The notes under the pieces: model-generated
Databases searched by the model: none
What the model saw: the letters and a program-made list of their open reading frames with translations, nothing else
Told to the model about the DNA's origin: nothing
Translations under genes and position numbers: made by a program
From: Chloroflexota bacterium
GTDB lineage: Bacteria; Chloroflexota; Dehalococcoidia; Bin125
Direction of reading: 5' to 3'
Length of the DNA: 64,000 nt
NCBI GenBank assembly: GCA_026707145.1
Contig: JAPOXK010000011.1
Location: forward strand, 285,908-349,907
Shown here: positions 1 through 64,000 of the stretch, in pieces
Layout of the letters: each line of letters opens with the position of its first letter
How positions within the stretch are numbered: the first letter of the stretch is position 1

Positions 1-57
1 GCGGTGATGGCGGACCCAGCGGTGCAAGATGCCTACCTCGGGAGTCAGTACCGGTGA
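1..57 (+). CDS. livG: Branched-chain amino acid ABC transporter ATPase LivG, C-terminal end (partial)
   Basis: Only the last 18 codons are in the window. They read AVMADPAVQDAYLGSQYR and stop at 55-57. The VQDAYLG ending is the usual C-terminus of LivG-type ATPases of the hydrophobic amino acid transporter (HAAT) family. The stop overlaps the GTG start of livF (GTGA), as expected for translationally coupled livG-livF. The start and all nucleotide-binding motifs lie outside the window, so the call rests on the tail plus context. Confidence 0.75.
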   Translation, partial: AVMADPAVQDAYLGSQYR

Positions 58-773
58 CGCTGTTGGAAGCGCGCGGGATCAGCGCCGGCTACGGCGCCGC
101 CGAGATCATCCACGATGTCTCACTCCGCGTCGGCGACGCGGAGATCGTCACCATTATCGGACCCAACGGCGCCGGCAAATCGACCCTGCTCAAGACCATC
201 TTCGGCCTGCTCCGCTCCTCCAGGGGGCGGATTACCTTTCGGGGCAGCGATGTCACGCGCGCCTCGGCGCCCAAGATGGTCGCGGCCGGCGCGGCGCTGG
301 TACCTCAGACGGACAACGTCTTCCCTTCCCTGAACGTGCGCGAGAATCTCCAGCTGGGCGGCTACCGCCGTCGGCGCGGCACGGCCGTGCGGCTCGCTGA
401 GATCCTGCGTCTCTTCCCGGATCTCGGTCACCGTCCCGCCGAGCGCGCTGCCAACCTTTCCGGCGGGCAGCGGCAGATGCTCGCGATCGGGCGCGCCTTG
501 ATGCTGGACCCCGTCCTGCTCTGCCTGGACGAACCGACCGCGAGCCTCTCGCCGCGCATGCGCAGCCAAATCTTCGAGCGGATCCGGGCGATCAATGAGC
601 AGGGCGTCGCGATCCTGATGGTGGAGCAGAACGCAAAAGAAGCGCTGCGCCTCTCCGATCGCGGCTACGTGCTGGTGGCGGGCCGCAATGCGCTGGAGCA
701 GCCTGGGGAGCAGCTGTTGGCGAATCCGGATGTGGGACGGCTCTTCTTGGGTCAAGAGACCGCATCCGCGTAG
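54..773 (+). CDS. livF: Branched-chain amino acid/amide ABC transporter ATPase LivF
   Basis: Cytoplasmic ATPase of 239 aa powering a HAAT-family uptake system (leucine/isoleucine/valine, or amides and urea in related systems). Walker A GPNGAGKST is near residues 36-44, the signature LSGGQ near 135-139, Walker B LLCLDEPTASLSP near 155-167, and the switch histidine region is replaced by VEQN, which is typical of LivF. GTG start at 54 overlaps the upstream stop. It is followed immediately by the permease genes livH and livM, with the binding protein gene convergent downstream, so a complete transporter is encoded. The substrate cannot be read from the ATPase. Confidence 0.92.
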   Translation: MTLLEARGISAGYGAAEIIHDVSLRVGDAEIVTIIGPNGAGKSTLLKTIFGLLRSSRGRITFRGSDVTRASAPKMVAAGAALVPQTDNVFPSLNVRENLQLGGYRRRRGTAVRLAEILRLFPDLGHRPAERAANLSGGQRQMLAIGRALMLDPVLLCLDEPTASLSPRMRSQIFERIRAINEQGVAILMVEQNAKEALRLSDRGYVLVAGRNALEQPGEQLLANPDVGRLFLGQETASA

Positions 774-777
774 GAGC

Positions 778-1685
778 ATGCCACGGATATCGCACAGCTA
801 GTCATTGTTGGCATTGTTTCCGGCTCGATCATCGGGCTGGGGGCGATCGGGCTGACCCTGAGCTACGGCGTGCTGAAGTTCGCCAACTTCGCCCACGGCG
901 ACTTGATGACGCTGGGGATGTTCCTGGCGCTCGCAGTGGTCGTCGATGCGGGGCTCCATGGGGGGGCGATCGGTCCGCTCTCCTTCGGCTGGGGGATGAT
1001 CCCGGCCGCGCTGGTCGCCATGGCCGGAGTAGCACTGGTCGTACTGGGCTTGGATTGGCTCGTCTTCCGCCGTTTGCGCGCTCGCGGCGGCGGGTTCATC
1101 ACGATGGCCGTCGCCAGCCTGGGGATCGGCATCGGCTTACGCGCGATCGTGCAGCTGATCTGGGGCCCCACTGCCTTCCGTTACCAGTCCGGCATCAACG
1201 AGGCCACGACCATCTTCTGGGACCTCAAAGTCAAACCGGACCAGTTCTTCATTTTCGGGCTCACCTTGCTGCTCGTGGTGGTCGTGTACCTGCTGCTGTA
1301 TCGCACCAAACTGGGCAAGGCGATGCGCGCCACCGCGGACAACCCCGACTTGGCCGAAGTCGCGGGGATCGAAACGGAGCAGATCCGTCGCTGGACCTGG
1401 GTGATCGCGGGCTGTCTCATCGCGGTGGCGGGAATCATGCTGGGGATCCAAGCGCAGCTGCGCTTCAGTGCCGGCTTCCACCTGATCCTGCCGATGTTCG
1501 CCGCCGTGATCCTGGGCGGGATCGGCAATCCCTGGGGCGCGCTCGTGGGGGGCATGGTGGTTGGGATCTCGCAGGAGGTCTCGACGGAGTGGATCAACAC
1601 GGGGCTGAAGCCTGCCGTGCCCTTCCTGATTTTGATCCTGATGTTGCTGCTGCGCCCGCGGGGGCTGTTCGGTTCGACGATCTAG
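778..1685 (+). CDS. livH: Branched-chain amino acid ABC transporter permease LivH, start codon region frame-disrupted
   Basis: Integral membrane permease. The body has the family hallmark KFANFAHGDLMTLG in the second helix and the EAA-like GGIGNPWGALVGG near the C-terminus; the gene stops 3 nt before livM. The reading frame opens right after the livF stop (771-773), and residues typical of the first helix (VIVGIVSGSIIGLGAIGLTL) are encoded from about 801. This frame has no ATG, GTG or TTG before the GTG at 870, which would delete the first helix. An ATG with an upstream GGAG sits at 778 but in another frame, hitting TAG at 799. One extra G after that ATG would give MATDIAQL and join the frames. 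Either a 1-nt deletion, an assembly error, or a rare start such as ATT at 804. Confidence 0.85.
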
Positions 1686-1688
1686 AGG

Positions 1689-2801
1689 ATGTCTGTGGAC
1701 CTTTTCGCCATCGACCTGATCGTACTGGTGACTTTCGGCGGTGCCGTCAATTGGACGGTGGGCTTCCTGACGACGGTCGCCATCTTCGGCATCGTCGCGC
1801 TGGGGCTCAACCTTCAATGGGGTTACACGGGCGTCTTCAACTTCGGCGTCGTGGCGTTCTTCATGGTGGGCGCCTACACCAGCGCTCTGCTGACCCTTCC
1901 CCATCCGGACGCCGTCATGGTCACCCCGTCCGGTGCCGAGGTGACGGGGGTTCTCGACTATGCCGGCGGCTTCGGCTTGCCCGTTCCCGTTGGCTGGTTG
2001 GCGGGCATGGGGGCGGCGGGGGCGCTGGCGCTGATCGTCGGCTTGCCGACGCTGCGCCTCCGTCACGACTTCCTCGCGATCGCGACGATCGGCATCGCGG
2101 CCATCCTGCGCAGTATCGCCAACTCGATCGAAGGACTGGTCAATCGCTCCAGCGGCCTGAGCGGGATCCCCCGCTTCTTGGATGAGCTTGCGAGCGGAGA
2201 GGACTACCGCTGGGTGCTTTTGGGGATCGCGCTGCTGATGCTGATCGTCGTGTATCTGGCCCTGCAGCGGACCGTGGACTCGCCTTGGGGGCGGGTGCTC
2301 CGCGCGATCCGTGAGAACGAGGACACGGCCAAAGCGGCGGGCAAGAACACGGTCAGCTTCCGCATGCAGAGTTTCGTGCTGGGCGGGATGATCATGGGGC
2401 TCGGTGGGGCGATCTTCGCGCACCGCTTCGGCGCGATCGCGCCGACCTCGTTCAGTGACCTGCTGGGGACGTTCCTCATCTGGGCGATGCTGATGGTGGG
2501 CGGCAGCGGCAATAACCGCGGCGCGCTCTTGGGCGCGCTCTTGGTGGGCTTCTTCTGGTTCGGGACGCCCTTGATCCAGGAGGACCTGCCGGACTTTTTG
2601 GGCAACCGCGTCTTCATGATCCGGCAGCTGGTGATCGGACTGTTGATCGTCGTCTTCGTCGTCGCGCGGCCGCAGGGAATCCTGCCCGAGCGGCGGCGTG
2701 TCAGTCGCTTCGTCAGTGACCCCGACTCCGCTGGAGGGCGCTGGGCTAGCCTGCGTGCCCGTTTCGCGGGTTCCGGGCCACGCTCTTCGCCGGAGGCGTG
2801 A
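1689..2801 (+). CDS. livM: Branched-chain amino acid ABC transporter permease LivM
   Basis: Second membrane subunit of the HAAT transporter, 370 aa with about eight to nine hydrophobic segments. Family motifs visible include LGLNLQWGYTGVFNFG near residue 40, the LRLRHDFLAIATIGIAAI stretch near 125, the DSPWGRVLRAIRENEDTAKAAGKN loop near 195, and a late GGSGNNRGALLGA motif. The start ATG at 1689 follows the livH stop by 3 nt with AGAGG just before it. The C-terminal tail after about residue 330 is hydrophilic and low in conservation. Same operon as livF and livH. Confidence 0.92.
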   Translation: MSVDLFAIDLIVLVTFGGAVNWTVGFLTTVAIFGIVALGLNLQWGYTGVFNFGVVAFFMVGAYTSALLTLPHPDAVMVTPSGAEVTGVLDYAGGFGLPVPVGWLAGMGAAGALALIVGLPTLRLRHDFLAIATIGIAAILRSIANSIEGLVNRSSGLSGIPRFLDELASGEDYRWVLLGIALLMLIVVYLALQRTVDSPWGRVLRAIRENEDTAKAAGKNTVSFRMQSFVLGGMIMGLGGAIFAHRFGAIAPTSFSDLLGTFLIWAMLMVGGSGNNRGALLGALLVGFFWFGTPLIQEDLPDFLGNRVFMIRQLVIGLLIVVFVVARPQGILPERRRVSRFVSDPDSAGGRWASLRARFAGSGPRSSPEA

Positions 2802-2827
2802 CGAGACCTTGGGGAAGCCGGGGAGAG

Positions 2828-2867
2828 ACGGACAGCGGGCAGCTCGTCCGTGCTGCCCGCTGTCCGT
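2828..2867. terminator. Bidirectional hairpin between convergent livM and livK
   Basis: A perfect 16-bp inverted repeat (2828-2843 with 2852-2867) with an 8-nt loop lies in the 82-nt gap between the livM stop and the livK stop. It is GC-rich and has no long T run on either side, so it may act as a factor-assisted or purely structural terminator serving both strands. Position and symmetry are seen directly; the terminator role is inferred. Confidence 0.7.
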
Positions 2868-2883
2868 TGCGCCTGGTTGCTGG

Positions 2884-4242
2884 TCAGTTCGACAGGTCGA
2901 ACGGAACCTCTCTCAGGTCGACGATCGTGCCGTCCTGGTATTGCCAGATACCGATGAAGCCGGTGAGCACGTCGCCGTTCGCGTCCCAGTCGACGCTGGT
3001 GGCGGCGCCCTCGTAATTGATGGTGTTGCCGGCGCGCACGGCGGCCAGCGCGGCGGCCACGCCTTCGGCGCCGGCCGTTGCGACTTCGCCGCCGCCGCCG
3101 CAGACCTGCGGCAAGGCGTCGCGGATGGCTACGCCGTCGGTCGAGCCGGCGGCTTCGACGGCCAGTGCGAGGCAGATCGCTGCGTCGTACGTCTCGGCGA
3201 CGAAGGGCACCGTCGGGAGCGCGCCGTATTCGGCGATGTAGGCGGCTTCCCACGCCTGACTGCTCGCTGTGCCGGGACCGCCGGTGGGCGCGGTGCCCTT
3301 GGAGCCGTTGAGGAACTCGGCCCCGATCGCGTCGATGAGCTCCTGGCTGCGGGTTCCGTCGACGAAGAGGAACTGGTCGAACAGATCGCTCTCCAGCGCC
3401 TCCCGGATGTAGACCATCGCCTCGGTTGGGAATCCGATTGCGACAAGCACGCGGGCGCCGTTCGCCGCGGCCGCTTGCAGCTCTGCCAGGTAGGTTGCCT
3501 GTTCACCCTCGTAGGATGCGGGGGTTGCCCTGCCCTCGAAGGCTTCGACAAAAGCTTCGGAAAGCCCCTGACCGTACGGATCGTTGACGAAGAGCACGCC
3601 GACGTTGTCGAAGCCTTCGTCCATCGCCAGCTGCGCCAGGACGGGCCCCTGAGCCGCGTCCGAGGTGGTACTGCGGAACAGGAAGCCGTTGTCGTTCACT
3701 ACCGTGATCGCCGGCGCCGTCGCGGATGGCGAGATCGTGGGAATCCCGGCGGGGCCGATAACGCTCTCGCCCACCGGTACGGTCACGTCGCTGGCGAGCG
3801 GCCCGACGATGGCGTGGACGCCTTCGATATCAATCAACCGGCGGGCTTCCTCCGCGCCCTGCACCGGATCCAGCATGGTGTCGCCCGTGGCCGCCAGGAT
3901 CACGTCCTGACCCAGGACGCCGCCGCCGGCGTTGATGTGCTTGATCGCCAGATCGACGCCGGTCTGGATAGGCGGCCCGAACTCCGCGATCGGACCCGAG
4001 AAGTCCGCCAGGAAGCCGATGCGTAGCGGGCCCTCGCTGACCGGCGCGGCGTCTCCCGTATCCAGGGTCTGGGCACTGGGTGCTTCGGGCGCCGCAGGCG
4101 CGGTCTCATCGTCGTCGCCACAGGCCGCGGCGACCAGCGCGACCATCGCCAACGCCGCGACCAACAGCAGGGCGGGACGGCTCAAGCCGAGCCGCCAGTC
4201 TCTCAGCCGGGGGGTCTCATGGTGATAGCCTGGCTCGCGCAT
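2884..4242 (-). CDS. Branched-chain amino acid/amide ABC transporter substrate-binding lipoprotein
   Basis: Solute-binding protein of the Peripla_BP_6/LivK type, 452 aa. After a short charged N-terminus a hydrophobic segment ends in the lipobox VAAAC at about residue 37, followed by an acidic GDDDE stretch, the style of lipoproteins in monoderm bacteria. The mature domain starts LRIGFLADFSGPIAEFGPP and includes the VHAIVGPLASDVTVPVG and VNDPYGQGLSEAF motifs of the family. The ATG at 4242 was chosen because GGAGG sits 7 nt upstream; the open frame continues further but without family similarity. It is convergent with livFHM and probably their partner. Ligand unknown: amino acids, short-chain amides and urea are all possible. 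Confidence 0.9.
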   Translation of the reverse strand: MREPGYHHETPRLRDWRLGLSRPALLLVAALAMVALVAAACGDDDETAPAAPEAPSAQTLDTGDAAPVSEGPLRIGFLADFSGPIAEFGPPIQTGVDLAIKHINAGGGVLGQDVILAATGDTMLDPVQGAEEARRLIDIEGVHAIVGPLASDVTVPVGESVIGPAGIPTISPSATAPAITVVNDNGFLFRSTTSDAAQGPVLAQLAMDEGFDNVGVLFVNDPYGQGLSEAFVEAFEGRATPASYEGEQATYLAELQAAAANGARVLVAIGFPTEAMVYIREALESDLFDQFLFVDGTRSQELIDAIGAEFLNGSKGTAPTGGPGTASSQAWEAAYIAEYGALPTVPFVAETYDAAICLALAVEAAGSTDGVAIRDALPQVCGGGGEVATAGAEGVAAALAAVRAGNTINYEGAATSVDWDANGDVLTGFIGIWQYQDGTIVDLREVPFDLSN

Positions 4243-4428
4243 CGCCCCTCCTTCGGAAACGCCGCGCTCCGCGAGTATCCGGAAACGCGAATCGCTGGAA
4301 ACTGTGAGGAAGCGCGCCCATTCCACGTGGCGCGCCGTCCACGAACGAAGGTTAACATGGCGATCCCGCCTCGGGCGACCGCGCCAGCGCGGGCCGCCCT
4401 TGATCGGTCCAAGTGATGAAGGGGTGCG

Positions 4429-4908
4429 ATGACAGAGAGATTGAGTGCCGAGGCCCAGCGCGTCCAGGATGTGATCGCCGCCGCTGGGCTGGAATTGGAA
4501 GTACGCGAGCTGCCGGCGAGTACCCGGACGGCCGCAGAGGCGGCGGGCGCGATCGGCTGCGAGGTATCCCAGATCGCCAAATCGCTCGTCTTTCATCGCC
4601 GGGAATCGGATGCACCGCTCTTGGTGATTGCCAGCGGGAGCAATCGCGTGAACGGCGAGGCCGTCTCCGCTCTGATCGGGGAACGGATCACGCTGGCGGC
4701 GGCGGAATTTGTGCAGGCACGGACCGGTTTCACCATCGGCGGCGTGCCCCCGGTTGGGCATGCGTCACCCATGGAGGTCTTCATCGACGAGGATCTCCGG
4801 CGACACGACGAGATCTGGGCGGCCGCGGGTACGTCCCACGCCGTCTTCCGGCTTACCCCAGCCGATCTCGAAGCCCTCACCGGTGGACGCGTGGTGCGCG
4901 TGACCTAG
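4429..4908 (+). CDS. YbaK/EbsC-family aminoacyl-tRNA deacylase
   Basis: Protein of 159 aa covering the whole YbaK/ProX editing domain (usual length 150-170). Members hydrolyse mischarged aminoacyl-tRNAs such as Ala- or Cys-tRNAPro in trans. The conserved lysine in QIAKSLVF (about residue 51), the ASGSNRVN segment and the GGVPPVGH loop near residues 105-112 are all present. A GGGGTGCG-type ribosome-binding region lies just before the ATG. It is divergent from the livK-like gene across a 186-nt gap that must hold both promoters. Substrate specificity within the family is not predictable here. Confidence 0.88.
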   Translation: MTERLSAEAQRVQDVIAAAGLELEVRELPASTRTAAEAAGAIGCEVSQIAKSLVFHRRESDAPLLVIASGSNRVNGEAVSALIGERITLAAAEFVQARTGFTIGGVPPVGHASPMEVFIDEDLRRHDEIWAAAGTSHAVFRLTPADLEALTGGRVVRVT

Positions 4909-5017
4909 ACTTCGTGCCTCTTCGGAGATTCAGGCGCGAGCAGGCTTTCCGGCGTCCAGTGCGAGTGCAAGCCCGCACTGTGCTCACCGCCGAGATGGAG
5001 AGGGAAGGAGCATCCGC

Positions 5018-5824
5018 ATGAGTGAAGAGCGCATCCTCATCCGTCGGGAAGGACACGTGGTCTGGCTGATCTTCAACCGTCCCGAACGCCTCAACGCGAT
5101 GACCGTCGAGAGCTGGAGCCGCATGGGCGAGCTCTTGGCCGAGGTGGACGCCGATCGCGACGTGCGCTGTGTGGTGCTGGCGGGGGAGGGCCGGGCATTT
5201 CTCGCCGGACATGATGTGGAGGAGATCCGCAGTCACAACGAAGGGATCGCGTCGGGTGCTCTGAGCGGCGCGCAGCTGCGCCGTTGGCAGCAGGCCCTGC
5301 AGGACAGCGCTCGTTGGATCCGGCGGCTGCACTGTCCCGTGATCGCGGCCGTGCAGGGCTATGCGCTCGGCGCCGGCTGCGAGACCGTGGCGGCCTGCGA
5401 TCTGGTGGTGGCGGGGCGCGACGCGCAGTTCGGATTCCCCGAGGTCAACATCGGCGTGACGATCACCAACGGCGGTACGTATTTTCTGCCGCGCCAGATC
5501 GGGCTGGCCAAGGCCCGCGAGCTGGCCTACACGGGAGAGTTCATCGACGCCGAGGAGGCGCATCGCATCGGCCTCGTCAATCGGGTGGTGGAGCCCGGCA
5601 CGGAGCGGGAGGAGGCTGAGCGCTTGGCGGCGCGGATCGCCAGCCGCGCCCCGCTGGCCGTGCAGCTCCATAAAACGATGCTCGATCGCGGCCTCGAAAC
5701 GTCGCTGGAGGCCGCCCTCGATTTCGAAACCGAAGCGCTCGTGCAGACGGCAATGACCCGAGACAACCTCGAGGGGGCGGCGGCCTTCTTCGAGAAGCGC
5801 GACCCGCAGTTCACCGGCGAGTAA
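5018..5824 (+). CDS. Enoyl-CoA hydratase/isomerase family protein
   Basis: Crotonase-fold protein, 268 aa. Oxyanion-hole segments are GEGRAFLAGHDVEE near residue 67 and GYALGAGCETVAACD near residue 113. Both acidic residues used by true hydratases are in place (Glu in GAGCET and Glu in GFPEVNIG), so hydratase activity is plausible. The third conserved segment reads TNGGT rather than the common AGGT, so the acyl substrate may be unusual. GGAAGGAG precedes the ATG. It stands alone, with no thiolase or acyl-CoA dehydrogenase nearby, so the pathway is not evident. Confidence 0.88.
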   Translation: MSEERILIRREGHVVWLIFNRPERLNAMTVESWSRMGELLAEVDADRDVRCVVLAGEGRAFLAGHDVEEIRSHNEGIASGALSGAQLRRWQQALQDSARWIRRLHCPVIAAVQGYALGAGCETVAACDLVVAGRDAQFGFPEVNIGVTITNGGTYFLPRQIGLAKARELAYTGEFIDAEEAHRIGLVNRVVEPGTEREEAERLAARIASRAPLAVQLHKTMLDRGLETSLEAALDFETEALVQTAMTRDNLEGAAAFFEKRDPQFTGE

Positions 5825-5851
5825 TCCCTAGCCTGTGCCGTGCTCTTGTAT

Positions 5852-5874
5852 CCCCTGCAATCGCGGGGCAGGGG
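5852..5874. terminator. Short hairpin between convergent genes
   Basis: A 7-bp GC-only stem apart from one T/A pair (5852-5858 with 5868-5874), loop 9 nt, lies in the 65-nt gap between the enoyl-CoA hydratase and the opposing amidohydrolase. There is no clear T run, so the assignment is tentative. Confidence 0.35.
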
Positions 5875-5889
5875 CCGGTTTCACGGCGA

Positions 5890-7479
5890 CTAGTCGCGCC
5901 CCCGCCGCAAAGCGCGTCCCGGCAGGGCGCCGGTATGCGTGCCGCGCTCGATGACGGTCCGGCCGTTGACGATGACGTACTCGATCCCGGTTGGGAAGGC
6001 GCGCGGCGTCTCCCGGGTTGCACGCGCATCGACCGCTTCCGGGTCGAAGATCACGATGTCCGCCTTGTAGCCGTCGCGCAGGAGACCGCGGTCGCGGAGG
6101 CCCAGGCGCCGGGCGGGAGCGGCGGTCATCTTACGGATCGCTTCCGGCAGGGAGAGATGGCCTTCCTCGCGGACGAAGCGGCCCAGCACGAGAGGAAAGC
6201 AGCCGTAGGTTCGGGGACTGGGCCAGTCGCCGAAGACGATCGCATCGCTGGCGATCATCCCCTGGGGATGGGCCACGAAGTGCGGGATCGTGGCTTCGGT
6301 CACCCAGGCCCCGACCCAAGTCACGTGCAGCTCCTCCTCCAGGAGGAGGTCCAGCAGCGCCTCGGCCGGCTCCTGCCGGCGCATCGCCGCGATCTCCGGG
6401 ATCAGCCGTCCGTCGTAGGGAGCGTTCTCCGGCCGGCGGAACGAGGTCAGCCAGCCGACCTCCCAGCGCAATACTCGGTCCTTGCTGGTCAGCGCCTCCT
6501 TGATCCGCGCGCGCTCGTTGGGGTTGCGCAGCGCCTCCATGAGGCGCTCGGGGCCGCCGTTCTTGGCCCAGCTGGGGATCAAGATCGTGGCGGTCGTGGA
6601 GGAGTACGGGTAGGTGTAGCAATCGAAGGTGACATCGCGTCCCTCCGTGCGAGCGGCATCGACCAGGTCCAGGTACGCCTCGGCCGCGGCCGGACTGCCG
6701 AGCGGCTGGTAGTAGTGCGTGAAGTGGACGGCGCCCCCGCTCATGCGCCCGATATCGAGCGCCTCTTCCCAGGGCCGCAGCGCTCCCTGGCGGCGCAGCT
6801 GCGAGCGGGTGTGCGTGTGGTAAAAGCCGCCGGAGCGCGCCGCCTCCGTCATCAGGGATGCCAGCTCCCGGCGATCCGCGTACGAGCCCGGCGGATAATC
6901 GAGCCCCGACGAGAGCGCCCAGGCGCCGTCCTCGGTCGCTTCGCGCAGCACCGCGCGCATCTCCGCGATCTCCCGTTCCGTCGCCGGCCGCTCTTCCCAC
7001 CCGACCGCCCAGATCCGCAGCGGCGCGTTGCCCAGGATGAAGGCCATGTTGACCGCGACGGCGTTGTCGAGCTTCTGCAGAAGATCGGCGACGGTCAGCC
7101 AGTCCGCCGGTACCGGGGGGTAGCTGTTCAGCCCGCTGTCCATCCAGATGAAGCGGTCGCGCTCCGCCGCGCTCTTGAACGGCGCGTGCGAGATCCCGTC
7201 GACCCCGATCAGCTCGGTCGTGACGCCCTGGCGCACCTTGGGCTCATGCTCGGGGGCGCCGAGGATGGTCAGGCCGGCGTGCGAGTGGAGATCGATGAAG
7301 CCGGGGCAGACGATGCAGCCTCTGGCGTCGATCGACCGCGCCGCGTGCAGATCACCGGCCCCGCCGCGGCGCACGGCCAGCGTATCGCCCTCGACGATGA
7401 CCGTGCCGGCGAACCCCGGCTCGCCGCTGCCGTCGATGATGGTGCCGTTGCTGATGAGCAGATCAACCACGAACCACAT
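5890..7479 (-). CDS. N-acyl-D-amino-acid deacylase family amidohydrolase
   Basis: Amidohydrolase-superfamily protein of 529 aa, the normal size of D-aminoacylases, which cleave N-acyl-D-amino acids into D-amino acid and fatty or acetic acid. The N-terminal beta-sandwich strand LLISNGTIIDGSGEPGF and the metal-binding GFIDLHSHAG (about residue 62) are present, as is the FTHYYQPLGS segment. The C-terminus has the KADIVIFDPE return strand and ends with YVIVNGRTVIERG. The next gene upstream is tRNA-Ser in the opposite direction. A second, only moderately similar paralogue lies at 59.3 kb. D-aminoacylase, dihydropyrimidinase-like or other amidase activities are all possible. Confidence 0.85.
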   Translation of the reverse strand: MWFVVDLLISNGTIIDGSGEPGFAGTVIVEGDTLAVRRGGAGDLHAARSIDARGCIVCPGFIDLHSHAGLTILGAPEHEPKVRQGVTTELIGVDGISHAPFKSAAERDRFIWMDSGLNSYPPVPADWLTVADLLQKLDNAVAVNMAFILGNAPLRIWAVGWEERPATEREIAEMRAVLREATEDGAWALSSGLDYPPGSYADRRELASLMTEAARSGGFYHTHTRSQLRRQGALRPWEEALDIGRMSGGAVHFTHYYQPLGSPAAAEAYLDLVDAARTEGRDVTFDCYTYPYSSTTATILIPSWAKNGGPERLMEALRNPNERARIKEALTSKDRVLRWEVGWLTSFRRPENAPYDGRLIPEIAAMRRQEPAEALLDLLLEEELHVTWVGAWVTEATIPHFVAHPQGMIASDAIVFGDWPSPRTYGCFPLVLGRFVREEGHLSLPEAIRKMTAAPARRLGLRDRGLLRDGYKADIVIFDPEAVDARATRETPRAFPTGIEYVIVNGRTVIERGTHTGALPGRALRRGRD

Positions 7480-7559
7480 TCTCCCACCGCTCGGCGCGCC
7501 ATGACTCTACCCCAGCCGTGGCGCAAGGGTGGGGTCGCGAGGGACTACGATGGAGGCGC

Positions 7560-7649
7560 GGAGGGGTGGCAGAGCGGCTGATTGCGGCGGTCTTGAAAAC
7601 CGCTAGACGCCTCGGCGTCTCGGGGGTTCGAATCCCTCCCCCTCCGCCA
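7560..7649 (+). tRNA. tRNA-Ser (anticodon UGA)
   Basis: Class II tRNA. The acceptor stem GGAGGGG (7560-7566) pairs with CCCCTCC (7639-7645), followed by discriminator G and an encoded CCA. The anticodon stem GCGGT/ACCGC encloses loop CTTGAAA, giving anticodon TGA. A long variable arm follows (GACGCCTCGGCGTC hairpin), diagnostic of serine. The T loop TTCGAAT is standard. It is the only RNA gene recognised in the window and marks the left edge of a compositionally different stretch. Confidence 0.97.
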
Positions 7650-8387
7650 GTTCATGTCAAAAGATGCTTATTTTGTAGTGAACAATCGAATCTACCGATT
7701 TTAGTTATTACCTATAGTGTCATCTTTGGATGGCGTCACTGGAGAGCAGGGTCCCCGGGAAGCAACTGCGCTACCCAGTTGGAGCTGAATACCGAAGGCT
7801 GCCGCGCGTCCGCATCTAGTGTTACTCGCACATTTCGCTCCGCTCGGTGTTCAGATTCGGCGCTAGCGATCGCCTAGTGCGGTTGAGATTCTTCCAGCGG
7901 GACTGCATCCGTCCCCAGTCATCCCTTCGCTAGCCACCACGTTCGTCACACACCTCGCCGGGTCGCGAATGGACGATACCCATGACCTGCGAAGTTGACG
8001 CTGTGGTTTCGGGCAACGCATCAGCTCCTCTGACAGCAAGAAGCGCTATGCAAGAAGGAATGCGCTTGCTTTCGCCGGAGCGATACCCAACTCGACAGTG
8101 ATGGCGCCAATAACCTGCTGGACTGGGTGTTTGATTGCAGCAGTTCGACGCCGGATGTGAGTTCGCGCACGACGCGGGAGCTGATGTCTAGCAGCACGAT
8201 GTGAACCGTGTGCCACGGCGTATCGGGGCCATCACCAGTAGTCCGCTCTTGGCAACCAAGGCGGCCGAAGGTGGCTCAGAACCGTCTGTGCAGGGTTCCC
8301 CTCAGCACTTCTGGCGGAGTTAGGGGGTGCTTGTCTCTCCGTGCTCGTACTGCTAGTAGACTTCTTGCGGGAGTGAACGCCTTGGCG
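7650..8387. other. Gene-poor, AT-richer stretch downstream of tRNA-Ser
   Basis: About 740 nt without a supportable gene. The first 80 nt after the tRNA are clearly AT-rich compared with every flanking gene. Stop codons are frequent in all frames and no open frame has a recognisable product. I looked for a repeat of the tRNA 3' end downstream (attachment-site duplication) and did not see one. The likely explanation is a decayed insertion at the tRNA. Confidence 0.5.
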
Positions 8388-9311
8388 GTGCCGAACTATC
8401 AGGATCTAATGTTACCGATTCTCCGCCTTCTCGCGGATGGGCATGATTGGCCAACCTCCAAGTTGCGGCGGGTTCTCGCCGAAGAGTTGGACCTTTCACA
8501 GGATGATCTGCGCGAGCGCATCCCGTCGGGCACCGCCACCCGGTTCGCGAAGAATGTCGATTGGTCGAGGCACTACCTCAAGCGTGCAGGTGTCCTAGAG
8601 GCCCCGGGTCGCGCCGTTGCGAGAATAACGCCGCGAGGACGTGAGCTGTTAGATGAAGGGCTGGGGAGAATAGACGTTGCTGCGCTCCAGCGGTATCCGG
8701 AGTTCACTGACTTCCGACCCAAAGAACGTGCATTGGGTGCTACGCCCGCAAGCAGGGAGAGGTCAGGTGAAGTACGGCCTGCGCCGGATGATCTGAACCC
8801 TGAAGACGCTGTTCGTGAGTACTATCACCGATACCGTGGGCGAGTCACGGACGAATTGCTTGAGCGAGTACTGGAACAGTCAGATGATTTTTTCGAAGTT
8901 TTGGTCGTCCGCCTCATGGAGAAGCTCGGGTACGCTGGCGAAGACGGCCAAGCCATTCACTTGGGCAAGAGCGGCGACGGTGGAGTGGATGGAGTCGTAA
9001 CGCCGGACCGACTCGGGCTCGAGAGCGTGTATCTCCAGGCAAAGAGATGGCATTTGAAGCCTGTAGGGCGTCCTGATGTCCAGGCCTTCTCGGGTAGCCT
9101 GGACATGTATGGCGCAGCGAAGGGAGTGTTCATTACGACTTCCTCGTTCACTAAGGATGCCAAGGAATATGCTGAGAAAATTCAAAAGACGATCATCTTG
9201 ATTGATGGGGAAAGACTCGTGGACCTGATGTATGACATCGGTTTGGGCGTGAGTACACAAGACACTTTCAAGCTTAAGCAGTTGGATTCGGACTTCTTCA
9301 ACTCAGAGTAG
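8388..9311 (+). CDS. mrr: Mrr-like type IV restriction endonuclease
   Basis: Protein of 307 aa from the GTG at 8388. The family start PNYQDLMLPILRLL and a following winged-helix-like N-terminal domain (residues 1-95, Mrr_N) come first; the Mrr catalytic domain follows from about 165. Catalytic PD-(D/E)XK residues are visible: Asp201 in GDGGVDG and the Gln217-Ala-Lys219 motif in YLQAKRW. Mrr enzymes cut DNA carrying foreign methylation. No methyltransferase is adjacent, as expected for type IV. GTG at 8373 and TTG at 8382 are alternative starts. The codon use is less GC-biased than neighbouring genes, which fits horizontal transfer next to the tRNA. Confidence 0.9.
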   Translation: MPNYQDLMLPILRLLADGHDWPTSKLRRVLAEELDLSQDDLRERIPSGTATRFAKNVDWSRHYLKRAGVLEAPGRAVARITPRGRELLDEGLGRIDVAALQRYPEFTDFRPKERALGATPASRERSGEVRPAPDDLNPEDAVREYYHRYRGRVTDELLERVLEQSDDFFEVLVVRLMEKLGYAGEDGQAIHLGKSGDGGVDGVVTPDRLGLESVYLQAKRWHLKPVGRPDVQAFSGSLDMYGAAKGVFITTSSFTKDAKEYAEKIQKTIILIDGERLVDLMYDIGLGVSTQDTFKLKQLDSDFFNSE

Positions 9312-9769
9312 GACGACTTCGTACGGCGCGAGACAGCCATCACCCCACCGGCTACCGAAACGGACGATTCGGACACGCTATGGTGCGCTCGCGCGGCCGT
9401 GTCTCCTCCAATGCTGTCTTGGCCCGGCGCGTCACCATAGCTGACGCAGCTGCCGAGACCCGCATGGGCGCAATCAGGGGCCCTATACTTGGCCCACTTG
9501 CCGTAGCGGTCTGGAACCACGGGCATTCAGACTGTTTGTAGAATGAGATGGCTCGCCGGCGGCGTGCTCTGCCCTCCAGGCGATGATTTCTCTGCCGCAA
9601 CCGGCACCATTGAAAGCGCGGGCGAGGTCAGTGAGGCGGCTGCCGTACGTGTGCGGCGATCCGTCGAAGGGGTGATTCAAGGGGTGCAGGTGGTAGCCAA
9701 GACGGCGAGCGGGAAGAGCTAGGCGGATATCACCCAGAGCCGCGCATCGCTCGGCGACACGCGCTGCTC
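9312..9769. other. Intergenic stretch between mrr and the LLM oxidoreductase
   Basis: About 458 nt with no gene I can support. On the minus strand a 100-codon open stretch continues past the LLM gene in a different frame (about 9483-9770), but it has no start of its own and no recognised similarity. It may be a decayed end of the same inserted segment as mrr. Confidence 0.4.
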
Positions 9770-10852
9770 CTACCCCGCAGCGGCGCTGCCCGGGCTCCCA
9801 ACCGCGTCCAGCGGCCCAAGGCGCTGCTCCAGCGCCGGGATGATCTCGGATCCCAGGACCTCCAAGCTGCGCATCGAGCGGGCGTGGTCGCCCATCCCCA
9901 CCGAGAAGCACATGTGCGTCGGTCCGTACATCGTGATCTCGCTGGCGATCTGATCGGTGATCTTCTCGGCGTCGCCGATCATCGCGTACTCCGCGATCTG
10001 CTCCAGCGTTGGCTCTCCCTCGGCCGGGATCTCGCGGTGTCTCGCGCCGTCCATCCGCTGGTAGCCGCCCCGGCAGGCCAGCGCCACCCGGTAGGTGTAG
10101 CGCAGCGCGTCGGCCGCCGCCAGCGACTCCTCGCGCGACCCCGTCACGTTGAGCCAGCGCAGCACCGCCATCCGCACGTCGGCTTCGCTCTTCCCGTAGG
10201 CGCGGTGCATCGCGTCGAACTCGCGGCGCGTCTCCACCATGATCGAGGGCGGTCCCCAGCGCGGTTGCGCCAGCGGGACGTATCCCTTCTCCACGAGGCG
10301 CTTGCGCATCCGCTCGTCCCGCATCATCCCCGCCACGTAGATCTCGGGCATCGGCTGCTGCACCGGCTTGAGCGCCAGCGACGTGGGCGGCTGCTGGTAG
10401 TACTGACCCGCATAGGAGAAGGTCTCCTGCGCGTAGGCCAGCTCCATCATCTCCAGGATCTCCAGCGACCGATCGATCGAGTCGTCCAGCGTCTGGCCGA
10501 AGCGCTCGAACTCGTACGGCTGGTAGCCGCTGCCGATGCCCAGCACCAGCCGGCCCCCGCTCATCACGTCGACGGTGGCCACCTCTTCGATCAGGCGCAC
10601 CGGGTCGTATAGCGGCAGCACCACGACCCCGCTGCCCAGCCGGATGCGCTTCGTGATCGGCGCGACGTAGGCGGCCATCACCAGCGGCGATACGCACAGG
10701 CAGTAGTTGGAGAAGTGGTGCTCCGCGAACCAGGCGATGTCGAGGCCGATCGCCTCGGCCAGCTGCACCTGCTCGACCGTCTGCGCGAACACTTGCTCCG
10801 GGGGCGTGGACTGCTCACGCTGCGGGAGCAGGCAGAACACTCCGAGCTTCAT
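9770..10852 (-). CDS. LLM-class flavin-dependent oxidoreductase
   Basis: Luciferase-like monooxygenase fold, 360 aa (family 300-380). The N-terminal strand MKLGVFCLLPQ, the helix EAIGLDIAWFAEHHFSNY near residue 40, the strand RIRLGSGVVVLPLYDPVRLIEE near 92 and GGRLVLGIGSGYQPYEFERFG near 120 match bacterial luciferase-like F420- or FMN-dependent enzymes. The ATG at 10852 gives the full N-terminal strand. No flavin reductase or F420 biosynthesis gene is close. Substrate unknown; members oxidise alkanesulfonates, nitrilotriacetate, long-chain alkanes and many other compounds. Confidence 0.88.
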   Translation of the reverse strand: MKLGVFCLLPQREQSTPPEQVFAQTVEQVQLAEAIGLDIAWFAEHHFSNYCLCVSPLVMAAYVAPITKRIRLGSGVVVLPLYDPVRLIEEVATVDVMSGGRLVLGIGSGYQPYEFERFGQTLDDSIDRSLEILEMMELAYAQETFSYAGQYYQQPPTSLALKPVQQPMPEIYVAGMMRDERMRKRLVEKGYVPLAQPRWGPPSIMVETRREFDAMHRAYGKSEADVRMAVLRWLNVTGSREESLAAADALRYTYRVALACRGGYQRMDGARHREIPAEGEPTLEQIAEYAMIGDAEKITDQIASEITMYGPTHMCFSVGMGDHARSMRSLEVLGSEIIPALEQRLGPLDAVGSPGSAAAG

Positions 10853-11027
10853 AATGACTCCGTTCCTGCGGGGGCGTGCGGGCAGAGGCTAGCACTCGGG
10901 GCTGCCGGGGGCAGCAGAGGGAACGGGTGAGGCGGCCGCCCGCCCCGTAGGATGACCCGCGACATCGCGTGCCGGACGGTGTGCGGGCGCCCTCGGCGGG
11001 CGCGATCGGGCCACGAGCGGAGCGGCC

Positions 11028-11975
11028 ATGGTTGAGGGATTCGCAGCGGCGATCGCGGCGGCCGCGGTCTGGGCCGTGTCGGGTGCGGTGATCGCGCACC
11101 AGGCCCGGTTCGTCGATCCGTTCTCGATCAGCTTCCTCCGCGCGATCTGGGCGGGGATCTTTCTGATCGCGGCGGTCTTCGTACTCGGCGTGGAGGGGGA
11201 CTTCGGGCGCATGAGCGCGAGCGACGTCGCGCAGCTGATCGGCGCGGGCTTTCTCTCCACCGCGGTCGCCGAAACGCTCTACGCCATCACGATCCCGCTT
11301 TTCGGGTTCACGCGCACGTATACCACGGCCACCGCCTCTGCCGTCCTGACTGCCTATCTCTTCGGCCTCCTCTTCATCGGGGACACGCTGACCGTTTTGG
11401 TTGGGGTCGGATCCGTCGTGGTGCTGGCGGGGGTGTACACCGTCGTGATCTACGGCAAACCGCGCCGGCATGCCGGCGGCGGGGAGGAAGAAGCGGTGCG
11501 CGTCGCGCCGGCGGTCGCGCCGCCCGGCCTGCTGCTTCGCTACGCCTTTGCCGCTGGACTCGTGCTGGCGGTCGTTACGGGCATGGCCTGGGGCGGCGTC
11601 TCGGTCTGGCTCCGCAGCGTGGCCGAAGGCTTCGACCCTGCCGCGGCCGGCGTCGTCCGCATGCCCGTCGTGCTCCCGGTCCTCGCCTTGCTGGCCGGCA
11701 TGCAGTCCCGCTCGTCCCTGCGGCGGCGCGCGATCTCGCGGCGGAGCTTCGTCTGGCTGGCGCTCTCCGGGGCCCTCGGCACCGGGTTGGTGATCCTGCT
11801 CATCATTACCGCGCTGCAGCGGATCGGGGCGGGCGAGTTCACCGTGCTCTTCAACACGGGACCGGTGTTCGGCATCGCCTTGGGGGTGATCTTCCTGCGG
11901 GAGCGCATCACGCCCTGGGCGCTGATCGGCGCGCTGTTGGTGCTGGGCGGCATCGCCATGATCGCGATGCGCTGA
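11028..11975 (+). CDS. EamA/DMT-superfamily transporter
   Basis: Membrane protein of 315 aa made of two EamA repeats of five helices each (about residues 5-140 and 170-313), joined by a charged loop rich in Arg, Gly and Glu around 150-160. The second repeat ends with the usual FLRERITPWALIGALLVLGGIAMIA, and the first with the equivalent FIGDTLTVLVGVGSVVVLAGVY. Such carriers export amino acids or other metabolites. The ATG at 11028 is divergent from the LLM gene. Substrate cannot be predicted. Confidence 0.88.
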   Translation: MVEGFAAAIAAAAVWAVSGAVIAHQARFVDPFSISFLRAIWAGIFLIAAVFVLGVEGDFGRMSASDVAQLIGAGFLSTAVAETLYAITIPLFGFTRTYTTATASAVLTAYLFGLLFIGDTLTVLVGVGSVVVLAGVYTVVIYGKPRRHAGGGEEEAVRVAPAVAPPGLLLRYAFAAGLVLAVVTGMAWGGVSVWLRSVAEGFDPAAAGVVRMPVVLPVLALLAGMQSRSSLRRRAISRRSFVWLALSGALGTGLVILLIITALQRIGAGEFTVLFNTGPVFGIALGVIFLRERITPWALIGALLVLGGIAMIAMR

Positions 11976-12011
11976 TTCCGAACCGCGCCGAACCGCGGCT
12001 CTAGCTCTGCT

Positions 12012-12932
12012 TCAGCGTGCGAATGGGTGCTGCTGCATCCAGTGCCGCGCGATATCGACGCCGCGGGCGATCCAGACCTTGTCGTGGGCGAGGACGTAGT
12101 CGAGGAAACGCTCGAGGCCCGCGGCGCGAGCCGGGCGGCCGGCGATGCGATCGTGCAAGGCCAGCGCCATCATTTTGGGCTGGCCGCGCTCCCCCTCGCG
12201 GTAAAGCATGTCGAAAGCGTCCCGCAGGTAGGTGAAGAAGTCGTCCGCGGTGGCGAAGCCGCTGTGCTCGTTGTAGCGGTTGTCGTTGGTCTCGTACGAC
12301 ATCGGGATCACGAGATGCGGCGTGCCCGCGACCGGGACCCAGTAGGGCAGCTCGTCGGCGAGGGAGTCGCGGTCGTAGAGGAATCCTCCCGCTTCGACCA
12401 ACAAGCGGCGCGTGTGGGGACTCGGTCGCCCCGTCACCCAGCCCAGCGGGCGTGCGCCCACGATCCGCTCGATCCCTTCCACCGCGCGCTGGATGTGCTC
12501 CCGCTCGGTCGACTCGGGGACGTTCTGGTAGTCGATCCAGCGCCAGCCGTGGCTGACGATCTCGTGGCCGGCCGCGACCATCGCCCGCGCCGCCTCGGGG
12601 TTCCGTTCGAGGGCCATCACGACCGCCCAGACGCTGGCTGTGACTCCGCGCTCTTCGAGGATGCGAAGGATGCGCCAGATGCCGCGACGGCTGCCGTACT
12701 CGAACGCGCTCTCAACGATGAGGTTCCGCGCGCCCTCGTAGGCCGGAAAGCCGGTGTCGGTCAGCACGCTTTCCGAGTGGGCATCGCCGTGGAGGACGCT
12801 GTACTCTGCTCCCGCTTCATAGTTCACGGCGATGGAGAGGCAGAGGTTGGCGTCGCCCGGCCACTGGGGATGCGGAGGATTCGCTCCGTAGCCCGCCATA
12901 TCCCTTGGATAGATGTCGCGCGCTTCGTCCAT
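12012..12932 (-). CDS. puuE: PuuE-type allantoinase / polysaccharide deacetylase family protein
   Basis: Protein of 306 aa, the size of the metal-independent allantoinase PuuE that opens allantoin to allantoate. The start MDEARDIYPRDMAGYGANPP matches the family N-terminus. NodB-fold motifs are LSIAVNYEAGAE near residue 33, AGHEIVSHGWRWIDYQ near 122, and TGRPSPHTRRLL near 167. The SHGWRW region separates this clade from chitin or peptidoglycan deacetylases. It follows the SDR gene by 8 nt and is probably co-transcribed. If it is an allantoinase, the urease at 38-43 kb could release ammonia from the urea produced further down. No uricase or allantoicase is in the window, so the substrate remains open. 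Confidence 0.8.
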   Translation of the reverse strand: MDEARDIYPRDMAGYGANPPHPQWPGDANLCLSIAVNYEAGAEYSVLHGDAHSESVLTDTGFPAYEGARNLIVESAFEYGSRRGIWRILRILEERGVTASVWAVVMALERNPEAARAMVAAGHEIVSHGWRWIDYQNVPESTEREHIQRAVEGIERIVGARPLGWVTGRPSPHTRRLLVEAGGFLYDRDSLADELPYWVPVAGTPHLVIPMSYETNDNRYNEHSGFATADDFFTYLRDAFDMLYREGERGQPKMMALALHDRIAGRPARAAGLERFLDYVLAHDKVWIARGVDIARHWMQQHPFAR

Positions 12933-12940
12933 GAGTGGCG

Positions 12941-13720
12941 TCAGATCCCCGGGTCGGCCATGAAGCCGCCGTCGGCGATGATCGCCTGTCCCGTGATCCA
13001 GTCGGACAGATCGCTGGCGAGCCACAGGGCGCTCTTGGCGATGTCCGCGGGCATGCCGGGACGGGGGATCGGTTGCGCCTTGGCGAAGAGCGCCAGCTGC
13101 TCCTCGCGGGTCGGCGCCTGCAGCGACGGATGCGCGAAGGCTTGCGGCGTGGCCGTGGCGCCGGGCAGGAGCGCGTTGACACGGATGTTCTTATCGGCGT
13201 ACTCCACGGCGGCGGCGCGCGTGAGCCCGATGATGCCGGCTTTGCTCGCGCAGTACACCCCGCCCAGCTTGTAGCCCTGCAGCGCCGCCGGCGAGGAGGC
13301 GGAGATGATGGAGCCGCCTCCCCGCTCGATCATGCGGGGAATGGCGTGCCGCATCCCGAGGAAAGTCCCTCGCAGATTGACGTCGAGCACGGTGTCGTAC
13401 TCTTCATCACTGATGTCGGCCACGTAAGCATTCCGCCAGAAGATGCCGGCGTTGTTGAACAGCACGTCGAGACCGCCCCAGCGCTCCACCGCCGCGCTCA
13501 CGAGCGCCTGCACGTCCCCATTGCTGCGCACGTCGGTGTGCCGGTAAAGGACATCGCCGCCGTCGGTGGCGATGCCGTCCGCGACGGCTTGCGCTTCGGC
13601 GTCTTGGATGTCGCCCAGGGCGACGCGCGCCCCTTCCCGCGCGAATAGCTGCGCCGTCGCGGCGCCGATCCCGGTCGCGGTCCCCGTGATCACTGCTACC
13701 TTGCCGTCGAGCAGTCCCAT
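12941..13720 (-). CDS. SDR-family NAD(P)-dependent oxidoreductase
   Basis: Classical short-chain dehydrogenase, 259 aa. The cofactor motif TGTATGIG is at residues 12-19, the NNAG motif near 88, catalytic serine in SASSPAALQGY near 140, and the YCASK catalytic Tyr/Lys near 153-157. The C-terminus SDWITGQAIIADGGFMADPG is typical. The acidic residue after the second strand (GDIQDAEA) suggests preference for NAD(H). It is first in a two-gene minus-strand unit with the PuuE-like gene. Substrate unknown. Confidence 0.92.
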   Translation of the reverse strand: MGLLDGKVAVITGTATGIGAATAQLFAREGARVALGDIQDAEAQAVADGIATDGGDVLYRHTDVRSNGDVQALVSAAVERWGGLDVLFNNAGIFWRNAYVADISDEEYDTVLDVNLRGTFLGMRHAIPRMIERGGGSIISASSPAALQGYKLGGVYCASKAGIIGLTRAAAVEYADKNIRVNALLPGATATPQAFAHPSLQAPTREEQLALFAKAQPIPRPGMPADIAKSALWLASDLSDWITGQAIIADGGFMADPGI

Positions 13721-13844
13721 GCCGTCCTCTCCTAACCCGCGCGCTGCAATCTAGCATCGCTCGGCGGCGGCGGTCAGGCGACGCGAAAGGCGACAGCCCG
13801 GTAGTATCCACCCGTTTCCCGTTGATGGGCGCAAGGGGGGCGCG

Positions 13845-14801
13845 ATGCCGAAAGTCACATTGAGCCTCGACAACGGACCGGATCCCGATGTCACGCCGGG
13901 AGTGCTTGAGACGCTGGCGCGGCATGGACTGCAATCGACGTTCTTTGTGATCGGCGAGAAAGCTGCGACGCCCGCAGGCCGGGCGCTGATGGAGCGTGCG
14001 CACGCCGAGGGCCACTGGATCGGGAACCACACCTACACCCACTCGATCCCCTTGGGTGAGGACACGGACCCCGAGGCCCCGGCGCGCGAGATCGGCCGTA
14101 CCCAGGACGTGATCGGCGGCTACAGCCATTCGCTTCGGTATTTCCGGCCGTTCGGGGCTGGCGGCTTTCTCGACGATCGGGTCTTCAGCCCCGAGGCTCG
14201 TGACTACCTACTGCGCGGCCGCTACACGTGCGTGAACTGGAATTGCGTCCCGCGCGATTGGGAGCATCAGGATGGCGGCTGGGTGGAGATCGGGCTGGAT
14301 CTGTGCGGCCAGCTGGACTGGTCTCTCGTGGTCGTGCACGATTTCTTACCCGACGCGGGCCGGCACCTGGACCGCTTCATCGTCGAGCTCAAGGCGCGCG
14401 GCTTCGAATTCACACAGGAGTTCCCTGCGGACTGCGTGCCCGTGGTGCAGGGGGAGGTACGGAGCCCGATCGACTCCCTCGTGCGCGACTATCCACTCGT
14501 CGAGTGGACGCAAGAGGATCTGGTGCGGCTGCGGGGCGAGCTGCAGAGCGCCACGGTAAGGACCCTGCTGGAGTCGTGCGCCGCGCGGGAGGGGGAGCAC
14601 GTCCCCTTCAGTGAGCTGGTGGGGAAGGTCGGACGCTCGGACGACGACTGCCGTGCCGATCTCGACGCCTTCAGCGTGCTCGTGACCCGCCGCTTTGCCC
14701 GGCGCAACTGGCCGATCACCTACGCCTGGTCCGCGGGCGGCGACGCCCAGGCCTACTACCGCATGGCTCCGGAGCTTGCCGCGTGGTGGCGGACCGGATG
14801 A
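13845..14801 (+). CDS. NodB-domain polysaccharide deacetylase family protein with extra C-terminal domain
   Basis: Protein of 318 aa. Residues 1-205 are a NodB-type deacetylase fold: the metal-binding Asp in LSLDNGPDPD (residues 5-14), the HTYTHS histidine motif near 63, and RPFGAGGFL near 102. The catalytic histidine region reads LVVVHDFLPD near 165. Residues 215-318 form a separate segment with an EDLVRLRGELQ helix, then SRR-like basic and aromatic stretches ending YYRMAPELAAWW, which looks like a small winged-helix-type domain; this is inference. The ATG at 13845 is preceded by GGGGGGCG. It is divergent from the SDR gene. Substrate unknown. Confidence 0.75.
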   Translation: MPKVTLSLDNGPDPDVTPGVLETLARHGLQSTFFVIGEKAATPAGRALMERAHAEGHWIGNHTYTHSIPLGEDTDPEAPAREIGRTQDVIGGYSHSLRYFRPFGAGGFLDDRVFSPEARDYLLRGRYTCVNWNCVPRDWEHQDGGWVEIGLDLCGQLDWSLVVVHDFLPDAGRHLDRFIVELKARGFEFTQEFPADCVPVVQGEVRSPIDSLVRDYPLVEWTQEDLVRLRGELQSATVRTLLESCAAREGEHVPFSELVGKVGRSDDDCRADLDAFSVLVTRRFARRNWPITYAWSAGGDAQAYYRMAPELAAWWRTG

Positions 14802-14830
14802 ACTGACCCAAAGAGCGGAGGCGATACGTC

Positions 14831-15748
14831 ATGGAGAACGTTTGGGTGCCGAGCGGCGGCGTGCGGGTGGCGGGGGAGCTGGGCCTCCCCGACGGCCTGT
14901 TGCCCGAGGAGCGGCGGCCGGGACTGGTGCTCGGGCACGGGTTCGGGGTCGTCAAGCAGTCACTGGCGACGGAGGCGGAGTTCTTCCGCCGCGCGGGATA
15001 CGTCGTGCTGGCGATCGACTACCGCACCTTCGGCGCGAGCGAAGGCGAGCCGCGCGGGCAGCTCTTCCCGCTGAACGAAGTGGAGGACTTTCGCAACGCG
15101 GTGAGCTATCTCCAGCGCCGGCCCGAGGTGGACCCGGATCGCATCGGCATCTGGGGCGCCAGCTTCGGTGGCGCGGTGGTGATCTGGACGGCCGCCGTCG
15201 ATCGCCGGGTCAAGGCGGTCGTGGCGGAGGTCCCGGTCGTGAATGGGCACCGCTGGATGCAAGCGCTGCTCACCAGCGCCGGTTGGGAGGAGTTGCAAGA
15301 TCGGCTTGAAGCCGATCGCAAGCGGCGCTACGAGACGGGCCAAAGCGAGCGCGTGCCGCCCACGCAGCGCGGGGGCAGCGCCGGCATCATCCCCATGGAT
15401 GCGCGCACGATGCGCTTCTTCACGGACTACACGGAGCGGACCGGAAAGCCGCTCCTGATTTCAGAGCCGGAGATCACGCTGGAGTCGATCGAGAAGGTGA
15501 TCGAGTTCAATCCGGAGAGCGTGATCCATCAGATCGCTCCGCGCCCGCTTCGCATCGTTACCTCGGGCGGCTGGGACGTGATCCACCTGCTTGAGCACAT
15601 CCAAGACGCCTACAAGAAGGCGCGCGAACCGAAAAGTCTCGTGCTGGTTCCCTGCGGCGCCTACGACATCTACCACGGCGAAGGGCAGGCCATGGCTTTG
15701 GATGCGGCGCTTGAGACGTTCGCGGAGGTGATCCCCGTACACCGCTAG
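14831..15748 (+). CDS. Alpha/beta hydrolase (dienelactone hydrolase/acetyl xylan esterase-like)
   Basis: Alpha/beta hydrolase of 305 aa. The oxyanion segment GHGFGVVK is near residue 36, the nucleophile elbow GASFGG (Ser about residue 112) follows PEVDPDRIGIWG, and a likely catalytic His is in DIYHGEG near residue 281. A lid insertion spans about residues 145-225. GGAGG-like sequence is upstream of the ATG and the gene starts 29 nt after the NodB-domain gene, so they are probably one unit. Ester substrate unknown. Confidence 0.85.
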   Translation: MENVWVPSGGVRVAGELGLPDGLLPEERRPGLVLGHGFGVVKQSLATEAEFFRRAGYVVLAIDYRTFGASEGEPRGQLFPLNEVEDFRNAVSYLQRRPEVDPDRIGIWGASFGGAVVIWTAAVDRRVKAVVAEVPVVNGHRWMQALLTSAGWEELQDRLEADRKRRYETGQSERVPPTQRGGSAGIIPMDARTMRFFTDYTERTGKPLLISEPEITLESIEKVIEFNPESVIHQIAPRPLRIVTSGGWDVIHLLEHIQDAYKKAREPKSLVLVPCGAYDIYHGEGQAMALDAALETFAEVIPVHR

Positions 15749-15898
15749 CTTCGCTCCAGGCGCCGGGAGCGCGCACCGGCCGTCGCGACCGCGCTGGCTG
15801 CGCACGCGCCTCTGCCCGAAGCCCTAGCGGCACGGCGCTGTTGGGACCGGCGCTGCCCCGCAGGGGACGGCATCCGGTTGCGCGCGGGGATCGCCCCG

Positions 15899-17320
15899 TC
15901 AGGCGGACGGACTCTGGGAGCGCTCGGGCGGAGCCTCCACCGAGCATCCGCTCGCCACCCAGGCGTTGTAGCCGCCTGCGAGGTCGCTCAGCTGCGTGAA
16001 GCCGTGCGCCTGGAGAATGCCCGCCGCAATCGCCGAGCGATACCCCCCGGCGCAATAGATCGCGACTTCGCGGTCGCGGGGGAGCTCCTCGATCCGCCCT
16101 TCCAGTTGGCCGAGCGGCACATTGGCGCTGCCGGCGATGCGGCCGAGCCGGGTTTCCCCTTCGCGCCGCACGTCCAGGAGGTACGGATCATCCGTTTCCT
16201 GGAGCCGCTCCCGCAGCGTTCGGGGAGCGTAGCGGCGAAAGCTGCGAAGCAAATCGGGCCGCTCTCGCACCGACGCCATCCCGCCTTCGAGATAGCCGAC
16301 GATGTTCTCGATTCCGACCCGCCCCATCCGCGTCGCCGCCTCCACTTCCGTGTCCGGCTCGCAGATGAGGACGATCGGCCGCGCTCGGTCCAGCAAGGTC
16401 CCGGCCCAGCTGGCGTATTGGCCGCTCAATCCGATGTTGATCGCCCCCGCCAGGTGTGCCGCCGCGAACGATCCGGGATCCCGGACGTCGATGAGTTGGG
16501 CGCCGTCCTGCTGCGCTTGGAGCACGGCGCCCAGCGAGTGCGGCCGCAGCTCCGCCGACAGAACCTCGTCCAGCCGTACCCGCTCGCGACGGTTGACGTC
16601 GGCGTCATAAGCGAAGTAGGCGGGCGCTTCCGGCTGGTCGGCCGTCACCAAGCGGATAAACGCCTCTTTGCTCATGGGTTGAAGCGCATAGTTGTAGCGG
16701 CGCTGCACGCCTAAGGGCGACGACGTTTCCGAGCTCATGTTCTTCCCGCAAAGCGACCCGGCCCCGTGTCCCGGATACACGATCGTCTCGTCGGGCAGAG
16801 ATAACAGCTTGCCGTGCAGCGAGTCGTAGAGTTGTCCGGCCAAGTCGACGGCGGAAGTGCCGGGCGACGCCATCAGATCGGGACGTCCGACATCGCCGAT
16901 GAAGAGCGTGTCCCCCGTGAGCACCGCCCCCGGCTCCTCGGGTGCGCCGAGGTCTCGTACCAGGATGCAGATCGCCTCGGGCGTGTGGCCCGGCGTGGCG
17001 AGGATCTCGAGACGCACCCGCCCGAGCGTGATTACGTCGCCGTCGTGCAGGGGATCGAACGGGTAGTCCGCTTGGGCGCCGGCGCCCAGGCAGATCCGCG
17101 CCCCCACGCGATCGCGGAGTTCGATGTGCCCGGCCACGAAGTCGGCGTGGAAGTGTGTCAGGATGACACGCTCGATCCGTAAGCCAAGGCGTTCCGCTTC
17201 ATCAATGTACTCATCGATATCGCGACGCGGATCGACCACCACAGCCGCACCTTGCTCCCGATCACCGATGAGATAGGAGGCTTGTGCCAGGCAGCCGAGA
17301 TAGAATTGCTTGAGAAACAT
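15899..17320 (-). CDS. CstB-like persulfide dioxygenase-rhodanese (MBL fold plus two rhodanese domains)
   Basis: Protein of 473 aa. Residues 1-250 are a metallo-beta-lactamase fold of the ETHE1/persulfide dioxygenase type: THFHADFVAGH (His56, His58, Asp60), TPGHTPE and TGDTLF supply the probable iron ligands, and PGHGAGSLCGKNMS is typical of the group. A degenerate rhodanese domain (about 270-360, loop starting CEPDTE) is followed by a rhodanese with an intact CAGGYRS active-site loop near residue 430. This order matches Staphylococcus CstB, which oxidises persulfides to thiosulfate. The ATG at 17320 has GGAGAG upstream; an upstream in-frame extension lacks similarity. It is last in the operon with the molybdenum oxidoreductase genes, so the role is probably sulfane-sulfur oxidation in the cytoplasm. 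Confidence 0.88.
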   Translation of the reverse strand: MFLKQFYLGCLAQASYLIGDREQGAAVVVDPRRDIDEYIDEAERLGLRIERVILTHFHADFVAGHIELRDRVGARICLGAGAQADYPFDPLHDGDVITLGRVRLEILATPGHTPEAICILVRDLGAPEEPGAVLTGDTLFIGDVGRPDLMASPGTSAVDLAGQLYDSLHGKLLSLPDETIVYPGHGAGSLCGKNMSSETSSPLGVQRRYNYALQPMSKEAFIRLVTADQPEAPAYFAYDADVNRRERVRLDEVLSAELRPHSLGAVLQAQQDGAQLIDVRDPGSFAAAHLAGAINIGLSGQYASWAGTLLDRARPIVLICEPDTEVEAATRMGRVGIENIVGYLEGGMASVRERPDLLRSFRRYAPRTLRERLQETDDPYLLDVRREGETRLGRIAGSANVPLGQLEGRIEELPRDREVAIYCAGGYRSAIAAGILQAHGFTQLSDLAGGYNAWVASGCSVEAPPERSQSPSA

Positions 17321-17402
17321 CGCGGCTCTCCTTCGCTGCCCTCCCCTGTGTCCCAAGGGATTTTACTGCGACTGTCCGGCCGTTCCGAACGATCCGCCGT
17401 CG

Positions 17403-20318
17403 TTACGGTGGCGTGCTCTGCCGATACGCGTCGGGATGCGGCTTGAGCGGCCGCAAGAGCCAGTACGGCCGGCGATCGCGCTGGTCGGTCGGAGAGCGGG
17501 CCAAGGCGAGCCAGTCCTCGAAGACGCGCCGCGCCGCTGCTTGGTCAACCGCAATCTCGCCGTATTCATCCTCCGTTGCGCGCCGCAGCCGCACCTTCTG
17601 ATGCCAGCAGTGCTGCCCGCTAATGGGATCGGGCTGCACGGGGAAGGTGAGATTCTGGTGCACGCCGCCGTCCGACCACCAGATCCGCGCGGAGTCTCGG
17701 TCGCCCTGGAAAGGCCTGGGCCCGTGACGGCGCCGCATCCGTCGGATCTCCCCCTCTTGCTCGACCGATACCAAGGACGAATTCCAGCGATCGCTGCCGT
17801 GCTCCTCCTGCAAGCGCCAGCGGCCCAAGTGATGCGAGCAAGCGACGACCCCGGGCCGGAGCGCCTCCGTCACCCAGCAGCGGTCGACGAATGATCCGAT
17901 CGCGGTTTCCACCCGGACCAGATCGCCACTCGCCACGCCCACCCGTGCGGCGTCCTGCGGGTGGATCCACACGGGGTTGATGTGGGCGAGCTCGTGCAGC
18001 CACTTCGCTCCATTCGTGCGGCTGTGGATCAGCGTCGGGAGGCGGAAGGTGGGAAGCAGGACGTATTCGTTGGCCGTGATGTCGATCTGGGAGGGATGGA
18101 CTTGACTCACGAGCGCGGATGTCTCTTCTCGTTGCTTCGGGGTGAGCGGGTAGAAGGGGATCGCGCACTCCGGCCAGCCCCAGTCCTGCAGCGTCGATGA
18201 GAAGAACTCCAGCTTGCCCGATGGCGTGGGGAAGCCCTGCACGGTGCTGCCGGATTCATCCACGATGCCGATCCGCACACGCCCCTCCGCATCCCGGAAG
18301 GGACCCGGGATGGGAGCGAAGTTCACTTTGGGCGGCGGCTGCTCCGTCCAGAGCGCGCCATCATGCCTGGCCGCCGCCGCGACGAGTGCGGCATCCACGG
18401 GCTGCTCGTGCAAGCGATACACGTCCCGCGTCACCTCGAAGGTGCCCCGCTCCCGCATGAACTGCAACGGTGACACCTCGGCCGCGGCGGCCGCTTCCGG
18501 CAAGCCGGGCACGGAATGCTCGAAGATCCAGCGGTAGTACTCCTCGATCGTGATCCGAGCGCCGGGCCGGTAGGGCGACGCGAAGTGGCGGCGGATCCCC
18601 AGCGCCCCGTCGGGATCGATCCGCCACGAAAGCTCGATCCAGAACTCATTCTCCTCCCACACCTCGCCCGCATTGCTGCCCAGCGTGGAGTCCACGGCCT
18701 CCCCGCGGTCCGCGCGCACGACCCGCTGCACCGGTTGGCGGAAGCCGATCCATTGCGCCGCATGCGTCTCGTAGCTGTGCAGGTCGTGCCGCTCGGGGCC
18801 GAGTCCCATCGGCAACACGTAGTCGGCGTACTGCGCGCTCTCGCTCCAGACCGGCGTCAGCGCCGCGTGCAGGCCGATGCGGCGCTCGTCGGAGAGCAGG
18901 TCGATCCAGGCGAATCCGTCCGGATTCGTCCAGACGGGGTTGTAGACGCGCGTGAAATAGACGCCGATCCGCTGCTCCTGGGACCGCAGCAGATGGGGCA
19001 GCAGGAAGCTCAGCTCGAAGTGCGCCAGCGGCCAAGCGGCGGGCCACAGGGTTTCGTTCCAGATCTGCACCGGAGCCGGCATGCTATGGGGCTGCGGCAC
19101 GAACTTCGTCCACTGGTTGGGCAGCGTCCCGCCCTCGCTTCCCACTGATCCGGTAAGGACGTTCAGAAAAAAGAGGCAGCGGGCCACCATCCAACCGCCG
19201 CGGTTGCCCGCCGCGGCGTTGCGCCAGACGTGCGTCGCCAGCCCGGAGCCGGCTGCCGCCACTTCCTGCGCGACGGCCTGGATCGTTTCCTCTTCGACTC
19301 CGCACTCCTCGGCGGCGGCCGCGAACGTGTAGGGCGCGTAGAGTTCTGCCAGCAACGACTTGAACGCGTCGAAGTCATCCGCCGCGGGGATGGCGCGGAT
19401 CCGCCCGTTCCTGTGGAGAGTGGCCAGGTAGGCGCGCTCCCCGAGCAGCTGGCGCCAGTTCGTCCAGCGGCGCATGAACTCCCAGTCGCACCGGTCTTCC
19501 CGGATCAGAAAGCTCGCGATCGCGAGCAGCAGCGCTGCTTCCGTGCCCGGCCAGGGTGCGAGCCAGTAATCGGCCTTCGCGGCTGAGTTGGAGAGACGCG
19601 TGTCGATCACGCAGAGCTTCGCCTGGCCGCTCGCCTGGGCGTCGATGATCCGCTGCGCCTGGGGGTTGAAGTAGTGCCCCGCTTCCAGGTGCGAGCTAAG
19701 CATGAGCAAGAAGCGCGCCCGCTCGTGATCGGGCATCGGGCGGTCCATCCCCATCCAGAAGGCGTAGCCCGCGCGGGCGGCGGCCGAGCAGACGTTCGTG
19801 TGGGAGTTGTGCCCGTCGACGCCCCACGCCGCCAGGACCCGCTCCGTGTAGAGGTCCTCTCCGGGCCGCCCGACGTGGTAGACGATCCGGTCGCGGCGGT
19901 CAGCCAGCAGCTCCTCCCGGATTCGCGCGGCCAGATCGTCCAAGACCGCCTCCCACGTGACGCGCTCCCACCGGCCCGACCCGCGGGGCCCGACGCGCCG
20001 CAGGGGATAGAGAATGCGATCCGGATTCTGCACCTGGGCGAGCGTGGCCGGCCCTTTGGCGCAGTTGCGGCCGCGGCTCGCCGGGTGCAGCGGGTGTCCC
20101 TCCAATTTGGCGATCGCGCCCGTCGACTTGTCGACGAACGCCACCAAGCCGCAAGCCGCTTCGCAGTTGAAGCAGACCGTGGGCACCAGCTGGTAGGCGC
20201 GCTCCTTCCGCTCGGGCCAGGCGCGCGCGTCCCATTCGGTCCAGTGCTTCCACTCGGTGAGATCTGGTCCGGCGCGCAGGACGCTGCTGCGAGGGGGAAG
20301 AGCGGGATCACCGGTCAT
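17403..20318 (-). CDS. Molybdopterin oxidoreductase catalytic subunit, SoeA/PsrA-like
   Basis: Complex iron-sulfur molybdoenzyme catalytic subunit, 971 aa. The N-terminal [4Fe-4S] motif is Cys49-x2-Cys52-x3-Cys56-x29-Cys86 (CFNCEAACG ... NCAKG). Cys177 in SHTNVCS is at the position of the molybdenum ligand in PsrA/PhsA-type enzymes. The C-terminal molydopterin dinucleotide-binding domain follows after about residue 770. There is no twin-arginine signal peptide, so it should face the cytoplasm as in the sulfite dehydrogenase SoeABC. The ATG at 20318 has GGAGAG 7 nt upstream. It lies between the ferredoxin/NrfD gene and the CstB-like gene, which supports sulfite or another sulfur compound as substrate. 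Polysulfide, thiosulfate or arsenate chemistry cannot be excluded. Confidence 0.85.
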   Translation of the reverse strand: MTGDPALPPRSSVLRAGPDLTEWKHWTEWDARAWPERKERAYQLVPTVCFNCEAACGLVAFVDKSTGAIAKLEGHPLHPASRGRNCAKGPATLAQVQNPDRILYPLRRVGPRGSGRWERVTWEAVLDDLAARIREELLADRRDRIVYHVGRPGEDLYTERVLAAWGVDGHNSHTNVCSAAARAGYAFWMGMDRPMPDHERARFLLMLSSHLEAGHYFNPQAQRIIDAQASGQAKLCVIDTRLSNSAAKADYWLAPWPGTEAALLLAIASFLIREDRCDWEFMRRWTNWRQLLGERAYLATLHRNGRIRAIPAADDFDAFKSLLAELYAPYTFAAAAEECGVEEETIQAVAQEVAAAGSGLATHVWRNAAAGNRGGWMVARCLFFLNVLTGSVGSEGGTLPNQWTKFVPQPHSMPAPVQIWNETLWPAAWPLAHFELSFLLPHLLRSQEQRIGVYFTRVYNPVWTNPDGFAWIDLLSDERRIGLHAALTPVWSESAQYADYVLPMGLGPERHDLHSYETHAAQWIGFRQPVQRVVRADRGEAVDSTLGSNAGEVWEENEFWIELSWRIDPDGALGIRRHFASPYRPGARITIEEYYRWIFEHSVPGLPEAAAAAEVSPLQFMRERGTFEVTRDVYRLHEQPVDAALVAAAARHDGALWTEQPPPKVNFAPIPGPFRDAEGRVRIGIVDESGSTVQGFPTPSGKLEFFSSTLQDWGWPECAIPFYPLTPKQREETSALVSQVHPSQIDITANEYVLLPTFRLPTLIHSRTNGAKWLHELAHINPVWIHPQDAARVGVASGDLVRVETAIGSFVDRCWVTEALRPGVVACSHHLGRWRLQEEHGSDRWNSSLVSVEQEGEIRRMRRRHGPRPFQGDRDSARIWWSDGGVHQNLTFPVQPDPISGQHCWHQKVRLRRATEDEYGEIAVDQAAARRVFEDWLALARSPTDQRDRRPYWLLRPLKPHPDAYRQSTPP

Positions 20319-20343
20319 CGTCTTGCTCTCCGATCGGGATCGC

Positions 20344-21873
20344 TCATGCAAGCGGGACGGACTGTCCCGCTTGCACGTGCGCATGCTCGTAGGCGCCGAT
20401 CGCCGCGATCACGACACCCGCCGCCACGTACGCCGCGACGGGCTCCGCCATCGACAAACTCACGACGGCGAGCGCGATCCCCAGCGCGACGCCGCCCGCT
20501 CCCAGCCACAGCCAGCCTCGCAAGCGCCCGCGCCGCAGCGCCTGTAGGGCCGCACGGCTCTCGGCTTCGTGGTTGGACAGCGCGAACTCACTGACGATCA
20601 GGGCCGTGTGTAAGAGCGATCCGGCGAGCAAGATCCCCACCAGCGCGCGCAGGTCGGACCAGGGAAGCTGCGCCGCGCTCTCTACCAACACGAGGACCCC
20701 GGCCCCGATCACGGCTGCTTGCACGAGGAGATGCAGGGGAAGCAGCGGGCTCTGCCAGAGCCGGCACCCTTTGCTGTCGCGGAAGAGGAAGGCGGTGTAG
20801 CCGGCCAGCGCCAGCGCCAGCGGAAGCAGCAGCCACCCCGCCGCCGTGATGAATATGCTGGAGTCGACCAGCCCGGCGATCAGGAACAGGCCGACGCCCG
20901 CGGAAGCCAGCAGGAGCGCGACCCCGCCCCGCACGAGCCACGAGCGCCAATGCGGCTGCACCAGCATGCGGTAGAAGCGCTGCGGGTGCGTGAGATCCGC
21001 CACCAGCAACGCCACCGTGAGTGCCAATCCCGTGGCGGCGATCGCCGCCAGGGGCAGCGTCCACGCTTGCCGTTCGAGCGCCATGCCCAGCGCCAAGAAC
21101 GGCCACAGCAGGAACGGCCCCGCAGCTACCGCTTTCGTCCAAGTGTAGGCGGAGATCCGCCAGCCCCAGGGCGCCGCGCGCGCGCCGCCGTCGCCCATGA
21201 TCGCCGCCGCTTGCGTGACCGTGGCGCCGATCGGCCGCTCGGTCGCGGCGCGCGGGCGAGTGAGATCCGTGATCAGCGGGTCGAGCCCGCGACCGTCCCC
21301 GCCGTGATAGAACAGCTTCGGATGCGTGCCGCGTTCCGGCTTGCGCACGCGCAGATCGGGCTCCCCGAGGTGCTGGGCCAGGCCCGGAGATGGGCGCCGC
21401 CGGTCTCCCACGATGATCGCCTCCGTGGGGCAAACGGAGACGCAAGCGGGCTCGAGACCGCGGTCGATGCGGTGCGCGCAGAAGTTACATTTCTCCGCGC
21501 TCCGCGATACCGGATCGATGTAGATCGCGTCGTAGGGGCAGGCGTTCAAGCAGGCCTTGCAGCCGATGCAGATGGTCCGGTCGAAATCAACGATGCCGTC
21601 GGGCCGGCGGTACATCGCCCGCGTGGGGCACACGCTGGTGCAGGGCGCGTCCTCACACTGGTTACAGCGGGTGACTTGGAAGCTGCGCGCTACCTTGGGG
21701 AACCGTCCAACCTCGACCTCCTTCACGAAGGTGCGATGGACGCCTAGAGGGACGTCGTTCTCGGCCTTGCAGGCGACGCTGCAAGCATGGCAGCCAATGC
21801 AGCGCTGCTGATCGATGATCTTGACCCAGATGGGAGGATCCGCGGCAGGCGTGAGGCCTTCGGTCGCAGCCAA
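20344..21873 (-). CDS. Fused four-cluster ferredoxin and NrfD/PsrC-type membrane anchor
   Basis: Protein of 509 aa. Residues 1-150 hold four cysteine quartets for [4Fe-4S] clusters (Cys25/28/31/35, 70/73/78/82, 102/105/108/112, 129/132/144/148), the electron-transfer subunit pattern of PsrB, NrfC and SoeB. From about residue 200 to the end it is strongly hydrophobic with eight or nine helices, an NrfD/PsrC-type quinone-interacting anchor. The two are usually separate genes. The likely start is the TTG at 21873, with GAGGA 7 nt upstream; no ATG or GTG fits. The next gene is the molybdoenzyme 25 nt on, so this fusion supplies both missing subunits of the complex. Confidence 0.88.
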   Translation of the reverse strand: MAATEGLTPAADPPIWVKIIDQQRCIGCHACSVACKAENDVPLGVHRTFVKEVEVGRFPKVARSFQVTRCNQCEDAPCTSVCPTRAMYRRPDGIVDFDRTICIGCKACLNACPYDAIYIDPVSRSAEKCNFCAHRIDRGLEPACVSVCPTEAIIVGDRRRPSPGLAQHLGEPDLRVRKPERGTHPKLFYHGGDGRGLDPLITDLTRPRAATERPIGATVTQAAAIMGDGGARAAPWGWRISAYTWTKAVAAGPFLLWPFLALGMALERQAWTLPLAAIAATGLALTVALLVADLTHPQRFYRMLVQPHWRSWLVRGGVALLLASAGVGLFLIAGLVDSSIFITAAGWLLLPLALALAGYTAFLFRDSKGCRLWQSPLLPLHLLVQAAVIGAGVLVLVESAAQLPWSDLRALVGILLAGSLLHTALIVSEFALSNHEAESRAALQALRRGRLRGWLWLGAGGVALGIALAVVSLSMAEPVAAYVAAGVVIAAIGAYEHAHVQAGQSVPLA

Positions 21874-22010
21874 TCCGTGTTCCTCACAGCTCCGGCCGAG
21901 TGCCTCGGCCGGAGGGGTTTCAGTCGGCGGCCAAAAGCGTAGCAGCCATCCCCGGCGGGGGCGCGAGGAGGTCGAAACAGGTGAGGACGGAGTGCTGGGC
22001 GCGTCGATTC

Positions 22011-22535
22011 TTATGCGCGGTATACGCCGTGCTTGCCGTTCTTGACGCGGGCGAAGAGCGTTCGGGTTTCCTCGTCGAGGAGGAGGGTTTCGGTGACGAT
22101 GCCGATTTGGGCGGTGGTGTCGAAGTAGGCGAAGCGCATGCCGGGATTGGTGCCGAGGCGGCCGCTTTGGATCAGGGGGATGTGGCGGGCGGCGAAGTAG
22201 GCGATGGCGGCGGGCTCGTCGTCGATGAGGTAGCCGAGGTGCTGGAGGCCGGGGCCGTGGGCGTCGAGGAACTCTTGGTAGAGGCTGCGGCCGCGGAGGG
22301 GCTGGACGAGCTCGATCTGGGTGTCGCCGGCGTAGCCGAGGGAGAGGTGCATGCCGTAGTCGCCGGGACTGCCGCGGTAAGTGGAGTCGTAGATGGGGAT
22401 GTCTTCGATGCGGAAGAAGCCGGGGACGCCCAGGGTGTCGATGAAGAATTGCTCGGAAGCGGCGATCTCCGGGACGACGTAGGCGAGCTGGCTGAAGCCG
22501 TTCGCGATGGCGGGCGTCGGTGGGGGTGGGCGCAT
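22011..22535 (-). CDS. VOC-family (glyoxalase/dioxygenase fold) protein
   Basis: Protein of 174 aa with two betaalphabetabetabeta modules of the vicinal oxygen chelate fold: GFSQLAYVVPEIAASEQFFIDTLGVPGFF opens the first and LQHLGYLIDDEPAAIAYFAARHIPLI the second. The closest general type is a glyoxalase/bleomycin resistance-like enzyme; QIELVQPLRG provides the Glu often used as a metal ligand. The ATG at 22535 was chosen over an upstream TTG because GGAG precedes it at proper distance. It lies 138 nt upstream of the sulfur operon, same strand, but a shared transcript is not certain. Substrate unknown. Confidence 0.82.
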   Translation of the reverse strand: MRPPPPTPAIANGFSQLAYVVPEIAASEQFFIDTLGVPGFFRIEDIPIYDSTYRGSPGDYGMHLSLGYAGDTQIELVQPLRGRSLYQEFLDAHGPGLQHLGYLIDDEPAAIAYFAARHIPLIQSGRLGTNPGMRFAYFDTTAQIGIVTETLLLDEETRTLFARVKNGKHGVYRA

Positions 22536-22744
22536 GGGGAGCTCCAAGGGTTGCAGGCGCTGGGGGACTGGCGGGTCGATCCGAGAGCAGCCTAGCCCTC
22601 TCTTGGGAAGTGGACGAGGCCGGCCGGAGACCGAAGGCCACCCGAGACCGGACCAGCGTCCGGCCGTCGGGCGCGGGCGGCGCTCCGGGAGCCGGAGGGC
22701 TAGACTGCGGCATCCGGCGGGACGCCTCCGCCGCCAGGGCCGCG

Positions 22745-23983
22745 ATGAGCAGCATCCTTTTCGAACACGCGCAGGTGCTCGATTGCACGGGACGCGATCC
22801 GCAGCTCGAGCAGGCGGTCCTGGTCGAAAACGGGCGGATCGCCAAGGTGGGAGCGTCGGGGTCGCTGCGCACCCGCGCCGATCGTGTGGTGGATTGCGCC
22901 GGGCGGACGCTGATGCCGGGGCTGATCGACGCGCACGCGCATCTGGCGATTGTCGACTTTGACGTGAGCTCGGCGCAGCGGCAGGCGCCGGCGGTGTACG
23001 CCCTGCGGGTGACGCGCAACATCGAGGCGACCTTGGCGGCGGGGTTCACGACCGTGCGCGACGCGGGCGGGCTGGACTGGGGTTACAAGGACGCGGCCGC
23101 GCGGGGCCTGATCCGGGCGCCGCGGCTCTTCATTTGCAACAGCTGGATCTCGCAGACGGGCGGTCACGGAGACTTCCGCCGTGAGAACGACACGCGGGAG
23201 CCGCCCTACGCCCCCGGCGTGTACTGCCCGTCCCTGGTGGTGGACGGCCCGGAGCGGGTGCGGTGGGCGGCGCGGGAGGTGCTGCGGCGGGGGGCGGACC
23301 AGGTGAAGGTGATGGCGAATGGGGGAGCGGTATCGCCCACGGACGACATGTGGTCGACGCAGTTCACGGTCGAGGAGTTGGGGGCGGCGGTGGCGGAGGC
23401 GAAGGCAACCGGGAAGTACGTAATGGCGCACACCTACACGCCGCAGAGCATGCGCAATTGCGTGGAGGCGGGGGTGCGCACGCTGGAGCACGGAAATTTC
23501 TTGGATGAGGCGACCGCGCAGATCCTGCAGACGAGCGGCACCTACTTGGTGCCCACGCTGGCGGTGTACGAGCTGATCGCGGCGGAGGGGAGGGAGCACG
23601 AGGTGCCGGAGAGCAGCGTGCGCAAGATCGAGGAGGCGCTGGCGGAGGCCTACACGTCGTTGGCGATCGCTCGGAATGCCGGGGTCGCGATCGGGTCGGG
23701 GTCGGACTTGCTCGGCGTGCACCAGCCACTGAAGGCGCGGGAGTTGCGGTTCAAGGCACGGGTGTTGGGAGCGATGGGGGCGCTGGTCGCATCCACGGCG
23801 ACCAACGCGGAGATCGTGGGGATGGGCGATGCGCTCGGGACGGTGGAGGAGGGGAAGCTGGCGGATCTGCTAGTGGTTGACGGAGATCCGGCCGCGGACG
23901 TCGGGATCTTGGAGGAGGCGGAGCGGATCCGCATGGTGGTGTTGGGGGGTGAGCCGATGGTGGAGCGCGGCGAGGGCCGCTAG
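22745..23983 (+). CDS. Amidohydrolase family protein (Xaa-Pro/imidazolonepropionase-like)
   Basis: Metal-dependent hydrolase of 412 aa. The N-terminal strand ILFEHAQVLDCTGRDP and metal-binding GLIDAHAHLAI (residues 58-68) begin the amidohydrolase barrel. DQVKVMANGGAVSP carries the probable carboxylated lysine near residue 184, MAHTYTPQS and LEHGNFLD supply the other histidines, and IGSGSDLLG provides the catalytic aspartate. It ends with the KLADLLVVDGDPAAD return strand. This is the group of broad prolidase- and imidazolonepropionase-like enzymes. Divergent from the VOC gene. No neighbouring gene identifies a substrate. Confidence 0.87.
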   Translation: MSSILFEHAQVLDCTGRDPQLEQAVLVENGRIAKVGASGSLRTRADRVVDCAGRTLMPGLIDAHAHLAIVDFDVSSAQRQAPAVYALRVTRNIEATLAAGFTTVRDAGGLDWGYKDAAARGLIRAPRLFICNSWISQTGGHGDFRRENDTREPPYAPGVYCPSLVVDGPERVRWAAREVLRRGADQVKVMANGGAVSPTDDMWSTQFTVEELGAAVAEAKATGKYVMAHTYTPQSMRNCVEAGVRTLEHGNFLDEATAQILQTSGTYLVPTLAVYELIAAEGREHEVPESSVRKIEEALAEAYTSLAIARNAGVAIGSGSDLLGVHQPLKARELRFKARVLGAMGALVASTATNAEIVGMGDALGTVEEGKLADLLVVDGDPAADVGILEEAERIRMVVLGGEPMVERGEGR

Positions 23984-24125
23984 CGCTCTCGGCACGAGGA
24001 TCGGGTCGCGCTTCGATGTGTGTGAAGGCCGCGTGATGTCTGCGTCCCGGCCGTGATGGTCGTGCGATGTCGAATGCACCCTTGGTCGTGGTTATAAACA
24101 CGGCCGCCGCATGGATTCCGGTGAT

Positions 24126-24902
24126 TCAGGCACGCGGCTCCCACGAAGGGAAGCGCAGCGCGACGATCAGCCCGGCCACTCCCCAGGCGGCGAGCACGCC
24201 CAGATGTACCGGCTCGAAGCCCGCGCCCGACTCGAACGGGTTGAAGCCCGTCTGCAGCGCCTCCGAGAGATGCTGGACGGGGAAGACGGCGCTCACGTGT
24301 CCGACCCAAACGGGCGCGCCGACATCGGGAGGGATGAAGACATCGGAGATGAACAGCAGGGGAAGAATCGAGGCGTTCACGATGGCGGGGGCGGCGTCGG
24401 CGTTGGGGATCACCGTCGCGATCGCCAGTCCGAGGGCGCAGAAGGCAAACGCCCCCACGGCCAGCGTCACGAGCACCGTCGGCAGCGTCGCCCCCGGCAG
24501 GGCGACACCGTAGGCGATCCGTCCGAACGCCACCACGATCACCGTCAATGCCAGCATCACGAGGACGACGTAGGCGATGCGCCCGAAGAGGAACGCCCAC
24601 GGCGGCAGGGGCGTCCCGCGGATGCGCTTCAGCACACCTGCGTCGCGGTTATATACCCAGCTCATCGCGAGCGACGTGTAGCACGAGTTCACCACCGTCA
24701 GCGCCACGATCGCGGACACATAAAAGGTGGCGCCACTGACTACGCGGCCACCGAGATCGACATCGCGGTTCCCGAAGATGGCAGTGAAGATGACGAGGAA
24801 GATGAGGGGAAACGCGAGCGTGAAGAACGCCGCCGCTGGGTTGCGCCGGAAGGATCGCTCCTCATATTTGAGCTGGCGCAGGACGAGTCCAAGCGTTCTC
24901 AC
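24126..24902 (-). CDS. ABC-2 type transporter permease (DrrB-like)
   Basis: Membrane protein of 258 aa with six predicted helices and the ABC-2 family pattern: an N-terminal LKYEERSFRRNPAAAFFTLAFPLIFLVIF segment, an extracytoplasmic loop, then VLKRIRGTPLPPWAFLFGRI (the coupling motif with RG-TPL) near residue 92. GTG start overlaps the stop of the ATPase gene by 4 nt. With its ATPase it forms an exporter for a drug, lipid or polysaccharide; the cargo is unknown. Confidence 0.9.
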   Translation of the reverse strand: MRTLGLVLRQLKYEERSFRRNPAAAFFTLAFPLIFLVIFTAIFGNRDVDLGGRVVSGATFYVSAIVALTVVNSCYTSLAMSWVYNRDAGVLKRIRGTPLPPWAFLFGRIAYVVLVMLALTVIVVAFGRIAYGVALPGATLPTVLVTLAVGAFAFCALGLAIATVIPNADAAPAIVNASILPLLFISDVFIPPDVGAPVWVGHVSAVFPVQHLSEALQTGFNPFESGAGFEPVHLGVLAAWGVAGLIVALRFPSWEPRA

Positions 24903-25810
24903 GACGCGTCCTTGCTCTCCTCTTCGCCCGTCAGCCGCAGGAACACGTCTTCAAGCGAGCTGCGGTGCACTGTAAGGTCTTCCAGCGCGATGCCCGCAGC
25001 GATCGCCCAGTCTGTGAGAGCGTGCAGGACACGCGTGGGATCCGGCGTGCGGATCTCCACGCGTCCCGCGGTCGTCTCGTGGTGCCCGAATTCCTCGGGC
25101 AGCGTCGCTCCCTCTGGGAGGCGGAAGCGGATGCTCGTTTCTGTCTCCGCTGCTATTAGTCCTGTCGGCGTATCCTCGGCCACGATCTCGCCGCGCACCA
25201 TGATCGCGACCCGATCGGCGAGGACCTCCGCTTCATCGAGGTAGTGCGTCGTCAGCAGTACCGTCTTCCCGAGCGTGCGCAGGTTACGGATCATCGCCCA
25301 GGCGCCGCGCCGCGCCGTCGGGTCGAAGCCCGTTGTCGGTTCGTCGAGGAAGAGCAGCGTCGGATCCCCGGCGAGGCCAACCGCCACATCGAGCCGCCGC
25401 TGCTGTCCGCCCGAGAGCCGTCGCACCCGCTGGTCGCGCTGCTCCTCCAGCCCGACGACCGCGAGCACGTCGTCGAGTGGCAGCGGCTGCGGGTAGTAGC
25501 CGCGAAACATGTCGATCGTCTCCGCGACGGTCAAGTACGGCTCGAGGCCCGTGCGTTGCAGCACGATGCCGAGGCGCTGCTTGAGCGCGACCGGATTCCG
25601 CTCGGGGTCGTAGCCGAGCACGCGCACCTCGCCGCCGGAGCGCGCCCGATGTCCTTCGAGGATCTCGACGGTCGTCGTCTTCCCCGCGCCGTTTGGACCC
25701 AGGAGCGCGAAGACTTCCCCGTGCTCGATCCGCAGATCGACGCCGCGAACCGCCTCGATCGCGCCGTATCGCTTCTGCAGGCCTCGGACCTCAATGACTG
25801 CCTCGCCCAT
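24899..25810 (-). CDS. ABC transporter ATP-binding protein (DrrA-like)
   Basis: ATPase of 303 aa. Walker A GPNGAGKTT near residue 38, signature LSGGQQRR near 138, Walker B LLFLDEPTTGFDP near 155-167 and the TTHYLDEAE switch near 190 are all present. The C-terminal 80 residues form the extra domain found in DrrA-type ATPases. It is translationally coupled to the ABC-2 permease that follows. Confidence 0.93.
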   Translation of the reverse strand: MGEAVIEVRGLQKRYGAIEAVRGVDLRIEHGEVFALLGPNGAGKTTTVEILEGHRARSGGEVRVLGYDPERNPVALKQRLGIVLQRTGLEPYLTVAETIDMFRGYYPQPLPLDDVLAVVGLEEQRDQRVRRLSGGQQRRLDVAVGLAGDPTLLFLDEPTTGFDPTARRGAWAMIRNLRTLGKTVLLTTHYLDEAEVLADRVAIMVRGEIVAEDTPTGLIAAETETSIRFRLPEGATLPEEFGHHETTAGRVEIRTPDPTRVLHALTDWAIAAGIALEDLTVHRSSLEDVFLRLTGEEESKDAS

Positions 25811-25819
25811 GGAGTGATC

Positions 25820-26104
25820 CTAGAGAAAAGGGCCGCGGCACCGCGCCACCTTCTCGCTGGCGTCCCGCCGCATGTCCGGCAGCACGTGCGAGTCGAGATC
25901 GCTCGTCGTCGACATCTGCGTGTGGCCCAGGATGTCCATCACGGCCCCCATCGGTACGCCCGTCGAGAGCAGATAGGTCGCTGCGCCGTGGCGCAGGTCA
26001 TGAAAACGGACGGGCGGCAGCTCGGCCCGGCGGAGGTGATCGCGGAAGAGCCGCCCGACGACCATGCTCGTCGTACGGGGCCTGAAGTTTCCCACGCTCG
26101 GCGT
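25820..26104 (-). pseudogene. Tyrosine recombinase (phage integrase) C-terminal remnant, catalytic Tyr lost
   Basis: About 94 codons match the C-terminal catalytic domain of tyrosine recombinases: FHDLRHGAATYLLSTGVPMGAV contains the conserved HxLR motif, and DILGHTQMSTTSDLDSHVLP the second His (LGHTQ). The nucleophile position, normally Tyr in a DLYSHV-type motif, is Asp (GAC). The catalytic domain upstream of FRPRTTSM and the whole N-terminal arm are missing, with no start codon assignable. It is therefore an inactive fragment of a mobile element, 9 nt upstream of the ABC ATPase start. No second end of an element was found. Confidence 0.85.
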
Positions 26105-26238
26105 CGGTCCAGCGGGACCCCAAGGCGATCCCCGGCTCCTCGCTCCGCCCACGGCCCTCTTCTGTTCCCGCCCCCTGCCCCCGATAGTTCTACGCTGGAG
26201 CATCGGCCCGTGCCAGCGAGGGATCGGACGAGCGGCTG

Positions 26239-27048
26239 ATGTCGATTCTGGAAGCGGTGGTGCTCGGCATCCTGCAGGGCGTGACGGAGTTCCTGCCGGT
26301 ATCGAGCAGCGGCCATCTCGTCCTGGCCCGCTGGATCCTCGGCTGGGACGATCCGGGGCTGGCCTTTGATGCGGCGGTTCATGTGGGGACCCTGGCGGCC
26401 CTGCTGGTCGCCTTCCCGCGCCGCTGGATGCGTCTCGCGCTGGGCGCATGCGGTCGTGGCGATGCCCGTCAGGTCCGCGACCAGCGGCGCCTGCTGGTGC
26501 TCATCATCGTCGGAACGATTCCGATCGCGATCGTCGGGTTCACCGTGCGGAACAGCTTGGACGGCGCGCTGCGCGATCCCACCTGGGTGGGCGCCTTCCT
26601 GATCGTCACGGCGGCGCTGCTGGCGCTTGGGGAGTGGGCCGGGCGGCGATCGCGCGATCTGCACGGCCTGGATTGGCGGCGCGCTGCGCTCGTAGGGACG
26701 ATCCAAGCCGTCGCGATCCTGCCCGGCATCTCCCGCTCCGGCTTCGCGATAGTGGGCGGGCTGCTGGCGCAGCTGAGCCGGAGAGACGCAACGTTGTATG
26801 CGTTCTACCTTGCGGCGCCGGCGATCCTGGGTGCGGGCATCGTCGCCGGCTACGATGTGGCTCGGGATGGCGCCGCCGGCGTCGGAACCGATGTGGTCTT
26901 GGTCGCCGTCGCGATATCCTTCGCGACCGCCCTTCTCGCTATCCGGGCGCTGATGCTGCTGGTGCGATCGAGGACGTTCGCTCCCTTTGTGGCGTACTGC
27001 GCGCTCGCCGGGGTCGCGGTGCTGGCCGCCCGCGCGGCGGGCGCTTAG
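26239..27048 (+). CDS. uppP: Undecaprenyl-diphosphatase UppP (BacA)
   Basis: Membrane enzyme of 269 aa that removes a phosphate from undecaprenyl diphosphate so the lipid carrier of peptidoglycan synthesis can be reused; it also confers bacitracin tolerance. Signature motifs are complete: EAVVLGILQGVTEFLPVSSSGHL (residues 5-27) and the second catalytic motif LPGISRSGFAI near 153. Length and eight-helix pattern are normal. Its stop overlaps the opposing antiporter gene by 4 nt, leaving no room for a separate terminator. Confidence 0.95.
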   Translation: MSILEAVVLGILQGVTEFLPVSSSGHLVLARWILGWDDPGLAFDAAVHVGTLAALLVAFPRRWMRLALGACGRGDARQVRDQRRLLVLIIVGTIPIAIVGFTVRNSLDGALRDPTWVGAFLIVTAALLALGEWAGRRSRDLHGLDWRRAALVGTIQAVAILPGISRSGFAIVGGLLAQLSRRDATLYAFYLAAPAILGAGIVAGYDVARDGAAGVGTDVVLVAVAISFATALLAIRALMLLVRSRTFAPFVAYCALAGVAVLAARAAGA

Positions 27049-28745
27049 CCAAAGTGCTCCCGCCGCCGCCCCACGAGCGTCTGCCGGATCTCTTGGAGCG
27101 TGATTCCGTAGCGATGGAGGGTGTGATGCGCGATCTCGAACCCTCCCTCGAGTGACGGATCAACGACCGCGTTCGCGCCGGCAGCGGTCAGCCGCGCGGC
27201 AACGCCGGGCCCGCTTCCCCGCGCAACGATGTGGAGACGCGGATGCTCGCGCCGCACCCGCTCGACGATCGCCTCGCTCACAATCGCGTCGGAGAGGGTC
27301 ACCGCCACGACGCGGGCGCTGTCCAGCTGTGCCTCGTCGAGCGTCGCGGCATTGGCCAGATCTCCCCAGATGAAGGGGATTGCGCTGCCCCCTAACTCAT
27401 CCAAGAGACCGGGATCGGAATCGATCACGAGAAAGTGGAAGCCGCGACTGTCCAGGATCTGCGCCAGCTCGCGCCCGGTGTCGCCGTATCCGCAGATCAC
27501 GGTGTGCTGCTTGAGTTCCACGGTTTCCGCGCCGGTGTGTAGGGTTGCCGCCGGCAGGCGGCGTACGAAACGTACTCGCTCGATCGCTTGCTCCAGCCTG
27601 GCGCTGAAGCGCAGCGCGATCGCTGACAGCGCCATGCTGACCGTACCCACTGCGATCACGACCGGGCCCGCCTCATTGGCGGCGTTCGCCGTGGCAACGC
27701 TCGCAAGCAGGAACGCGAACTCCCCCATCTGGCCCAGGAGCAGACCGATCCGCAGGGCCCGCTTGGCATCGAAACGGGCCCACTGAGCTAGGACGAAGAT
27801 CAGAATGATCTTGCCGAGCGCGCCCCATGCCAGGAGAGAAAGGAAGAGCCCCCATTCCTCCGCGACCACGGCCAGGTCCAGCAACACGCCAACGCTGACG
27901 AAGAAGGTGGCGGCGAAGAGATCGCGCAGTGGGACAAGCTCGTGCAAGGCACGCGCCGCGTAGGGCGATTGCGCGGTGGCCAGGCCGGCCAGGAACGCGC
28001 CGAAGGCCAGCGACAGCCCCGCGGCGAAGCTCCCGAGTGCGATCCCGCTCGCGACCGCGAAGGTGGCGAGCAGGAAGAGCTCCCGCGAGCGCGTTTCGAG
28101 GACTTGGCGCAGAGCCCACGGGATCACGATGCGGCCGATGACCAGCACCGCGACGACGAGGCCGACGCCTTTGCCGATCGAAATCAGGATGTCTTCGACC
28201 AGCGCGCTTCCGGAGCTTTCACCGATCTGTGGCAACACCACAAGCAGCGGCACGGCGACAAGGTCTTGTGTCAGCGCGATGCCCAGCGCCCACTGCCCTG
28301 CCACGCGCTTGCGATCGCCGCTCTGCGAAAGCACGCGTACCAGCAACGCGGTGCTCGAGAACGCGGTGGCTCCGCCAATAAGAACGCAAGCGGAACTCGA
28401 GAGACCGAAGGCTTGCCCGATCACGTACCCCACCGCGCCGAGTACCACCATCTGCACCGTCGCAGCGCCGAGCAGCCGGCTGCCCAATCGGCGGAACTGC
28501 TGGAGGGGAAATTCGAGCCCGATCGTGAAGAGGAGCAGGGCGATGCCCAGCTCGGTGATGAAGGCGACGTCCTCGATGTCAAGAACAAGGTTGGCCACGG
28601 ACGGGCCGACGATCAGTCCGCCGATGATGTAGCCGGCGATTACCGGCAGCCGGAGGAGGTTAGCGGCGAACCCGCCGACGACGGCGGCGCCGACGAGAAT
28701 GACGAGTTCGGCCGTGACGTGGGAGCTGCTGGCTAGAGAGAGCAA
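27045..28745 (-). CDS. CPA2-family cation:proton antiporter with TrkA-N domain (KefB-like)
   Basis: Protein of 566 aa. Residues 1-390 form a twelve-helix Na+/H+ exchanger domain with LLLFTIGLEFPLQQFRRLG near residue 70 and the GGATAFSSTALLVRVLSQSGD segment near 125, where KefB/C and CPA2 antiporters have their transport core. Residues 415-530 are a TrkA-N (RCK) nucleotide-binding domain, CGYGDTGRELAQILDSRG. It probably exchanges K+ or Na+ for H+ under control of NAD(H) or similar ligand. The TrkA-C part is short or absent. It sits between uppP (convergent) and the mgs genes, 27 nt from mgsC on the same strand. Confidence 0.9.
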   Translation of the reverse strand: MLSLASSSHVTAELVILVGAAVVGGFAANLLRLPVIAGYIIGGLIVGPSVANLVLDIEDVAFITELGIALLLFTIGLEFPLQQFRRLGSRLLGAATVQMVVLGAVGYVIGQAFGLSSSACVLIGGATAFSSTALLVRVLSQSGDRKRVAGQWALGIALTQDLVAVPLLVVLPQIGESSGSALVEDILISIGKGVGLVVAVLVIGRIVIPWALRQVLETRSRELFLLATFAVASGIALGSFAAGLSLAFGAFLAGLATAQSPYAARALHELVPLRDLFAATFFVSVGVLLDLAVVAEEWGLFLSLLAWGALGKIILIFVLAQWARFDAKRALRIGLLLGQMGEFAFLLASVATANAANEAGPVVIAVGTVSMALSAIALRFSARLEQAIERVRFVRRLPAATLHTGAETVELKQHTVICGYGDTGRELAQILDSRGFHFLVIDSDPGLLDELGGSAIPFIWGDLANAATLDEAQLDSARVVAVTLSDAIVSEAIVERVRREHPRLHIVARGSGPGVAARLTAAGANAVVDPSLEGGFEIAHHTLHRYGITLQEIRQTLVGRRREHFG

Positions 28746-28772
28746 GGCACTGCGACCGCTGGAATGCTCGGC

Positions 28773-30149
28773 TTAGGGCCCGGGCGCGTCCGATCCAGGG
28801 ATCCAGTTCGTGCCGGCCAAGGGGACGCGGGCCATGGCGGCGGCCTCGATCGTAAGCGCAGCGAGGTCTTCCGGCTCGAGATGGTGGACGTTGGACTTGC
28901 CGCAGGCCCGGGCGAGCGCTGTCAGCTCCATCGTCAGCGCGCGGAGGTAGTTGGCGACGCGGCGCCCTCCCCAGGCCGGATCCAAGCGGCGCTCGAGCGC
29001 CGGCTCCTGCGTGGCGATGCCCACCGGGCAGCGGCCCGACTCCATGTGGTGACAGTAGCCCGGCTCGGTGCCGAGGGCGTGGTAGTCCGCCGTGGCGTCG
29101 ATCTCGCGCCCGTCTTGGAAATAGGTGCGGCTATTGCAGCCCAGCGCGATCAGAGCGGCCGTGCCGATCGAGACGGCGTCGGCGCCGAGCGCCAAGGCCT
29201 TGGCAACGTCCGCGCCCGAGCGGATGCCCCCGGACACGATCAGCTGCACATCGTCCTGCTTTCCGATCTCCCGCAGCGCCTCCGCGGCCAGACGCACCGC
29301 GGGAAGCGTGGGGATCCCCGCATGCTCAATGAAGACATCCTGGGTCGCGGCCGTGCCGCCTTGCATCCCGTCCACCACGACCACGTCCGCGCCGGCGGCG
29401 ACGGCGAGCTTGACGTCGTTGTTCGTGCGCGTCGCCCCGATCTTCACGTAGATCGGGATCTGCCAGGCCGTGGCCTCGCGCAGCTCCTCGATCTTGATAC
29501 GCAGATCGTCGGGACCGGTCCAATCGGGATGCCGGCTCGCCGATCGCTGGTCGATGCCGGCCGGGAGCGTCCGCATCTCCGCGACGCGGTCACTCACCTT
29601 CTGGCCCAGCAACATGCCGCCGCCGCCCGGCTTCGCGCCCTGCCCGATCACCACCTCCACCGCATCGGCCTGCTGCAGGTCGGCGGGATTGAACCCGTAG
29701 CGCGAGGGCAGCAACTGGTAGACGAGGAGCTTGGATGCGCGGCGCTCTTCCGCCGTCATGCCCCCGTCGCCGGTCGTCGTCGATGTGCCGGCTTCGCTGG
29801 CGCCACGCCCCAACGCCTCTTTCGCGTTGGCGGAGAGCGCGCCGAAGCTCATGCCGGCGATCGTGATCGGGATCTCGATCGTGATCGGCTTGGCCGCTAC
29901 CCGAGCTCCCAGCACGGTCCGCGTCTCGCAGCGCTCGCGGTAACCTTCCAACGGATACCGCGATGCGGATGCCGTTAGCAGGACCAGATCATCGAATGTG
30001 GGCAGCGGGCGCTTGCTGCCGCCGCCTCGGATCTCGTAGCGGCCCTCATCGGCCATCCGGGTGATCTGCGCGATCGCCTCCGGCGGAAACGTGTGGCTGT
30101 GGCGCTTGGCGTCGTAGGGGAGGCGCGGTTCGTCCAAGGAGCGGGTCAT
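28773..30149 (-). CDS. mgsC: N-methylglutamate synthase subunit C-like (glutamate synthase FMN-domain protein)
   Basis: Protein of 458 aa homologous to the FMN/[3Fe-4S] half of glutamate synthase. FMN-barrel segments are AGMSFGALSANAKEALGRGASEAG near residue 102, VIGQGAKPGGGGMLLGQKVS near 170, YVKIGATRTNNDVK near 247 and IVSGGIRSGADVAKALALGADAVSIG near 310. The cluster cysteines are visible in LGCNSRT and in CHHMESGRCPVGIATQ. It lacks amidotransferase and GXGXG domains, which are encoded separately by the next two genes. This three-gene split is shared by mgsABC (N-methylglutamate synthase) and glxBCD; with gmaS divergent and mgdABCD beyond, N-methylglutamate synthesis is the best reading. 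mgsC starts inside the TAATG junction of mgsB. Confidence 0.85.
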   Translation of the reverse strand: MTRSLDEPRLPYDAKRHSHTFPPEAIAQITRMADEGRYEIRGGGSKRPLPTFDDLVLLTASASRYPLEGYRERCETRTVLGARVAAKPITIEIPITIAGMSFGALSANAKEALGRGASEAGTSTTTGDGGMTAEERRASKLLVYQLLPSRYGFNPADLQQADAVEVVIGQGAKPGGGGMLLGQKVSDRVAEMRTLPAGIDQRSASRHPDWTGPDDLRIKIEELREATAWQIPIYVKIGATRTNNDVKLAVAAGADVVVVDGMQGGTAATQDVFIEHAGIPTLPAVRLAAEALREIGKQDDVQLIVSGGIRSGADVAKALALGADAVSIGTAALIALGCNSRTYFQDGREIDATADYHALGTEPGYCHHMESGRCPVGIATQEPALERRLDPAWGGRRVANYLRALTMELTALARACGKSNVHHLEPEDLAALTIEAAAMARVPLAGTNWIPGSDAPGP

Positions 30150-30826
30150 TAGTACGCGTGTCCGGCTACGGCCTTGAAGTGGTAGAGCGCACGCGCCGAG
30201 GCCACGCGTTTCACGTTCTGGGGATCGATGTGATCGAAACCGGTCTGTTGGATCAGCTGTCGCACGCGCTGCACGTCGCCTTCCGTCAGCTCTTCCACCC
30301 GGGCATCTGCTCCGAGGGATCGAATGGCCCCACCGACGTAGATCACTGCCTCGTAGAGGGAATCGCCCAGGCCCGCGCCGGCGTCGCCGCCGATCAAGAT
30401 CGTGCCTGCCTGCGCCATGAATCCGCTCATATGCCCGGCGTCCCCCGCAACCACAAGCGTGCCCCCTTTCAAGGAAATTCCGGCGCGCGAGGAGGCGTCG
30501 CCGTCGACGATGACCAATCCTCCGTGGCTCGATGCCCCCGCGCTCTCGGAGGCATTGCCGCGCACCCGCACCGTTCCGCTCATCAAGTTTTCACCCACGG
30601 ACCAGCCGACGAAGCCATCGACGACGATCGAGGGGCCGTCGCCTAGCCCCCCGATGAAATATCCCGCGTTGCCGGCGATCGTGATCGTGATCTGGTTGCG
30701 CAGACCCACGGCGAGGTTGTGCCTGCCCTGCGGTTCGGTGATCGAAACCCTCGATCCGTCCGGCAGCTCTGCAAGCGCGCGATTAATCGCGCGTGTACTG
30801 AGCTCCGCGCAGCTCAGCGTGACCAT
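30149..30826 (-). CDS. mgsB: N-methylglutamate synthase subunit B-like (GXGXG domain protein)
   Basis: Protein of 225 aa covering the GXGXG beta-helix domain that forms the C-terminal part of ordinary glutamate synthase. Repeats such as NAGYFIGGLGDGPSIVVDG, GGLVIVDGDASSRAG, GGTLVVAGDAGHMSG and GTILIGGDAGAGLGDS run in tandem from about residue 50 to 155. It is structural, positioning the FMN and amidotransferase units. The start overlaps mgsA by 13 nt and the stop overlaps mgsC by 1 nt, so the three products are likely made in equal amounts. Confidence 0.85.
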   Translation of the reverse strand: MVTLSCAELSTRAINRALAELPDGSRVSITEPQGRHNLAVGLRNQITITIAGNAGYFIGGLGDGPSIVVDGFVGWSVGENLMSGTVRVRGNASESAGASSHGGLVIVDGDASSRAGISLKGGTLVVAGDAGHMSGFMAQAGTILIGGDAGAGLGDSLYEAVIYVGGAIRSLGADARVEELTEGDVQRVRQLIQQTGFDHIDPQNVKRVASARALYHFKAVAGHAY

Positions 30827-31698
30827 ACGTGGATCTCCTCGGGCCCGGGCTCGAAGATGGCGGCCTCTTGGATACCCGGCAACCGGGCGAGCGCTCGATA
30901 CTCGGAGGCCATCGCCACGAAATCCGGTGCTTCCGCGATCACCGCGGGCTTGCAGGCGAACGCGTCCCGGACGACGGCGAACTGATTCCGCGACGCCACC
31001 AGCAGCGTGAAGAACCCGTCGAACTCCGTCAGCACCTTGCCGAGCGCCGCCTGCAGGTCATCGCCGTGCTGCATGTGGTAGGCGATGAAACGCGCTGCCA
31101 CTTCCGAGTCGTTGTCGGTGCTGCAGCGGACGCCCGCATCCTCCAGGCGCCGGCGGATCGTTGCGTGGTTGGAGAAGCTGCCGTTGTGGACCAAGCAGAG
31201 GTCGGCGGCGGTTGCGAAGGGGTGCGAGTGATCGGTGGTGACCGCTGATTCCGTGGCCATGCGCGTGTGCCCCAGCCCTTGATAGCCGGAGCGCTGGGTG
31301 ATGCCGTAGCGCTCCAGAATATCCACGGGCGCGCCGATGTCCTTGTACACCTCGATGGCACTGCCGTACGCGAAGACGCGGAGATCGGGCGCTTGCGCGG
31401 CCAGCTTCTCCAGGACGGCAGCGGGGCTGCCGGTCGCGGTAAGGACCGCGTCATCGGCCACGGGACGGATCACGGCCTCCTCGCCCAGCCGTTCACTCGT
31501 GCCTTCCCAATCGTAGCCGGGTCCTGGCGCTCGCAGCGAATAGCGCAGGCTCCCCGTCGGCAGCCCCTCCTCGTAGAGAGCGATGCCGGCCGAGTCCGGC
31601 CCGCGCTCGCTCATGGCGAGGAGCATCTGGCTCAGGAGTGCGCCCAGCTGGGAATGGAGATCCGGGCTCTTGCAATGAAGTCCGACGATGCCGCACAT
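30814..31698 (-). CDS. mgsA: N-methylglutamate synthase subunit A-like (class II glutamine amidotransferase)
   Basis: Ntn-type amidotransferase, 294 aa. The start MCGIVGLH places Cys2 as the N-terminal nucleophile after removal of Met; the ATG at 31698 has GGAGGAAGG upstream, and the frame extends upstream without similarity. GHTRMATES near residue 145, HNGSFSNHATIR near 170 and STDNDSE near 192 are the glutamine-binding motifs. In N-methylglutamate synthase the equivalent subunit handles gamma-glutamylmethylamide and passes methylamine on. First gene of the mgsABC unit, divergent from gmaS across 116 nt. Confidence 0.85.
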   Translation of the reverse strand: MCGIVGLHCKSPDLHSQLGALLSQMLLAMSERGPDSAGIALYEEGLPTGSLRYSLRAPGPGYDWEGTSERLGEEAVIRPVADDAVLTATGSPAAVLEKLAAQAPDLRVFAYGSAIEVYKDIGAPVDILERYGITQRSGYQGLGHTRMATESAVTTDHSHPFATAADLCLVHNGSFSNHATIRRRLEDAGVRCSTDNDSEVAARFIAYHMQHGDDLQAALGKVLTEFDGFFTLLVASRNQFAVVRDAFACKPAVIAEAPDFVAMASEYRALARLPGIQEAAIFEPGPEEIHVWSR

Positions 31699-31814
31699 GG
31701 CCTTCCTCCGCTCCGTCCATAGTAGCGAGAGCGCTTCCCCGCTAGCAGGCAGCCGCTTCCCAGGCGGCCTATCCTGAACAGCCGTTAGCACGGCGCAGCG
31801 CCCGGAGGACCCCG

Positions 31815-33173
31815 ATGGCCAACGACGATCACGCGCAGCTACGAAAACAGGCGGAACGGGACGGGATCGAGTTCTTCTTCGCGATGTTCGTCGATATGCA
31901 TGGCAAGCCCTGCGCCAAGCTCGTACCCGCCGCCTCGTTCGACACCTTGATGGAAGAGGGCGCGGGCTTCGCGGGGTTCGCTGCCGGACCGATGGGGCAG
32001 ACTCCCGCTGATCCGGACATGATGGCGATCCCGGACCCGGCCTCGTACACGCCGGTGCCGTTTCGGCCGGGGCTGGCCGTCCTGCACTGCGACATCCACG
32101 TGGAGGGCGAGCCGTGGTCCTACGCGCCGCGCCTGATCCTGAAGCGCCAGCTGGCGCGCCTGGCCGATCGCGGGATGATCTTCAACTGCGGCGCCGAAGT
32201 CGAGTATTTCCTCGTCAGACGCACGGGCGAAGGGGGGATCCAGCCCGCCGATCCGCTCGATACCGCCGCGCAACCCTGCTACGACGCCAAGGGCCTCACG
32301 CGCATGTACGATCACCTCACGACCGTTTCCACCTACCTCAATCGCTTGGGGTGGGCCAACTACGCCAACGACCACGAAGACGCCAACGGTCAATTCGAGC
32401 AGAATTTCACCTACGCCGACGCCCTGACCACGGCCGACCGCGTGATCTTTTTCCGCTACATGGTGCACACGCTGGCCCAGGAAGCTGGGTTGGCGGCGAC
32501 CTTCATGCCGAAACCGTTCGCGCACCTGACCGGCAACGGCATGCACGTGCATACCAGTCTCTGGGACGATGGCGGTGAGCCGCTCTTCCACGATACGGAC
32601 GACTCCCGCGGTCTGGGATTGTCGGCGCTCGCCTACCAATTCATCGCCGGGATCCTCGAGCACGCGCCCGGCCTCGTCGCGCTCACGGCGCCGACGGTCA
32701 ACTCCTATAAGCGGATCGGCGTCGGACCGCCCGCCTCGGGGGCAACGTGGGCGCCGGCCTATGCGACCTACGGCGGCAACAACCGCACCCAGTTGCTGCG
32801 GGTGCCGGAGGCGGGCCGTGTCGAGCATCGTGGCGTCGATGGATCAGCGAACCCGTACCTGGCCCTGACGGGCATACTGGCCGCGGGCCTTGATGGGATC
32901 GATCGCGGACTGGACCCGGGCGATCCCAATCGCGACAACCTTTTCGCTCTGACGCCCGAGGCAGTGGCCGCGCGCGGGATCGGCACGGTTCCTCAAACCC
33001 TGGTGGCTGCGGTCGATTCCTTGGCGAGGGATGACGTGCTCCGCACCGCCTTGGGAGAGGTGCCCGGCGGCTGGTACGCCGACTACTACATCGAGACGAA
33101 GCGAGCGGAGTTTCGTGAGTACCATCAAGCCGTGAGCGCTTGGGAGATCGAGAAGTACCTGACATTGTTCTAG
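31815..33173 (+). CDS. gmaS: Gamma-glutamylmethylamide synthetase-like (glutamine synthetase family, GlnT/GmaS type)
   Basis: ATP-dependent ligase of 452 aa in the glutamine synthetase superfamily. Catalytic-domain motifs are NCGAEVEYFLV near residue 125, DHEDANGQFEQNF near 190, NGMHVHTSLW near 240 and the NSYKRIGVG-x-SGATWAPAYATYGGNNR region near 296-318 that binds phosphate and glutamate. The ending WEIEKYLTLF is characteristic of the GlnT/GmaS clade rather than housekeeping GlnA. GmaS joins methylamine to glutamate. GGAGG lies 6 nt before the ATG. Divergent mgsABC and following mgd genes support the assignment. Alternatives are a type III glutamine synthetase or another amine-glutamate ligase. 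Confidence 0.85.
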   Translation: MANDDHAQLRKQAERDGIEFFFAMFVDMHGKPCAKLVPAASFDTLMEEGAGFAGFAAGPMGQTPADPDMMAIPDPASYTPVPFRPGLAVLHCDIHVEGEPWSYAPRLILKRQLARLADRGMIFNCGAEVEYFLVRRTGEGGIQPADPLDTAAQPCYDAKGLTRMYDHLTTVSTYLNRLGWANYANDHEDANGQFEQNFTYADALTTADRVIFFRYMVHTLAQEAGLAATFMPKPFAHLTGNGMHVHTSLWDDGGEPLFHDTDDSRGLGLSALAYQFIAGILEHAPGLVALTAPTVNSYKRIGVGPPASGATWAPAYATYGGNNRTQLLRVPEAGRVEHRGVDGSANPYLALTGILAAGLDGIDRGLDPGDPNRDNLFALTPEAVAARGIGTVPQTLVAAVDSLARDDVLRTALGEVPGGWYADYYIETKRAEFREYHQAVSAWEIEKYLTLF

Positions 33174-33239
33174 CGAGAGGGACTCCGTTTCCGCCATGCA
33201 GCGTATGCGGCAGCACGGTCCTGATTTGAGGTCAGTGGA

Positions 33240-34523
33240 ATGCGGCGGCGACTGAGCGGCGGCGGCCAGCGGCCGGCGGCGCGCTACTCAGCTCTGAGCC
33301 TGTTGCGCCACGGCTTGACCGGCCGTGACTGGCCGCCCGCATGGACCCACCACGATCTGGCCCCCAGCTATGACGTGGTAATCATCGGGGGCGGCGTCCA
33401 TGGCCTCGCGACCGCCTACTACCTCGCCGCTAACCACGGGATCCGCAACGTGGCCGTGCTGGAGAAGAGCTACATCGGCGGCGGCGCCTCGGGCCGCAAT
33501 ACGGCGATCATCCGCTCGAACTACCTCACGCCGGAGGGCGTGCGCTTCTACAATCGCTCGCTCACCCTGTACCAGCGGCTCGCTGCCGAGCTCAACTTCA
33601 ACGTGATGTTCGAGCAGCGCGGTCATCTCACGCTTGCGCACAACGATGCCTCGTTGCGGACCATGCGCTGGCGGGCGGAGGTCAACAAGCTGGAGGGTGT
33701 CGATTCGGAAGTGATTGGTCCTGCGGAGATCAAGAAGCGTGCGCCGTACCTAGATGTCTCGGAGGAGCCCCGCTTTCCGATTCTGGGAGCTCTTTATCAT
33801 CCCCCCGGTGGGATCGTTCGGCACGACGCCGTTGTGTGGGGCTACGCCAGGGGAGCAGACGCGCACGGCGTCCATATTCATCAAGGGACCACGCTGCTCG
33901 GCATCGACGTCGCGGACGGTCGCGTGCGCGGAGTCGCCACCAGCCGCGGGCCGATCGCCACGCCGGTCGTAGTCAACTGCACGGCCGGTTGGTCCAGCAC
34001 CGTGGCGGCGATGGCGGGCGTCGAGTTGCCGATCACCACCTTCCCACTTCAAGCGGCCGTGACCGAACCCGTCAAGTTCTTTCTGGATCCCGTGATCGTG
34101 TCCGGCACCTTGCACGTCTATGTGAGCCAGACGGCGCGCGGCGAGCTGGTCCTCGGCGCCAGCGTCGACCCCTACCCCGCTTACTCGACTCGCGGGAGCC
34201 TTGAGTTCACGGAGGAGGTGGCGGCGCACGTGCTGGAGCTCTTCCCGTCCCTGGCGGATCTGCGCGTGTTGCGGCAGTGGGCTGGCCTCTGTGATATGAC
34301 TCCCGACTTCTCGCCGATCCTCGGCAAGACACCCGTCGAGGGGTTCCACGTCGATGTCGGTTGGGGGACCTATGGATTCAAGGCAGGCCCCGTCTCCGGC
34401 GAGGCCATGGCGCAGCTCGTGGCAACCGGAGAGACGCCGGCCATCATCAAGACTTTCGACCTGGTGCGATTCGAAGACGGGCGCCTCGTGGGAGAGAAAG
34501 GCGCCGCCTCCGTGGGACACTGA
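33240..34523 (+). CDS. mgdA: N-methylglutamate dehydrogenase subunit A / sarcosine oxidase beta-like FAD protein
   Basis: Flavoprotein of 427 aa, SoxB type. The N-terminus YSALSLLRHGLTG and the FAD motif VVIIGGGVHGLATAYYL (residues 46-62) match the family, as does NVAVLEKSYIGGGASGRNT. His195 in the RHDAVVWGYAR segment corresponds to the histidine that carries covalent FMN in heterotetrameric sarcosine oxidase. The C-terminus GTYGFKAGPVSGEAMAQLV is typical. In the NMG pathway it oxidises N-methylglutamate to glutamate with release of a one-carbon unit. In creatine catabolism the homologous enzyme oxidises sarcosine. It begins 66 nt after gmaS on the same strand. Confidence 0.88.
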   Translation: MRRRLSGGGQRPAARYSALSLLRHGLTGRDWPPAWTHHDLAPSYDVVIIGGGVHGLATAYYLAANHGIRNVAVLEKSYIGGGASGRNTAIIRSNYLTPEGVRFYNRSLTLYQRLAAELNFNVMFEQRGHLTLAHNDASLRTMRWRAEVNKLEGVDSEVIGPAEIKKRAPYLDVSEEPRFPILGALYHPPGGIVRHDAVVWGYARGADAHGVHIHQGTTLLGIDVADGRVRGVATSRGPIATPVVVNCTAGWSSTVAAMAGVELPITTFPLQAAVTEPVKFFLDPVIVSGTLHVYVSQTARGELVLGASVDPYPAYSTRGSLEFTEEVAAHVLELFPSLADLRVLRQWAGLCDMTPDFSPILGKTPVEGFHVDVGWGTYGFKAGPVSGEAMAQLVATGETPAIIKTFDLVRFEDGRLVGEKGAASVGH

Positions 34524-34536
34524 TGGAGATGCATTC

Positions 34537-34812
34537 ATGCTCTTGATCCCCTGCGTGCACTGCGGACCCCGCAACGTCTCCGAGTTCGCCTATGCGGACG
34601 CGGTTCTTCCCGCGCCCGATCCCAACGCCGCGCCGCCCTCCGTTTGGCGACGCTATCTCTACATGCGGACGAACCCGGCGGGCTGGACGAGCGAGTGGTG
34701 GTATCACCAGTCCGGCTGTCGGCGCTACTTCATGGTCGAGCGGGACACCCGCACGAACGAGATTCGAGCAGCCGCTCTCCCCCCGCGCCCGGCCGATCGC
34801 GGCGCGCCATGA
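34537..34812 (+). CDS. mgdB: N-methylglutamate dehydrogenase subunit B / sarcosine oxidase delta-like zinc protein
   Basis: Small protein of 91 aa. It starts LLIPCVHCGPRNVSEFAYA; CxxC plus the later HQSGCRRYF motif supplies zinc ligands (two Cys, one His, one Cys) as in SoxD. YLYMRTNPAGWTSEWWYHQSGC is replicated in all delta subunits. The ATG at 34537 follows the mgdA stop by 13 nt and the stop overlaps the mgdC start (ATGA). Confidence 0.88.
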   Translation: MLLIPCVHCGPRNVSEFAYADAVLPAPDPNAAPPSVWRRYLYMRTNPAGWTSEWWYHQSGCRRYFMVERDTRTNEIRAAALPPRPADRGAP

Positions 34813-37646
34813 CAAGCGCCGGCACGCCCCCCACCATCCCTGCCCGCATGACCCGGCGGCTCGCACCGCAGGCAGGCGAGCTGATCGATCGAGACCGCCA
34901 GATCGTCTTTAGCTGGGACGGGGATCGCTATCCCGCCTACCAGGGGGACACGATCATTTCCGCCCTGGCCGCTTGCGGGCAGCGTGTCTTCTCGCGCAGC
35001 TTCAAGTATCACCGCCCGCGTGGCCTGCTGACGGCGAACTTCAACGACCCCGGCTGTCTCGTGCAGGTGGATGGCGAGCCGAATGTGCGCGCCGCGCACC
35101 GGCGCGTCGAACCGGGCATGCACGTGCGGTCCCAAAACGTGTGGCCCTCGCTGCAGCATGATCTCGGGGCGGTCAATCAAGCGATCAGCCGCCTGCTGCC
35201 CGCGGGGTTTTACTACAAGACGTTCATGGCGCCCCGGGCGCTGTGGCCCGTCTACCAGCGGGTATTTCGTCGCTTCGCTCCCGGAGGCAGAGTGCCGCGC
35301 GGCGCGGCGGAGGGCTACTACGACAAACGCTACGCGCATCCCGATGTCCTCGTCGCGGGCGGCGGCCCCGCCGGAATGGCCGCCGCCGCCGCCGCCGCCA
35401 CCGCCGGAGCCCGGGTGTTGCTCGTCGAGGAGGAGTACGAGCTTGGCGGCCACCTCCGCTGGGGGGACGCGGCGCAACTCGCGCGGCTCGCGGAGCTTCG
35501 CACGGCAGTCGCGGCCGCGCCCTCGATCGAGGTCTTAGCGAACGCCGCCGTGATCGGCCGCTACGACGACAACTGGGTGGCCGTGGCGCAGCGTGATCTT
35601 CCCCATGCCCGCGAGCGCCTCATCAAAGCGCGAGCCAGCGTGCTGGTGGTCGCGCCCGGCTTGATCGAGCGTCCCTACGTATTCGCCGGCAATGACAAGC
35701 CCGGCGTGATGCTCTCGACCGCCGTGCGCCGTTTGATCAACCTTTACGCAGTCCGCCCCGGCGAGCGTGCCGTTGTGCTGACGGCGAACGCTGAGGGTGA
35801 CCGGGCGATCGCCGATCTCGAACGCGCGGGCGTCCAGTTGGCTGCGGTCGTGGACGCGCGGCAGGGCGAGGATGTCGTGGCGGCGCGCGGGGGCGGTCTC
35901 CTGCGGGAGGTCGAGCTGGCGGGAGGGCGGGTGGTGGAGGCGGACCTGCTCGTCACGGCCGTGGGATGGACTGCACCCACGGCGCTGCTCAACATGGCGG
36001 GCGTCCGGCCCGCGTACGATCCGCGAGCCGGGCGGTTCTTCCCGCGCGACCTTCCGGACGACCTCTTGGCGGCGGGGGGGATCGCGGGCGACGGAACGCT
36101 CGATCAGATCGTCGATCATGCCCGTGCCGTCGGCAGGGAGGCGGCACGGCGCGCCCGGGCGCGTGGCGGCCGCAGTGCGCCGCCCAACCCTCTTCCCGCG
36201 TTGCCGATCGACACAGCGCTCTCCCTGTTCCGATCGAGCACGCACGGCATCGTGGACTACTCCGAAGACGTCTCTTCTAAAGATGTGGTCGGCGCCGTGC
36301 GCGAGGGCTTTGATTCCATCGAGCTGGCCAAGCGCTTCACGACCGCGACGATGGGACCGGCGCAGGGCAAGCTGGAGCTTGTCAACACCGTGGCGGTGCA
36401 CGCCGAGGCGACCGGGCGCGACATCGCCGGGACGGGCACGACGACCTGGCGTCCGCCGTATGCTCCCGTGTCGCTGGGGGCGCTCGCGGGGCGCAGCTTC
36501 CAGCCGGTCGCCTATTCATCCCTGCAGCCCTGGCATGCACGGCAGGGCGCGAAGCCGCTCGTGGCGGGACAGTGGATCCGGCCCGACCACTACGGCGACC
36601 CGGCGGCCGAGGTACGGAACGTTCGGGAGAACGTCGGCATCATCGATGTGACGCCGCTGGGAAAGTTCGAACTGCAGGGACCGGATGTCGCCCGCCTGCT
36701 GAACTATCTCTACGTCAACAAATGGATGAAGCTGGCGGTGGGCTCCGTGCGCTACGGCGTCATGTGTGGGCGGGACGGCGTCGTCTTGGACGACGGCGTC
36801 ACCGGCCGTCTCGCCGACGACCGCTACATCATGACGACGACCTCCTCGGGTCCCGAGACCGTGTGGCGCTGGATCGAGAACGTCCTCCAAACCGAGCATC
36901 CGCAGTGGCGGATCCACGTCACGCCCCGGACGAGCGCCCTGGCGAGCATCAACGTGGCCGGGCCGAAAGCGCGGACGCTGCTGCAGCGGCTTGTCGAGGG
37001 GATCGACCTGGATCCGGAGGCCTTTCCTTACATGCGCGTGCGCAGCGGCGCCGTTGCCGGCATTCCGGGCTGCTTCATGTGGCGCATCGGCTTCACGGGC
37101 GAGCTGAGCTACGAGATTCACGCTCCCGCCGCCTACGGCCTCCAGCTCTGGGAAACGCTGCTTGCTACGGGTGCGGATCTGGGCGTGGCGCCCTTTGGCA
37201 TCGAAGCCCAGCGCATCATGCGCTTGGAGAAGGGGCACTTCATCGTCGGGCAGGATACGGACGGCCTCACGCAGGCCTACGCCGCCGGCGTCGGCGCCTT
37301 GGTGAAGCTGGATAAGGAGGATTTCGTCGGAAAACCGGAGCTCGTCTGGGCCGCGCAACGCGGCGACCAGCAGATACTCGTCGGGCTGCAGCCCGCCGAC
37401 GGATCGATCGTGCCGGACGAGGGCTGTCAGCTCGTTGAGGGCGAGCGGGCGATCGTGGGGCGGATCACGTCGAGCCGCCTGTCGCCGACGCTGGGGCGAT
37501 CGATCTGTCTCGGCTTTGTCGAGCCCCGGCTGGCCGCTGCGGGCACGATGGTGGAGGTACGGCTCGTCGACGGCCGGCGCCTGCCCGTGCGCGTCATGGA
37601 GCATCACGCGCACTACGATCCCGAGGGGCTGCGGCTTCGTGTCTGA
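34809..37646 (+). CDS. mgdC: N-methylglutamate dehydrogenase subunit C / sarcosine oxidase alpha-like
   Basis: Large subunit of 945 aa, SoxA type. An N-terminal ferredoxin-like domain (residues 15-110, FKYHRPRGLLTANFNDP) is followed by an NAD(P)-binding oxidoreductase (VLVAGGGPAGMAAAA near 180). Then come a small zinc/SoxA-A3-like segment with CTERMINAL features, and from about residue 570 an aminomethyltransferase (GcvT-like) folate domain with IDVTPLGKFELQGPDVARLL near 615, IPGCFMWRIGFTGELSYEIHAP and GLEAQRIMRLEKGHFIVG-like folate-binding stretches. The folate domain should capture the methyl-derived carbon on tetrahydrofolate. ATG overlaps mgdB by 4 nt. Confidence 0.88.
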   Translation: MTSAGTPPTIPARMTRRLAPQAGELIDRDRQIVFSWDGDRYPAYQGDTIISALAACGQRVFSRSFKYHRPRGLLTANFNDPGCLVQVDGEPNVRAAHRRVEPGMHVRSQNVWPSLQHDLGAVNQAISRLLPAGFYYKTFMAPRALWPVYQRVFRRFAPGGRVPRGAAEGYYDKRYAHPDVLVAGGGPAGMAAAAAAATAGARVLLVEEEYELGGHLRWGDAAQLARLAELRTAVAAAPSIEVLANAAVIGRYDDNWVAVAQRDLPHARERLIKARASVLVVAPGLIERPYVFAGNDKPGVMLSTAVRRLINLYAVRPGERAVVLTANAEGDRAIADLERAGVQLAAVVDARQGEDVVAARGGGLLREVELAGGRVVEADLLVTAVGWTAPTALLNMAGVRPAYDPRAGRFFPRDLPDDLLAAGGIAGDGTLDQIVDHARAVGREAARRARARGGRSAPPNPLPALPIDTALSLFRSSTHGIVDYSEDVSSKDVVGAVREGFDSIELAKRFTTATMGPAQGKLELVNTVAVHAEATGRDIAGTGTTTWRPPYAPVSLGALAGRSFQPVAYSSLQPWHARQGAKPLVAGQWIRPDHYGDPAAEVRNVRENVGIIDVTPLGKFELQGPDVARLLNYLYVNKWMKLAVGSVRYGVMCGRDGVVLDDGVTGRLADDRYIMTTTSSGPETVWRWIENVLQTEHPQWRIHVTPRTSALASINVAGPKARTLLQRLVEGIDLDPEAFPYMRVRSGAVAGIPGCFMWRIGFTGELSYEIHAPAAYGLQLWETLLATGADLGVAPFGIEAQRIMRLEKGHFIVGQDTDGLTQAYAAGVGALVKLDKEDFVGKPELVWAAQRGDQQILVGLQPADGSIVPDEGCQLVEGERAIVGRITSSRLSPTLGRSICLGFVEPRLAAAGTMVEVRLVDGRRLPVRVMEHHAHYDPEGLRLRV

Positions 37647-38289
37647 GGACGGCGCTTCAGTGGCTCGGCTGCTCGCGCGCAGCCCCATCACGCCGCCCCC
37701 GCCGCTGGTCGTCGCGGAGGGCTGGGAGGTGAGCGGGCGCCGCAGCGGCGCCGCGCTGCGGCTCAGCGACTGCACGCCGCTGGCCAAGCTGTTGGTCCGG
37801 GGGGACGAACAAGGGCGGTTCCGCGCGCGTTTCGGCATCGGCGTCGGCGCGGCGCGGCTGCTCAGTCCGGATCTGCTCGTGATCGGTTGGGGACCTGGAG
37901 AGTGGACGCTCCTGGGACCGCCCGGCGCGGAGGAGCGGCTGGCGTCGGTCGCGGCGCTCGATCGAGACGACGGTGGCGGCGAGTTTTTGAGTGCGACGGA
38001 GGTCACGCACGGTCACGCGCTGATGCGGCTGGCCGGGACCGCCGCCGCCGCGCTGCTTGCCAAGATCTGTGCGATCGACCTTGGCGATGACGTCACGCCC
38101 AACGGCGCGGCCTTCCGCAGCTCGGTCGCCAAGCTGGTGACCGAGGTCGTCCGGCACGACCGCGACGGCGAGCCCGCCTATTGGCTCCAGTGCGACCGCG
38201 CCTTCGGCCAGTACCTGTTCGATGCGGTGCTTGATGCGGGGGCGGAGTTCGGCATTGAGGTCGATGGTTTCCGCCCGCCCTGGATCTGA
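37639..38289 (+). CDS. mgdD: N-methylglutamate dehydrogenase subunit D / sarcosine oxidase gamma-like
   Basis: Protein of 216 aa of the SoxG type, a shortened GcvT-like fold that pairs with the alpha subunit. Visible segments are SDCTPLAKLLVRGD near residue 38, ICAIDLGDDVTPNGAAFRSSVAKL near 140 and a late CDRAFGQYLFDAVLDAG. The GTG at 37639 overlaps the mgdC stop by 8 nt; an upstream in-frame ATG lies inside mgdC and is less likely. The stop is 8 nt before ureF, so the urease genes follow in what looks like the same transcript. Confidence 0.82.
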   Translation: MSEDGASVARLLARSPITPPPPLVVAEGWEVSGRRSGAALRLSDCTPLAKLLVRGDEQGRFRARFGIGVGAARLLSPDLLVIGWGPGEWTLLGPPGAEERLASVAALDRDDGGGEFLSATEVTHGHALMRLAGTAAAALLAKICAIDLGDDVTPNGAAFRSSVAKLVTEVVRHDRDGEPAYWLQCDRAFGQYLFDAVLDAGAEFGIEVDGFRPPWI

Positions 38290-38297
38290 GTTCGACC

Positions 38298-38966
38298 GTG
38301 GCGTTACTGACAGCGCTGCAGCATGGGGACAGCTTTTTCCCGAGTGGAGGAGTGGCCTTCTCCCAGGGGGTGGAGACGCTGCACGGGGAGGGCCGCCTGC
38401 CTGACGGCGAGGAGGTTGGGCGGCTCCTGCGGGAGCAGGTGCTCGGCCGCTGGGCGGAATGCGACCGGGCGGTCATCACCGCCGCGCATCGCGCCGGCGA
38501 CGACCTGGAGGCTGTTACGGCTGCCGATCGCGCGCTGGAGGCGGCGACGCTCCCGCGGGAGCTGCGAGAGGGCTCACGCCGGGCAGGAGCGGCGTTTTTG
38601 GGGGTCCACTGCCAACTGGAGACGCGCAATGCCCAGGCCTACCAAGAGCGGGTCGGCCGCCGTACGGCTCCGGGGCATTTGGCCGCTTGCCAGGGGCTGC
38701 TCTGGCGCGGCGCCGGGCTCAGTGAAGCCGAGGCCGCCGCCGTTGCCGCTCACGCCCTGTGCGTGGGGGTGCTGGGCGCGGCCATCCGGCTGGGGGCGAT
38801 CGGCGCGGTCGGGGGGCAGCGCTTGCTCACGGCGATACAACCGGCGCTCGCGGAGATGCTTGCGCAGCCCCCGCCCCCGATCGAGGCGCTCGCTAGCTAT
38901 GCTCCAGTCGTCGAACTGGCTGTCCTGCGCCATGAGCAGCTCGACAGCCGCTTGTTCGCGAACTGA
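38298..38966 (+). CDS. ureF: Urease accessory protein UreF
   Basis: Helical accessory protein of 222 aa. The N-terminal [26 protein letters not shown] is the family hallmark (HxDSxFPxGGxxxSxGxE), and [17 protein letters not shown] near residue 115 fits the central helix. It works in the UreDFG complex that delivers nickel and CO2 to the urease active site. GTG start, 8 nt after mgdD. It is unusual for ureF to open the operon, ahead of the structural genes. Confidence 0.9.
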
Positions 38967-38992
38967 CGCGAAAAGAGGAGGAAGGGGAAGCG

Positions 38993-39688
38993 ATGCTGCT
39001 GACGCCGACGGAAACCGAACGCCTCCTGATCTTCAGCGCGGCCGAGTTGGCGCGCAAACGCCGAGCGCGCGGGCTCAAGCTGAACCATCCGGAGGCCGTT
39101 GCGCTCATCTCGGACGAGATCTTGGAGCGTGCCCGCGACGGACATTCCGTCGCGGAGCTGATCACCGCGGGGACCACGATCCTCACCACCGACGACGTGC
39201 TGCCCGGCGTCGCCGCGATGACGCCCATGATCCAGGTCGAGGCGACCTTCCCGGACGGCACCAAGCTGGTCACGCTGCACGATCCGATCCGGCCCGGCCA
39301 AGAGCCCCAGGCCACAGCGGTCGTTCCCGGCGAGATCATCCCCGCGGCGGGAGAGGTCCAGCTCAACGCGGGGCGGCGCAGCGCTACCGTGCGCGTCTTC
39401 AACCGGGGCGACCGGCCGGTGCAGGTCGGCAGCCACTACCATTTCTTCGAAGTCAACCGCGCCCTGGAGTTCGATCGCCCGGCGGCGTTCGGCATGCACC
39501 TCGACATCCCCGCCGGCACGGCGCAGCGCTTCGAGCCCGGCGAGAGCAAGGAAGTCCCGCTGGTGGAGTTCGGGGGCAGCGGCGAGCTCTTCGGCCTGAA
39601 CAGCCTGACGGACGGCGATCGCACGCAACCGCAAGTCGAAGCGGCCGCCCTGCGCCGCGCCGCCGAGCGCGGCTTTGGGGGAGCGTGA
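38993..39688 (+). CDS. ureAB: Urease gamma-beta fusion subunit (UreAB)
   Basis: Protein of 231 aa with the gamma subunit (residues 1-100, [23 protein letters not shown] ... [19 protein letters not shown]) joined to the beta subunit (about 118-215, [21 protein letters not shown] ... [17 protein letters not shown]). A fused gamma-beta chain occurs in several lineages, including some actinobacteria. GAGGAGGAAGG upstream is the strongest ribosome-binding site in the operon, consistent with high expression of structural subunits. UreC starts 3 nt later. Confidence 0.95.
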
Positions 39689-39691
39689 GCG

Positions 39692-41404
39692 ATGGCGACG
39701 ATCTCCCGCTCCCGCTACGCCACGCTCTACGGTCCCACCACCGGTGACGCCGTCCGCCTGGGCGACACCTCGCTCCTGGCGGAGGTGGAGCGCGACCATG
39801 CCTTTCCCGGAGACGAGGGGCTTCACGGCGGCGGCAAGACGTTACGGGACGGTCTCGGCCTCGTGCCGGGCCTTGCCAGCGCCGACGGATCCCTCGACAT
39901 GCTCGTCAGCAACGTGGTGGTGATCGACCCCATCCTGGGCGTGGTCAAGGGCGACATCGGCATCAAGAACGGCCGCATCGTCGGCATCGGCAAGGCGGGC
40001 AATCCCGCCACCATGGACAACGTCGACCCGCGGCTGCTGTGCGGCGCCGCGACCACCGTGCGCGACGGGGAAGGGCTGATCGCGACTCCCGGCGCCATCG
40101 ATTGCCACGTGCACTTCGACAGCGCCCAGCTCGTCGCGCACGCGATCAGCAGCGGCGTCACCACCATGCTGGGCGGCTCCTTGGGGCCGATCACGGTCGG
40201 GATCGATTGCGGCGGCGCCTGGAACGTCGCCCGCATGCTGCAGGCGGCCGAGGCCTGGCCGATGAACTTCGGCTTCCTGGGCCGAGGCAACTCCTCCAAG
40301 CCGCGATCGCTCGTCGACCAGATAGAGGCGGGCTGCCTCGGGCTGAAGATCCACGAGGACTGGGGCGCCATGCCGGCGGTGATCGACTGCTGCCTCTCCG
40401 TCGCGGACGAGATGGACTTCCAGGTGCAGCTGCACACGGACACGCTCAACGAGAGCGGCTTCCTGGAGGACACGCTCGCCGCCATCAAGGGCCGGACGAT
40501 CCACATGTACCACGCGGAAGGGGCCGGCGGCGGCCACGCGCCCGACATCATCCGCGTCGCGGGCGAGCCGAACTGCCTCCCTTCGTCGACGAACCCGACG
40601 AATCCCTACACGGTCAACACCTTCGACGAGCACCTCGACATGACCATGGTCTGCCACCACCTCAACCCGTCCGTGCCGGAGGACGTCGCCTTCGCCGAGA
40701 GCCGCATCCGCGCGGAGACGATCGCCGCCGAGGACGTCCTGCACGACATCGGCGCGATCTCGATGCTCGGCTCGGACAGCCAGGGGATGGGCCGCATCGC
40801 CGAGGTGATCTGCCGCACCTGGCAGCTGGCGAGCAAGATGCGCGACCAGCGCGGCCGGCTGACCGAGGAGCGCGTCGCCCGCGGCGACAACGAGCGCATC
40901 AAGCGCTACATCGCCAAGTACACCATCAACCCGGCGCGGGCCTTCGGCATCGATCACGAGATCGGCTCGCTGGAGGACGGCAAGCTGGCGGACGTCGTGC
41001 TCTGGCGCCCCGCCTTCTTCGGGATCAAGCCGGAGCTGGTGATCAAGGGCGGCTTCATCGCTTGGGCGGCGATGGGCGACAGCGCCGCCTCGCTGATGAC
41101 CTGCGAGCCGGTGACGATGCGGCCCCAGTGGGGCGCCTTCGGGCGGGCCAAGGAGGCGCTCAGCGTCAGCTTCGTCTCGCAAGCCGCGCTCGACGCCGGC
41201 TTGGGCGGGACGCTGGGCCTCGAGAAGCGGCTGGTGGGCGCGCGCGGCACGCGGAGCCTGAGCAAGCGCGACATGCTGCACAACGCCGCCTGCCCCGAGA
41301 TGCGCGTGGACCCCGAGACCTTCCGCGTCTACGTCGACGGGGAGCTGGCGACCTGCGCGCCCGCGTCGGAGTTGCCGTTGACGCAGCGCTACCTGCTGCG
41401 ATGA
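39692..41404 (+). CDS. ureC: Urease alpha subunit UreC
   Basis: Catalytic subunit of 570 aa hydrolysing urea to ammonia and carbamate. All nickel-site residues are in place: His139 and His141 (CHVHFDS), carbamylated Lys219 (GLKIHEDWG), His248 (LHTDTLNE), His274 ([14 protein letters not shown]), and Asp362 (GSDSQGMG). The flap cysteine and histidine are Cys321-His322 (VCHHLN). Length and order are normal, so the enzyme should be active. Its stop overlaps the ureG start (ATGA). Confidence 0.97.
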
Positions 41405-42036
41405 CGGATCGCGCGGCCCGCCCCCTGCGCCTGGGAATCGGCGGCCCCGTCGGCTCCGGCAAGACGGCCCTGATCGAGGCGCTGGTTCCGCGCTTGCAGG
41501 AGCGCGGCTGGGAGATCGCCATCATCACCAACGACCTGCTCACGCAGGAGGACGCCGAGCGCCTGCGCGGGCGCGGCTTCATCGACCCGGCGCGCGTGCT
41601 GGGCGTGGAGACCGGCGCCTGCCCGCACACGGCGATCCGCGAGGACCCCTCGCTCAACAACGAGGCGCTGCGGCGGCTGGAACGCGCCTGCCCCCGCCTG
41701 GACCTGGTCGTGATCGAGAGCGGGGGCGACAACCTCGCCTCCACCTTCTCCTCCGAGCTCGTCGACGCCTGGCTCTTCGTCATCGACGTCGGCGCCGGCG
41801 ACGACATCCCTCGCAAGCGCGGCCCCGGCATCCTCCAGTGCGACCTGCTCGTGGTCAACAAGATCGACATCGCGCCCTACGTGCGCGCCGACCTCGATCG
41901 AATGCGGCGGGATCTGGCCCGCGCGCGGGCGGGACGCCCCGTCGCCTATACCAACTGCCTGACCGGCGAGGGCTTGGAGGGCGTGCTGGCGCAGATCGAA
42001 GCGGCGCGCGGGCGAGCGCTGGCGGCGGCGCGGTGA
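41401..42036 (+). CDS. ureG: Urease accessory GTPase UreG
   Basis: SIMIBI-class GTPase of 211 aa. P-loop [15 protein letters not shown] is at residues 12-26, the metal-binding CPH motif in [13 protein letters not shown] near residue 78, the [12 protein letters not shown] motif near 106, and the guanine-specificity NKID near 153. It supplies GTP-dependent nickel delivery to UreC. Start overlaps ureC; stop overlaps ureD (GTGA). UreG lacks a histidine-rich tail, and no ureE is present, so the nickel donor is not obvious. Confidence 0.96.
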
Positions 42037-42887
42037 CGGTGGCAGGAGCGGCGCTCGGCCGGCCGCCTCCGGCCCCCGCGGATGCCGGCTTGGAGGCGCG
42101 CGCGGAGCTTCGCTTCGAGCGGGACGCGGACGGGCGCACGACGCTCGTGCACCAGTACTGCGAGTACCCGCACCACGTCGTGAAGCCGCTCTACCTCGAT
42201 CCCGAGCGCCCCGATCTGCCCACGCTCTGCCTGCAATCGGTGTCGGGCGGGCTCTTCGCCGGCGACCGGCTCTCCCTGTACGTGGAGATCGGCGAGGCCG
42301 CCCGCGTCCGGCTCGTCACGCAGGCCGCCACCAAGATCCATCGCAGCGACGGGGATCTGGCGGCCACCCGCGTCGATCTGCGGGTCGCTGCCTCCGGATG
42401 CGTGGAGTACGCCGCCGACCCCCTGATCCTGTTCCCGGACGCCCGCGCGGCCTCGTCCACCCGGGTCCGGCTTGCGCCGGGCGCGCGGGCGGTGGTGCGG
42501 GAGGCCTTCCTTCATCACGCGCCCGAGGACGCCGCTCCCGGACTCTTCCGGCTCTTCGAGAGCGAGCTGATCGTGAGCGACGCGGACGGCGAGCAGCGGG
42601 CCGTCGATCGCCAGCGCATCGCCGATCCCCAGCGCCGCCCCGAGCTGCGCGAAACCCTGCGCCGCTTCCCCGCCCAGGGCGCCGTCTACGCCCTCGGCGC
42701 GCCGTTTGACGGCGGGTTCGTCGGCGATCTGCGCGCGGCCGTCGCCCCGCTGGACGCCTGGGCCGGCGCCTCCCTGCTCCCCAACGGCTGCGGTGCCTAC
42801 CTCCGCGTCCTCGCCCCCGACGGTCACGCCCTGCGCACGGCCCTGGACGCCGCCGCCGAGGCGGCTTTCCAGCGCGGGGTGAAATAG
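42033..42887 (+). CDS. ureD: Urease accessory protein UreD
   Basis: Protein of 284 aa (family 260-300). [21 protein letters not shown] near residue 43, [10 protein letters not shown] near 67, [12 protein letters not shown] near 90 and [10 protein letters not shown] near 126 are the conserved UreD segments. It binds the urease apoprotein together with UreF and UreG. The GTG at 42033 overlaps ureG by 4 nt. Last intact gene of the operon; a decayed second copy of its 3' part lies at 43.35-43.47 kb. Confidence 0.92.
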
Positions 42888-43345
42888 GGCGCGCAATCGA
42901 GCGCGGCCGTGAGATGAGCGTTGCGAAAGGGGCTGTAGGCTCGGCTTTTACCCAGGGACTCGCCTCAGGGAATCCCTCTCCGAAACGGGCATCGCCCGCC
43001 CCCTCCGCGGATCGATCGCCAAACCTGCACGACGCGCCACGCGAGAATGGGCAGCGTGACAACGCAGAGGATCGCCGCCGCGAGCCCGCGCGTCCGGCCG
43101 GCAATGCCGTCGCGGCCCCTCTTTAGCATCGGCGTCGCCTCTCTCTGCTGTAGACGGAGATCATCATCTGTCCCCGGACGCAGGTCCCATGAGGATGGTA
43201 TCGATCACGAGGAGGTCAGGGGAAGCCGTCGCTCTCGCCACTTCGGCAGCCGCGAAGAGGGGTAGCGGCCACAGACGGCGTGGGAGAGGCTCGCCTTGAC
43301 GCGTGGACGCTGTACCAGAGAATTTTTTCTGGTGCGAGGAGCCTT
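42888..43345. other. Intergenic stretch after the urease operon
   Basis: About 458 nt with no gene I can support. The last 60 nt (from about 43280) could encode GEARLDAWTLYQRIFSGARSLRIAD in frame with the start of the ureD-like remnant and may be its decayed upstream part. No long T-rich hairpin was found after ureD. Confidence 0.4.
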
Positions 43346-43465
43346 CGCATCGCCGATGCCCGAACAACGGCCCGAGCTGCGAGAGCTGCTGAGCCGCTTC
43401 CTCGCCCGCGCCGGCCATGCGCTGCGGACGGCGCATGGCCGCCGCCGTGGCCTTCCAGCGCGCCA
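43346..43465 (+). pseudogene. Decayed second copy of ureD (3' part)
   Basis: This stretch aligns with two parts of the intact ureD. CGCATCGCCGAT then GGCCCGAGCTGCG match the ureD segment around 42616-42656 (protein [13 protein letters not shown]), but the copy has one extra base. After about 50 nt it jumps to a match with the end of ureD: GHALRTA followed, after another frame change, by MAAAVAFQRAT against [13 protein letters not shown]. So it carries two frameshifts and an internal deletion of roughly 130 nt. It is non-functional and ends beside the opposing hydantoinase B gene. Confidence 0.65.
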
Positions 43466-43480
43466 CTCGCGGCACCTGCT

Positions 43481-45277
43481 TCAGGCGCGAAGAGCAGCCG
43501 TTGCCGCTTCGTCGATGCGCAGGGTCTCGACCTTGGCCGGGTCGCCGCTGAGCGCAACGCCGTAGACCGCGTGCGCGCGATCGGCGGAGATGTAGCCCTC
43601 GACGACGTCTCCGAGGACGGCTTGGGGATCGCGCAGGTGGGGGTCGCCGTAGCCGCCGCCGCCCGCCGACAGGGAGATGATGCGCTGTCCCGGCTCGACC
43701 GATTGCTCGCCCACCACGCTGGGAAGCTCTTCCAGTCCACCGTCGGGGTGGCGCAGCAGGGCGTCCGGGCCGGCGGCGCCCCCGCCCCTGCGCACGCCCC
43801 TGGGCGCGTTGACGCGGCCGTCCAGGAAGTAGTGCACCCAGATGGGCGCCTCGCCCGGGACCGGGCCGAAGGACGAGACGTTGCCGGGCGCGCCGCGGGT
43901 GCGGCCGGCCCCCTCGGAGTCGGGGCGCACCCGTTTCTCCCAGGTGACGAACGGGTATTTCTGCTCGACCACCTCGGTCTCGTCGATGTAGCTCAGGCCG
44001 TTGCCGTTGGAGAGCAGGAAGGTGAGCCAGCCGTCGGACTCGAAGGTGGCGGGACCGCCGGCCGTGCCGCTGAAGAGCTGGAGGACGAAGGGCTCTTGGC
44101 GCGCCCGGTTGAAGCCGGAGACGACCCCTTGGAAGGGAGGCGAGCCCCAGCACGGCTCCGCCATGCCGATGCCGTCCCTGATCTGCGCGAAGGCGGCCTC
44201 GATCATGCCGATGACGCGATCGGAGACGGTGTTGGTGGCGACGGAGCACGAGGTGGGGTGGCGGGGAATGCCGACGACGCAGTTCTCCCGCACCAGCACC
44301 TTGATGCGCCGGAAGGTGCCGGCGTTATTGGGCACGATGGTGTGCTTGGCGTCACGCTTGGAGTTGATGACCGCCAAGACGGCGGCGACGCCGGAGTTGA
44401 TGGCGGTCGATTGACTGAGGTTGAGGCCCGTGCGGGTGGCGTCGGGGTTGTCGCGTAGATCGACGGTGACGCCGCCGCCGTCGGCATCGATGTCGATATC
44501 CGCTTGGAGCGGGATGCCGTCCGGCAGGTTGGGGAAGGGGTCGAGGGCCGTGCTGGCGTGCACGCGTCCACTGGGGAGGGCGGCGATCTGATCGGCGCAG
44601 AGGCGCTCGCAGTAGTCCATCCACTCGCGGACGTAGGCCTTGACCCGTTCGAGACCGTACTTGCGGCAGAAGTCCTTGAGGCGCTGCTCGCCGACGCGGG
44701 CGGCGGCGATCTGGCTGAGATAATCGCCGTACCAGATCGCCGGCACGCGGATGCGCTTCTGGCACATGCGGATGATGTCGCCCACGTCTTGGTAGCCCTC
44801 TTGCACTTTCACGCAGGGAAAGATCAGGGCGCCCTCGGCGTAGACGTCGGTCGCGGTGGGCATGTAGGTGGTGGGCAGGGCGTTGCCGCAGTCGGCCTGA
44901 TGCGCTTTGACGCAGCAGGTGAAGACGTGCTCGCCCTCCCAGAAAACGGGGACGAGGATCGTGTGGTCGGCGGCGTGGGTATTGCCGAGGTAGGGGTCGT
45001 TGTGCAGGAAGGCGTCGCCTTCTTGAAAGTCGGGATGGAGATCGGCCATCGCTTCGCAGAGGAGGCCGGATCCGTACACGTGACAGGGGATGCCTTCGGG
45101 AGCGGTCAGCAGCTCGGCTTGGGCCGTGCAGATCGAGGTCGAGAAGTCGCGGGCAAGCTGCGTCGTGGAGCGGCAGGTCCGGACGAGCGTGTTCGTCATC
45201 TCCCGGGTGATCCCGTCGACACGGTTGGCCATCACGAGAAGCTGAACGGGATCGAGGACGGGGGCGGGGTCGGGCAT
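43481..45277 (-). CDS. Hydantoinase B/oxoprolinase family protein (HyuB-like)
   Basis: Protein of 598 aa of the hydantoinase B family; members pair with HyuA to hydrolyse hydantoins, N-methylhydantoin or 5-oxoproline, or form acetone/acetophenone carboxylase subunits. FSTSICTAQAELLTAPEGIPCHV near residue 47, DAFLHNDPYLGNTHAADHTILVPVF near 88 and the glycine-rich C-terminal LSAGGGGYGDPHLRDPQAVLGDV are typical. No hyuA is adjacent. The ATG at 45277 was preferred to an in-frame start 21 nt upstream. Given neighbouring N-methyl-amine genes, an N-methylhydantoin-type substrate is conceivable but unproven. Confidence 0.85.
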   Translation of the reverse strand: MPDPAPVLDPVQLLVMANRVDGITREMTNTLVRTCRSTTQLARDFSTSICTAQAELLTAPEGIPCHVYGSGLLCEAMADLHPDFQEGDAFLHNDPYLGNTHAADHTILVPVFWEGEHVFTCCVKAHQADCGNALPTTYMPTATDVYAEGALIFPCVKVQEGYQDVGDIIRMCQKRIRVPAIWYGDYLSQIAAARVGEQRLKDFCRKYGLERVKAYVREWMDYCERLCADQIAALPSGRVHASTALDPFPNLPDGIPLQADIDIDADGGGVTVDLRDNPDATRTGLNLSQSTAINSGVAAVLAVINSKRDAKHTIVPNNAGTFRRIKVLVRENCVVGIPRHPTSCSVATNTVSDRVIGMIEAAFAQIRDGIGMAEPCWGSPPFQGVVSGFNRARQEPFVLQLFSGTAGGPATFESDGWLTFLLSNGNGLSYIDETEVVEQKYPFVTWEKRVRPDSEGAGRTRGAPGNVSSFGPVPGEAPIWVHYFLDGRVNAPRGVRRGGGAAGPDALLRHPDGGLEELPSVVGEQSVEPGQRIISLSAGGGGYGDPHLRDPQAVLGDVVEGYISADRAHAVYGVALSGDPAKVETLRIDEAATAALRA

Positions 45278-45343
45278 CGTGCGTCCTAACCGGCCCATGC
45301 TACAAGCGGTCCCCGCGGCGCCTCGTCCTGGCGGTTGGACGTC

Positions 45344-46168
45344 CTAGGGTCCGTCTCCGCCGACGCCCCACGTGATCGCGTTGCGCAGGAGCTGTTGGTA
45401 AGCCGTGGTCTCCCAGGGGCCGCGCAGGACGGCGGGCGACGCGCCCGCCGGGTCCACGCTCGCATCGACCGGGGTGCGGTTCCTGCTCAGGGGCGAGTGG
45501 CAGTGCCCCAGCGCCACGTAGGTCACGCCGCCTTGCCCCACCGTGCGCCGGTAGGCGAGGACGCGCGTCTTGCCGTCCGGCAGGAGCGCCGTGTCCTCGT
45601 CGTAGGTGAAGCCGAAACCGGGGGGCGACGTGTCCGGCCCGATCGCGGCGGTGAGCAGCACCTGCGTGGCGGCCGGATCTTGCAGCTCCACCATGTAGGG
45701 CTCGTCCACGACCTCGAAGGAGGCGGGCAGCCCCCGCGTGAGCGGATCCTCCGGGTCGGCGACGTCGACGCGGAAGCGGCGCGTCGGCGGGTGGTTGATG
45801 AAGAAGCCGCCCAGCGTCGCGTGGTGCGCCGTCTTCACCATCCGGCGTGTCTTGCGGTCCTCCGAGCGGGCGGCCCGTCCGCCGGCGCTCCCGTGCAGCG
45901 CCAGCCAGCGGCCCCCTGCCTCCAGCCAATCGCGCAGGGCTGCGTTTTGGGCGCCGTCCGGGTAGGGCCCGGCGACGTAGGTGATCAGCAGCCGCGCGTC
46001 GGGCAGCCAGCGATCGAGGTCGCTGTAGTCGCCCGTGACGGTGGCGACCGTGTCCGCTCGCTCCCAGAGCAGCGTCAGCAGCCGCAGGCGTGCGTACTCC
46101 ATGTCGTGTCCGGCGTGCGTTCCCTTGGGAAAGCCGCCCACGATCAGGTGCGTTCGGCGCGTTTCCAT
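45344..46168 (-). CDS. ThuA-like domain protein
   Basis: Protein of 274 aa with the ThuA/trehalose-utilisation fold, a class I glutamine amidotransferase-like domain: HAGHDMEYARLRLLTLLWE near residue 18, LLITYVAGPYPD near 59, GGRWLALHGSAGG near 85, and GHCHSPLSRNRTPV near 226. HHATLGGFFINHPPTRRFRV near 115 matches ThuA proteins. The ATG at 46168 has CGGAGGTGGG upstream. Divergent from the LLM gene; ends 66 nt before the HyuB-like gene. The enzymatic role of ThuA domains is not established. Confidence 0.82.
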   Translation of the reverse strand: METRRTHLIVGGFPKGTHAGHDMEYARLRLLTLLWERADTVATVTGDYSDLDRWLPDARLLITYVAGPYPDGAQNAALRDWLEAGGRWLALHGSAGGRAARSEDRKTRRMVKTAHHATLGGFFINHPPTRRFRVDVADPEDPLTRGLPASFEVVDEPYMVELQDPAATQVLLTAAIGPDTSPPGFGFTYDEDTALLPDGKTRVLAYRRTVGQGGVTYVALGHCHSPLSRNRTPVDASVDPAGASPAVLRGPWETTAYQQLLRNAITWGVGGDGP

Positions 46169-46366
46169 CGTCCCACCTCCGCGGCTGTCCTGCCCCTGTC
46201 CGGTGGGGATTCTAGTGGACGGCCCCAAGCGGGGTTGGAGCGGGCGGGCGCGCTGCGATCGGGTCGCGAGATCCCCCCGCCGTCGCGGTATCATCACGGT
46301 CCACGACGGCGTTGTCCAAGGAGCACCGGCAAGGGCGCCTGGACCGGTGATGAGAAAGAGGGCGCA

Positions 46367-47305
46367 ATGTCGAAGCCGGGGTTCATCCTCGCCGCAGAGC
46401 CGGGCCACCGCAAGGCCGCGATCATCGCCGCCCGCGAGCTGGAGCGGCGCGGCTTTCCCCATCTGCTCTGCCCCTACGACTACGGCCTCCCGGAGGGGGA
46501 GTGGATCTCGAATATCACGGAGGCCTACGACGCCCTCAGCCTCAGCACTGCCATTCTGCAGGCGACCCACGCGATCCACGTCGGGACCGGGATCAGCGTC
46601 ACCTACATGCGCCACCCGGCCGATGTGGCCGCCGCCGCCTCCTTCAACCACGAGATCAGCAACGGCCGCTTCACCCTGGGCCTGGGCTCGGGCGTCAACG
46701 AGCTCCTGAAGCGCTTCGGCGTGCAGCCCGAGCGGCCCCTGGCGCACATGCGCAGCTACGTGGAGCGCTTGCGCGCCTCGGCCTCCCGGCAGCCGCTCCC
46801 GCCCATCCTGATCGCGGCCGTGCGCCCGCGCATGATCCGCCTTGCCTGCGAGATCGCCGACGGGCCGCTGGGCGCCAACTGGGCCCTCTCCTCCATGCCG
46901 GCGATCCTTGAGGCGATCCCGGCCGAGCGGCGGCAACACGTCACGGTGGGGAACGTCGCCCCCGCCTGGATCACGGACGATCGCGGCGAAGGTCTGGCCT
47001 TCATGCGCCGCTTCCTGGGCTTGCACATGCGCCTCGCCAACTTCCGCGACTACTTCGCCGAGGCCGGCTACGAGAGCGAGGCCGCGCGCGCGCTGGCGGC
47101 GATCGAGGCGGGGGACGGCGCCGGCGTTGAGGCGGCCATCTCCGAGCGGATGGCGGACGATATCGGCATCTTCGGCACGCGCTCGCAGATCCGGGATAAG
47201 GTCGAGGCGTGGCAGGCGCAGGGGGTGACGCTGACGATCTCGACGCTGCTCACGATCAAGGATCAACCGGCGGCCGTGCTGCGCGCCTCCGAGCTGTTCG
47301 ACTAG
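46367..47305 (+). CDS. LLM-class flavin-dependent oxidoreductase
   Basis: Luciferase-like protein of 312 aa. GTGISVTYMRHPADVAAAASFNHEISNGRFTLGLGSG near residue 72 is the family core, and the C-terminal GIFGTRSQIRDKVEAWQAQGVT near 275 is typical of F420-type LLM enzymes. The ATG at 46367 has AAGAGGG upstream. The long open frame further upstream runs antisense through thuA and is not coding. It precedes the dimethylformamidase-like gene by 46 nt on the same strand, so the two may act together, for example in N-dealkylation; this is inference. Confidence 0.85.
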   Translation: MSKPGFILAAEPGHRKAAIIAARELERRGFPHLLCPYDYGLPEGEWISNITEAYDALSLSTAILQATHAIHVGTGISVTYMRHPADVAAAASFNHEISNGRFTLGLGSGVNELLKRFGVQPERPLAHMRSYVERLRASASRQPLPPILIAAVRPRMIRLACEIADGPLGANWALSSMPAILEAIPAERRQHVTVGNVAPAWITDDRGEGLAFMRRFLGLHMRLANFRDYFAEAGYESEAARALAAIEAGDGAGVEAAISERMADDIGIFGTRSQIRDKVEAWQAQGVTLTISTLLTIKDQPAAVLRASELFD

Positions 47306-47351
47306 CCTTCGGAAGGCCGCCTCGGGGATGTGAGAGAGAGGGCGGAGCCAG

Positions 47352-49520
47352 ATGCTTCTCGGCTACGCGGACCCCATCTCGGCCGCTCCCGGCCGCACGG
47401 TCGACCTGATGGTGAGCACCGACGCCCGCGAGTTCTCGCTGGAGGTCGTGCGTCTGCTCCACGGCGATCCCAATCCGGCCGGGCCCGGCTACCAGGACGA
47501 GGCCACGGACTGGGCGGCTCCGGGGCCCTATCCGGGCCGCCTGCAGGAGATCCATCCCGGCTCGTTTCTCACGCTGCCCCCGCCCCGCGAGCCGCTCGCC
47601 AGCGTCACCTTCGCCTGCTGGGTCTGCCCGACCGCGCCGACGCCGCGCGACCAACCGATCCTGACCTGGGGCGAGGAGCCCGGCCTCGCCTTCGCGCTGC
47701 GGATCGACGCCGACTACCGGCTGACGGGAACGGTGACGGATTCCGGCCGGGCCGACCGCTGGCTCCGGCACGGCGTGCCGCTGCTGCCGGCGCGCTGGTG
47801 CTTCGTGGGGTTCACCTTCGACGCGGCCCGGCGCGAGCTGGGGCTGCTGGCCGGCCCGCGCGGGTGCGACGACACGATCGTCGAGCGTGCGCGCGTCGGC
47901 GCGGCGGGGATCTTCCCTGCCGCCGGGCCCATGCTGATGGGGGCGGCGCTGCGCCGGGGCGTCGTGCAAGCGACGTTCAACGGCAAGATCGCCCACCCGC
48001 GGCTCCTTGCGGCGGCCCTGGACGACCTCGACATCTTCGCAGTAGCGAAGGACGTCCATCCGCCTGGAGTGGAGGTGCTCGGGGACTGGGATCTGAGCCG
48101 GCAGATCGATACCGATCGCGTGGTCGATCGGTCGGGGAAGGCGCGGCACGGCCTCGTCCATAACGCCCCCAGCCGTGGCGTGCCCGGTCCGCGCTGGCGC
48201 GGTGCCGAGCTCGATGTCTATAGCAGCGCCCCTTCCCAATACGACGCCGTCCACCTGCACGACGACGACATCGACGACGCGGGCTGGGAGCCGTCGCTGC
48301 GCGTCTCCATTCCCTCCGGCGCGCGCAGCGGCATCTACGCCGCGCGGCTGCGCGTCGGCGCCGAGGAGCTGACGCTGCCCCTGGTCGTCCGCGACACCTC
48401 CCAACGGCGCGCTCCCGTCCTCTTCATCGTGCCGACCCTCACCTGGCTGGCCTACTCGAACTGGGGCGAGCCGGAGCGGCATCGCTACGGCCTCTCGCTC
48501 TACAGCGTCCACAACGACGGCAGCAGCAATTACTATGCCTCACTGCGCCGCCCCTCCGCTTCGTACGATCCCTGCGCCTATTTCGATCCGGGCGAGGGTC
48601 GTGCCGAGCCCGATCCCGAGCCCGGGACCGAGCCGGAGCCGCAGTTCTCGCACGGGCTGATGGCGGACCTCTACACGATCCATTGGCTGGAGCACCTCGG
48701 CGTCGAGTACGCCGTCATCAGCGATCACGACTTCCACGAACTCGGAGAAGCGGCCCTCGCCGGGCACCAAGCGGTGATCAGCGCAGGGCATCACGAGTAC
48801 TGGACGGAGCGGATGCTCGACGCACTGGACGGCTATCTCCACGTCGGCGGCCGCTTCATGTACCTGGGCGGCAACGGCCTTTACTGGGTGACCTCCATCG
48901 ATCCCCGGCGCCCACACTTGATGGAGGTCCGGCGCGTCGGCGGGCACTCCACCTCGAAGGCCGAGCCCGGCGAGCGCCAGCACAGCACGACGCTGGAAAC
49001 GGGTGGGACCTGGCGAGTACGGGGTCGGCCGCCCCAACAGCTCGTCGGCGTGGGCTTCGGCGGGGTGGGCTTCACGCGCGCGGCGGGGTACCGGCGCCTT
49101 CCTGGCAGCTTCGACCCGCGAGCCGCCTTCATCTTCGAAGGCGTGGGCGCGGACGAGCCGATCGGCGACTTCGGGCTGAACTTGGGCGGGGCGGCCGGAT
49201 ACGAGATCGACCGTTTCGCGCCCGAGCTCGGGTCGCCTCCGCATGCACTGCTCCTGGCGTCATCGTTCGACCATGGCCCCAACTACTTCCGTGCGGCCGA
49301 CGAGGGCATCGGACGCGCCCCCGACGATACGCAGGTCCGTGCGGACATGGTCTATTTCGAAACGCCCAACGGCGGCGCCGTCTTCAGCACCGGCTCGATC
49401 ACCTGGACTGGGTCGCTCTCTCATCGGAGCTATGACAACTCGCTCGCCCGCGTGACGACCAACGTGCTGCGCCGCTTCATGGATCCCCGTCCGCTCGGCG
49501 AGGCCGGTGCCAACGAGTAG
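47352..49520 (+). CDS. N,N-dimethylformamidase large (beta) subunit-like protein
   Basis: Protein of 722 aa. Residues 60-230 resemble a concanavalin-like lectin domain (VTFACWVCPTAP, GKIAHPRLL) and residues 350-710 the DMFase large-subunit core. In Paracoccus DMFase the mononuclear iron is held by two tyrosines and a glutamate (Tyr399, Tyr440, Glu521). Here Tyr368 (WLAYSNW), Tyr410 or Tyr405 (SYDPCAYFD) and Glu482 (GHHEYW) sit at comparable spacings, so an iron hydrolase is plausible. DMFase splits dimethylformamide into dimethylamine and formate. No small-subunit gene is next to it. Related proteins of unknown substrate are common, so another amide is possible. Confidence 0.82.
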   Translation: MLLGYADPISAAPGRTVDLMVSTDAREFSLEVVRLLHGDPNPAGPGYQDEATDWAAPGPYPGRLQEIHPGSFLTLPPPREPLASVTFACWVCPTAPTPRDQPILTWGEEPGLAFALRIDADYRLTGTVTDSGRADRWLRHGVPLLPARWCFVGFTFDAARRELGLLAGPRGCDDTIVERARVGAAGIFPAAGPMLMGAALRRGVVQATFNGKIAHPRLLAAALDDLDIFAVAKDVHPPGVEVLGDWDLSRQIDTDRVVDRSGKARHGLVHNAPSRGVPGPRWRGAELDVYSSAPSQYDAVHLHDDDIDDAGWEPSLRVSIPSGARSGIYAARLRVGAEELTLPLVVRDTSQRRAPVLFIVPTLTWLAYSNWGEPERHRYGLSLYSVHNDGSSNYYASLRRPSASYDPCAYFDPGEGRAEPDPEPGTEPEPQFSHGLMADLYTIHWLEHLGVEYAVISDHDFHELGEAALAGHQAVISAGHHEYWTERMLDALDGYLHVGGRFMYLGGNGLYWVTSIDPRRPHLMEVRRVGGHSTSKAEPGERQHSTTLETGGTWRVRGRPPQQLVGVGFGGVGFTRAAGYRRLPGSFDPRAAFIFEGVGADEPIGDFGLNLGGAAGYEIDRFAPELGSPPHALLLASSFDHGPNYFRAADEGIGRAPDDTQVRADMVYFETPNGGAVFSTGSITWTGSLSHRSYDNSLARVTTNVLRRFMDPRPLGEAGANE

Positions 49521-49526
49521 GTTCGC

Positions 49527-50264
49527 TCAGAGACGCTGGCCGATCTCGAAGCGCTGCAGCAGGCGGGTGGCTGCGAAGGCCGTCAGCACGGTGAGGCAGG
49601 CGGCCGCGATCAGGGCGGGTCCTCCGCCCAGATCGGCCGCCAGCACGTCGCGGGGCGCCCCGCTGATCAGGTCGGCGGTTCCCAGCATGTACTGTCGCAC
49701 GGAGATCCAGCGGGTCACGTCGAAGATGCTGGGCACGATCCCTTCCCAGATAAGGACGTAGGCCAGGCCGATCAGCAGGGCGCGGCTCGTCCGCACGCTG
49801 AGCGCCACGAAGAGCGCGCAGTACACCACGGCGCCTACCGCCACTGCTCCCGCGAGAGCGGGCGTCAGTGCCGCCTCGTCTCCCCCGAGGACGATTACGG
49901 ACGCCAGCACCGCCGGAGGCAAAATCAACGCGATCGTGGCTCCCGCGGCCACGGCGATCTTCACGAGGACGATCCGCCACCGCGCGACGGGTTTGGTGAG
50001 CAGGTAGACCGCCGTTCCGTCTTCGATCTCCGCACCCAAGGCGCTCGTGCCGAACACCAGCGCGGTCAGGGGAAGTACGGCCGCGATCACCAGCGTGTCG
50101 AGTATTCCCGCGGCGAACTCGATCGGCAGCGGATCGGTTTGGCCGCCGGCCAGGCGGTAGACGGCCGCCACCAGCACGGGGATCAGCGCGAGCAGCACGA
50201 TGAACAAGCTGCGCCTTCGTCCCAAGAGCTGCCGCGCCGTGAGCGTCAGTAGCGCGCGGGTCAT
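49527..50264 (-). CDS. ABC-2 type transporter permease
   Basis: Membrane protein of 245 aa with about six helices: LLGRRRSLFIVLLALIPVLVAAVYRL, then the catalytic-side loop EIEDGTAVYLLTKPVARWRIVLVK near residue 78, which is the EDGT/KPV pattern of NosY- and gliding-type ABC-2 permeases. The ATG at 50264 overlaps the ATPase stop by 4 nt. Last gene of a four-gene ABC operon. Ends 6 nt from the convergent DMFase-like gene. Confidence 0.88.
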   Translation of the reverse strand: MTRALLTLTARQLLGRRRSLFIVLLALIPVLVAAVYRLAGGQTDPLPIEFAAGILDTLVIAAVLPLTALVFGTSALGAEIEDGTAVYLLTKPVARWRIVLVKIAVAAGATIALILPPAVLASVIVLGGDEAALTPALAGAVAVGAVVYCALFVALSVRTSRALLIGLAYVLIWEGIVPSIFDVTRWISVRQYMLGTADLISGAPRDVLAADLGGGPALIAAACLTVLTAFAATRLLQRFEIGQRL

Positions 50265-51187
50265 CGGCGCACCAAGTAAGAGAAGACGCTCTCCAACGAC
50301 TCGTCCGAGGGGCGCAGCTGCAGCAGCGTGACCCCTGCGTCGCGAATCACCGGCGCGACGCAAGCCGTGAAGGCCGCATAGTCGGTGGTGTGGACCTCGA
50401 GCCCTTCCTCGGCGACGGTCACGGCCCGCACCTCCGGCCGCCCGATCAGCAACGACGCCACCCGCCGATCGTCCGTTGTGAGCAGGGAGAAGGAGTGCGG
50501 CCGGTCGGTCATCAGGCGGCGGATCACTTGGAAGTCGCCCGAGGCCGCCAGTTGCCCCGCCAAAATCACGAGCACTTCGTCGGCCAGACGCTCGACCTCC
50601 TCAAGGATGTGCGACGAGAAGATGATGGTGCGCCCCTCCGCCGCCATCTCGCGCAGCAGCGCCATGAGTTGCAGCCGCTGCCGCGGGTCCGTGCCGTTGA
50701 ACGGCTCGTCCAGGATGAGCACCTGGGGATCGTGCACGAGAGCGGCTGCGATCTTCGCCCGCTGCCGCATCCCCTTGGAGTAGCCTTTCATGGGCCGGTC
50801 CTGGTCCGCCTCCAGCCCCACCCAAGCGATCGCGCGCGTGGCTGCGGCCTGCGGATCCGGCAAGCCCTGCAGCCGCGCGCTGGCCACCGCGAATGCACGG
50901 GCGCTGAGGAACCCGTATACTGCCTCGCTCTCCGGGACCAATCCCACGCGGCGGAAGAGACGCGGATCGCCCCAAGCGGGCCGTCCCAGGACGCGTACTG
51001 CGCCCGCTGAGGGCCGCAGGAATCCGGCCAGCAGGTGCAGAATGGTCGATTTGCCCGCCCCGTTCGGCCCGAGCAACCCGGTCACTCCCGGCTGGAAATC
51101 GAACGTGATGTCATTCACGGCGACGACGTTGCCGTACCAGCGGGAAACATGATCCAGGCTGACCGTGGGATTTCCTGGCTTCGTCAT
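50261..51187 (-). CDS. ABC transporter ATP-binding protein
   Basis: ATPase of 308 aa: Walker A GPNGAGKST near residue 39, the signature region YSKGMRQRAKI near 135 (in place of canonical LSGGQ, as is common in this exporter class), Walker B LILDEPFNGTDPRQR near 155-169 and SSHILEEVE. C-terminal 80 residues form a regulatory-type extension. Overlaps both neighbours by 4 nt, giving tight coupling with its permease. Confidence 0.92.
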   Translation of the reverse strand: MTKPGNPTVSLDHVSRWYGNVVAVNDITFDFQPGVTGLLGPNGAGKSTILHLLAGFLRPSAGAVRVLGRPAWGDPRLFRRVGLVPESEAVYGFLSARAFAVASARLQGLPDPQAAATRAIAWVGLEADQDRPMKGYSKGMRQRAKIAAALVHDPQVLILDEPFNGTDPRQRLQLMALLREMAAEGRTIIFSSHILEEVERLADEVLVILAGQLAASGDFQVIRRLMTDRPHSFSLLTTDDRRVASLLIGRPEVRAVTVAEEGLEVHTTDYAAFTACVAPVIRDAGVTLLQLRPSDESLESVFSYLVRR

Positions 51188-52047
51188 ACGCTGTTCCGCA
51201 ATCGCGTGAGCAGCAGTGCCGCTGCCGCTGCGGCATAAGCGAACGCGGCGAGAATGAACACGCCCCAGGGCAGATCGATGGCCGGGACCTCGTTGAAGAG
51301 CACCAGGGTGAAGGAGCGCATCACATGGACCGGGCTGGCAAAAGCCGCGTATTTGGCGTCGTCACTGATGTCGGTGATCGCTTCCACGACGATGAAGGGA
51401 ATGAGGAAAAGGGCCAGCACGCTGATGATGGCGAAAGCGCGTCGTGCGGCGTAGGTCGCCGTCAGCAGCCCGACGGCCGCGAAGGTGACGCTGATCATGA
51501 GCCCGCTGCCCACGATCGGTGCGAAATCCACGGCGTTGGTCTCCGCCCATCTCCATGCGTCGGCGGCGCCCAGCCAGTTCCCGAAGAACATTAGCGTTTG
51601 CGGCAACAGCGTCACTGCGAACAGGCCGGTGGCCAGCGCCGCCAGCTTCGCCGCGCCGTAGTCGGCCCAGCGGATCGGCCTTGAGAAGTACAGGACGAGT
51701 GTTCCGAAGCGCCGGTCACTTCCCACTAAATCCGACGCCAGCGCCGCCGTGAAGAGGATGATGACGACTTGAATGAAGTCGTAATACTCGTGCGGCTGGA
51801 CGAATGAAAAATCCTCCTCTGGACCGATGGCCGCGATGATCACTTGGATCAGCGCCGGAATCAGCGCCACGGTTACCAGCCCAAAGGCCAGGACCTTAGG
51901 CAGCGCTCCTCGCCCCAGCCCGAAAGCGCTGCGCAAGCTCAGCACGTACAGCGACCAAACGGCGTAGCGCCGTCCCTGCCGGGGCCCGTCGTAACCTTCG
52001 TAGCCCAGGTCGTAGATCGTGCCGCGAGGGACGGGTCCCGCCGTCAT
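51184..52047 (-). CDS. ABC-2 type transporter permease
   Basis: Membrane protein of 287 aa. The conserved N-terminus GTIYDLGYEGYDGPRQGRR (about residue 9) precedes six helices; DRRFGTLVLYFSRPIRWADYGAAKL near 120 is the coupling loop. GTIYDLGYRxYxG is typical of exporter permeases paired with a following ATPase in actinobacteria and Chloroflexota. The ATG at 52047 overlaps the preceding ATPase stop by 4 nt. Confidence 0.87.
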   Translation of the reverse strand: MTAGPVPRGTIYDLGYEGYDGPRQGRRYAVWSLYVLSLRSAFGLGRGALPKVLAFGLVTVALIPALIQVIIAAIGPEEDFSFVQPHEYYDFIQVVIILFTAALASDLVGSDRRFGTLVLYFSRPIRWADYGAAKLAALATGLFAVTLLPQTLMFFGNWLGAADAWRWAETNAVDFAPIVGSGLMISVTFAAVGLLTATYAARRAFAIISVLALFLIPFIVVEAITDISDDAKYAAFASPVHVMRSFTLVLFNEVPAIDLPWGVFILAAFAYAAAAAALLLTRLRNSV

Positions 52048-52982
52048 GCCGCCGGCGCCCCTCCTTCTGCGGGACTGAACAGATCCGCCAACGTGTGGCG
52101 GCCCTGCTCGAGGCGCACTAGCGGCACCCCCTCCTCCGCTACCGCCGCGACGATCGCGTCGTGGACGAGAGTTGCTTCCGCCGGATCGACCGAAACCTCC
52201 AGCAGGCGGCCTGCCGCCTTCGCTTCGACGCCGACCGTCGCCAGCCGGCGCGCGATCGGGTCGGCGGCACCGTCCACCTCCACCACCAGCAGATGCGTGG
52301 CCCCCGTGAAGTCGGCGATCTGCCCAGCCCGGACGAGTCTCCCTTGCTCGATTACGATCAGCGAGTCGCAAACTCGCTCGATCTCGCTCAGCAGATGTGA
52401 CGACATAACAATTGAGATGCTGAACTCGTGGCCGATGCGCTCGATCAGCGCCAGCATCTCCTCGCGGCCCTCGGGGTCCAAGCCGTTCGCCGGCTCGTCC
52501 AGCAGCAACAGCTTGGGATCGTGAGCCAGCGCCTGCGCCAGCTTGACACGTTGCTTCATGCCAGTGGAGTAACCCTGGATGCGGCGGTAGCGTTCCTCGG
52601 CCAAGCCGACATAGCGCAGCGCGGCGTCGCCCCGCTCCCGTGCGGCCGCGGCGGGGAGGCCGCTCATTCGCGCCATGTGCACGACGAAATCTACGGCCGA
52701 GAGATCGGCGGGCAGACACTCGTGTTCGGGCGCATAGCCGACCAGCTCGCGCACGCGCAAGGACTCCCGCCCGGCGTCGAATCCCAGAACGGTGGCGGTG
52801 CCGCTGGTCGGCGTCAGCAACCCCAGCAGGATCTTGATCAGGGTGCTCTTGCCCGCGCCGTTGGGGCCGACGAGTCCGACGATCCCGGGCTCGACGATCA
52901 GATCGACGGCGTCAAGCGCGACGACTCCTGGGTAGTGCTTGGTGAGCGCTGCCGTGCGAATCAGCGGTGTCGGGATCACCAA
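52044..52982 (-). CDS. ABC transporter ATP-binding protein
   Basis: ATPase of 312 aa and first gene of the four-gene exporter operon. Walker A GPNGAGKST near residue 38, signature region YSTGMKQRVKLA near 137, Walker B LLLLDEPANGLDPEGRE near 155-171, SSHLLSEIE switch near 190. Only about 30-35% identical by eye to the second ATPase of the operon. Cargo unknown; a two-ATPase, two-permease layout suggests either a heteromeric complex or two linked exporters. Confidence 0.92.
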   Translation of the reverse strand: MVIPTPLIRTAALTKHYPGVVALDAVDLIVEPGIVGLVGPNGAGKSTLIKILLGLLTPTSGTATVLGFDAGRESLRVRELVGYAPEHECLPADLSAVDFVVHMARMSGLPAAAARERGDAALRYVGLAEERYRRIQGYSTGMKQRVKLAQALAHDPKLLLLDEPANGLDPEGREEMLALIERIGHEFSISIVMSSHLLSEIERVCDSLIVIEQGRLVRAGQIADFTGATHLLVVEVDGAADPIARRLATVGVEAKAAGRLLEVSVDPAEATLVHDAIVAAVAEEGVPLVRLEQGRHTLADLFSPAEGGAPAA

Positions 52983-53060
52983 GGCGCCGCCTGCTGCGAG
53001 CGGAATCGATCCATGGGGCTATGGTAGGAGGGCCGGTCCCTACAGACGCGAACGCGCCTG

Positions 53061-53894
<834 letters not shown>

Positions 53895-53961
53895 ATCGCG
53901 TTCCTCGCGTTGATCGGGGCCGGTTGCATGCTACCGCGCAGTCGGCGGTGGCAGGAGGAGG

Positions 53962-55332
53962 TCAGCGTTCACCGATGCCTTGGGCGCGCTCCATGCGCTG
54001 GGAGATGCGGGACATTATGAAAGCGACGATCCAGAAGGCGACCGCGACGAAGATGTAGGCCTCGATGCGGTCGGGAATGAATTCGGATTGGGCGATGGCG
54101 CTGTCGGCGTTTCCCTTGAGTTCGCGGAGGGGGAGGATGACGGTCACCAGGGTGGTGTCTTTCCAGATCGCAATCGCCTGTCCGACGATGGGCGGAATGG
54201 AGATTCGGAGCGCCTGCGGCATGATGATCAAGCGCAGGGACTGTCCGCGGCTGAGCCCGACGGCTTGGGCGGCCTCGTACTGGCCGTGGGGGAGCGTTTG
54301 CAGGGCGCCGCGGATGTACTCGGCCATGTAGGCGGCGGTGAAGACGGCGAGTACGACCATGGTGCGGATGATCAAGTCACCGCCGATGATGTCGTCGAGG
54401 ATGAAGAGGGCGACGAAGAGCCAGCCGAGCAGCGGGGCGCCGCGAACGATCTCGATGTAGGCGGTGCAGGTCCATTTGATCGCGTGCAGCTTGGAGGCGC
54501 GGCCGATTGCCAGCGGGATCGCGATGACGAGGCCGCCGACGATGCCGACGGGGGCGAGGAGGAGATTGAGTACGAAGCCGTCCAGCTCGCGCATGCTCGC
54601 ACCGCCTCCGGCCAGGAGGATGACGAGCACGAGTGGGAGGGCGAGGATCAAGAGGCCGCCGACGATCCGGTTGGCGCCGGTGCGAGTGGGGAAGAGGGCG
54701 ACGCGGACGGCGCGAGCACGAGTCTGGATGGGGACGGTCTTGTCGAACCCGCCGCGTAGTGAGAACGCGTCGTCGAACGCGAAGCGCAGGAGGATGACTC
54801 GGGTCAAGAGCGAGCGTTGGCGGGCGCGGTCGTGGCCGATGGTGCGGGCGATGACGTAGCCCAGGAAGAGCAGGGCGATGCTGAGCAAGAACCAGAGCGA
54901 GGACCAGAAGGCGGCCCCGCCATGGCCCATGAAGAGAATAACGGCGATGCCGGTAAGGACGATGAAGAGGTGGTCTTTGCGTCCGAGGCTGGACCACATG
55001 CCGTAGGACAGGCCGATCAGGGCGAACACGAACCCCATGGCGGCCCACAAGCGCCATTCCTGGTCGTGGGGGAAGCTGCCGGCGAAGAGCAGCCAGCGAT
55101 TGTCCGTGATGACTCGCCAATTCGCGTCGAAGAAGACAAACCAGACGATGCCGACCGTGAGCGCGGCGATGAAGGTGACGCTGACGATGGTGAGCGCGGT
55201 ACCTGCTGTGGACGGGAACAGGTTGCGGTGGATCCACTCGCGGGTGCGGACGGAACGCGGGCGGCGAGCGCGCTGGCGATGTGGCGGCAGCACGATCCGC
55301 TGTGATTGCGGGGCGGGCAGCTGCTGAGTCAT
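53962..55332 (-). CDS. aapM: General L-amino acid ABC transporter permease AapM-like
   Basis: Membrane permease of 456 aa. The N-terminal half holds extra helices and a long insertion before the transport core, the usual AapM arrangement; the core carries the BPD_transp_1 coupling motif EYIRGALQTLPHGQYEAAQAVGLSRGQSLRLIIMPQALRISIP near residue 340-380. Partner of AapQ in a heteromeric channel. It starts 12 nt after aapQ. Confidence 0.9.
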   Translation of the reverse strand: MTQQLPAPQSQRIVLPPHRQRARRPRSVRTREWIHRNLFPSTAGTALTIVSVTFIAALTVGIVWFVFFDANWRVITDNRWLLFAGSFPHDQEWRLWAAMGFVFALIGLSYGMWSSLGRKDHLFIVLTGIAVILFMGHGGAAFWSSLWFLLSIALLFLGYVIARTIGHDRARQRSLLTRVILLRFAFDDAFSLRGGFDKTVPIQTRARAVRVALFPTRTGANRIVGGLLILALPLVLVILLAGGGASMRELDGFVLNLLLAPVGIVGGLVIAIPLAIGRASKLHAIKWTCTAYIEIVRGAPLLGWLFVALFILDDIIGGDLIIRTMVVLAVFTAAYMAEYIRGALQTLPHGQYEAAQAVGLSRGQSLRLIIMPQALRISIPPIVGQAIAIWKDTTLVTVILPLRELKGNADSAIAQSEFIPDRIEAYIFVAVAFWIVAFIMSRISQRMERAQGIGER

Positions 55333-55344
55333 AGGCGCCGCCCC

Positions 55345-56547
55345 CTAGATCCGATGCGCCGTTACGCGAGCGTTGAGCACGTTCATCACAGCCGAGATCG
55401 CAAATGAGATCACCATGTACGTGATGATGATCACGAAGAACATCTCCAGCGCATGGCCTGCCTTGTTCTGGACGATCGTCGCCACCCGGAATAGATCGTC
55501 GAACAGCACGGCGTAGGCCAGCGACGAGTTCTTGTTCACGTTGAGAAACTGATTGGTCACCGAGGGAATCATCTGGCGCAGCGCCTGCGGCAGGATCACC
55601 AGCGTCAGCCGCTGATACCCGGTCAGGCCGATCGCGTTTGCCGCTTCCGTCTGGCCCTTGGGCAGCGCCTGAATGCTGCCGCGCACGATCTCCGCGATGA
55701 ACGCGCCCGTGTACATCGTCAGCCCCAGTACGAGCGCCGCGAATTCGGGCTGAACAAGCATGCCCTCGGCATAGGAGGTGCCTTCGATGACTGGCCGGTC
55801 GATACTCACGGGTACGCCGAGGATCAGGAACGAAATCAAGGCGCCAGCGGCGAACACGCCCATCGCCCAGCGGTTGGCGAAGAGGATTCGGCCGGTCTCG
55901 CGTTCGTGCTCCTGCCGCTTGGCTCGAACGCGCATCGCCACCGCGCCTACGGCGATCAGAGCAAGCACCCAGATGCCGACGAACCAGTCGGGCGCTCCCC
56001 ACAACCCGTCCGACGGCACCGGCCACGGAATCGCGATGCCGCGGTTGGAGAGGAAGAGGAAGTCACCGACGTTGAGGACGTTCTGGATCACCGGGGCGCC
56101 GACTAGCAGGATCGCGTACCAAATCACGATCTGGACCAGCAGCGGGGTATTGCGAAAGACCTCGACGAACAGCATGGCCATTCGCGCCACCAGCCAGTTG
56201 GAGGACAGCCGCGCGACTCCGACGACAACGCCAACGAGGGTCGCCAGCAGAATGGCGACCAGTACGGCGCGCAGCGTCGACCACACGCCGACCAGATACA
56301 TCGTGATCCGCGAGTTGGTGACGCCGTCGACGTCAACCAACCACTGGTTGCCAACCTTGAAGCCGGCCGGCTCGCTGAGGAAGCCGAAGCCGAACTCGCG
56401 CAGGTCAAGCGAGGCGATGACGTAGGCGAGCACGATCGCGGTGAGGGCGACGTAGATCCCCTGCGTGAGCACGCTGCGGAACCCGCGCTGATAGAAGAGG
56501 GGAGTGCGCGCGGGATCGGGGAGTTGGGGCGCCGGTTGCTGCGACAT
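55345..56547 (-). CDS. aapQ: General L-amino acid ABC transporter permease AapQ-like
   Basis: Membrane permease of 400 aa. It begins with a tail-like MSQQPAPQLPDPARTPLF stretch, then helices and the NRGIAIPWP-containing long periplasmic loop typical of AapQ. The coupling motif EIVRGSIQALPKGQTEAANAIGLTGYQRLTLVILPQALRQMIPS lies near residue 287-330. It follows aapJ after a 143-nt gap containing a strong hairpin, which should lower its expression relative to the binding protein. Confidence 0.9.
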   Translation of the reverse strand: MSQQPAPQLPDPARTPLFYQRGFRSVLTQGIYVALTAIVLAYVIASLDLREFGFGFLSEPAGFKVGNQWLVDVDGVTNSRITMYLVGVWSTLRAVLVAILLATLVGVVVGVARLSSNWLVARMAMLFVEVFRNTPLLVQIVIWYAILLVGAPVIQNVLNVGDFLFLSNRGIAIPWPVPSDGLWGAPDWFVGIWVLALIAVGAVAMRVRAKRQEHERETGRILFANRWAMGVFAAGALISFLILGVPVSIDRPVIEGTSYAEGMLVQPEFAALVLGLTMYTGAFIAEIVRGSIQALPKGQTEAANAIGLTGYQRLTLVILPQALRQMIPSVTNQFLNVNKNSSLAYAVLFDDLFRVATIVQNKAGHALEMFFVIIITYMVISFAISAVMNVLNARVTAHRI

Positions 56548-56614
56548 GCGGAGAGGCTAGTCCCTCGGACAGCTACGAGTGACGTAACTCGATACCGGGG
56601 ATATAGGAAAAGGC

Positions 56615-56651
56615 GCAGGGGCCGTTCCCGTGATGCGGGAACGGCCCCTGC
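56615..56651 (-). terminator. Strong intercistronic hairpin between aapJ and aapQ
   Basis: A perfect 16-bp inverted repeat (56615-56630 with 56636-56651) and 5-nt loop lie between the aapJ stop and the aapQ start, both on the minus strand. On the transcribed strand the stem is followed by GCCTTTTCC, so the U run is only four long. It probably acts as a partial terminator or RNA-stability element that lets aapJ be made in excess over the membrane subunits. Confidence 0.75.
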
Positions 56652-56690
56652 AATGTGCTCACTCTGCGGTGCGGCTAATGCCGCGTCCGG

Positions 56691-57812
56691 CTAGCGGTAC
56701 GGCAGTGCGTACTGAATGCCGCCGGTCCCCGGTGGGCAGTTGCTCTTGTCCTCGGATGCGAGGGCGTTCAGCGAGCAGGCGCGCGGAACGGCGTCGCCGA
56801 CGGTGTTCGCGTAGATCTCACCGTAGTTCCCCACAGCCGCGATGGCCCGCTGGATGAACTGCGCGTTCACGGAGTCGAAGCCAAGCGTGCTCACTTCGCC
56901 GCCTTCGAACGACACGCCGAGCAGCCGTGCGACCGTCGTGTTGGGCGGGTTCGCCGCCATGGATGCCACGTTGGCCCGGGTGATGCCCAGCTCTTCCGCC
57001 GCGATCAGGCCGTGAACGACCCAGTTGACGACGTCCTTCCACTCGCTGTCGTAGTCCCGCACGCCGGGAGCCAGCGGCTCCTTGGAGATCAGCTCCCCGA
57101 GGATCACGAAGTCGCTGGCGTTGTCCAAGACCCCGATCCGCGAAGCGAGGTTGCTCTGGTCGGCCGTCCAGACGTCACAGCGTCCGGCGACGAACGCATC
57201 CTGCGTCTCCTGATCGCCACCGCCAAGCGGCGTGAAATCAAGTCCCAGATCGGTGAAGTGATCGGCCAGGTTCTGCTCCGTGGTCGTGCCGGACTGGACG
57301 CAGATCGTCCTGCCGCCCATGTCGGACGTTGCGTTGATGCCTGAATCCGCGTGGACCGCGAACCCTTGCCCCGTGTAGAAGGTGGTCTGGGCGAAGTCGA
57401 CGCCCAGTTCACGGTCGCGCGAGGCCGTGATGGTGGTCGTGCGGATCAGCACGTCGATCTCACCGTCGTTGAGCAACTCGAAGCGGGTCGAGGCGTCGGA
57501 GGCGTCGACCAACTCAAGCCCGACGCCGTCGCCCAGCGCGGCCTGGATCGCCTTGCAGAACTCCACATCAAAACCCGAGACCGTTCCGTCGGGCTCTCGG
57601 AAGCCGAAGAGCGGTTGAGTTTGCTTGACGCCGCACTTCAAGACACCGCTATCTTTCACTGCCTGAACGGTGTTCCCACGTCCGGCCGCAGAATCCTGCT
57701 CATCGCTACTGGTACAAGCTACAAGCGCAAGAGCGCCGAGTATCGCGACCAGCGTCACGATGGCGCCGGTGCGCCAGCTTGAGCCATATTTCCTCAAGAG
57801 CGATCGATGCAT
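56691..57812 (-). CDS. aapJ: General L-amino acid ABC transporter substrate-binding lipoprotein (AapJ-like)
   Basis: Binding protein of 373 aa. The signal peptide ends in the lipobox LVAC (about residue 33), so it is a lipoprotein, unlike the soluble periplasmic AapJ of proteobacteria. Mature part: VLKCGVKQTQPLFGFREPDGTVSGFDVEFCKAIQAALG (SBP_bac_3 start) and GGDQETQDAFVAGRCDVWTADQSNLAS near 200. AapJ hallmark residues NYGEIYANTVG occur near the end. The ATG at 57812 has AAGAGGG 9 nt upstream and follows a clear promoter. It captures amino acids for AapQMP. Confidence 0.93.
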   Translation of the reverse strand: MHRSLLRKYGSSWRTGAIVTLVAILGALALVACTSSDEQDSAAGRGNTVQAVKDSGVLKCGVKQTQPLFGFREPDGTVSGFDVEFCKAIQAALGDGVGLELVDASDASTRFELLNDGEIDVLIRTTTITASRDRELGVDFAQTTFYTGQGFAVHADSGINATSDMGGRTICVQSGTTTEQNLADHFTDLGLDFTPLGGGDQETQDAFVAGRCDVWTADQSNLASRIGVLDNASDFVILGELISKEPLAPGVRDYDSEWKDVVNWVVHGLIAAEELGITRANVASMAANPPNTTVARLLGVSFEGGEVSTLGFDSVNAQFIQRAIAAVGNYGEIYANTVGDAVPRACSLNALASEDKSNCPPGTGGIQYALPYR

Positions 57813-57881
57813 AACAGTAAACCCTCTTAACAATTAACGGGCAGTCTCGCCACTTCACGCGAATGTGATCACGCGCTGGAG

Positions 57882-57910
57882 AGTATTCCTGTGAGGCTGC
57901 ACCCTGTCAA
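57882..57910 (-). promoter_or_regulatory. Sigma70-type promoter of aapJQMP
   Basis: On the minus strand the hexamer TTGACA (57905-57910) is an exact -35 consensus, followed after 17 nt by AATACT (57882-57887), which shares four of six bases with the -10 consensus. Predicted transcription starts near 57875, giving a leader of about 60 nt before the aapJ ATG. It is the best promoter match I noticed in the window. Confidence 0.65.
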
Positions 57911-58051
57911 GGTGGCAAGTTGCAGCCTCTGTACGGACGCCGCCTGTGACGCTGGGCGCTGGCCCTTCGCTCAATCAGGCGCCAACGCCCCTGATAGTCG
58001 TAGGCTTCTGGTGTGGCGCACTCCGTGTCGCCGAGGATGAAAGGGACGGAG

Positions 58052-59287
58052 ATGTCGGTGGGACCGAACCACGACCCAGAACGATCTGCGCATGCCGCCG
58101 CCGCGCCCCTCCAGGGGATACGCGTGATCGACGCTTCCCGCATCCTGGCAGGCCCCCTTTGCGGGGTGATTCTGGGAGACCTCGGCGCGGACGTCATCAA
58201 AGTGGAGCATCCGCGCGGGGACGAGACCAGACGGTGGGGGCCGCCCTTCCTGGGATCGGAGGCCGGCTACTTCGTATGGGCGAACCGCAACAAGCGCGGC
58301 GTCGGCTTGGATCTCGCGGACCCCCAGGGCCGCGCGGTTTTCCGCGACCTGTGCGCCCACGCGGATGTGCTGCTCGAGAATTTCAAACTGGGCACGATGG
58401 AGCGATGGGGATTGGGCCGCGAGGATCTGAGCCGCCTCAACCCCCGGCTCGTGCATTCCCGGATCAGCGGCTTCGGGACTCGCGGGCCCAAACGCGACTG
58501 GCTCGCCTTCGACTTCGTTCTGCAGGCGATGACGGGCTGGATGAGCATTACTGGCCGGCCCGACGGCGAGCCCACGAAAGTGGGCGTCGCGATCGTTGAT
58601 ATTTTCACCGCTCTCTACTCGTGTATCGGCGTGCTCGCGTCGCTGCAGGAGCGGGATGCACGGGGCGGCGCCCGCCACGTGGATACGTCGCTCTGGGAAG
58701 CGGGGATCGCCTCGCTGGCCAACGTCGCCGCCAATTGGCTGCTGGGCGGCATCGAACCGCGACGTTTCGGTAATGCGCACCCGAATAGCGTCCCCTACCA
58801 GACCTTCCCGGCCGCCGACGGCCCGCTCGCCCTCGGCGTCGGTAGCGACGAGCATTACCGTATTGTTTGCGAGATTCTCGAACGCCCCGATCTCGCTTCC
58901 GATCCGAAGTTCGCGACGAACGCCGAGCGGCAGGCCCATCGCGACGAATTGGTCCTTCTCTTGCAGGAGCTGTTCCGGGCGAAGACCGTCGCGGAGTGGG
59001 TAGAGCTTCTGCAGGCGCATGGTGTACCGGCCGGGCCCGTGAACACCGTTCCCCAGGCGTTCGCTGATCCCCAAACGGACGCCACGGACATGATCTTGGA
59101 GCTGGAGCATCCTGAATTGGGCCCGTATCGCACCACGGGATCGGCGCTCAAGCTCGACCCGCCGCCCGCCGTCCGCTCACGGCCGGCGCCGCTCTTGGGC
59201 GAACACACGGACGAAGTGCTCGGCGAGTGGCTGGCATACGATCGTGCTCGCTTGGATGAGCTGCGCGCGTCGGGCGCGCTCGGTTGA
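58052..59287 (+). CDS. CaiB/BaiF-type (family III) CoA-transferase
   Basis: Protein of 411 aa. LQGIRVIDASRILAGPLCGVILGDLGADVIKVEHPRGDETR near residue 20 is the family N-terminus, and LLENFKLGTMERWGLG near 108 and GVAIVDIFTALYSCIGVLASL near 180 are conserved. The catalytic Asp (usually the D of a VDIxxG-type motif near 170) is plausibly the Asp of VGVAIVDI. It moves CoA between carboxylic acids. The ATG at 58052 is preferred over GTG 58013 and ATG 58037 because GGGACGGAG precedes it. The D-aminoacylase follows with no intergenic space. Confidence 0.9.
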   Translation: MSVGPNHDPERSAHAAAAPLQGIRVIDASRILAGPLCGVILGDLGADVIKVEHPRGDETRRWGPPFLGSEAGYFVWANRNKRGVGLDLADPQGRAVFRDLCAHADVLLENFKLGTMERWGLGREDLSRLNPRLVHSRISGFGTRGPKRDWLAFDFVLQAMTGWMSITGRPDGEPTKVGVAIVDIFTALYSCIGVLASLQERDARGGARHVDTSLWEAGIASLANVAANWLLGGIEPRRFGNAHPNSVPYQTFPAADGPLALGVGSDEHYRIVCEILERPDLASDPKFATNAERQAHRDELVLLLQELFRAKTVAEWVELLQAHGVPAGPVNTVPQAFADPQTDATDMILELEHPELGPYRTTGSALKLDPPPAVRSRPAPLLGEHTDEVLGEWLAYDRARLDELRASGALG

Positions 59288-59294
59288 TCTGCCG

Positions 59295-60758
59295 GTGTAC
59301 GACTTGGTAATCCGCAACGGCCTGCTCGTCGACGGATCCGGTGCTCCACCACGTCCGGCGGATGTGGCGATCGCGGGCGAAACCGTTGCGGCCATCGGCG
59401 CGATCCATGACCGCGGGCGCGCCGAGCTCGACGTGCGGGGATTGATCGTGGCGCCGGGATTCATCGATGTGCACAGCCACGATGATCGCGCCCTGATCGA
59501 ACAGCCGGAGCTGCCGTTCAAGCTCCGGCAAGGGGTGACCACGGACATCATCGGCAACTGCGGGTGGGCCTTGGTCCCCCGCTCGCCCGCGAACGACGCC
59601 CATGCGCCCGCGCTGTTCGGCCCGCTCGCGACGGCGATGGAATGGACCGGCTTCGCAAGCTACTTTCAGCGGCTCACGGACGCTGCGCCGGCCTGCAACG
59701 TGGGCGCGCTGATTGGGCACGGGGCCGTGCGGTTGGCGGTGATGGGTAGGGCGGCACGGCCGCCGGGGCCGGACGAGCTCGCGGAGATGTCCGCGCTGGT
59801 CGAGGCTGGCATGGAGGCCGGGGCCCTGGGACTTTCATCCGGCCTGACCTACGAGCCCGCCGTCCACGCGTCGACGGCCGAGCTGGTCGAGTTGGCGCGC
59901 GCCGCCGCCGCGGCCGGAGGGCTCTACGCCAGCCATCTCCGCGATGAGGGAGACCACTTGTTGGAGGCGGTCGACGAGGCGATCCAGATCGGCCGCGAAG
60001 CGGACTGTCCCGTACAGATCTCGCATCACAAGGCGATGGGACGGCGAAACTGGGGGAAGATCACCCGATCGATCGCCGCGATCGATCGGGCGGGGCGCGC
60101 CGGAGTCGATGTCACGGCGGATGTCTATCCCTACACGGCCTCCAGCACCATTTTGGGCGCGGTCGCGGCCCAAGGGATCGAGGACGGTGCCGATGCGGCG
60201 GGGATCACGATCGCCTCTACTAAGGCTGGGGCTGGCTTGGAAGGAGCGTCGCTGGCCGACCTCGCGTCCTCATGGAACCTGTCCGCTGCGGAGACGGCGC
60301 GGCGGATCGCTGAAGCGGACTCCGGGACGATCGTGATCCGCCACGGAATGGATGAAGCTGACGTGCGCAACGCGCTCTCGCATGAACGGGCGATGATCGG
60401 ATCCGACGGAATCCCCGGCGTGGGGAAGCCGCACCCTCGTCTTTACGGCACGTTCGCGCGGGTGCTGGGCCACTATGCGCGCGATCAACGGCTCTTTCCG
60501 ATCGAGGAGGCGGTTCGACGGATGACGGCCTTGCCGGCGCGCAAGTTCAAGCTCGCGCGCCGGGGGCAGTTGCAGCAAGGGTGGGCGGCCGACATCGTTT
60601 GTTTTGAGCCGGAAACCGTGGATGACCGCGCGACCTACGAAGCGCCGCGACGATATCCCGCGGGAATCGTGCATGTCGTCGTGAATGGATCGATCGTGCT
60701 GCGGGACGGGACACAGCTTCCCGCACGACCGGGCCGCTTTCTCCGCCTCGACGGGTGA
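59295..60758 (+). CDS. N-acyl-D-amino-acid deacylase family amidohydrolase
   Basis: Amidohydrolase of 487 aa, D-aminoacylase group. The N-terminal strand YDLVIRNGLLVDGSG, GFIDVHSHDDRAL (metal-binding HxH near residue 55), and ISHHKAMGRRNWGK near 240 with the catalytic Lys/His region are present. IGSDGIPGVGKPHPRLYGTF near 375 and the C-terminal VVVNGSIVLRDG are typical. GTG start 7 nt after the CaiB stop; a longer in-frame extension overlaps CaiB and is unlikely. It is a paralogue of the 5.9-kb gene. N-acyl-D-glutamate or D-aspartate are possible substrates. Confidence 0.87.
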   Translation: MYDLVIRNGLLVDGSGAPPRPADVAIAGETVAAIGAIHDRGRAELDVRGLIVAPGFIDVHSHDDRALIEQPELPFKLRQGVTTDIIGNCGWALVPRSPANDAHAPALFGPLATAMEWTGFASYFQRLTDAAPACNVGALIGHGAVRLAVMGRAARPPGPDELAEMSALVEAGMEAGALGLSSGLTYEPAVHASTAELVELARAAAAAGGLYASHLRDEGDHLLEAVDEAIQIGREADCPVQISHHKAMGRRNWGKITRSIAAIDRAGRAGVDVTADVYPYTASSTILGAVAAQGIEDGADAAGITIASTKAGAGLEGASLADLASSWNLSAAETARRIAEADSGTIVIRHGMDEADVRNALSHERAMIGSDGIPGVGKPHPRLYGTFARVLGHYARDQRLFPIEEAVRRMTALPARKFKLARRGQLQQGWAADIVCFEPETVDDRATYEAPRRYPAGIVHVVVNGSIVLRDGTQLPARPGRFLRLDG

Positions 60759-60776
60759 CGGGTGCGCTTGCACCCG
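60759..60776 (+). terminator. Short hairpin after the D-aminoacylase gene
   Basis: A 7-bp perfect stem (60759-60765 with 60770-60776) and tetraloop start at the first base after the stop codon. There is no T run. It may be a weak terminator or 3' stabiliser separating this gene from the downstream SDR gene. Confidence 0.4.
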
Positions 60777-60872
60777 GCGCCATCCGTCTTGACTTATTGA
60801 CCTCGGCGTCATGCGGCTTCTAGTCTCGCCACGCTTTCGCAGCAGACGGATGACTGGATCACGGGGATCGGA

Positions 60873-61652
60873 ATGTTCTCACTCGACAGTCGCAAAGCGT
60901 TCGTAACCGGTGCCGGCGGAGGATTGGGTTCCGCGATCGCGGAAGCGCTCGCGGCGCAGGGCGCCGCGGTCGTCCTCACCGATCTCGATGCGGCGAAAGC
61001 TGCCGCCAAGGCCTCTGAGATAGGTGAGAGGCTTCCGGGCCGGACGCTCATCCCGCTCGCCATGGATGTCACGAGCGAAGAGAGCGTGCGGGATGCGTTC
61101 GTTGTGGCGAAGCAGCGGCTAGGCCCGATCGACGTGATGGTGAACGTTGCCGGCATCGCCAAGATTCGGCCCCTACACGAGATGTCCTTCGGCGAATGGC
61201 GAGAGATGCTCTCGATTCATCTGGACGGCACCTTCTTGGGGACTCGCTACGCCTTGCCCGACATGCTGGAGCGGGGCTGGGGTCGCGTCATCTGTGTCTC
61301 TTCCATCGTCGCGGATACCGGCGTCGCCTATGAAGCGCACTACGGCGCTGCTAAAGGAGGCATCAACGGGCTGATCCGTTCGGTGGCACGGGAAGTGGCA
61401 CCCAAAGGCGTGACGGTCAACGCGATCGCGCCCGGCTATTTCGACACGCCGCTGAGCGAGATGATTCCGCCCGAGGAGTATCGGCTCCTGACTGAGAACA
61501 TCGCCGTGGGCCGGTTCGGAAAGCCGGAGGAGGTCGGGGCGCTGGCTGCGTACCTCGCCTCGGATGAGGCAGCCTACATCACCGGCGAGGTGATCCGGCC
61601 TCACGGCGGCTTCTCATACGGTCGCGCCGATCTCGACGCGGCTCCCGACTAA
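60873..61652 (+). CDS. SDR-family NAD(P)-dependent oxidoreductase
   Basis: Classical short-chain dehydrogenase of 259 aa: TGAGGGLG cofactor motif near residue 12, NVAG near 92, VSSIVADTGVAYEAHYGAAKGG with catalytic Ser, Tyr and Lys near 142-161, and a C-terminal AAYITGEVIRPHGGFSYG. Resembles 3-oxoacyl-ACP reductase-like proteins, but no fatty acid genes are near. Asp at the end of the second strand (LTDLDAAK) suggests NAD(H). It starts 114 nt after the D-aminoacylase. Confidence 0.92.
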   Translation: MFSLDSRKAFVTGAGGGLGSAIAEALAAQGAAVVLTDLDAAKAAAKASEIGERLPGRTLIPLAMDVTSEESVRDAFVVAKQRLGPIDVMVNVAGIAKIRPLHEMSFGEWREMLSIHLDGTFLGTRYALPDMLERGWGRVICVSSIVADTGVAYEAHYGAAKGGINGLIRSVAREVAPKGVTVNAIAPGYFDTPLSEMIPPEEYRLLTENIAVGRFGKPEEVGALAAYLASDEAAYITGEVIRPHGGFSYGRADLDAAPD

Positions 61653-61659
61653 CCGCCTC

Positions 61660-62517
61660 GTGCAAGCCACGCTGCGCCGCGGGACTCCCGGCGATGCCGA
61701 GGCCTGCGGGCGCATCTGCTACGAAGCGTTCAAGGGTATCGCCGACGAGCACAACTTCCCGCCGGATTTCCCCTCCCCCGCGGTCGCTGTCAACGTCGCC
61801 GGCATGATGCTCGCGCACCCCGGCTTCTACTCCGTGGTAGCGGAACAGGGGGGGCGCGTGGTGGGGAGCAACTTTCTGGACGAGCGCTGTCCCATTGCGG
61901 GGCTCGGGCCGATTACCGTTGATCCGGCTGCGCAGGACGCCGGCGTGGGGCGGCTCCTGGTGCGCGATGTCCTCGATCGGGCGGAGTCCCAAGGGGCGGC
62001 CGGCGTCCGCCTCGTGCAAGCCGCATATCATGGCCGCTCAATGGCGCTCTATACCAAGTTAGGATTCGCGGTCCGCGAGCCGCTCATCGCGGTGCAGGGA
62101 TCGCCGATCGGCGAGCCGCTCCCGGGATGTCGTGTGCGTCGAGCCGGGCTGGACGACCTCCCAGCTTGCGACGCGATCTTTCGGGACGTCCACGGCCACG
62201 AGCGCCTCTGGGATCTGCGGGACGCGGTCGAGCGGGGGAGTGCGCGCCTCGTCGAACGAGACGGGCAGGTGACGGCCTATGCCACCCTGCTGGGATTCGC
62301 CGGCCACGCGGTCGCCCGTGCCAACGACGATCTCAAGGCGCTGATCGCGGCGGCCGATCGGATCCATAACCCCGGCTTCCTGCTGCCCACCCGCAACCAC
62401 GATCTTCTGCAATGGTGTATCGAGCGCGGGCTGCGCCTTCGGCAGCCGATGACGCTGATGAGCCTCGGGAAGTACCAGGAGCCGCGCGGGCCGTTCTTGC
62501 CCTCGATCGCGTTTTAG
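61660..62517 (+). CDS. GNAT-family acetyltransferase with two GNAT domains
   Basis: Protein of 285 aa. Residues 1-135 are a complete GNAT fold with the acetyl-CoA loop VDPAAQDAGVGRLLVRDVLDRA near residue 86 and YHGRSMALYTKLGF near 123. Residues 145-285 form a second, poorer copy (DDLPACDAIFRDVHGHER ... FLLPTRNHDLLQWCIERGLRL) that lacks the QxxGxG-type loop and may only bind substrate. GTG start 7 nt after the SDR stop. Substrate unknown. Confidence 0.82.
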   Translation: MQATLRRGTPGDAEACGRICYEAFKGIADEHNFPPDFPSPAVAVNVAGMMLAHPGFYSVVAEQGGRVVGSNFLDERCPIAGLGPITVDPAAQDAGVGRLLVRDVLDRAESQGAAGVRLVQAAYHGRSMALYTKLGFAVREPLIAVQGSPIGEPLPGCRVRRAGLDDLPACDAIFRDVHGHERLWDLRDAVERGSARLVERDGQVTAYATLLGFAGHAVARANDDLKALIAAADRIHNPGFLLPTRNHDLLQWCIERGLRLRQPMTLMSLGKYQEPRGPFLPSIAF

Positions 62518-62570
62518 GACGCGGTTGCCCCAGCGCTTCTTGGCGCTTCTTTGCTCCCGTCTACCCGGCT

Positions 62571-63464
62571 CTACCCGGCTGTGAAGCGAATGGGGCGGCC
62601 CTCGCCACTGGCCTCCAGATCGATCTGGAGCAGCCGGGCAGCGTTTTCGCGCAGGATGCCGGAGCGGACCTCGTCACGGAACGGCGCGGCGCGGAACTCG
62701 TCGAGCCAGCGATCCGGGTGCAGCACCGGAAAATCAGACCCGAACAGCATGCGATCGCGCAGCAAGGTATTCGCGTTCTGGATCACGGCTTCCGGGAGGT
62801 ACTTGGGCGCCCAGCCGGAGAGATCCATATAGACGTTCGTCTTGTGCCACAACACCGCGAGCATCTCATCGGTCCAAGGCCAGGCGGGATGCGCGCCGAT
62901 AATTTGGAGTTCGGGAAGCTCCGCCGCAAGATCGTCGAGGTGTGGCACCGGACGGCCGTACTTCAGGTGAATGCCCATCCCCCCCGGCGCTCCGGCGCCG
63001 ATCCCCGTGGTCCCCATGTGGATCATCACCGGCACGCCGAGCGCCGCGCAAGTTTCGAAGATCGGGCGCGCGGCCGGATCATCGACGAAGAACGCTTGCG
63101 TCAGCGGCATGAACTTCATCCCGCGCAGCCCGAGCTCTTCGATGCAACGGCGGGTTTCGCGGACCGCCGCTTCGCCCTTGGCGGGGTCTACCGAGCCGAA
63201 GCCAATGAGTACGTCGGCATTGCGTGTGACGGCCTGACTCAACGCGTCGTTGGAGTCGCCCGTCCGGCCCGTCTGCGACTCTTCGTCCAAGGCCACCACG
63301 ACGGCGAGCAGGTTCCGCTCACGGTAGATCTCGGCCTGCGCGTCTAGGCTGATCTCGTCGATGCGTCGTTTGAAATACCGCTCGGCCTGCTCGCGCCAAG
63401 GACCTTGCCGCCGATGCGCGGCGGCGTCGGAAGGGTGCGTGTGGATGTCGATCGCTTCGATCAT
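62571..63464 (-). CDS. Amidohydrolase-2 family (ACMSD-like) metal-dependent hydrolase
   Basis: TIM-barrel hydrolase of 297 aa. It begins AIDIHTHPSD with the HxH metal motif, followed by GLRGMKFMPLTQAFF near residue 112, GVPVMIHMGTTGIG near 140 (third His), IIGAHPAWPWTDEML near 183, and MLFGSDFPVLHPDRWLDE near 245 with the catalytic Asp. This is the decarboxylase/hydrolase group containing ACMSD and resorcylate decarboxylases. The ATG at 63464 is 5 nt after the stop of the permease gene upstream, so they form one unit. A 10-bp duplication covers its stop codon. Confidence 0.85.
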   Translation of the reverse strand: MIEAIDIHTHPSDAAAHRRQGPWREQAERYFKRRIDEISLDAQAEIYRERNLLAVVVALDEESQTGRTGDSNDALSQAVTRNADVLIGFGSVDPAKGEAAVRETRRCIEELGLRGMKFMPLTQAFFVDDPAARPIFETCAALGVPVMIHMGTTGIGAGAPGGMGIHLKYGRPVPHLDDLAAELPELQIIGAHPAWPWTDEMLAVLWHKTNVYMDLSGWAPKYLPEAVIQNANTLLRDRMLFGSDFPVLHPDRWLDEFRAAPFRDEVRSGILRENAARLLQIDLEASGEGRPIRFTAG

Positions 63465-63469
63465 CGGGT

Positions 63470-64000
63470 CTAAGAGCCGCGGAAGAACGCTTGTCCCAGC
63501 GCGCGGGGCGCCGCCCCCGCATCGGGGCGATGGCGGTAGCGCCAGGCGCCCAGGATGAGCACTGCGACCGTGCCGATGAACGGCAGCATGGTGAGGATTT
63601 CGGGCGGCACGTTCCAGCCGCCCGACTGTGCGATGAAGTCGAGCGCGCGCAGGCCGCCGAAGAGGTACGCGCCGACGATCAGCAGCAGCGGCCTCCAACC
63701 CGCGAAGATCACGACCGCCAGCCCGATCCAGCCGAGACCGCTGGTCATGAAGGGCGTCCAGTTCTGGGTCGTGCCCAGCGAAAGGAACGCGCCGCTCAGA
63801 CCGATGAGGGCACCGCCGAAAACGACATAGGCCAGCCGCCAAGCGATGACCGAGACGCCGGCGGCATCGGCGGAGCCGGGATCCTCGCCGACGGAGCGGA
63901 TGTTGAGGCCGTGGCGCGTGCGGAACATGACCAGCGCGATGAAGAACGGAATCAAGAAGGCGACGTAGGCGAGCCACAGATGCTCGAAGAGGATGTCGCC
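63470..64000 (-). CDS. ABC transporter permease, nucleoside/BmpA-associated type (partial)
   Basis: The C-terminal 176 residues are in the window; the N-terminus lies beyond position 64000. FRTRHGLNIRSVGEDPGSADAAGVSV is the signature cytoplasmic loop of BPD_transp_2 permeases for nucleosides (NupQ/YufQ type) or sugars, and LGWIGLAVVIFAGWRPLLLIVGAYLFGGLRA is the typical later helix pair. It likely takes up nucleosides or related purines, which fits the purine- and nitrogen-scavenging theme. Same transcript as the downstream amidohydrolase. Confidence 0.85.
   Translation of the reverse strand, partial: GDILFEHLWLAYVAFLIPFFIALVMFRTRHGLNIRSVGEDPGSADAAGVSVIAWRLAYVVFGGALIGLSGAFLSLGTTQNWTPFMTSGLGWIGLAVVIFAGWRPLLLIVGAYLFGGLRALDFIAQSGGWNVPPEILTMLPFIGTVAVLILGAWRYRHRPDAGAAPRALGQAFFRGS

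Follow-up and report, generated by a model that had tools for sequence, protein, structure and literature searches.

Three minus-strand genes at positions 15899-21873 of the window, a 64,000-nucleotide stretch of contig JAPOXK010000011.1 from the Chloroflexota assembly GCA_026707145.1, probably encode a two-step cytoplasmic oxidation of sulfur, in which a CstB-like enzyme would convert persulfide to sulfite or thiosulfate and a Soe-like molybdenum complex would carry the oxidation on to sulfate and deliver electrons to quinone. As far as function can be predicted from sequence, this reading of the cluster appears largely right. The exact gene string was unique among the 124 loci that we compared, and the combination of its parts is already present in Rhodococcus jostii RHA1 and Alicyclobacillus.

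The three-gene cluster and its persulfide dioxygenase

All three open reading frames of the predicted set were present and run in one direction, in the order Fe-S/NrfD fusion, Mo subunit and MBL-rhodanese-rhodanese protein. The fusion gene (20344..21873, minus strand, 509 aa) starts with TTG at 21873 after GAGGAA and carries the Pfam domains Fer4_11 and NrfD (PF03916). The Mo subunit gene (17403..20318, minus strand, 971 aa) starts with ATG at 20318 and matches Molybdop_Fe4S4/Molybdopterin/Molydop_binding, and the CstB-like gene (15899..17320, minus strand, 473 aa) starts with ATG at 17320 after GGAGAG and encodes a Lactamase_B domain and two Rhodanese domains. The genes are separated by 25 nt (fusion to Mo) and 82 nt (Mo to CstB-like), their Shine-Dalgarno sequences are plausible, and a scan of the region detected no terminator-like site between them; the two sites that it did return both lie within the Mo gene, a total not above chance. 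A gene for a Glyoxalase_4 (VOC) protein (22011..22547, minus strand), located upstream of the fusion gene after a gap of 137 nt, is possibly co-transcribed with the cluster. The pairing of the first two genes is not a chance find, since both are conserved across dozens of genomes, with identities of 49-66% for the Mo subunit and 39-49% for the fusion.

The source genome is a 2.4-Mb assembly of 28 contigs, 93% complete, and falls in the class of Chloroflexi MAG B41T1B8 (G024 in that class and G061, from which locus L005 comes, gave identical matches). Four MopB-type loci were found in it, among which only the 17403..20318 gene belongs to the Mo-subunit family studied here. It also encodes three PF00174 (sulfite-oxidase-fold) proteins and a COX1 haem-copper oxidase, and an SQR search of the genome, run without a positive control, returned no match.

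Over nearly its full length, the CstB-like protein matched 3tp9 (phmmer, E=1.3e-95) and 3r2u (E=1.9e-58), the latter of which we take to be S. aureus CstB. Its residues were read from an alignment with 3r2u and ten homologues, and all catalytic elements of CstB are kept. The Fe-ligand motifs (HxHxD, His, Asp, His) appear as THFHADF, PGHTPE, GDTLFIGD and PGHGAGSLCGK, and the extra Cys of the MBL domain is Cys191, in GAGSLCGK (CstB motif GAGSxCGK). The middle rhodanese-homology domain has a Cys in its loop LICEPDTE but lacks an active CxxGxR loop, while the C-terminal rhodanese carries the active loop YCAGGYRS with the catalytic Cys423. CstB and 3tp9 have in common with it the MBL, pseudo-rhodanese and rhodanese domains, the Fe ligands, the GAGSxCGK Cys and the rhodanese Cys loop. 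Because both its domain architecture and its catalytic residues are complete, the 15899..17320 product is, judged by these features, a CstB-type persulfide dioxygenase-sulfurtransferase, in agreement with the original prediction, which had recognized the MBL-rhodanese-rhodanese order of CstB. Unlike CstB, the gene lies outside a cst operon (CstR/CstA/SQR) and is linked to the Mo complex instead.

The molybdenum complex and its predicted membrane side

The fusion protein joins a SoeB-like domain for four [4Fe-4S] clusters (residues 1-c.195) to an NrfD domain with 8 TM helices (residues c.236-504), and the electron transfer and membrane anchor functions that had been ascribed to the cluster are therefore both present, on one fused polypeptide. 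Sixteen Cys of the Fe-S domain are invariant in the family, which points to four [4Fe-4S] clusters. In the Mo subunit, the N-terminal [4Fe-4S] site (Cys49/52/56/86) and Cys177 are invariant in 21 family members; Cys177 aligns with the Cys position that binds Mo in PsrA (2vpw), and is itself the probable Mo ligand of the 971-aa subunit. The best profile and PDB matches of the complex were PhsA, PsrA, TtrB and ArrA, and the matches to curated NCBIfam models were all below threshold. Foldseek searches with AF2 models returned PsrB (2vpw_B) as the best match of the fusion (pLDDT 80), with ActC as that of its membrane part and ArrB also matched, and ArrA/PsrA for the Mo subunit (pLDDT 75). Several cofactor loops of the latter model scored low, so no substrate reading was drawn from it.

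A tree was built from the N-terminal region with one reference per family, with PsrA, ArrA and FdhF as partial sequences. In this tree the Mo-subunit family and Sulfurovum formed their own clade (support 100/100) on a long stem (0.96), outside PsrA/PhsA, ArrA, TtrA, DmsA and FdhF. The phylogeny had been suggested as a check of the sulfur assignment, and the 971-aa protein passes half of the refutation test in that it groups with none of the other clades sampled. With these families as the references, we call the complex Soe-like rather than a proven SoeABC; its Mo subunit may be no more than a remote counterpart of SoeA. According to Wells et al. (PMC10100899), SoeA forms its own lineage together with bacterial SreA (bSreA/SoeA). 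No SoeABC locus was detected among plasmids by tblastn with the Mo subunit and the Fe-S domain as queries, and the candidates for SoeA from this search in Caballeronia, Burkholderia, Nostoc and Streptomyces turned out to be other MopB proteins.

We saw no Tat motif in the 971-aa Mo subunit, and the motif was absent in 88/89 family ORFs, the single positive being a Tat-like motif upstream of the probable start. Among the reference sequences, the pattern test was positive for PhsA, DmsA and the Azoarcus homologue, and in its strict form missed TtrA (which begins MANLTRRQWLK). An Fe-S domain that is fused to a membrane anchor would moreover be unable to hitch-hike through Tat. The loop charges of the NrfD domain served as an independent test. 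In all 23 aligned members, the anchor loops contain 8-14 K+R on the Fe-S side versus 0-3 on the opposite side (means 10.8 vs 0.9). The same count gave 4 on the Fe-S side vs 8 for E. coli DmsC, 6 vs 12 for a plasmid-borne TtrC (nine helices predicted) and 2 vs 10 for the NrfD of the Tat-bearing Azoarcus complex, the charges of the anchor here being opposite to those of all three proteins compared. Since the Fe-S-side loops are positive, the positive-inside rule puts the head of the complex on the cytoplasmic side, and the Fe-S/Mo head should thus be cytoplasmic, as proposed for SoeABC. The absent Tat motif and the anchor loop charges agree with each other and with the earlier expectation of a Mo subunit that faces the cytoplasm without Tat export. 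Among NrfD proteins, an inverted orientation is expected for SoeC alone, according to Calisto and Pereira (PMC8076601). In Sulfurovum mangrovi, the nearest outside homologue, the Fe-S and NrfD genes are split, a Tat-like signal is found in another frame of a broken gene and the charge pattern is non-inverted, which suggests that the orientation may have flipped on the stem of the fused-pair family.

Compared via published descriptions, SoeABC of Allochromatium vinosum and Aquifex aeolicus resembles the complex in its Mo-bisPGD subunit with an N-terminal [4Fe-4S] and without Tat (PMC8076601, PMC5114278), its four-cluster Fe-S part and an NrfD-like anchor for which a cytoplasmic orientation is predicted. 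When Sulfobacillus acidophilus is on elemental sulfur, its SoeABC-annotated genes are up by 4-5 log2 units (PMC5114278). However, SoeABC has three separate genes, whereas the SoeB- and SoeC-like domains are fused here and in nearly all relatives, and in the family, unlike in SoeABC, the BC gene precedes A, with TorD and SulP often coming next. PsrABC, PhsABC, TtrABC and ArrAB, which include the best PDB matches, have the CISM architecture and the Cys-ligated Mo in common with the complex but are Tat-exported, periplasmic and placed in separate clades. A bolder reading, which we regard as conceivable and rather doubtful, is that the fused Fe-S-NrfD and Mo pair represents a separate, unnamed sulfite:quinone oxidoreductase distinct from SoeABC, whose head flipped independently from periplasm to cytoplasm and which would be the main sulfite-oxidizing step in many PDO-bearing heterotrophs without annotated SoeABC.

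Distribution of the pair and its gene neighborhood

A scan of GTDB species genomes returned 588 stretches that encode a Mo-subunit relative, and identity was 54-66% in the best 80 of the 588. Relatives were found in Chloroflexota, Bacillota, Gemmatimonadota, Acidobacteriota, Binatota, Actinomycetota, Planctomycetota, Thermomicrobia and others, and on plasmids of Thermomicrobium roseum, Rhodococcus jostii and haloarchaea. Where the contig was long enough, the fused Fe-S-NrfD gene stood directly upstream of the Mo gene with few exceptions, and the two form a very common two-gene unit, present at hundreds of loci. The pair occurred in 91/295 sampled genomes of one class (that of G081, which includes the Gemmatimonadaceae locus L037/G076), a full relative occurred in 3/399 genomes of the Sulfoacidibacillus phylum, and the pair was seen in few sampled genomes of the source's own class and in none of the other sampled genomes of its own family (G002-G019, without the Mo gene). 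Such a patchy distribution is as expected for horizontally moved genes.

Genes of sulfur chemistry or sensing were located within 1.5 kb at 48/124 loci, compared with 5/124 in the 3-6 kb band and 3/124 in the 6-10 kb band; these counts are not independent, as some query genes came from these very loci and about 37 loci from one class, and they are inflated by the choice of queries and by many related Gemmatimonadota, with flanks incomplete in part of the set. The commonest sulfur neighbor was a SulP sulfate permease (30 loci), which lies downstream either next to the pair or with a TorD-type chaperone in between, and its identity was confirmed by Pfam Sulfate_transp in the two genes tested (E=7e-82 and 2e-73). 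A PDO-rhodanese of a different type was found immediately upstream of the pair at four loci (L042, L054, L056 and L068). Further neighbors were CstR-like repressors of the CsoR family (the T. roseum copy lacks the copper-ligand His), DsrE, TusA, LbpA-like lipoate-binding proteins together with lipoate ligase, TauE sulfite exporters and a DUF6691 protein, with the LbpA/LplA and DsrE/TusA genes found at L006, L038, L040, L220, L021, L084 and in R. jostii.

The exact string of Fe-S-NrfD, Mo and CstB-like genes was detected at 1/124 loci, which rules out the three-gene operon as a conserved unit. In the closest relatives, L005/G024 and L008, the PDO gene lies elsewhere in the genome (in G024 the two are on different contigs), so the Mo-complex family needs no adjacent PDO. 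On plasmid pRHL3 of R. jostii RHA1 (about RHA1_RS43805-43880), a CstB-like gene, DsrE, TusA and the Mo pair are found within 16 kb, the Mo subunit being 53.6%, the fusion 42% and the CstB-like protein 48.8% identical to those of the source. This island, which means that the combination is not unprecedented, differs from the source cluster in having DsrE, TusA and Mrp, additional MBL genes and two regulators of the ArsR type, and in its CstB-like gene, which is divergent and 3.4 kb from the pair. Similarly, Alicyclobacillus sp. SP_1 harbors an island of SQR-like, TauE, CstB-like and LysR genes, the pair, a CstR-like repressor and two rhodanese genes. In view of these two islands, the source cluster is a condensed form of a sulfur-oxidation island that recurs elsewhere, of which we found no published description in the literature searched. 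The initial impression that the arrangement is not standard consequently holds for the exact string and fails for its components, as the Mo pair is common and its linkage with PDO recurrent.

The proposed route and its alternatives

In the proposed route, the CstB-like Fe(II) persulfide dioxygenase would oxidize a low-molecular-weight persulfide with O2 to sulfite, part of which would be trapped as thiosulfate via the rhodanese domain of the same enzyme. The Mo-bisPGD of the 971-aa subunit would then be the site where sulfite becomes sulfate, and the two electrons would pass from the N-terminal [4Fe-4S] of this subunit along the four Fe-S clusters of the fusion protein and reach quinone in its NrfD part. 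The complex would function as SoeABC does, as a sulfite:quinone oxidoreductase, with SoeB and SoeC joined in one protein and the head cytoplasmic, and the sulfite step would both remove a toxic product and feed the respiratory chain, for which the genome carries the haem-copper oxidase gene. Three independent kinds of neighbor, namely enzymes making sulfite, its exporters and a transporter of its product, suggest sulfite as the substrate. We infer this substrate, the direction of the reaction, quinone as the acceptor and the coupling of the CstB-like enzyme with the Mo complex. The persulfide to sulfite to sulfate route put forward originally is thus coherent and accompanied by sulfur neighbors across phyla, with the substrate itself predicted from these neighbors. 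In S. aureus, the final product of CstB is thiosulfate (PMC9774590), and by analogy the flux of sulfite may be small; it is also possible that the three PF00174 proteins do the same job as the Mo complex.

The Mo complex might instead be a quinol-fed reductase of polysulfide, thiosulfate or tetrathionate, with the CstB-like gene as an adjoining detoxification gene. Its top profile and PDB matches to PhsA, PsrA, TtrB and ArrA lean this way, as do the nearest Tat-bearing homologues, in Azoarcus KH32C (by a Ttr-like two-component system) and Sulfurovum mangrovi, which resemble periplasmic reductases, and annotations of 'tetrathionate reductases' exist for SAR202 Chloroflexi (PMC5864207). Yet the head is predicted to be cytoplasmic, unlike that of PsrABC, TtrABC and PhsABC, the Mo subunit lies outside those reductase clades and the neighbors are oxidative (PDO, SQR-like, SulP and TauE). 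Many carriers, such as Thermomicrobium, Rhodococcus and Alicyclobacillus, are moreover aerobes, and we consider a reductase unlikely.

There is likewise little probability, in our estimate, that a cytoplasmic quinone-linked oxidoreductase acts here on a different S(IV) or sulfane substrate, for instance thiosulfate, an organic sulfinate or the sulfur that sHdr-LbpA releases, while PDO operates in parallel. The LbpA/LplA and DsrE/TusA neighbors do indicate that the complex follows several sulfur-releasing routes, but sulfite is presumably the end product of the sHdr and PDO routes, and the sulfur gene most often found downstream encodes the SulP sulfate permease; one common substrate, sulfite, explains all neighbors. 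Mere chance adjacency, in which a CstB-like gene landed by insertion behind a Mo complex that is unrelated to it and has no functional link with it, would fit the single occurrence of the exact string, the separate contigs of G024 and the relatives G002-G019 that have no Mo gene. It is nevertheless very improbable in light of the same strand, the 82 nt gap with no terminator, and the independent linkage of PDO to the pair in R. jostii, in Alicyclobacillus and at the four loci that carry another type of PDO.

Sulfite oxidation by the cluster thus remains the reading that we prefer, and the three-gene string itself matters less than the Mo-complex family, which is very widespread and poorly annotated. 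Persulfide dioxygenases are common in heterotrophs, and the fate of the sulfite that they produce is often unclear. In a survey of Bohai Sea sediment, PDO was abundant in Gemmatimonadota and other heterotrophs, with type III mainly from Gemmatimonadota, and SoeABC was not detected (PMC12345210); such surveys could be overlooking the Mo-complex family. If the pair is the sulfite oxidase, culturable hosts such as Rhodococcus jostii RHA1 and Thermomicrobium roseum would allow tests of an energy-conserving step that has been missing from the picture of sulfur oxidation in heterotrophs.

Possibly sulfite-related genes beyond the cluster

Approximately 5 kb downstream of the window cluster, which joins the Fe-S-NrfD and molybdopterin subunit genes (the Mo pair) to a CstB-type gene, a luciferase-like monooxygenase is encoded on the minus strand (window 9770-10852). 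Release of sulfite from organosulfur compounds is a possible activity of such monooxygenases. The same genome holds three matches to the sulfite-oxidase-fold family PF00174, all away from the cluster (contig C17, 29686-30129 and 2367-2810; contig C22, 7470-7892), and these proteins are possible alternative enzymes for handling sulfite.

Plasmid-borne relatives

A homologue of the Mo complex is found on a Sulfurovum mangrovi plasmid (L117, 7813-11169), with Fe-S and NrfD on separate genes. Frame shifts break the reading frame of its Mo gene, a Tat-like signal was found in another frame, and the loop charges are consistent with a periplasmic head. The Tat-bearing relative on plasmid pAZKH of Azoarcus sp. 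KH32C (L116, 2248-11411) has the gene order B-C-A-TorD, adjoins a Ttr-like two-component system and forms, together with uncharacterised MopB genes from other genomes, a separate clade in the tree.

Conserved neighbours of the Mo pair

At L198-L234, mostly from the class of genome G081, the Mo gene is followed by genes for a TorD-like chaperone and then a SulP sulfate permease; Fe-S-NrfD, Mo, TorD-like chaperone and SulP, in this order, form a conserved four-gene unit that recurs in many of the genomes sampled from this class. One contig of a metagenome-assembled genome labelled Klebsiella pneumoniae, a species label that looks wrong, brings together ArsR, DUF6691, persulfide dioxygenase-rhodanese, the Mo pair and SulP (L056, 4063-12858). 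Among Bacillota, conserved proteins of about 160 aa, which fall into two families (clusters c4 and c8), are encoded beside the Mo operon (L010, L013, L015, L018, L019, L021 and L022). Finally, EtfB/EtfA-like genes and genes for a large membrane protein, LbpA-like GcvH proteins and a lipoate ligase lie upstream of the Mo pair at L006, L038 and L040, which suggests that the pair is tied to sulfur oxidation of the sHdr-LbpA type.

Follow-up and report, generated by a model that had tools for sequence, protein, structure and literature searches.

Eight genes in the window, the stretch of 64,000 nucleotides of Chloroflexota DNA analysed here, very probably form a complete N-methylglutamate (NMG) pathway for methylamine, in a set obtained from, or exchanged with, Actinomycetota. 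The reactions, the electron acceptor and the physiological use are predictions, made from the genes, their family membership, their conserved residues and their placement in trees. GmaS would combine methylamine and glutamate, with ATP, into gamma-glutamylmethylamide; MgsABC would move the methylamine onto 2-oxoglutarate, or exchange it with the nitrogen of glutamate, yielding N-methylglutamate; and MgdABCD would oxidise N-methylglutamate to glutamate and a one-carbon unit. This unit probably takes the form of methylene-tetrahydrofolate, produced at the MgdC folate domain, and the electrons from MgdABCD would pass into the respiratory chain. The gain would be the nitrogen of methylamine and some reducing power. 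A terminal oxidase (heme-copper oxidase) and a formate-tetrahydrofolate ligase are encoded in the genome.

Layout of the locus

The complete NMG gene set is located at window positions 28773–38289 (Table 1). The genes mgsC, mgsB and mgsA are situated on the minus strand, divergent from gmaS, mgdA, mgdB, mgdC and mgdD on the plus strand. An earlier note on this DNA had proposed this full set in this divergent layout; all eight genes were found where it had placed them, each with a family match that is strong or exceeds the model's cut-off. The most likely start of mgsA, judged from the sequence, is at 31698 (MCGIVG) rather than at the first GTG of the longest open reading frame (31791); a Shine–Dalgarno-like AGGAAGG lies upstream of 31698, and a Met-Cys start is common to nine aligned rows. 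The divergent gap is given as 116 bp because this start was adopted. Positions 28600–43200, including the gap, contain no match to a sigma-70-type promoter (0.8 expected), which says little for this organism.

Table 1. Genes and other features of the NMG locus, with window positions
Feature	Position	Strand	Description	Family match or basis
mgsC	28773..30149	-	458 aa, FMN/glutamate-synthase-domain subunit of N-methylglutamate synthase	PF01645 310 bits
MgsC residues 338–374	29028..29138	-	glutamate-synthase-type Cys site: Cys338, Cys366, Met369, Cys374	MgsC row alignment
mgsB	30149..30826	-	225 aa, GXGXG subunit of N-methylglutamate synthase	PF01493 40.2 bits (cut-off 32.5)
mgsA	30814..31698	-	294 aa from MCGIVG, class II glutamine amidotransferase subunit	PF13522 70 bits, PF13537
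mgsA/gmaS divergent gap	31699..31814		116 bp	
gmaS	31815..33173	+	452 aa, gamma-glutamylmethylamide synthetase	TIGR03105 (model name: type III glutamate-ammonia ligase) 620 bits (cut-off 469.6)
mgdA	33240..34523	+	427 aa, SoxB-like FAD subunit of N-methylglutamate dehydrogenase	TIGR01373 513 bits (below cut-off 529)
mgdB	34537..34812	+	91 aa, SoxD-like small subunit; CVHCG, then His and Cys	PF04267 92 bits
mgdC	34848..37646	+	932 aa, SoxA-like alpha subunit with GcvT/folate-binding domain	TIGR01372 850 bits, PF01571, PF08669, PF17806 (scored on longer frame 34644–37646)
mgdD	37660..38289	+	209 aa, SoxG-like gamma subunit	PF04268 28.8 bits (cut-off 21), TIGR01375 50.8 bits (scored on longer frame 37435–38289)

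The ligase and the synthase

Among experimentally determined structures, window GmaS matches 9qur (425 bits) and 7cql (409 bits) best, glutamine synthetases reaching at most 237 bits. In the GmaS tree, it is nested in the group to which the two GmaS enzymes with crystal structures belong, while the pair of glutamine synthetases sampled lies elsewhere; this supports the pathway identity that had been proposed. The residues of RhGmaS from Rhodovulum sp. 12E13 (PDB 7cql), including those of its methylamine pocket, were assigned roles after the accessible part of PMC7948447. Nineteen of the 21 mapped residues are identical in the window enzyme, the exceptions being Q175A in the pocket and W189F. 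The catalytic R312, D177 and E186 (RhGmaS numbering) are kept, and K30, Y147, Y174, D177 and N188 are in the GmaS state, differing from both glutamine synthetases compared.

The Ala at the position of Gln175 is shared with these two glutamine synthetases and with 23 other rows of the 99, including 15 Actinomycetota and seven Chloroflexota, and would suit a ligase and synthase acting on ethylamine or another small primary amine in a related N-alkylglutamate route. A gene for a DMFase-like amidase, 9 kb downstream of the cluster, makes such amines plausible. However, the remaining pocket residues, K30, Y147, D177, E179, E186 and N188, are retained and a Mgd set for N-demethylation is attached, so that a substrate other than methylamine is considered highly improbable.

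Next to gmaS, NMG synthase is encoded in three parts, with the amidotransferase, GXGXG and FMN domains each on a subunit of its own. Window MgsC is 81% identical to that of a Euzebyaceae MAG and 80% identical to Pseudonocardia MgsC. Its glutamate-synthase-type cysteine site lacks the full motif, having Met369 in place of the Cys of most relatives. The full four-Cys pattern is present in 85 of the 121 aligned rows, a count made without the re-fetched or distant loci L061–L075; the Cys-Cys-Met-Cys pattern is restricted to the window and four other rows, and one clade, which includes Methylobacterium, has fewer cysteines or none. A plasmid copy of Methylobacterium sp. DM1 (L078), a strain other than DM4, lacks the cluster cysteines, and a Methyloversatilis MAG copy (L126), distinct from the sequence of strain FAM5, has all four. 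As the motif is common yet not universal, it was not used to define MgsABC. The earlier description of every subunit as normal in length with key residues intact is thus not fully accurate as regards the residues, given Met369 in MgsC and Ala184 and Phe198 in GmaS at the positions of RhGmaS Gln175 and Trp189.

NMG synthase may exist both with and without an iron–sulfur cluster. A tentative and rather doubtful extension of this idea, drawn from the cysteine pattern, is that there are at least two working forms: an iron–sulfur form using outside electrons for the reductive methylamination of 2-oxoglutarate, and a redox-neutral form working with FMN alone, in which the cluster was lost once. The window and its actinobacterial kin would then represent a third state with three Cys and a Met, possibly a remodelled cluster. 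If so, the mechanism of NMG synthase, so far unsettled, would differ between lineages. A single paper, PMC5023235, was found to bring N-methylglutamate together with iron–sulfur and glutamate synthase; the iron–sulfur passage in its accessible part concerns a cytochrome complex. The cysteine pattern of MgsC is a direct route to testing the mechanism, and its variation, a side result here, may matter more than the occurrence of the pathway in this genome.

The dehydrogenase and sarcosine oxidase

The four SoxBDAG-like subunits linked to gmaS and mgs all fall in sarcosine oxidase family models, and the match between MgdA and 2gag_B scores 372 bits, as would be expected of a true sarcosine oxidase standing by chance next to an unrelated GmaS/Mgs nitrogen module. 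Against this, MgdA (TIGR01373, 513 of 529 bits) and MgdC (TIGR01372, 850 of 1164 bits) remain under the curated cut-offs. In the MgdA tree, moreover, the window falls with gmaS-linked actinobacterial copies in a separate group of six rows (SH-aLRT 99), whereas the crystallised SoxB sequences (2gag, 1vrq) are in a group of ten (100). Finally, the seven core genes stand together, in 18 layouts, in 47 of 118 loci, all of which were fetched for having one core gene. This reading is very unlikely, and sarcosine oxidase was rejected as the identity of Mgd by the cut-offs and the tree, although the tree leaves the branching order of the groups open. The separation of MgdA from crystallised sarcosine oxidases supports the pathway identity proposed in the earlier note. 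Some gmaS-linked Mgd sets, those of Rhizobium (L160) and Aminobacter (L165), nevertheless fall with sarcosine oxidase in the MgdA tree; for this reason, and because of the open branching order, homology alone does not fix the substrate of Mgd.

The His that serves SoxB as covalent-FMN site is conserved in MgdA, as the alignment to 2gag_B shows, and the CVHCG of MgdB, with the later His and Cys, presumably has a zinc role. The [2Fe-2S] site of MgdC was considered as a possible mark of a dehydrogenase; it is uninformative, since only Cys43 and Cys70 occur in the window protein, while some Chloroflexota copies (L051, L060) have a full-looking Cys set. MgdA had no relative in the viral contigs scanned with it.

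Host genome, relatives and transfer

The host genome, that of an uncultured bacterium, presumably belongs to the class of Dehalococcoidaceae, a class name that we infer; this class contains genomes rich in reductive dehalogenases, and the earlier guess of a monoderm host fits it. Among the genes of the 435-kb contig are secY, rpoA and ribD; the contig is regarded as chromosomal because its secY is 71–75% identical in 18 of the 19 other family genomes. The likeness of the cluster to Actinomycetota, its absence from the family, and the lack of a match at 1e-60 in those 19 genomes for the contig's urease alpha and molybdopterin oxidoreductase would fit a misbinned actinobacterial contig foreign to the genome. 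However, the composition of the cluster matches that of its own contig (r 0.933), and the contig is far nearer in composition to the other large contig sampled than to the four actinobacterial loci compared. Together with secY, rpoA and ribD and the family identity of secY, this led to the rejection of misbinning, which is exceedingly unlikely. Urease genes adjoin the cluster; a part in the system was considered for them, but they are treated as neighbours only, since no ureC or ureAB is among the matches listed for the compared relatives' loci.

NMG-type mgsA is present in 24 of 400 sampled Chloroflexota genomes, and the seven core genes occur in one stretch in 17, the host included. None of the 19 other family genomes has NMG-type mgsC: 18 lack a match at 1e-60, and one has a 38% match, placed in the outgroup. 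The window groups with ten Actinomycetota rows in the GmaS tree (100/99.7) and with Actinomycetota in the masked MgsC tree (98/93). Horizontal transfer is likely because the GmaS, MgsC and MgdA trees all place the set with Actinomycetota (the first GmaS tree, the MgdA tree and the tree placing the 38% match being quick trees with long branches flagged). A move of the genes from one phylum to the other is thus probable, but its direction is not fixed, as a single clade of ten actinobacterial-type MgsC rows without the window is not rejected (AU test, p 0.363). Most likely, the set came from Actinomycetota, or was exchanged with them, early enough for its composition to have become host-like. 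A single clade of the nine Chloroflexota GmaS rows is rejected (p-AU 2.06e-7), and the sequences suggest that the pathway entered Chloroflexota more than once, from different sources.

All eight genes are likewise present in the mgsABC-gmaS-mgdABCD operon of Pseudonocardia nigra DSM 104088 (L081, NZ_JAHKRK010000105.1) and in an actinobacterial MAG (L087). The P. nigra proteins are 80% (MgsC), 75% (MgdA), 67% (MgdC) and 66% (GmaS) identical to those of the window and share its Cys-Cys-Met-Cys site, but the genes run in a single direction. L087, L082 and L084 also have a divergent gmaS, but there mgdABCD stands behind mgsC, whereas in the window it comes after gmaS. According to the accessible parts of PMC6237917 and PMC5023235, Methylobacterium extorquens DM4 and Methyloversatilis universalis FAM5 share this gene set, and in DM4 the mgd and mgs-gmaS units likewise diverge, with a different split point and in a different phylum. 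Among Gram-positives, the full set (gma, mgsABC and mgdABCD) had already been predicted for Mycobacterium sp. 141 and 155 in 2015 (PMC5023230, accessible part); the likeness is in gene content, as mgdABCD is, by locus number, far from gma-mgsABC, unlike in the window.

A literature search, with subscription journals mostly outside its reach, found, among the titles and abstract openings listed, no pointer to the NMG pathway in Chloroflexi/Chloroflexota; the accessible parts of PMC8262859, PMC7660913 and PMC12381374 contain none, and that of PMC11264602 describes corrinoid methyltransferase genes instead. The NMG pathway itself is already known. The earlier claim that this set extends the known range is weakly supported, being narrowed by the Mycobacterium prediction (PMC5023230, accessible part), the closeness of the genes to Actinomycetota and the 17 genomes with the core set. 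The set adds Chloroflexota, among them the class of the dehalogenating Dehalococcoidaceae, to the bacteria that carry methylamine-use genes, and the finding bears on the question of who consumes methylamine.

The gene set and its GmaS

The earlier note had described a divergent mgsCBA / gmaS-mgdABCD set for the N-methylglutamate (NMG) pathway of methylamine, and all eight genes are indeed present, each matched by the expected domain family. They encode γ-glutamylmethylamide synthetase (GmaS), N-methylglutamate synthase (MgsABC) and a SoxBDAG-like N-methylglutamate dehydrogenase (MgdABCD) of the sarcosine oxidase family. The longest mgsA frame has a GTG start at 31791, and an AGGAAGG stretch lies upstream of the ATG of the MCGI start; MCGI, at residue 32 of that frame, is common to 9/9 aligned MgsA rows, and its Cys is presumably the nucleophile of such amidotransferases. 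mgdB is easy to overlook because an out-of-frame ORF overlaps it; its true frame scores 92 bits against SoxD.

Features of the window (window coordinates)
Feature	Position	Strand	Remark
molybdopterin oxidoreductase	17403-21726		with FeS/NrfD membrane partner
phage-integrase-family match	25820-26449		near the cluster, 38.7 bits
mgsC	28773-30149	-	expected domain family
mgsB	30149-30826	-	expected domain family
mgsA	30814-31698	-	expected domain family
gmaS	31815-33173	+	expected domain family
mgdA	33240-34523	+	expected domain family
mgdB	34537-34812	+	expected domain family
out-of-frame ORF	34592-34912		overlaps mgdB
mgdC	34848-37646	+	expected domain family
mgdD	37660-38289	+	expected domain family
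urease operon	38298-42887		ureF, fused ureAB, ureC, ureG, ureD
N,N-dimethylformamidase (DMFase)-like large subunit	47352-49520		PDB 6lvb, 373 bits
tRNA-Pro call (ARAGORN)	48035-48125		within the DMFase-like frame

GmaS scores 620 bits against TIGR03105 (cut-off 469.6). Its best PDB matches are 9qur, a glutamate–methylamine ligase (425 bits), and 7cql, the enzyme of Rhodovulum sp. 12E13 (RhGmaS, 409 bits); glutamine synthetases in the PDB reach 237 bits or less. Nineteen of the 21 RhGmaS residues drawn from PMC7948447 are identical. The GmaS alignment comprised 99 rows (at least 300 bits and more than 420 aa, plus two PDB fragments), with two glutamine synthetases included for contrast; K30, Y147, Y174, D177 and N188 are invariant in 99/99 rows and differ in both glutamine synthetases. 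At the position of RhGmaS W189 the window enzyme has Phe, and at that of Q175 it has Ala, a site with 74 Q, 24 A and 1 E across the alignment; the 23 other Ala-175 rows include 15 from Actinomycetota and 7 from Chloroflexota. A careful 41-row tree placed the two solved GmaS enzymes in two separate subclades of the GmaS group and the window in a third.

Evolutionary relationships

The GmaS tree unites the window with ten Actinomycetota rows in one clade (support 100/99.7), and a single clade of the nine Chloroflexota rows was rejected (p-AU 2.06e-7). The MgsC tree, with the cysteine motif masked, grouped the window with ten rows, nine of them from Actinomycetota (98/93), and with L080, L081 (Pseudonocardia nigra DSM 104088) and L090 (98/86); a clade of those ten rows without the window was not rejected (p 0.363). 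A history shared with Actinomycetota is well supported by these trees, the support not extending to direction. Since GmaS of two other Chloroflexota families (f37 and f51) nests with alpha- and gammaproteobacterial GmaS, the pathway was probably acquired repeatedly within Chloroflexota.

A quick 59-row MgdA tree placed the window in a six-row group with five other loci, four from Actinomycetota (SH-aLRT 99), and crystallised SoxB in a different group (SH-aLRT 100). The grouping with sarcosine oxidase that would have spoken against the earlier assignment was thus not found, but the tree is no proof of substrate, because it does not settle the branching among the main groups and because, in Rhizobium and Aminobacter, Mgd sets linked to gmaS group with SoxB.

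The cysteine site of MgsC

Cys occupies all four of the positions corresponding to MgsC residues 338, 366, 369 and 374 in 95 of 136 aligned rows, or 85 of 121 when L061–L075 (re-fetched genomes and distant glutamate-synthase-like rows) are left out. We take residues 338, 369 and 374 to correspond to the three [3Fe-4S] ligands of glutamate synthase. The window, L059, L080, L081 and L090 have Cys-Cys-Met-Cys. Few or none of these Cys occur in one set of rows, which includes copies from Methylobacterium, Rhizobium, Aminobacter, Roseovarius, Streptomyces and Ca. Mycobacterium methanotrophicum, and none is aligned in five divergent copies of family f48; a Methyloversatilis MAG copy has all four. 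On a tree of 51 selected rows built without those columns, and carrying a long-branch warning on its root, just three changes explain the three states. The mechanism forming N-methylglutamate is described as still to be unravelled in PMC6237917, and the functions of Methyloversatilis universalis responding to methylamine include ferredoxin reductase according to PMC5023235. Taken together, the Cys states, the ligand match, the ferredoxin reductase response and the four-Cys Methyloversatilis copy suggest that MgsC may exist in cluster-bearing and cluster-free forms, the main open lead of this analysis.

Family f48 genomes also hold extra mgsABC sets (L035, L037–L040; MgsC 43–45% identical and without the four Cys), with no gmaS match within the fetched stretch. 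A second, paralogous cluster, whole or partial within the stretch, occurs at L087, L089, L090, L141, L147 and L036 (gmaS-like genes 28–31% and MgsC 53–55% identical to those of the window). In actinobacteria, SAR11 and Chromatiales this cluster adjoins NMG genes; L036 comes from a Chloroflexota genome (G243), where it is on a different contig from the NMG cluster L058.

Distribution, host genome and predicted role

A sample of 400 Chloroflexota genomes contained 24, the window's included, with an MgsA relative of at least 128 bits; the next best genome listed scored 68.6 bits. Besides the window's genome, 16 of the 24 hold mgsABC, gmaS and mgdABC within one fetched stretch (gmaS truncated by a contig end in L056); the remaining seven run into a contig end or the limit of the stretch, were not extended (G308) or are without some members (G391, whose gmaS-like gene is only distant). 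MgsC exceeded 500 bits in 7 of 393 genomes of the class, the window's included. Of the 19 other genomes of the family, 18 had no MgsC match at 1e-60, and the remaining one gave a match of 210 bits (38% identity) that the MgsC tree places in its outgroup. Among the best 80 MgsC matches listed from the named collection, the top six are 76–81% identical (five from Actinomycetota), with Planctomycetota, Pseudomonadota, Acidobacteriota, Spirochaetota, Cyanobacteriota, Verrucomicrobiota and Latescibacterota lower down.

The seven core genes occur together in 47 of 118 loci examined, in 18 layouts, from which the window's own is absent. Divergence of gmaS from mgsA is common to the window and its close relatives L082, L083, L084 and L087; Methylobacterium extorquens DM4 also has a divergent layout, but a different one (PMC6237917).

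The 435 kb contig belongs to a 2.42 Mb genome that is 92.6% complete. Three same-class genomes of one family (1.5–1.9 Mb, single contig each) have 27, 19 and 30 reductive-dehalogenase matches; we read this family as Dehalococcoidaceae, which would therefore place the window's genome in class Dehalococcoidia, phylum Chloroflexota. The contig is native to its genome and the cluster ameliorated, because secY, rpoA and ribD all lie on the contig, its secY has counterparts of 71–75% identity in all but one of the 19 other family genomes (the exception is 79% complete), and the NMG stretch agrees with the contig in tetranucleotide composition (correlation 0.933, against 0.50–0.83 for the four actinobacterial loci compared).

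The urease operon directly follows mgdD, and together with the DMFase-like gene and the NMG genes it looks like an organic-nitrogen region. Neither ureC nor the molybdopterin oxidoreductase large subunit had a match at E 1e-60 across the 19 other family genomes. The tRNA-Pro is probably a false call, and the phage-integrase-family match is perhaps a trace of mobility.

The NMG pathway itself is already known, and the window is a further instance; NMG genes were predicted earlier in Gram-positive Mycobacterium (PMC5023230), and a literature search limited to open-licence PMC papers found no report for Chloroflexota. The genome also encodes formate–tetrahydrofolate ligase, one further GXGXG protein (within a 1598-aa frame, as in GltB) and a heme-copper oxidase, none of the last being found in the one Dehalococcoidaceae-type genome tested. 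Judging from genes and residues, GmaS would convert methylamine, glutamate and ATP to γ-glutamylmethylamide, MgsABC would form N-methylglutamate from it, and MgdABCD would return glutamate with methylene-tetrahydrofolate or formaldehyde, its electrons passing to an oxidase-terminated chain. The benefit to the host is likely to be nitrogen and reducing power.
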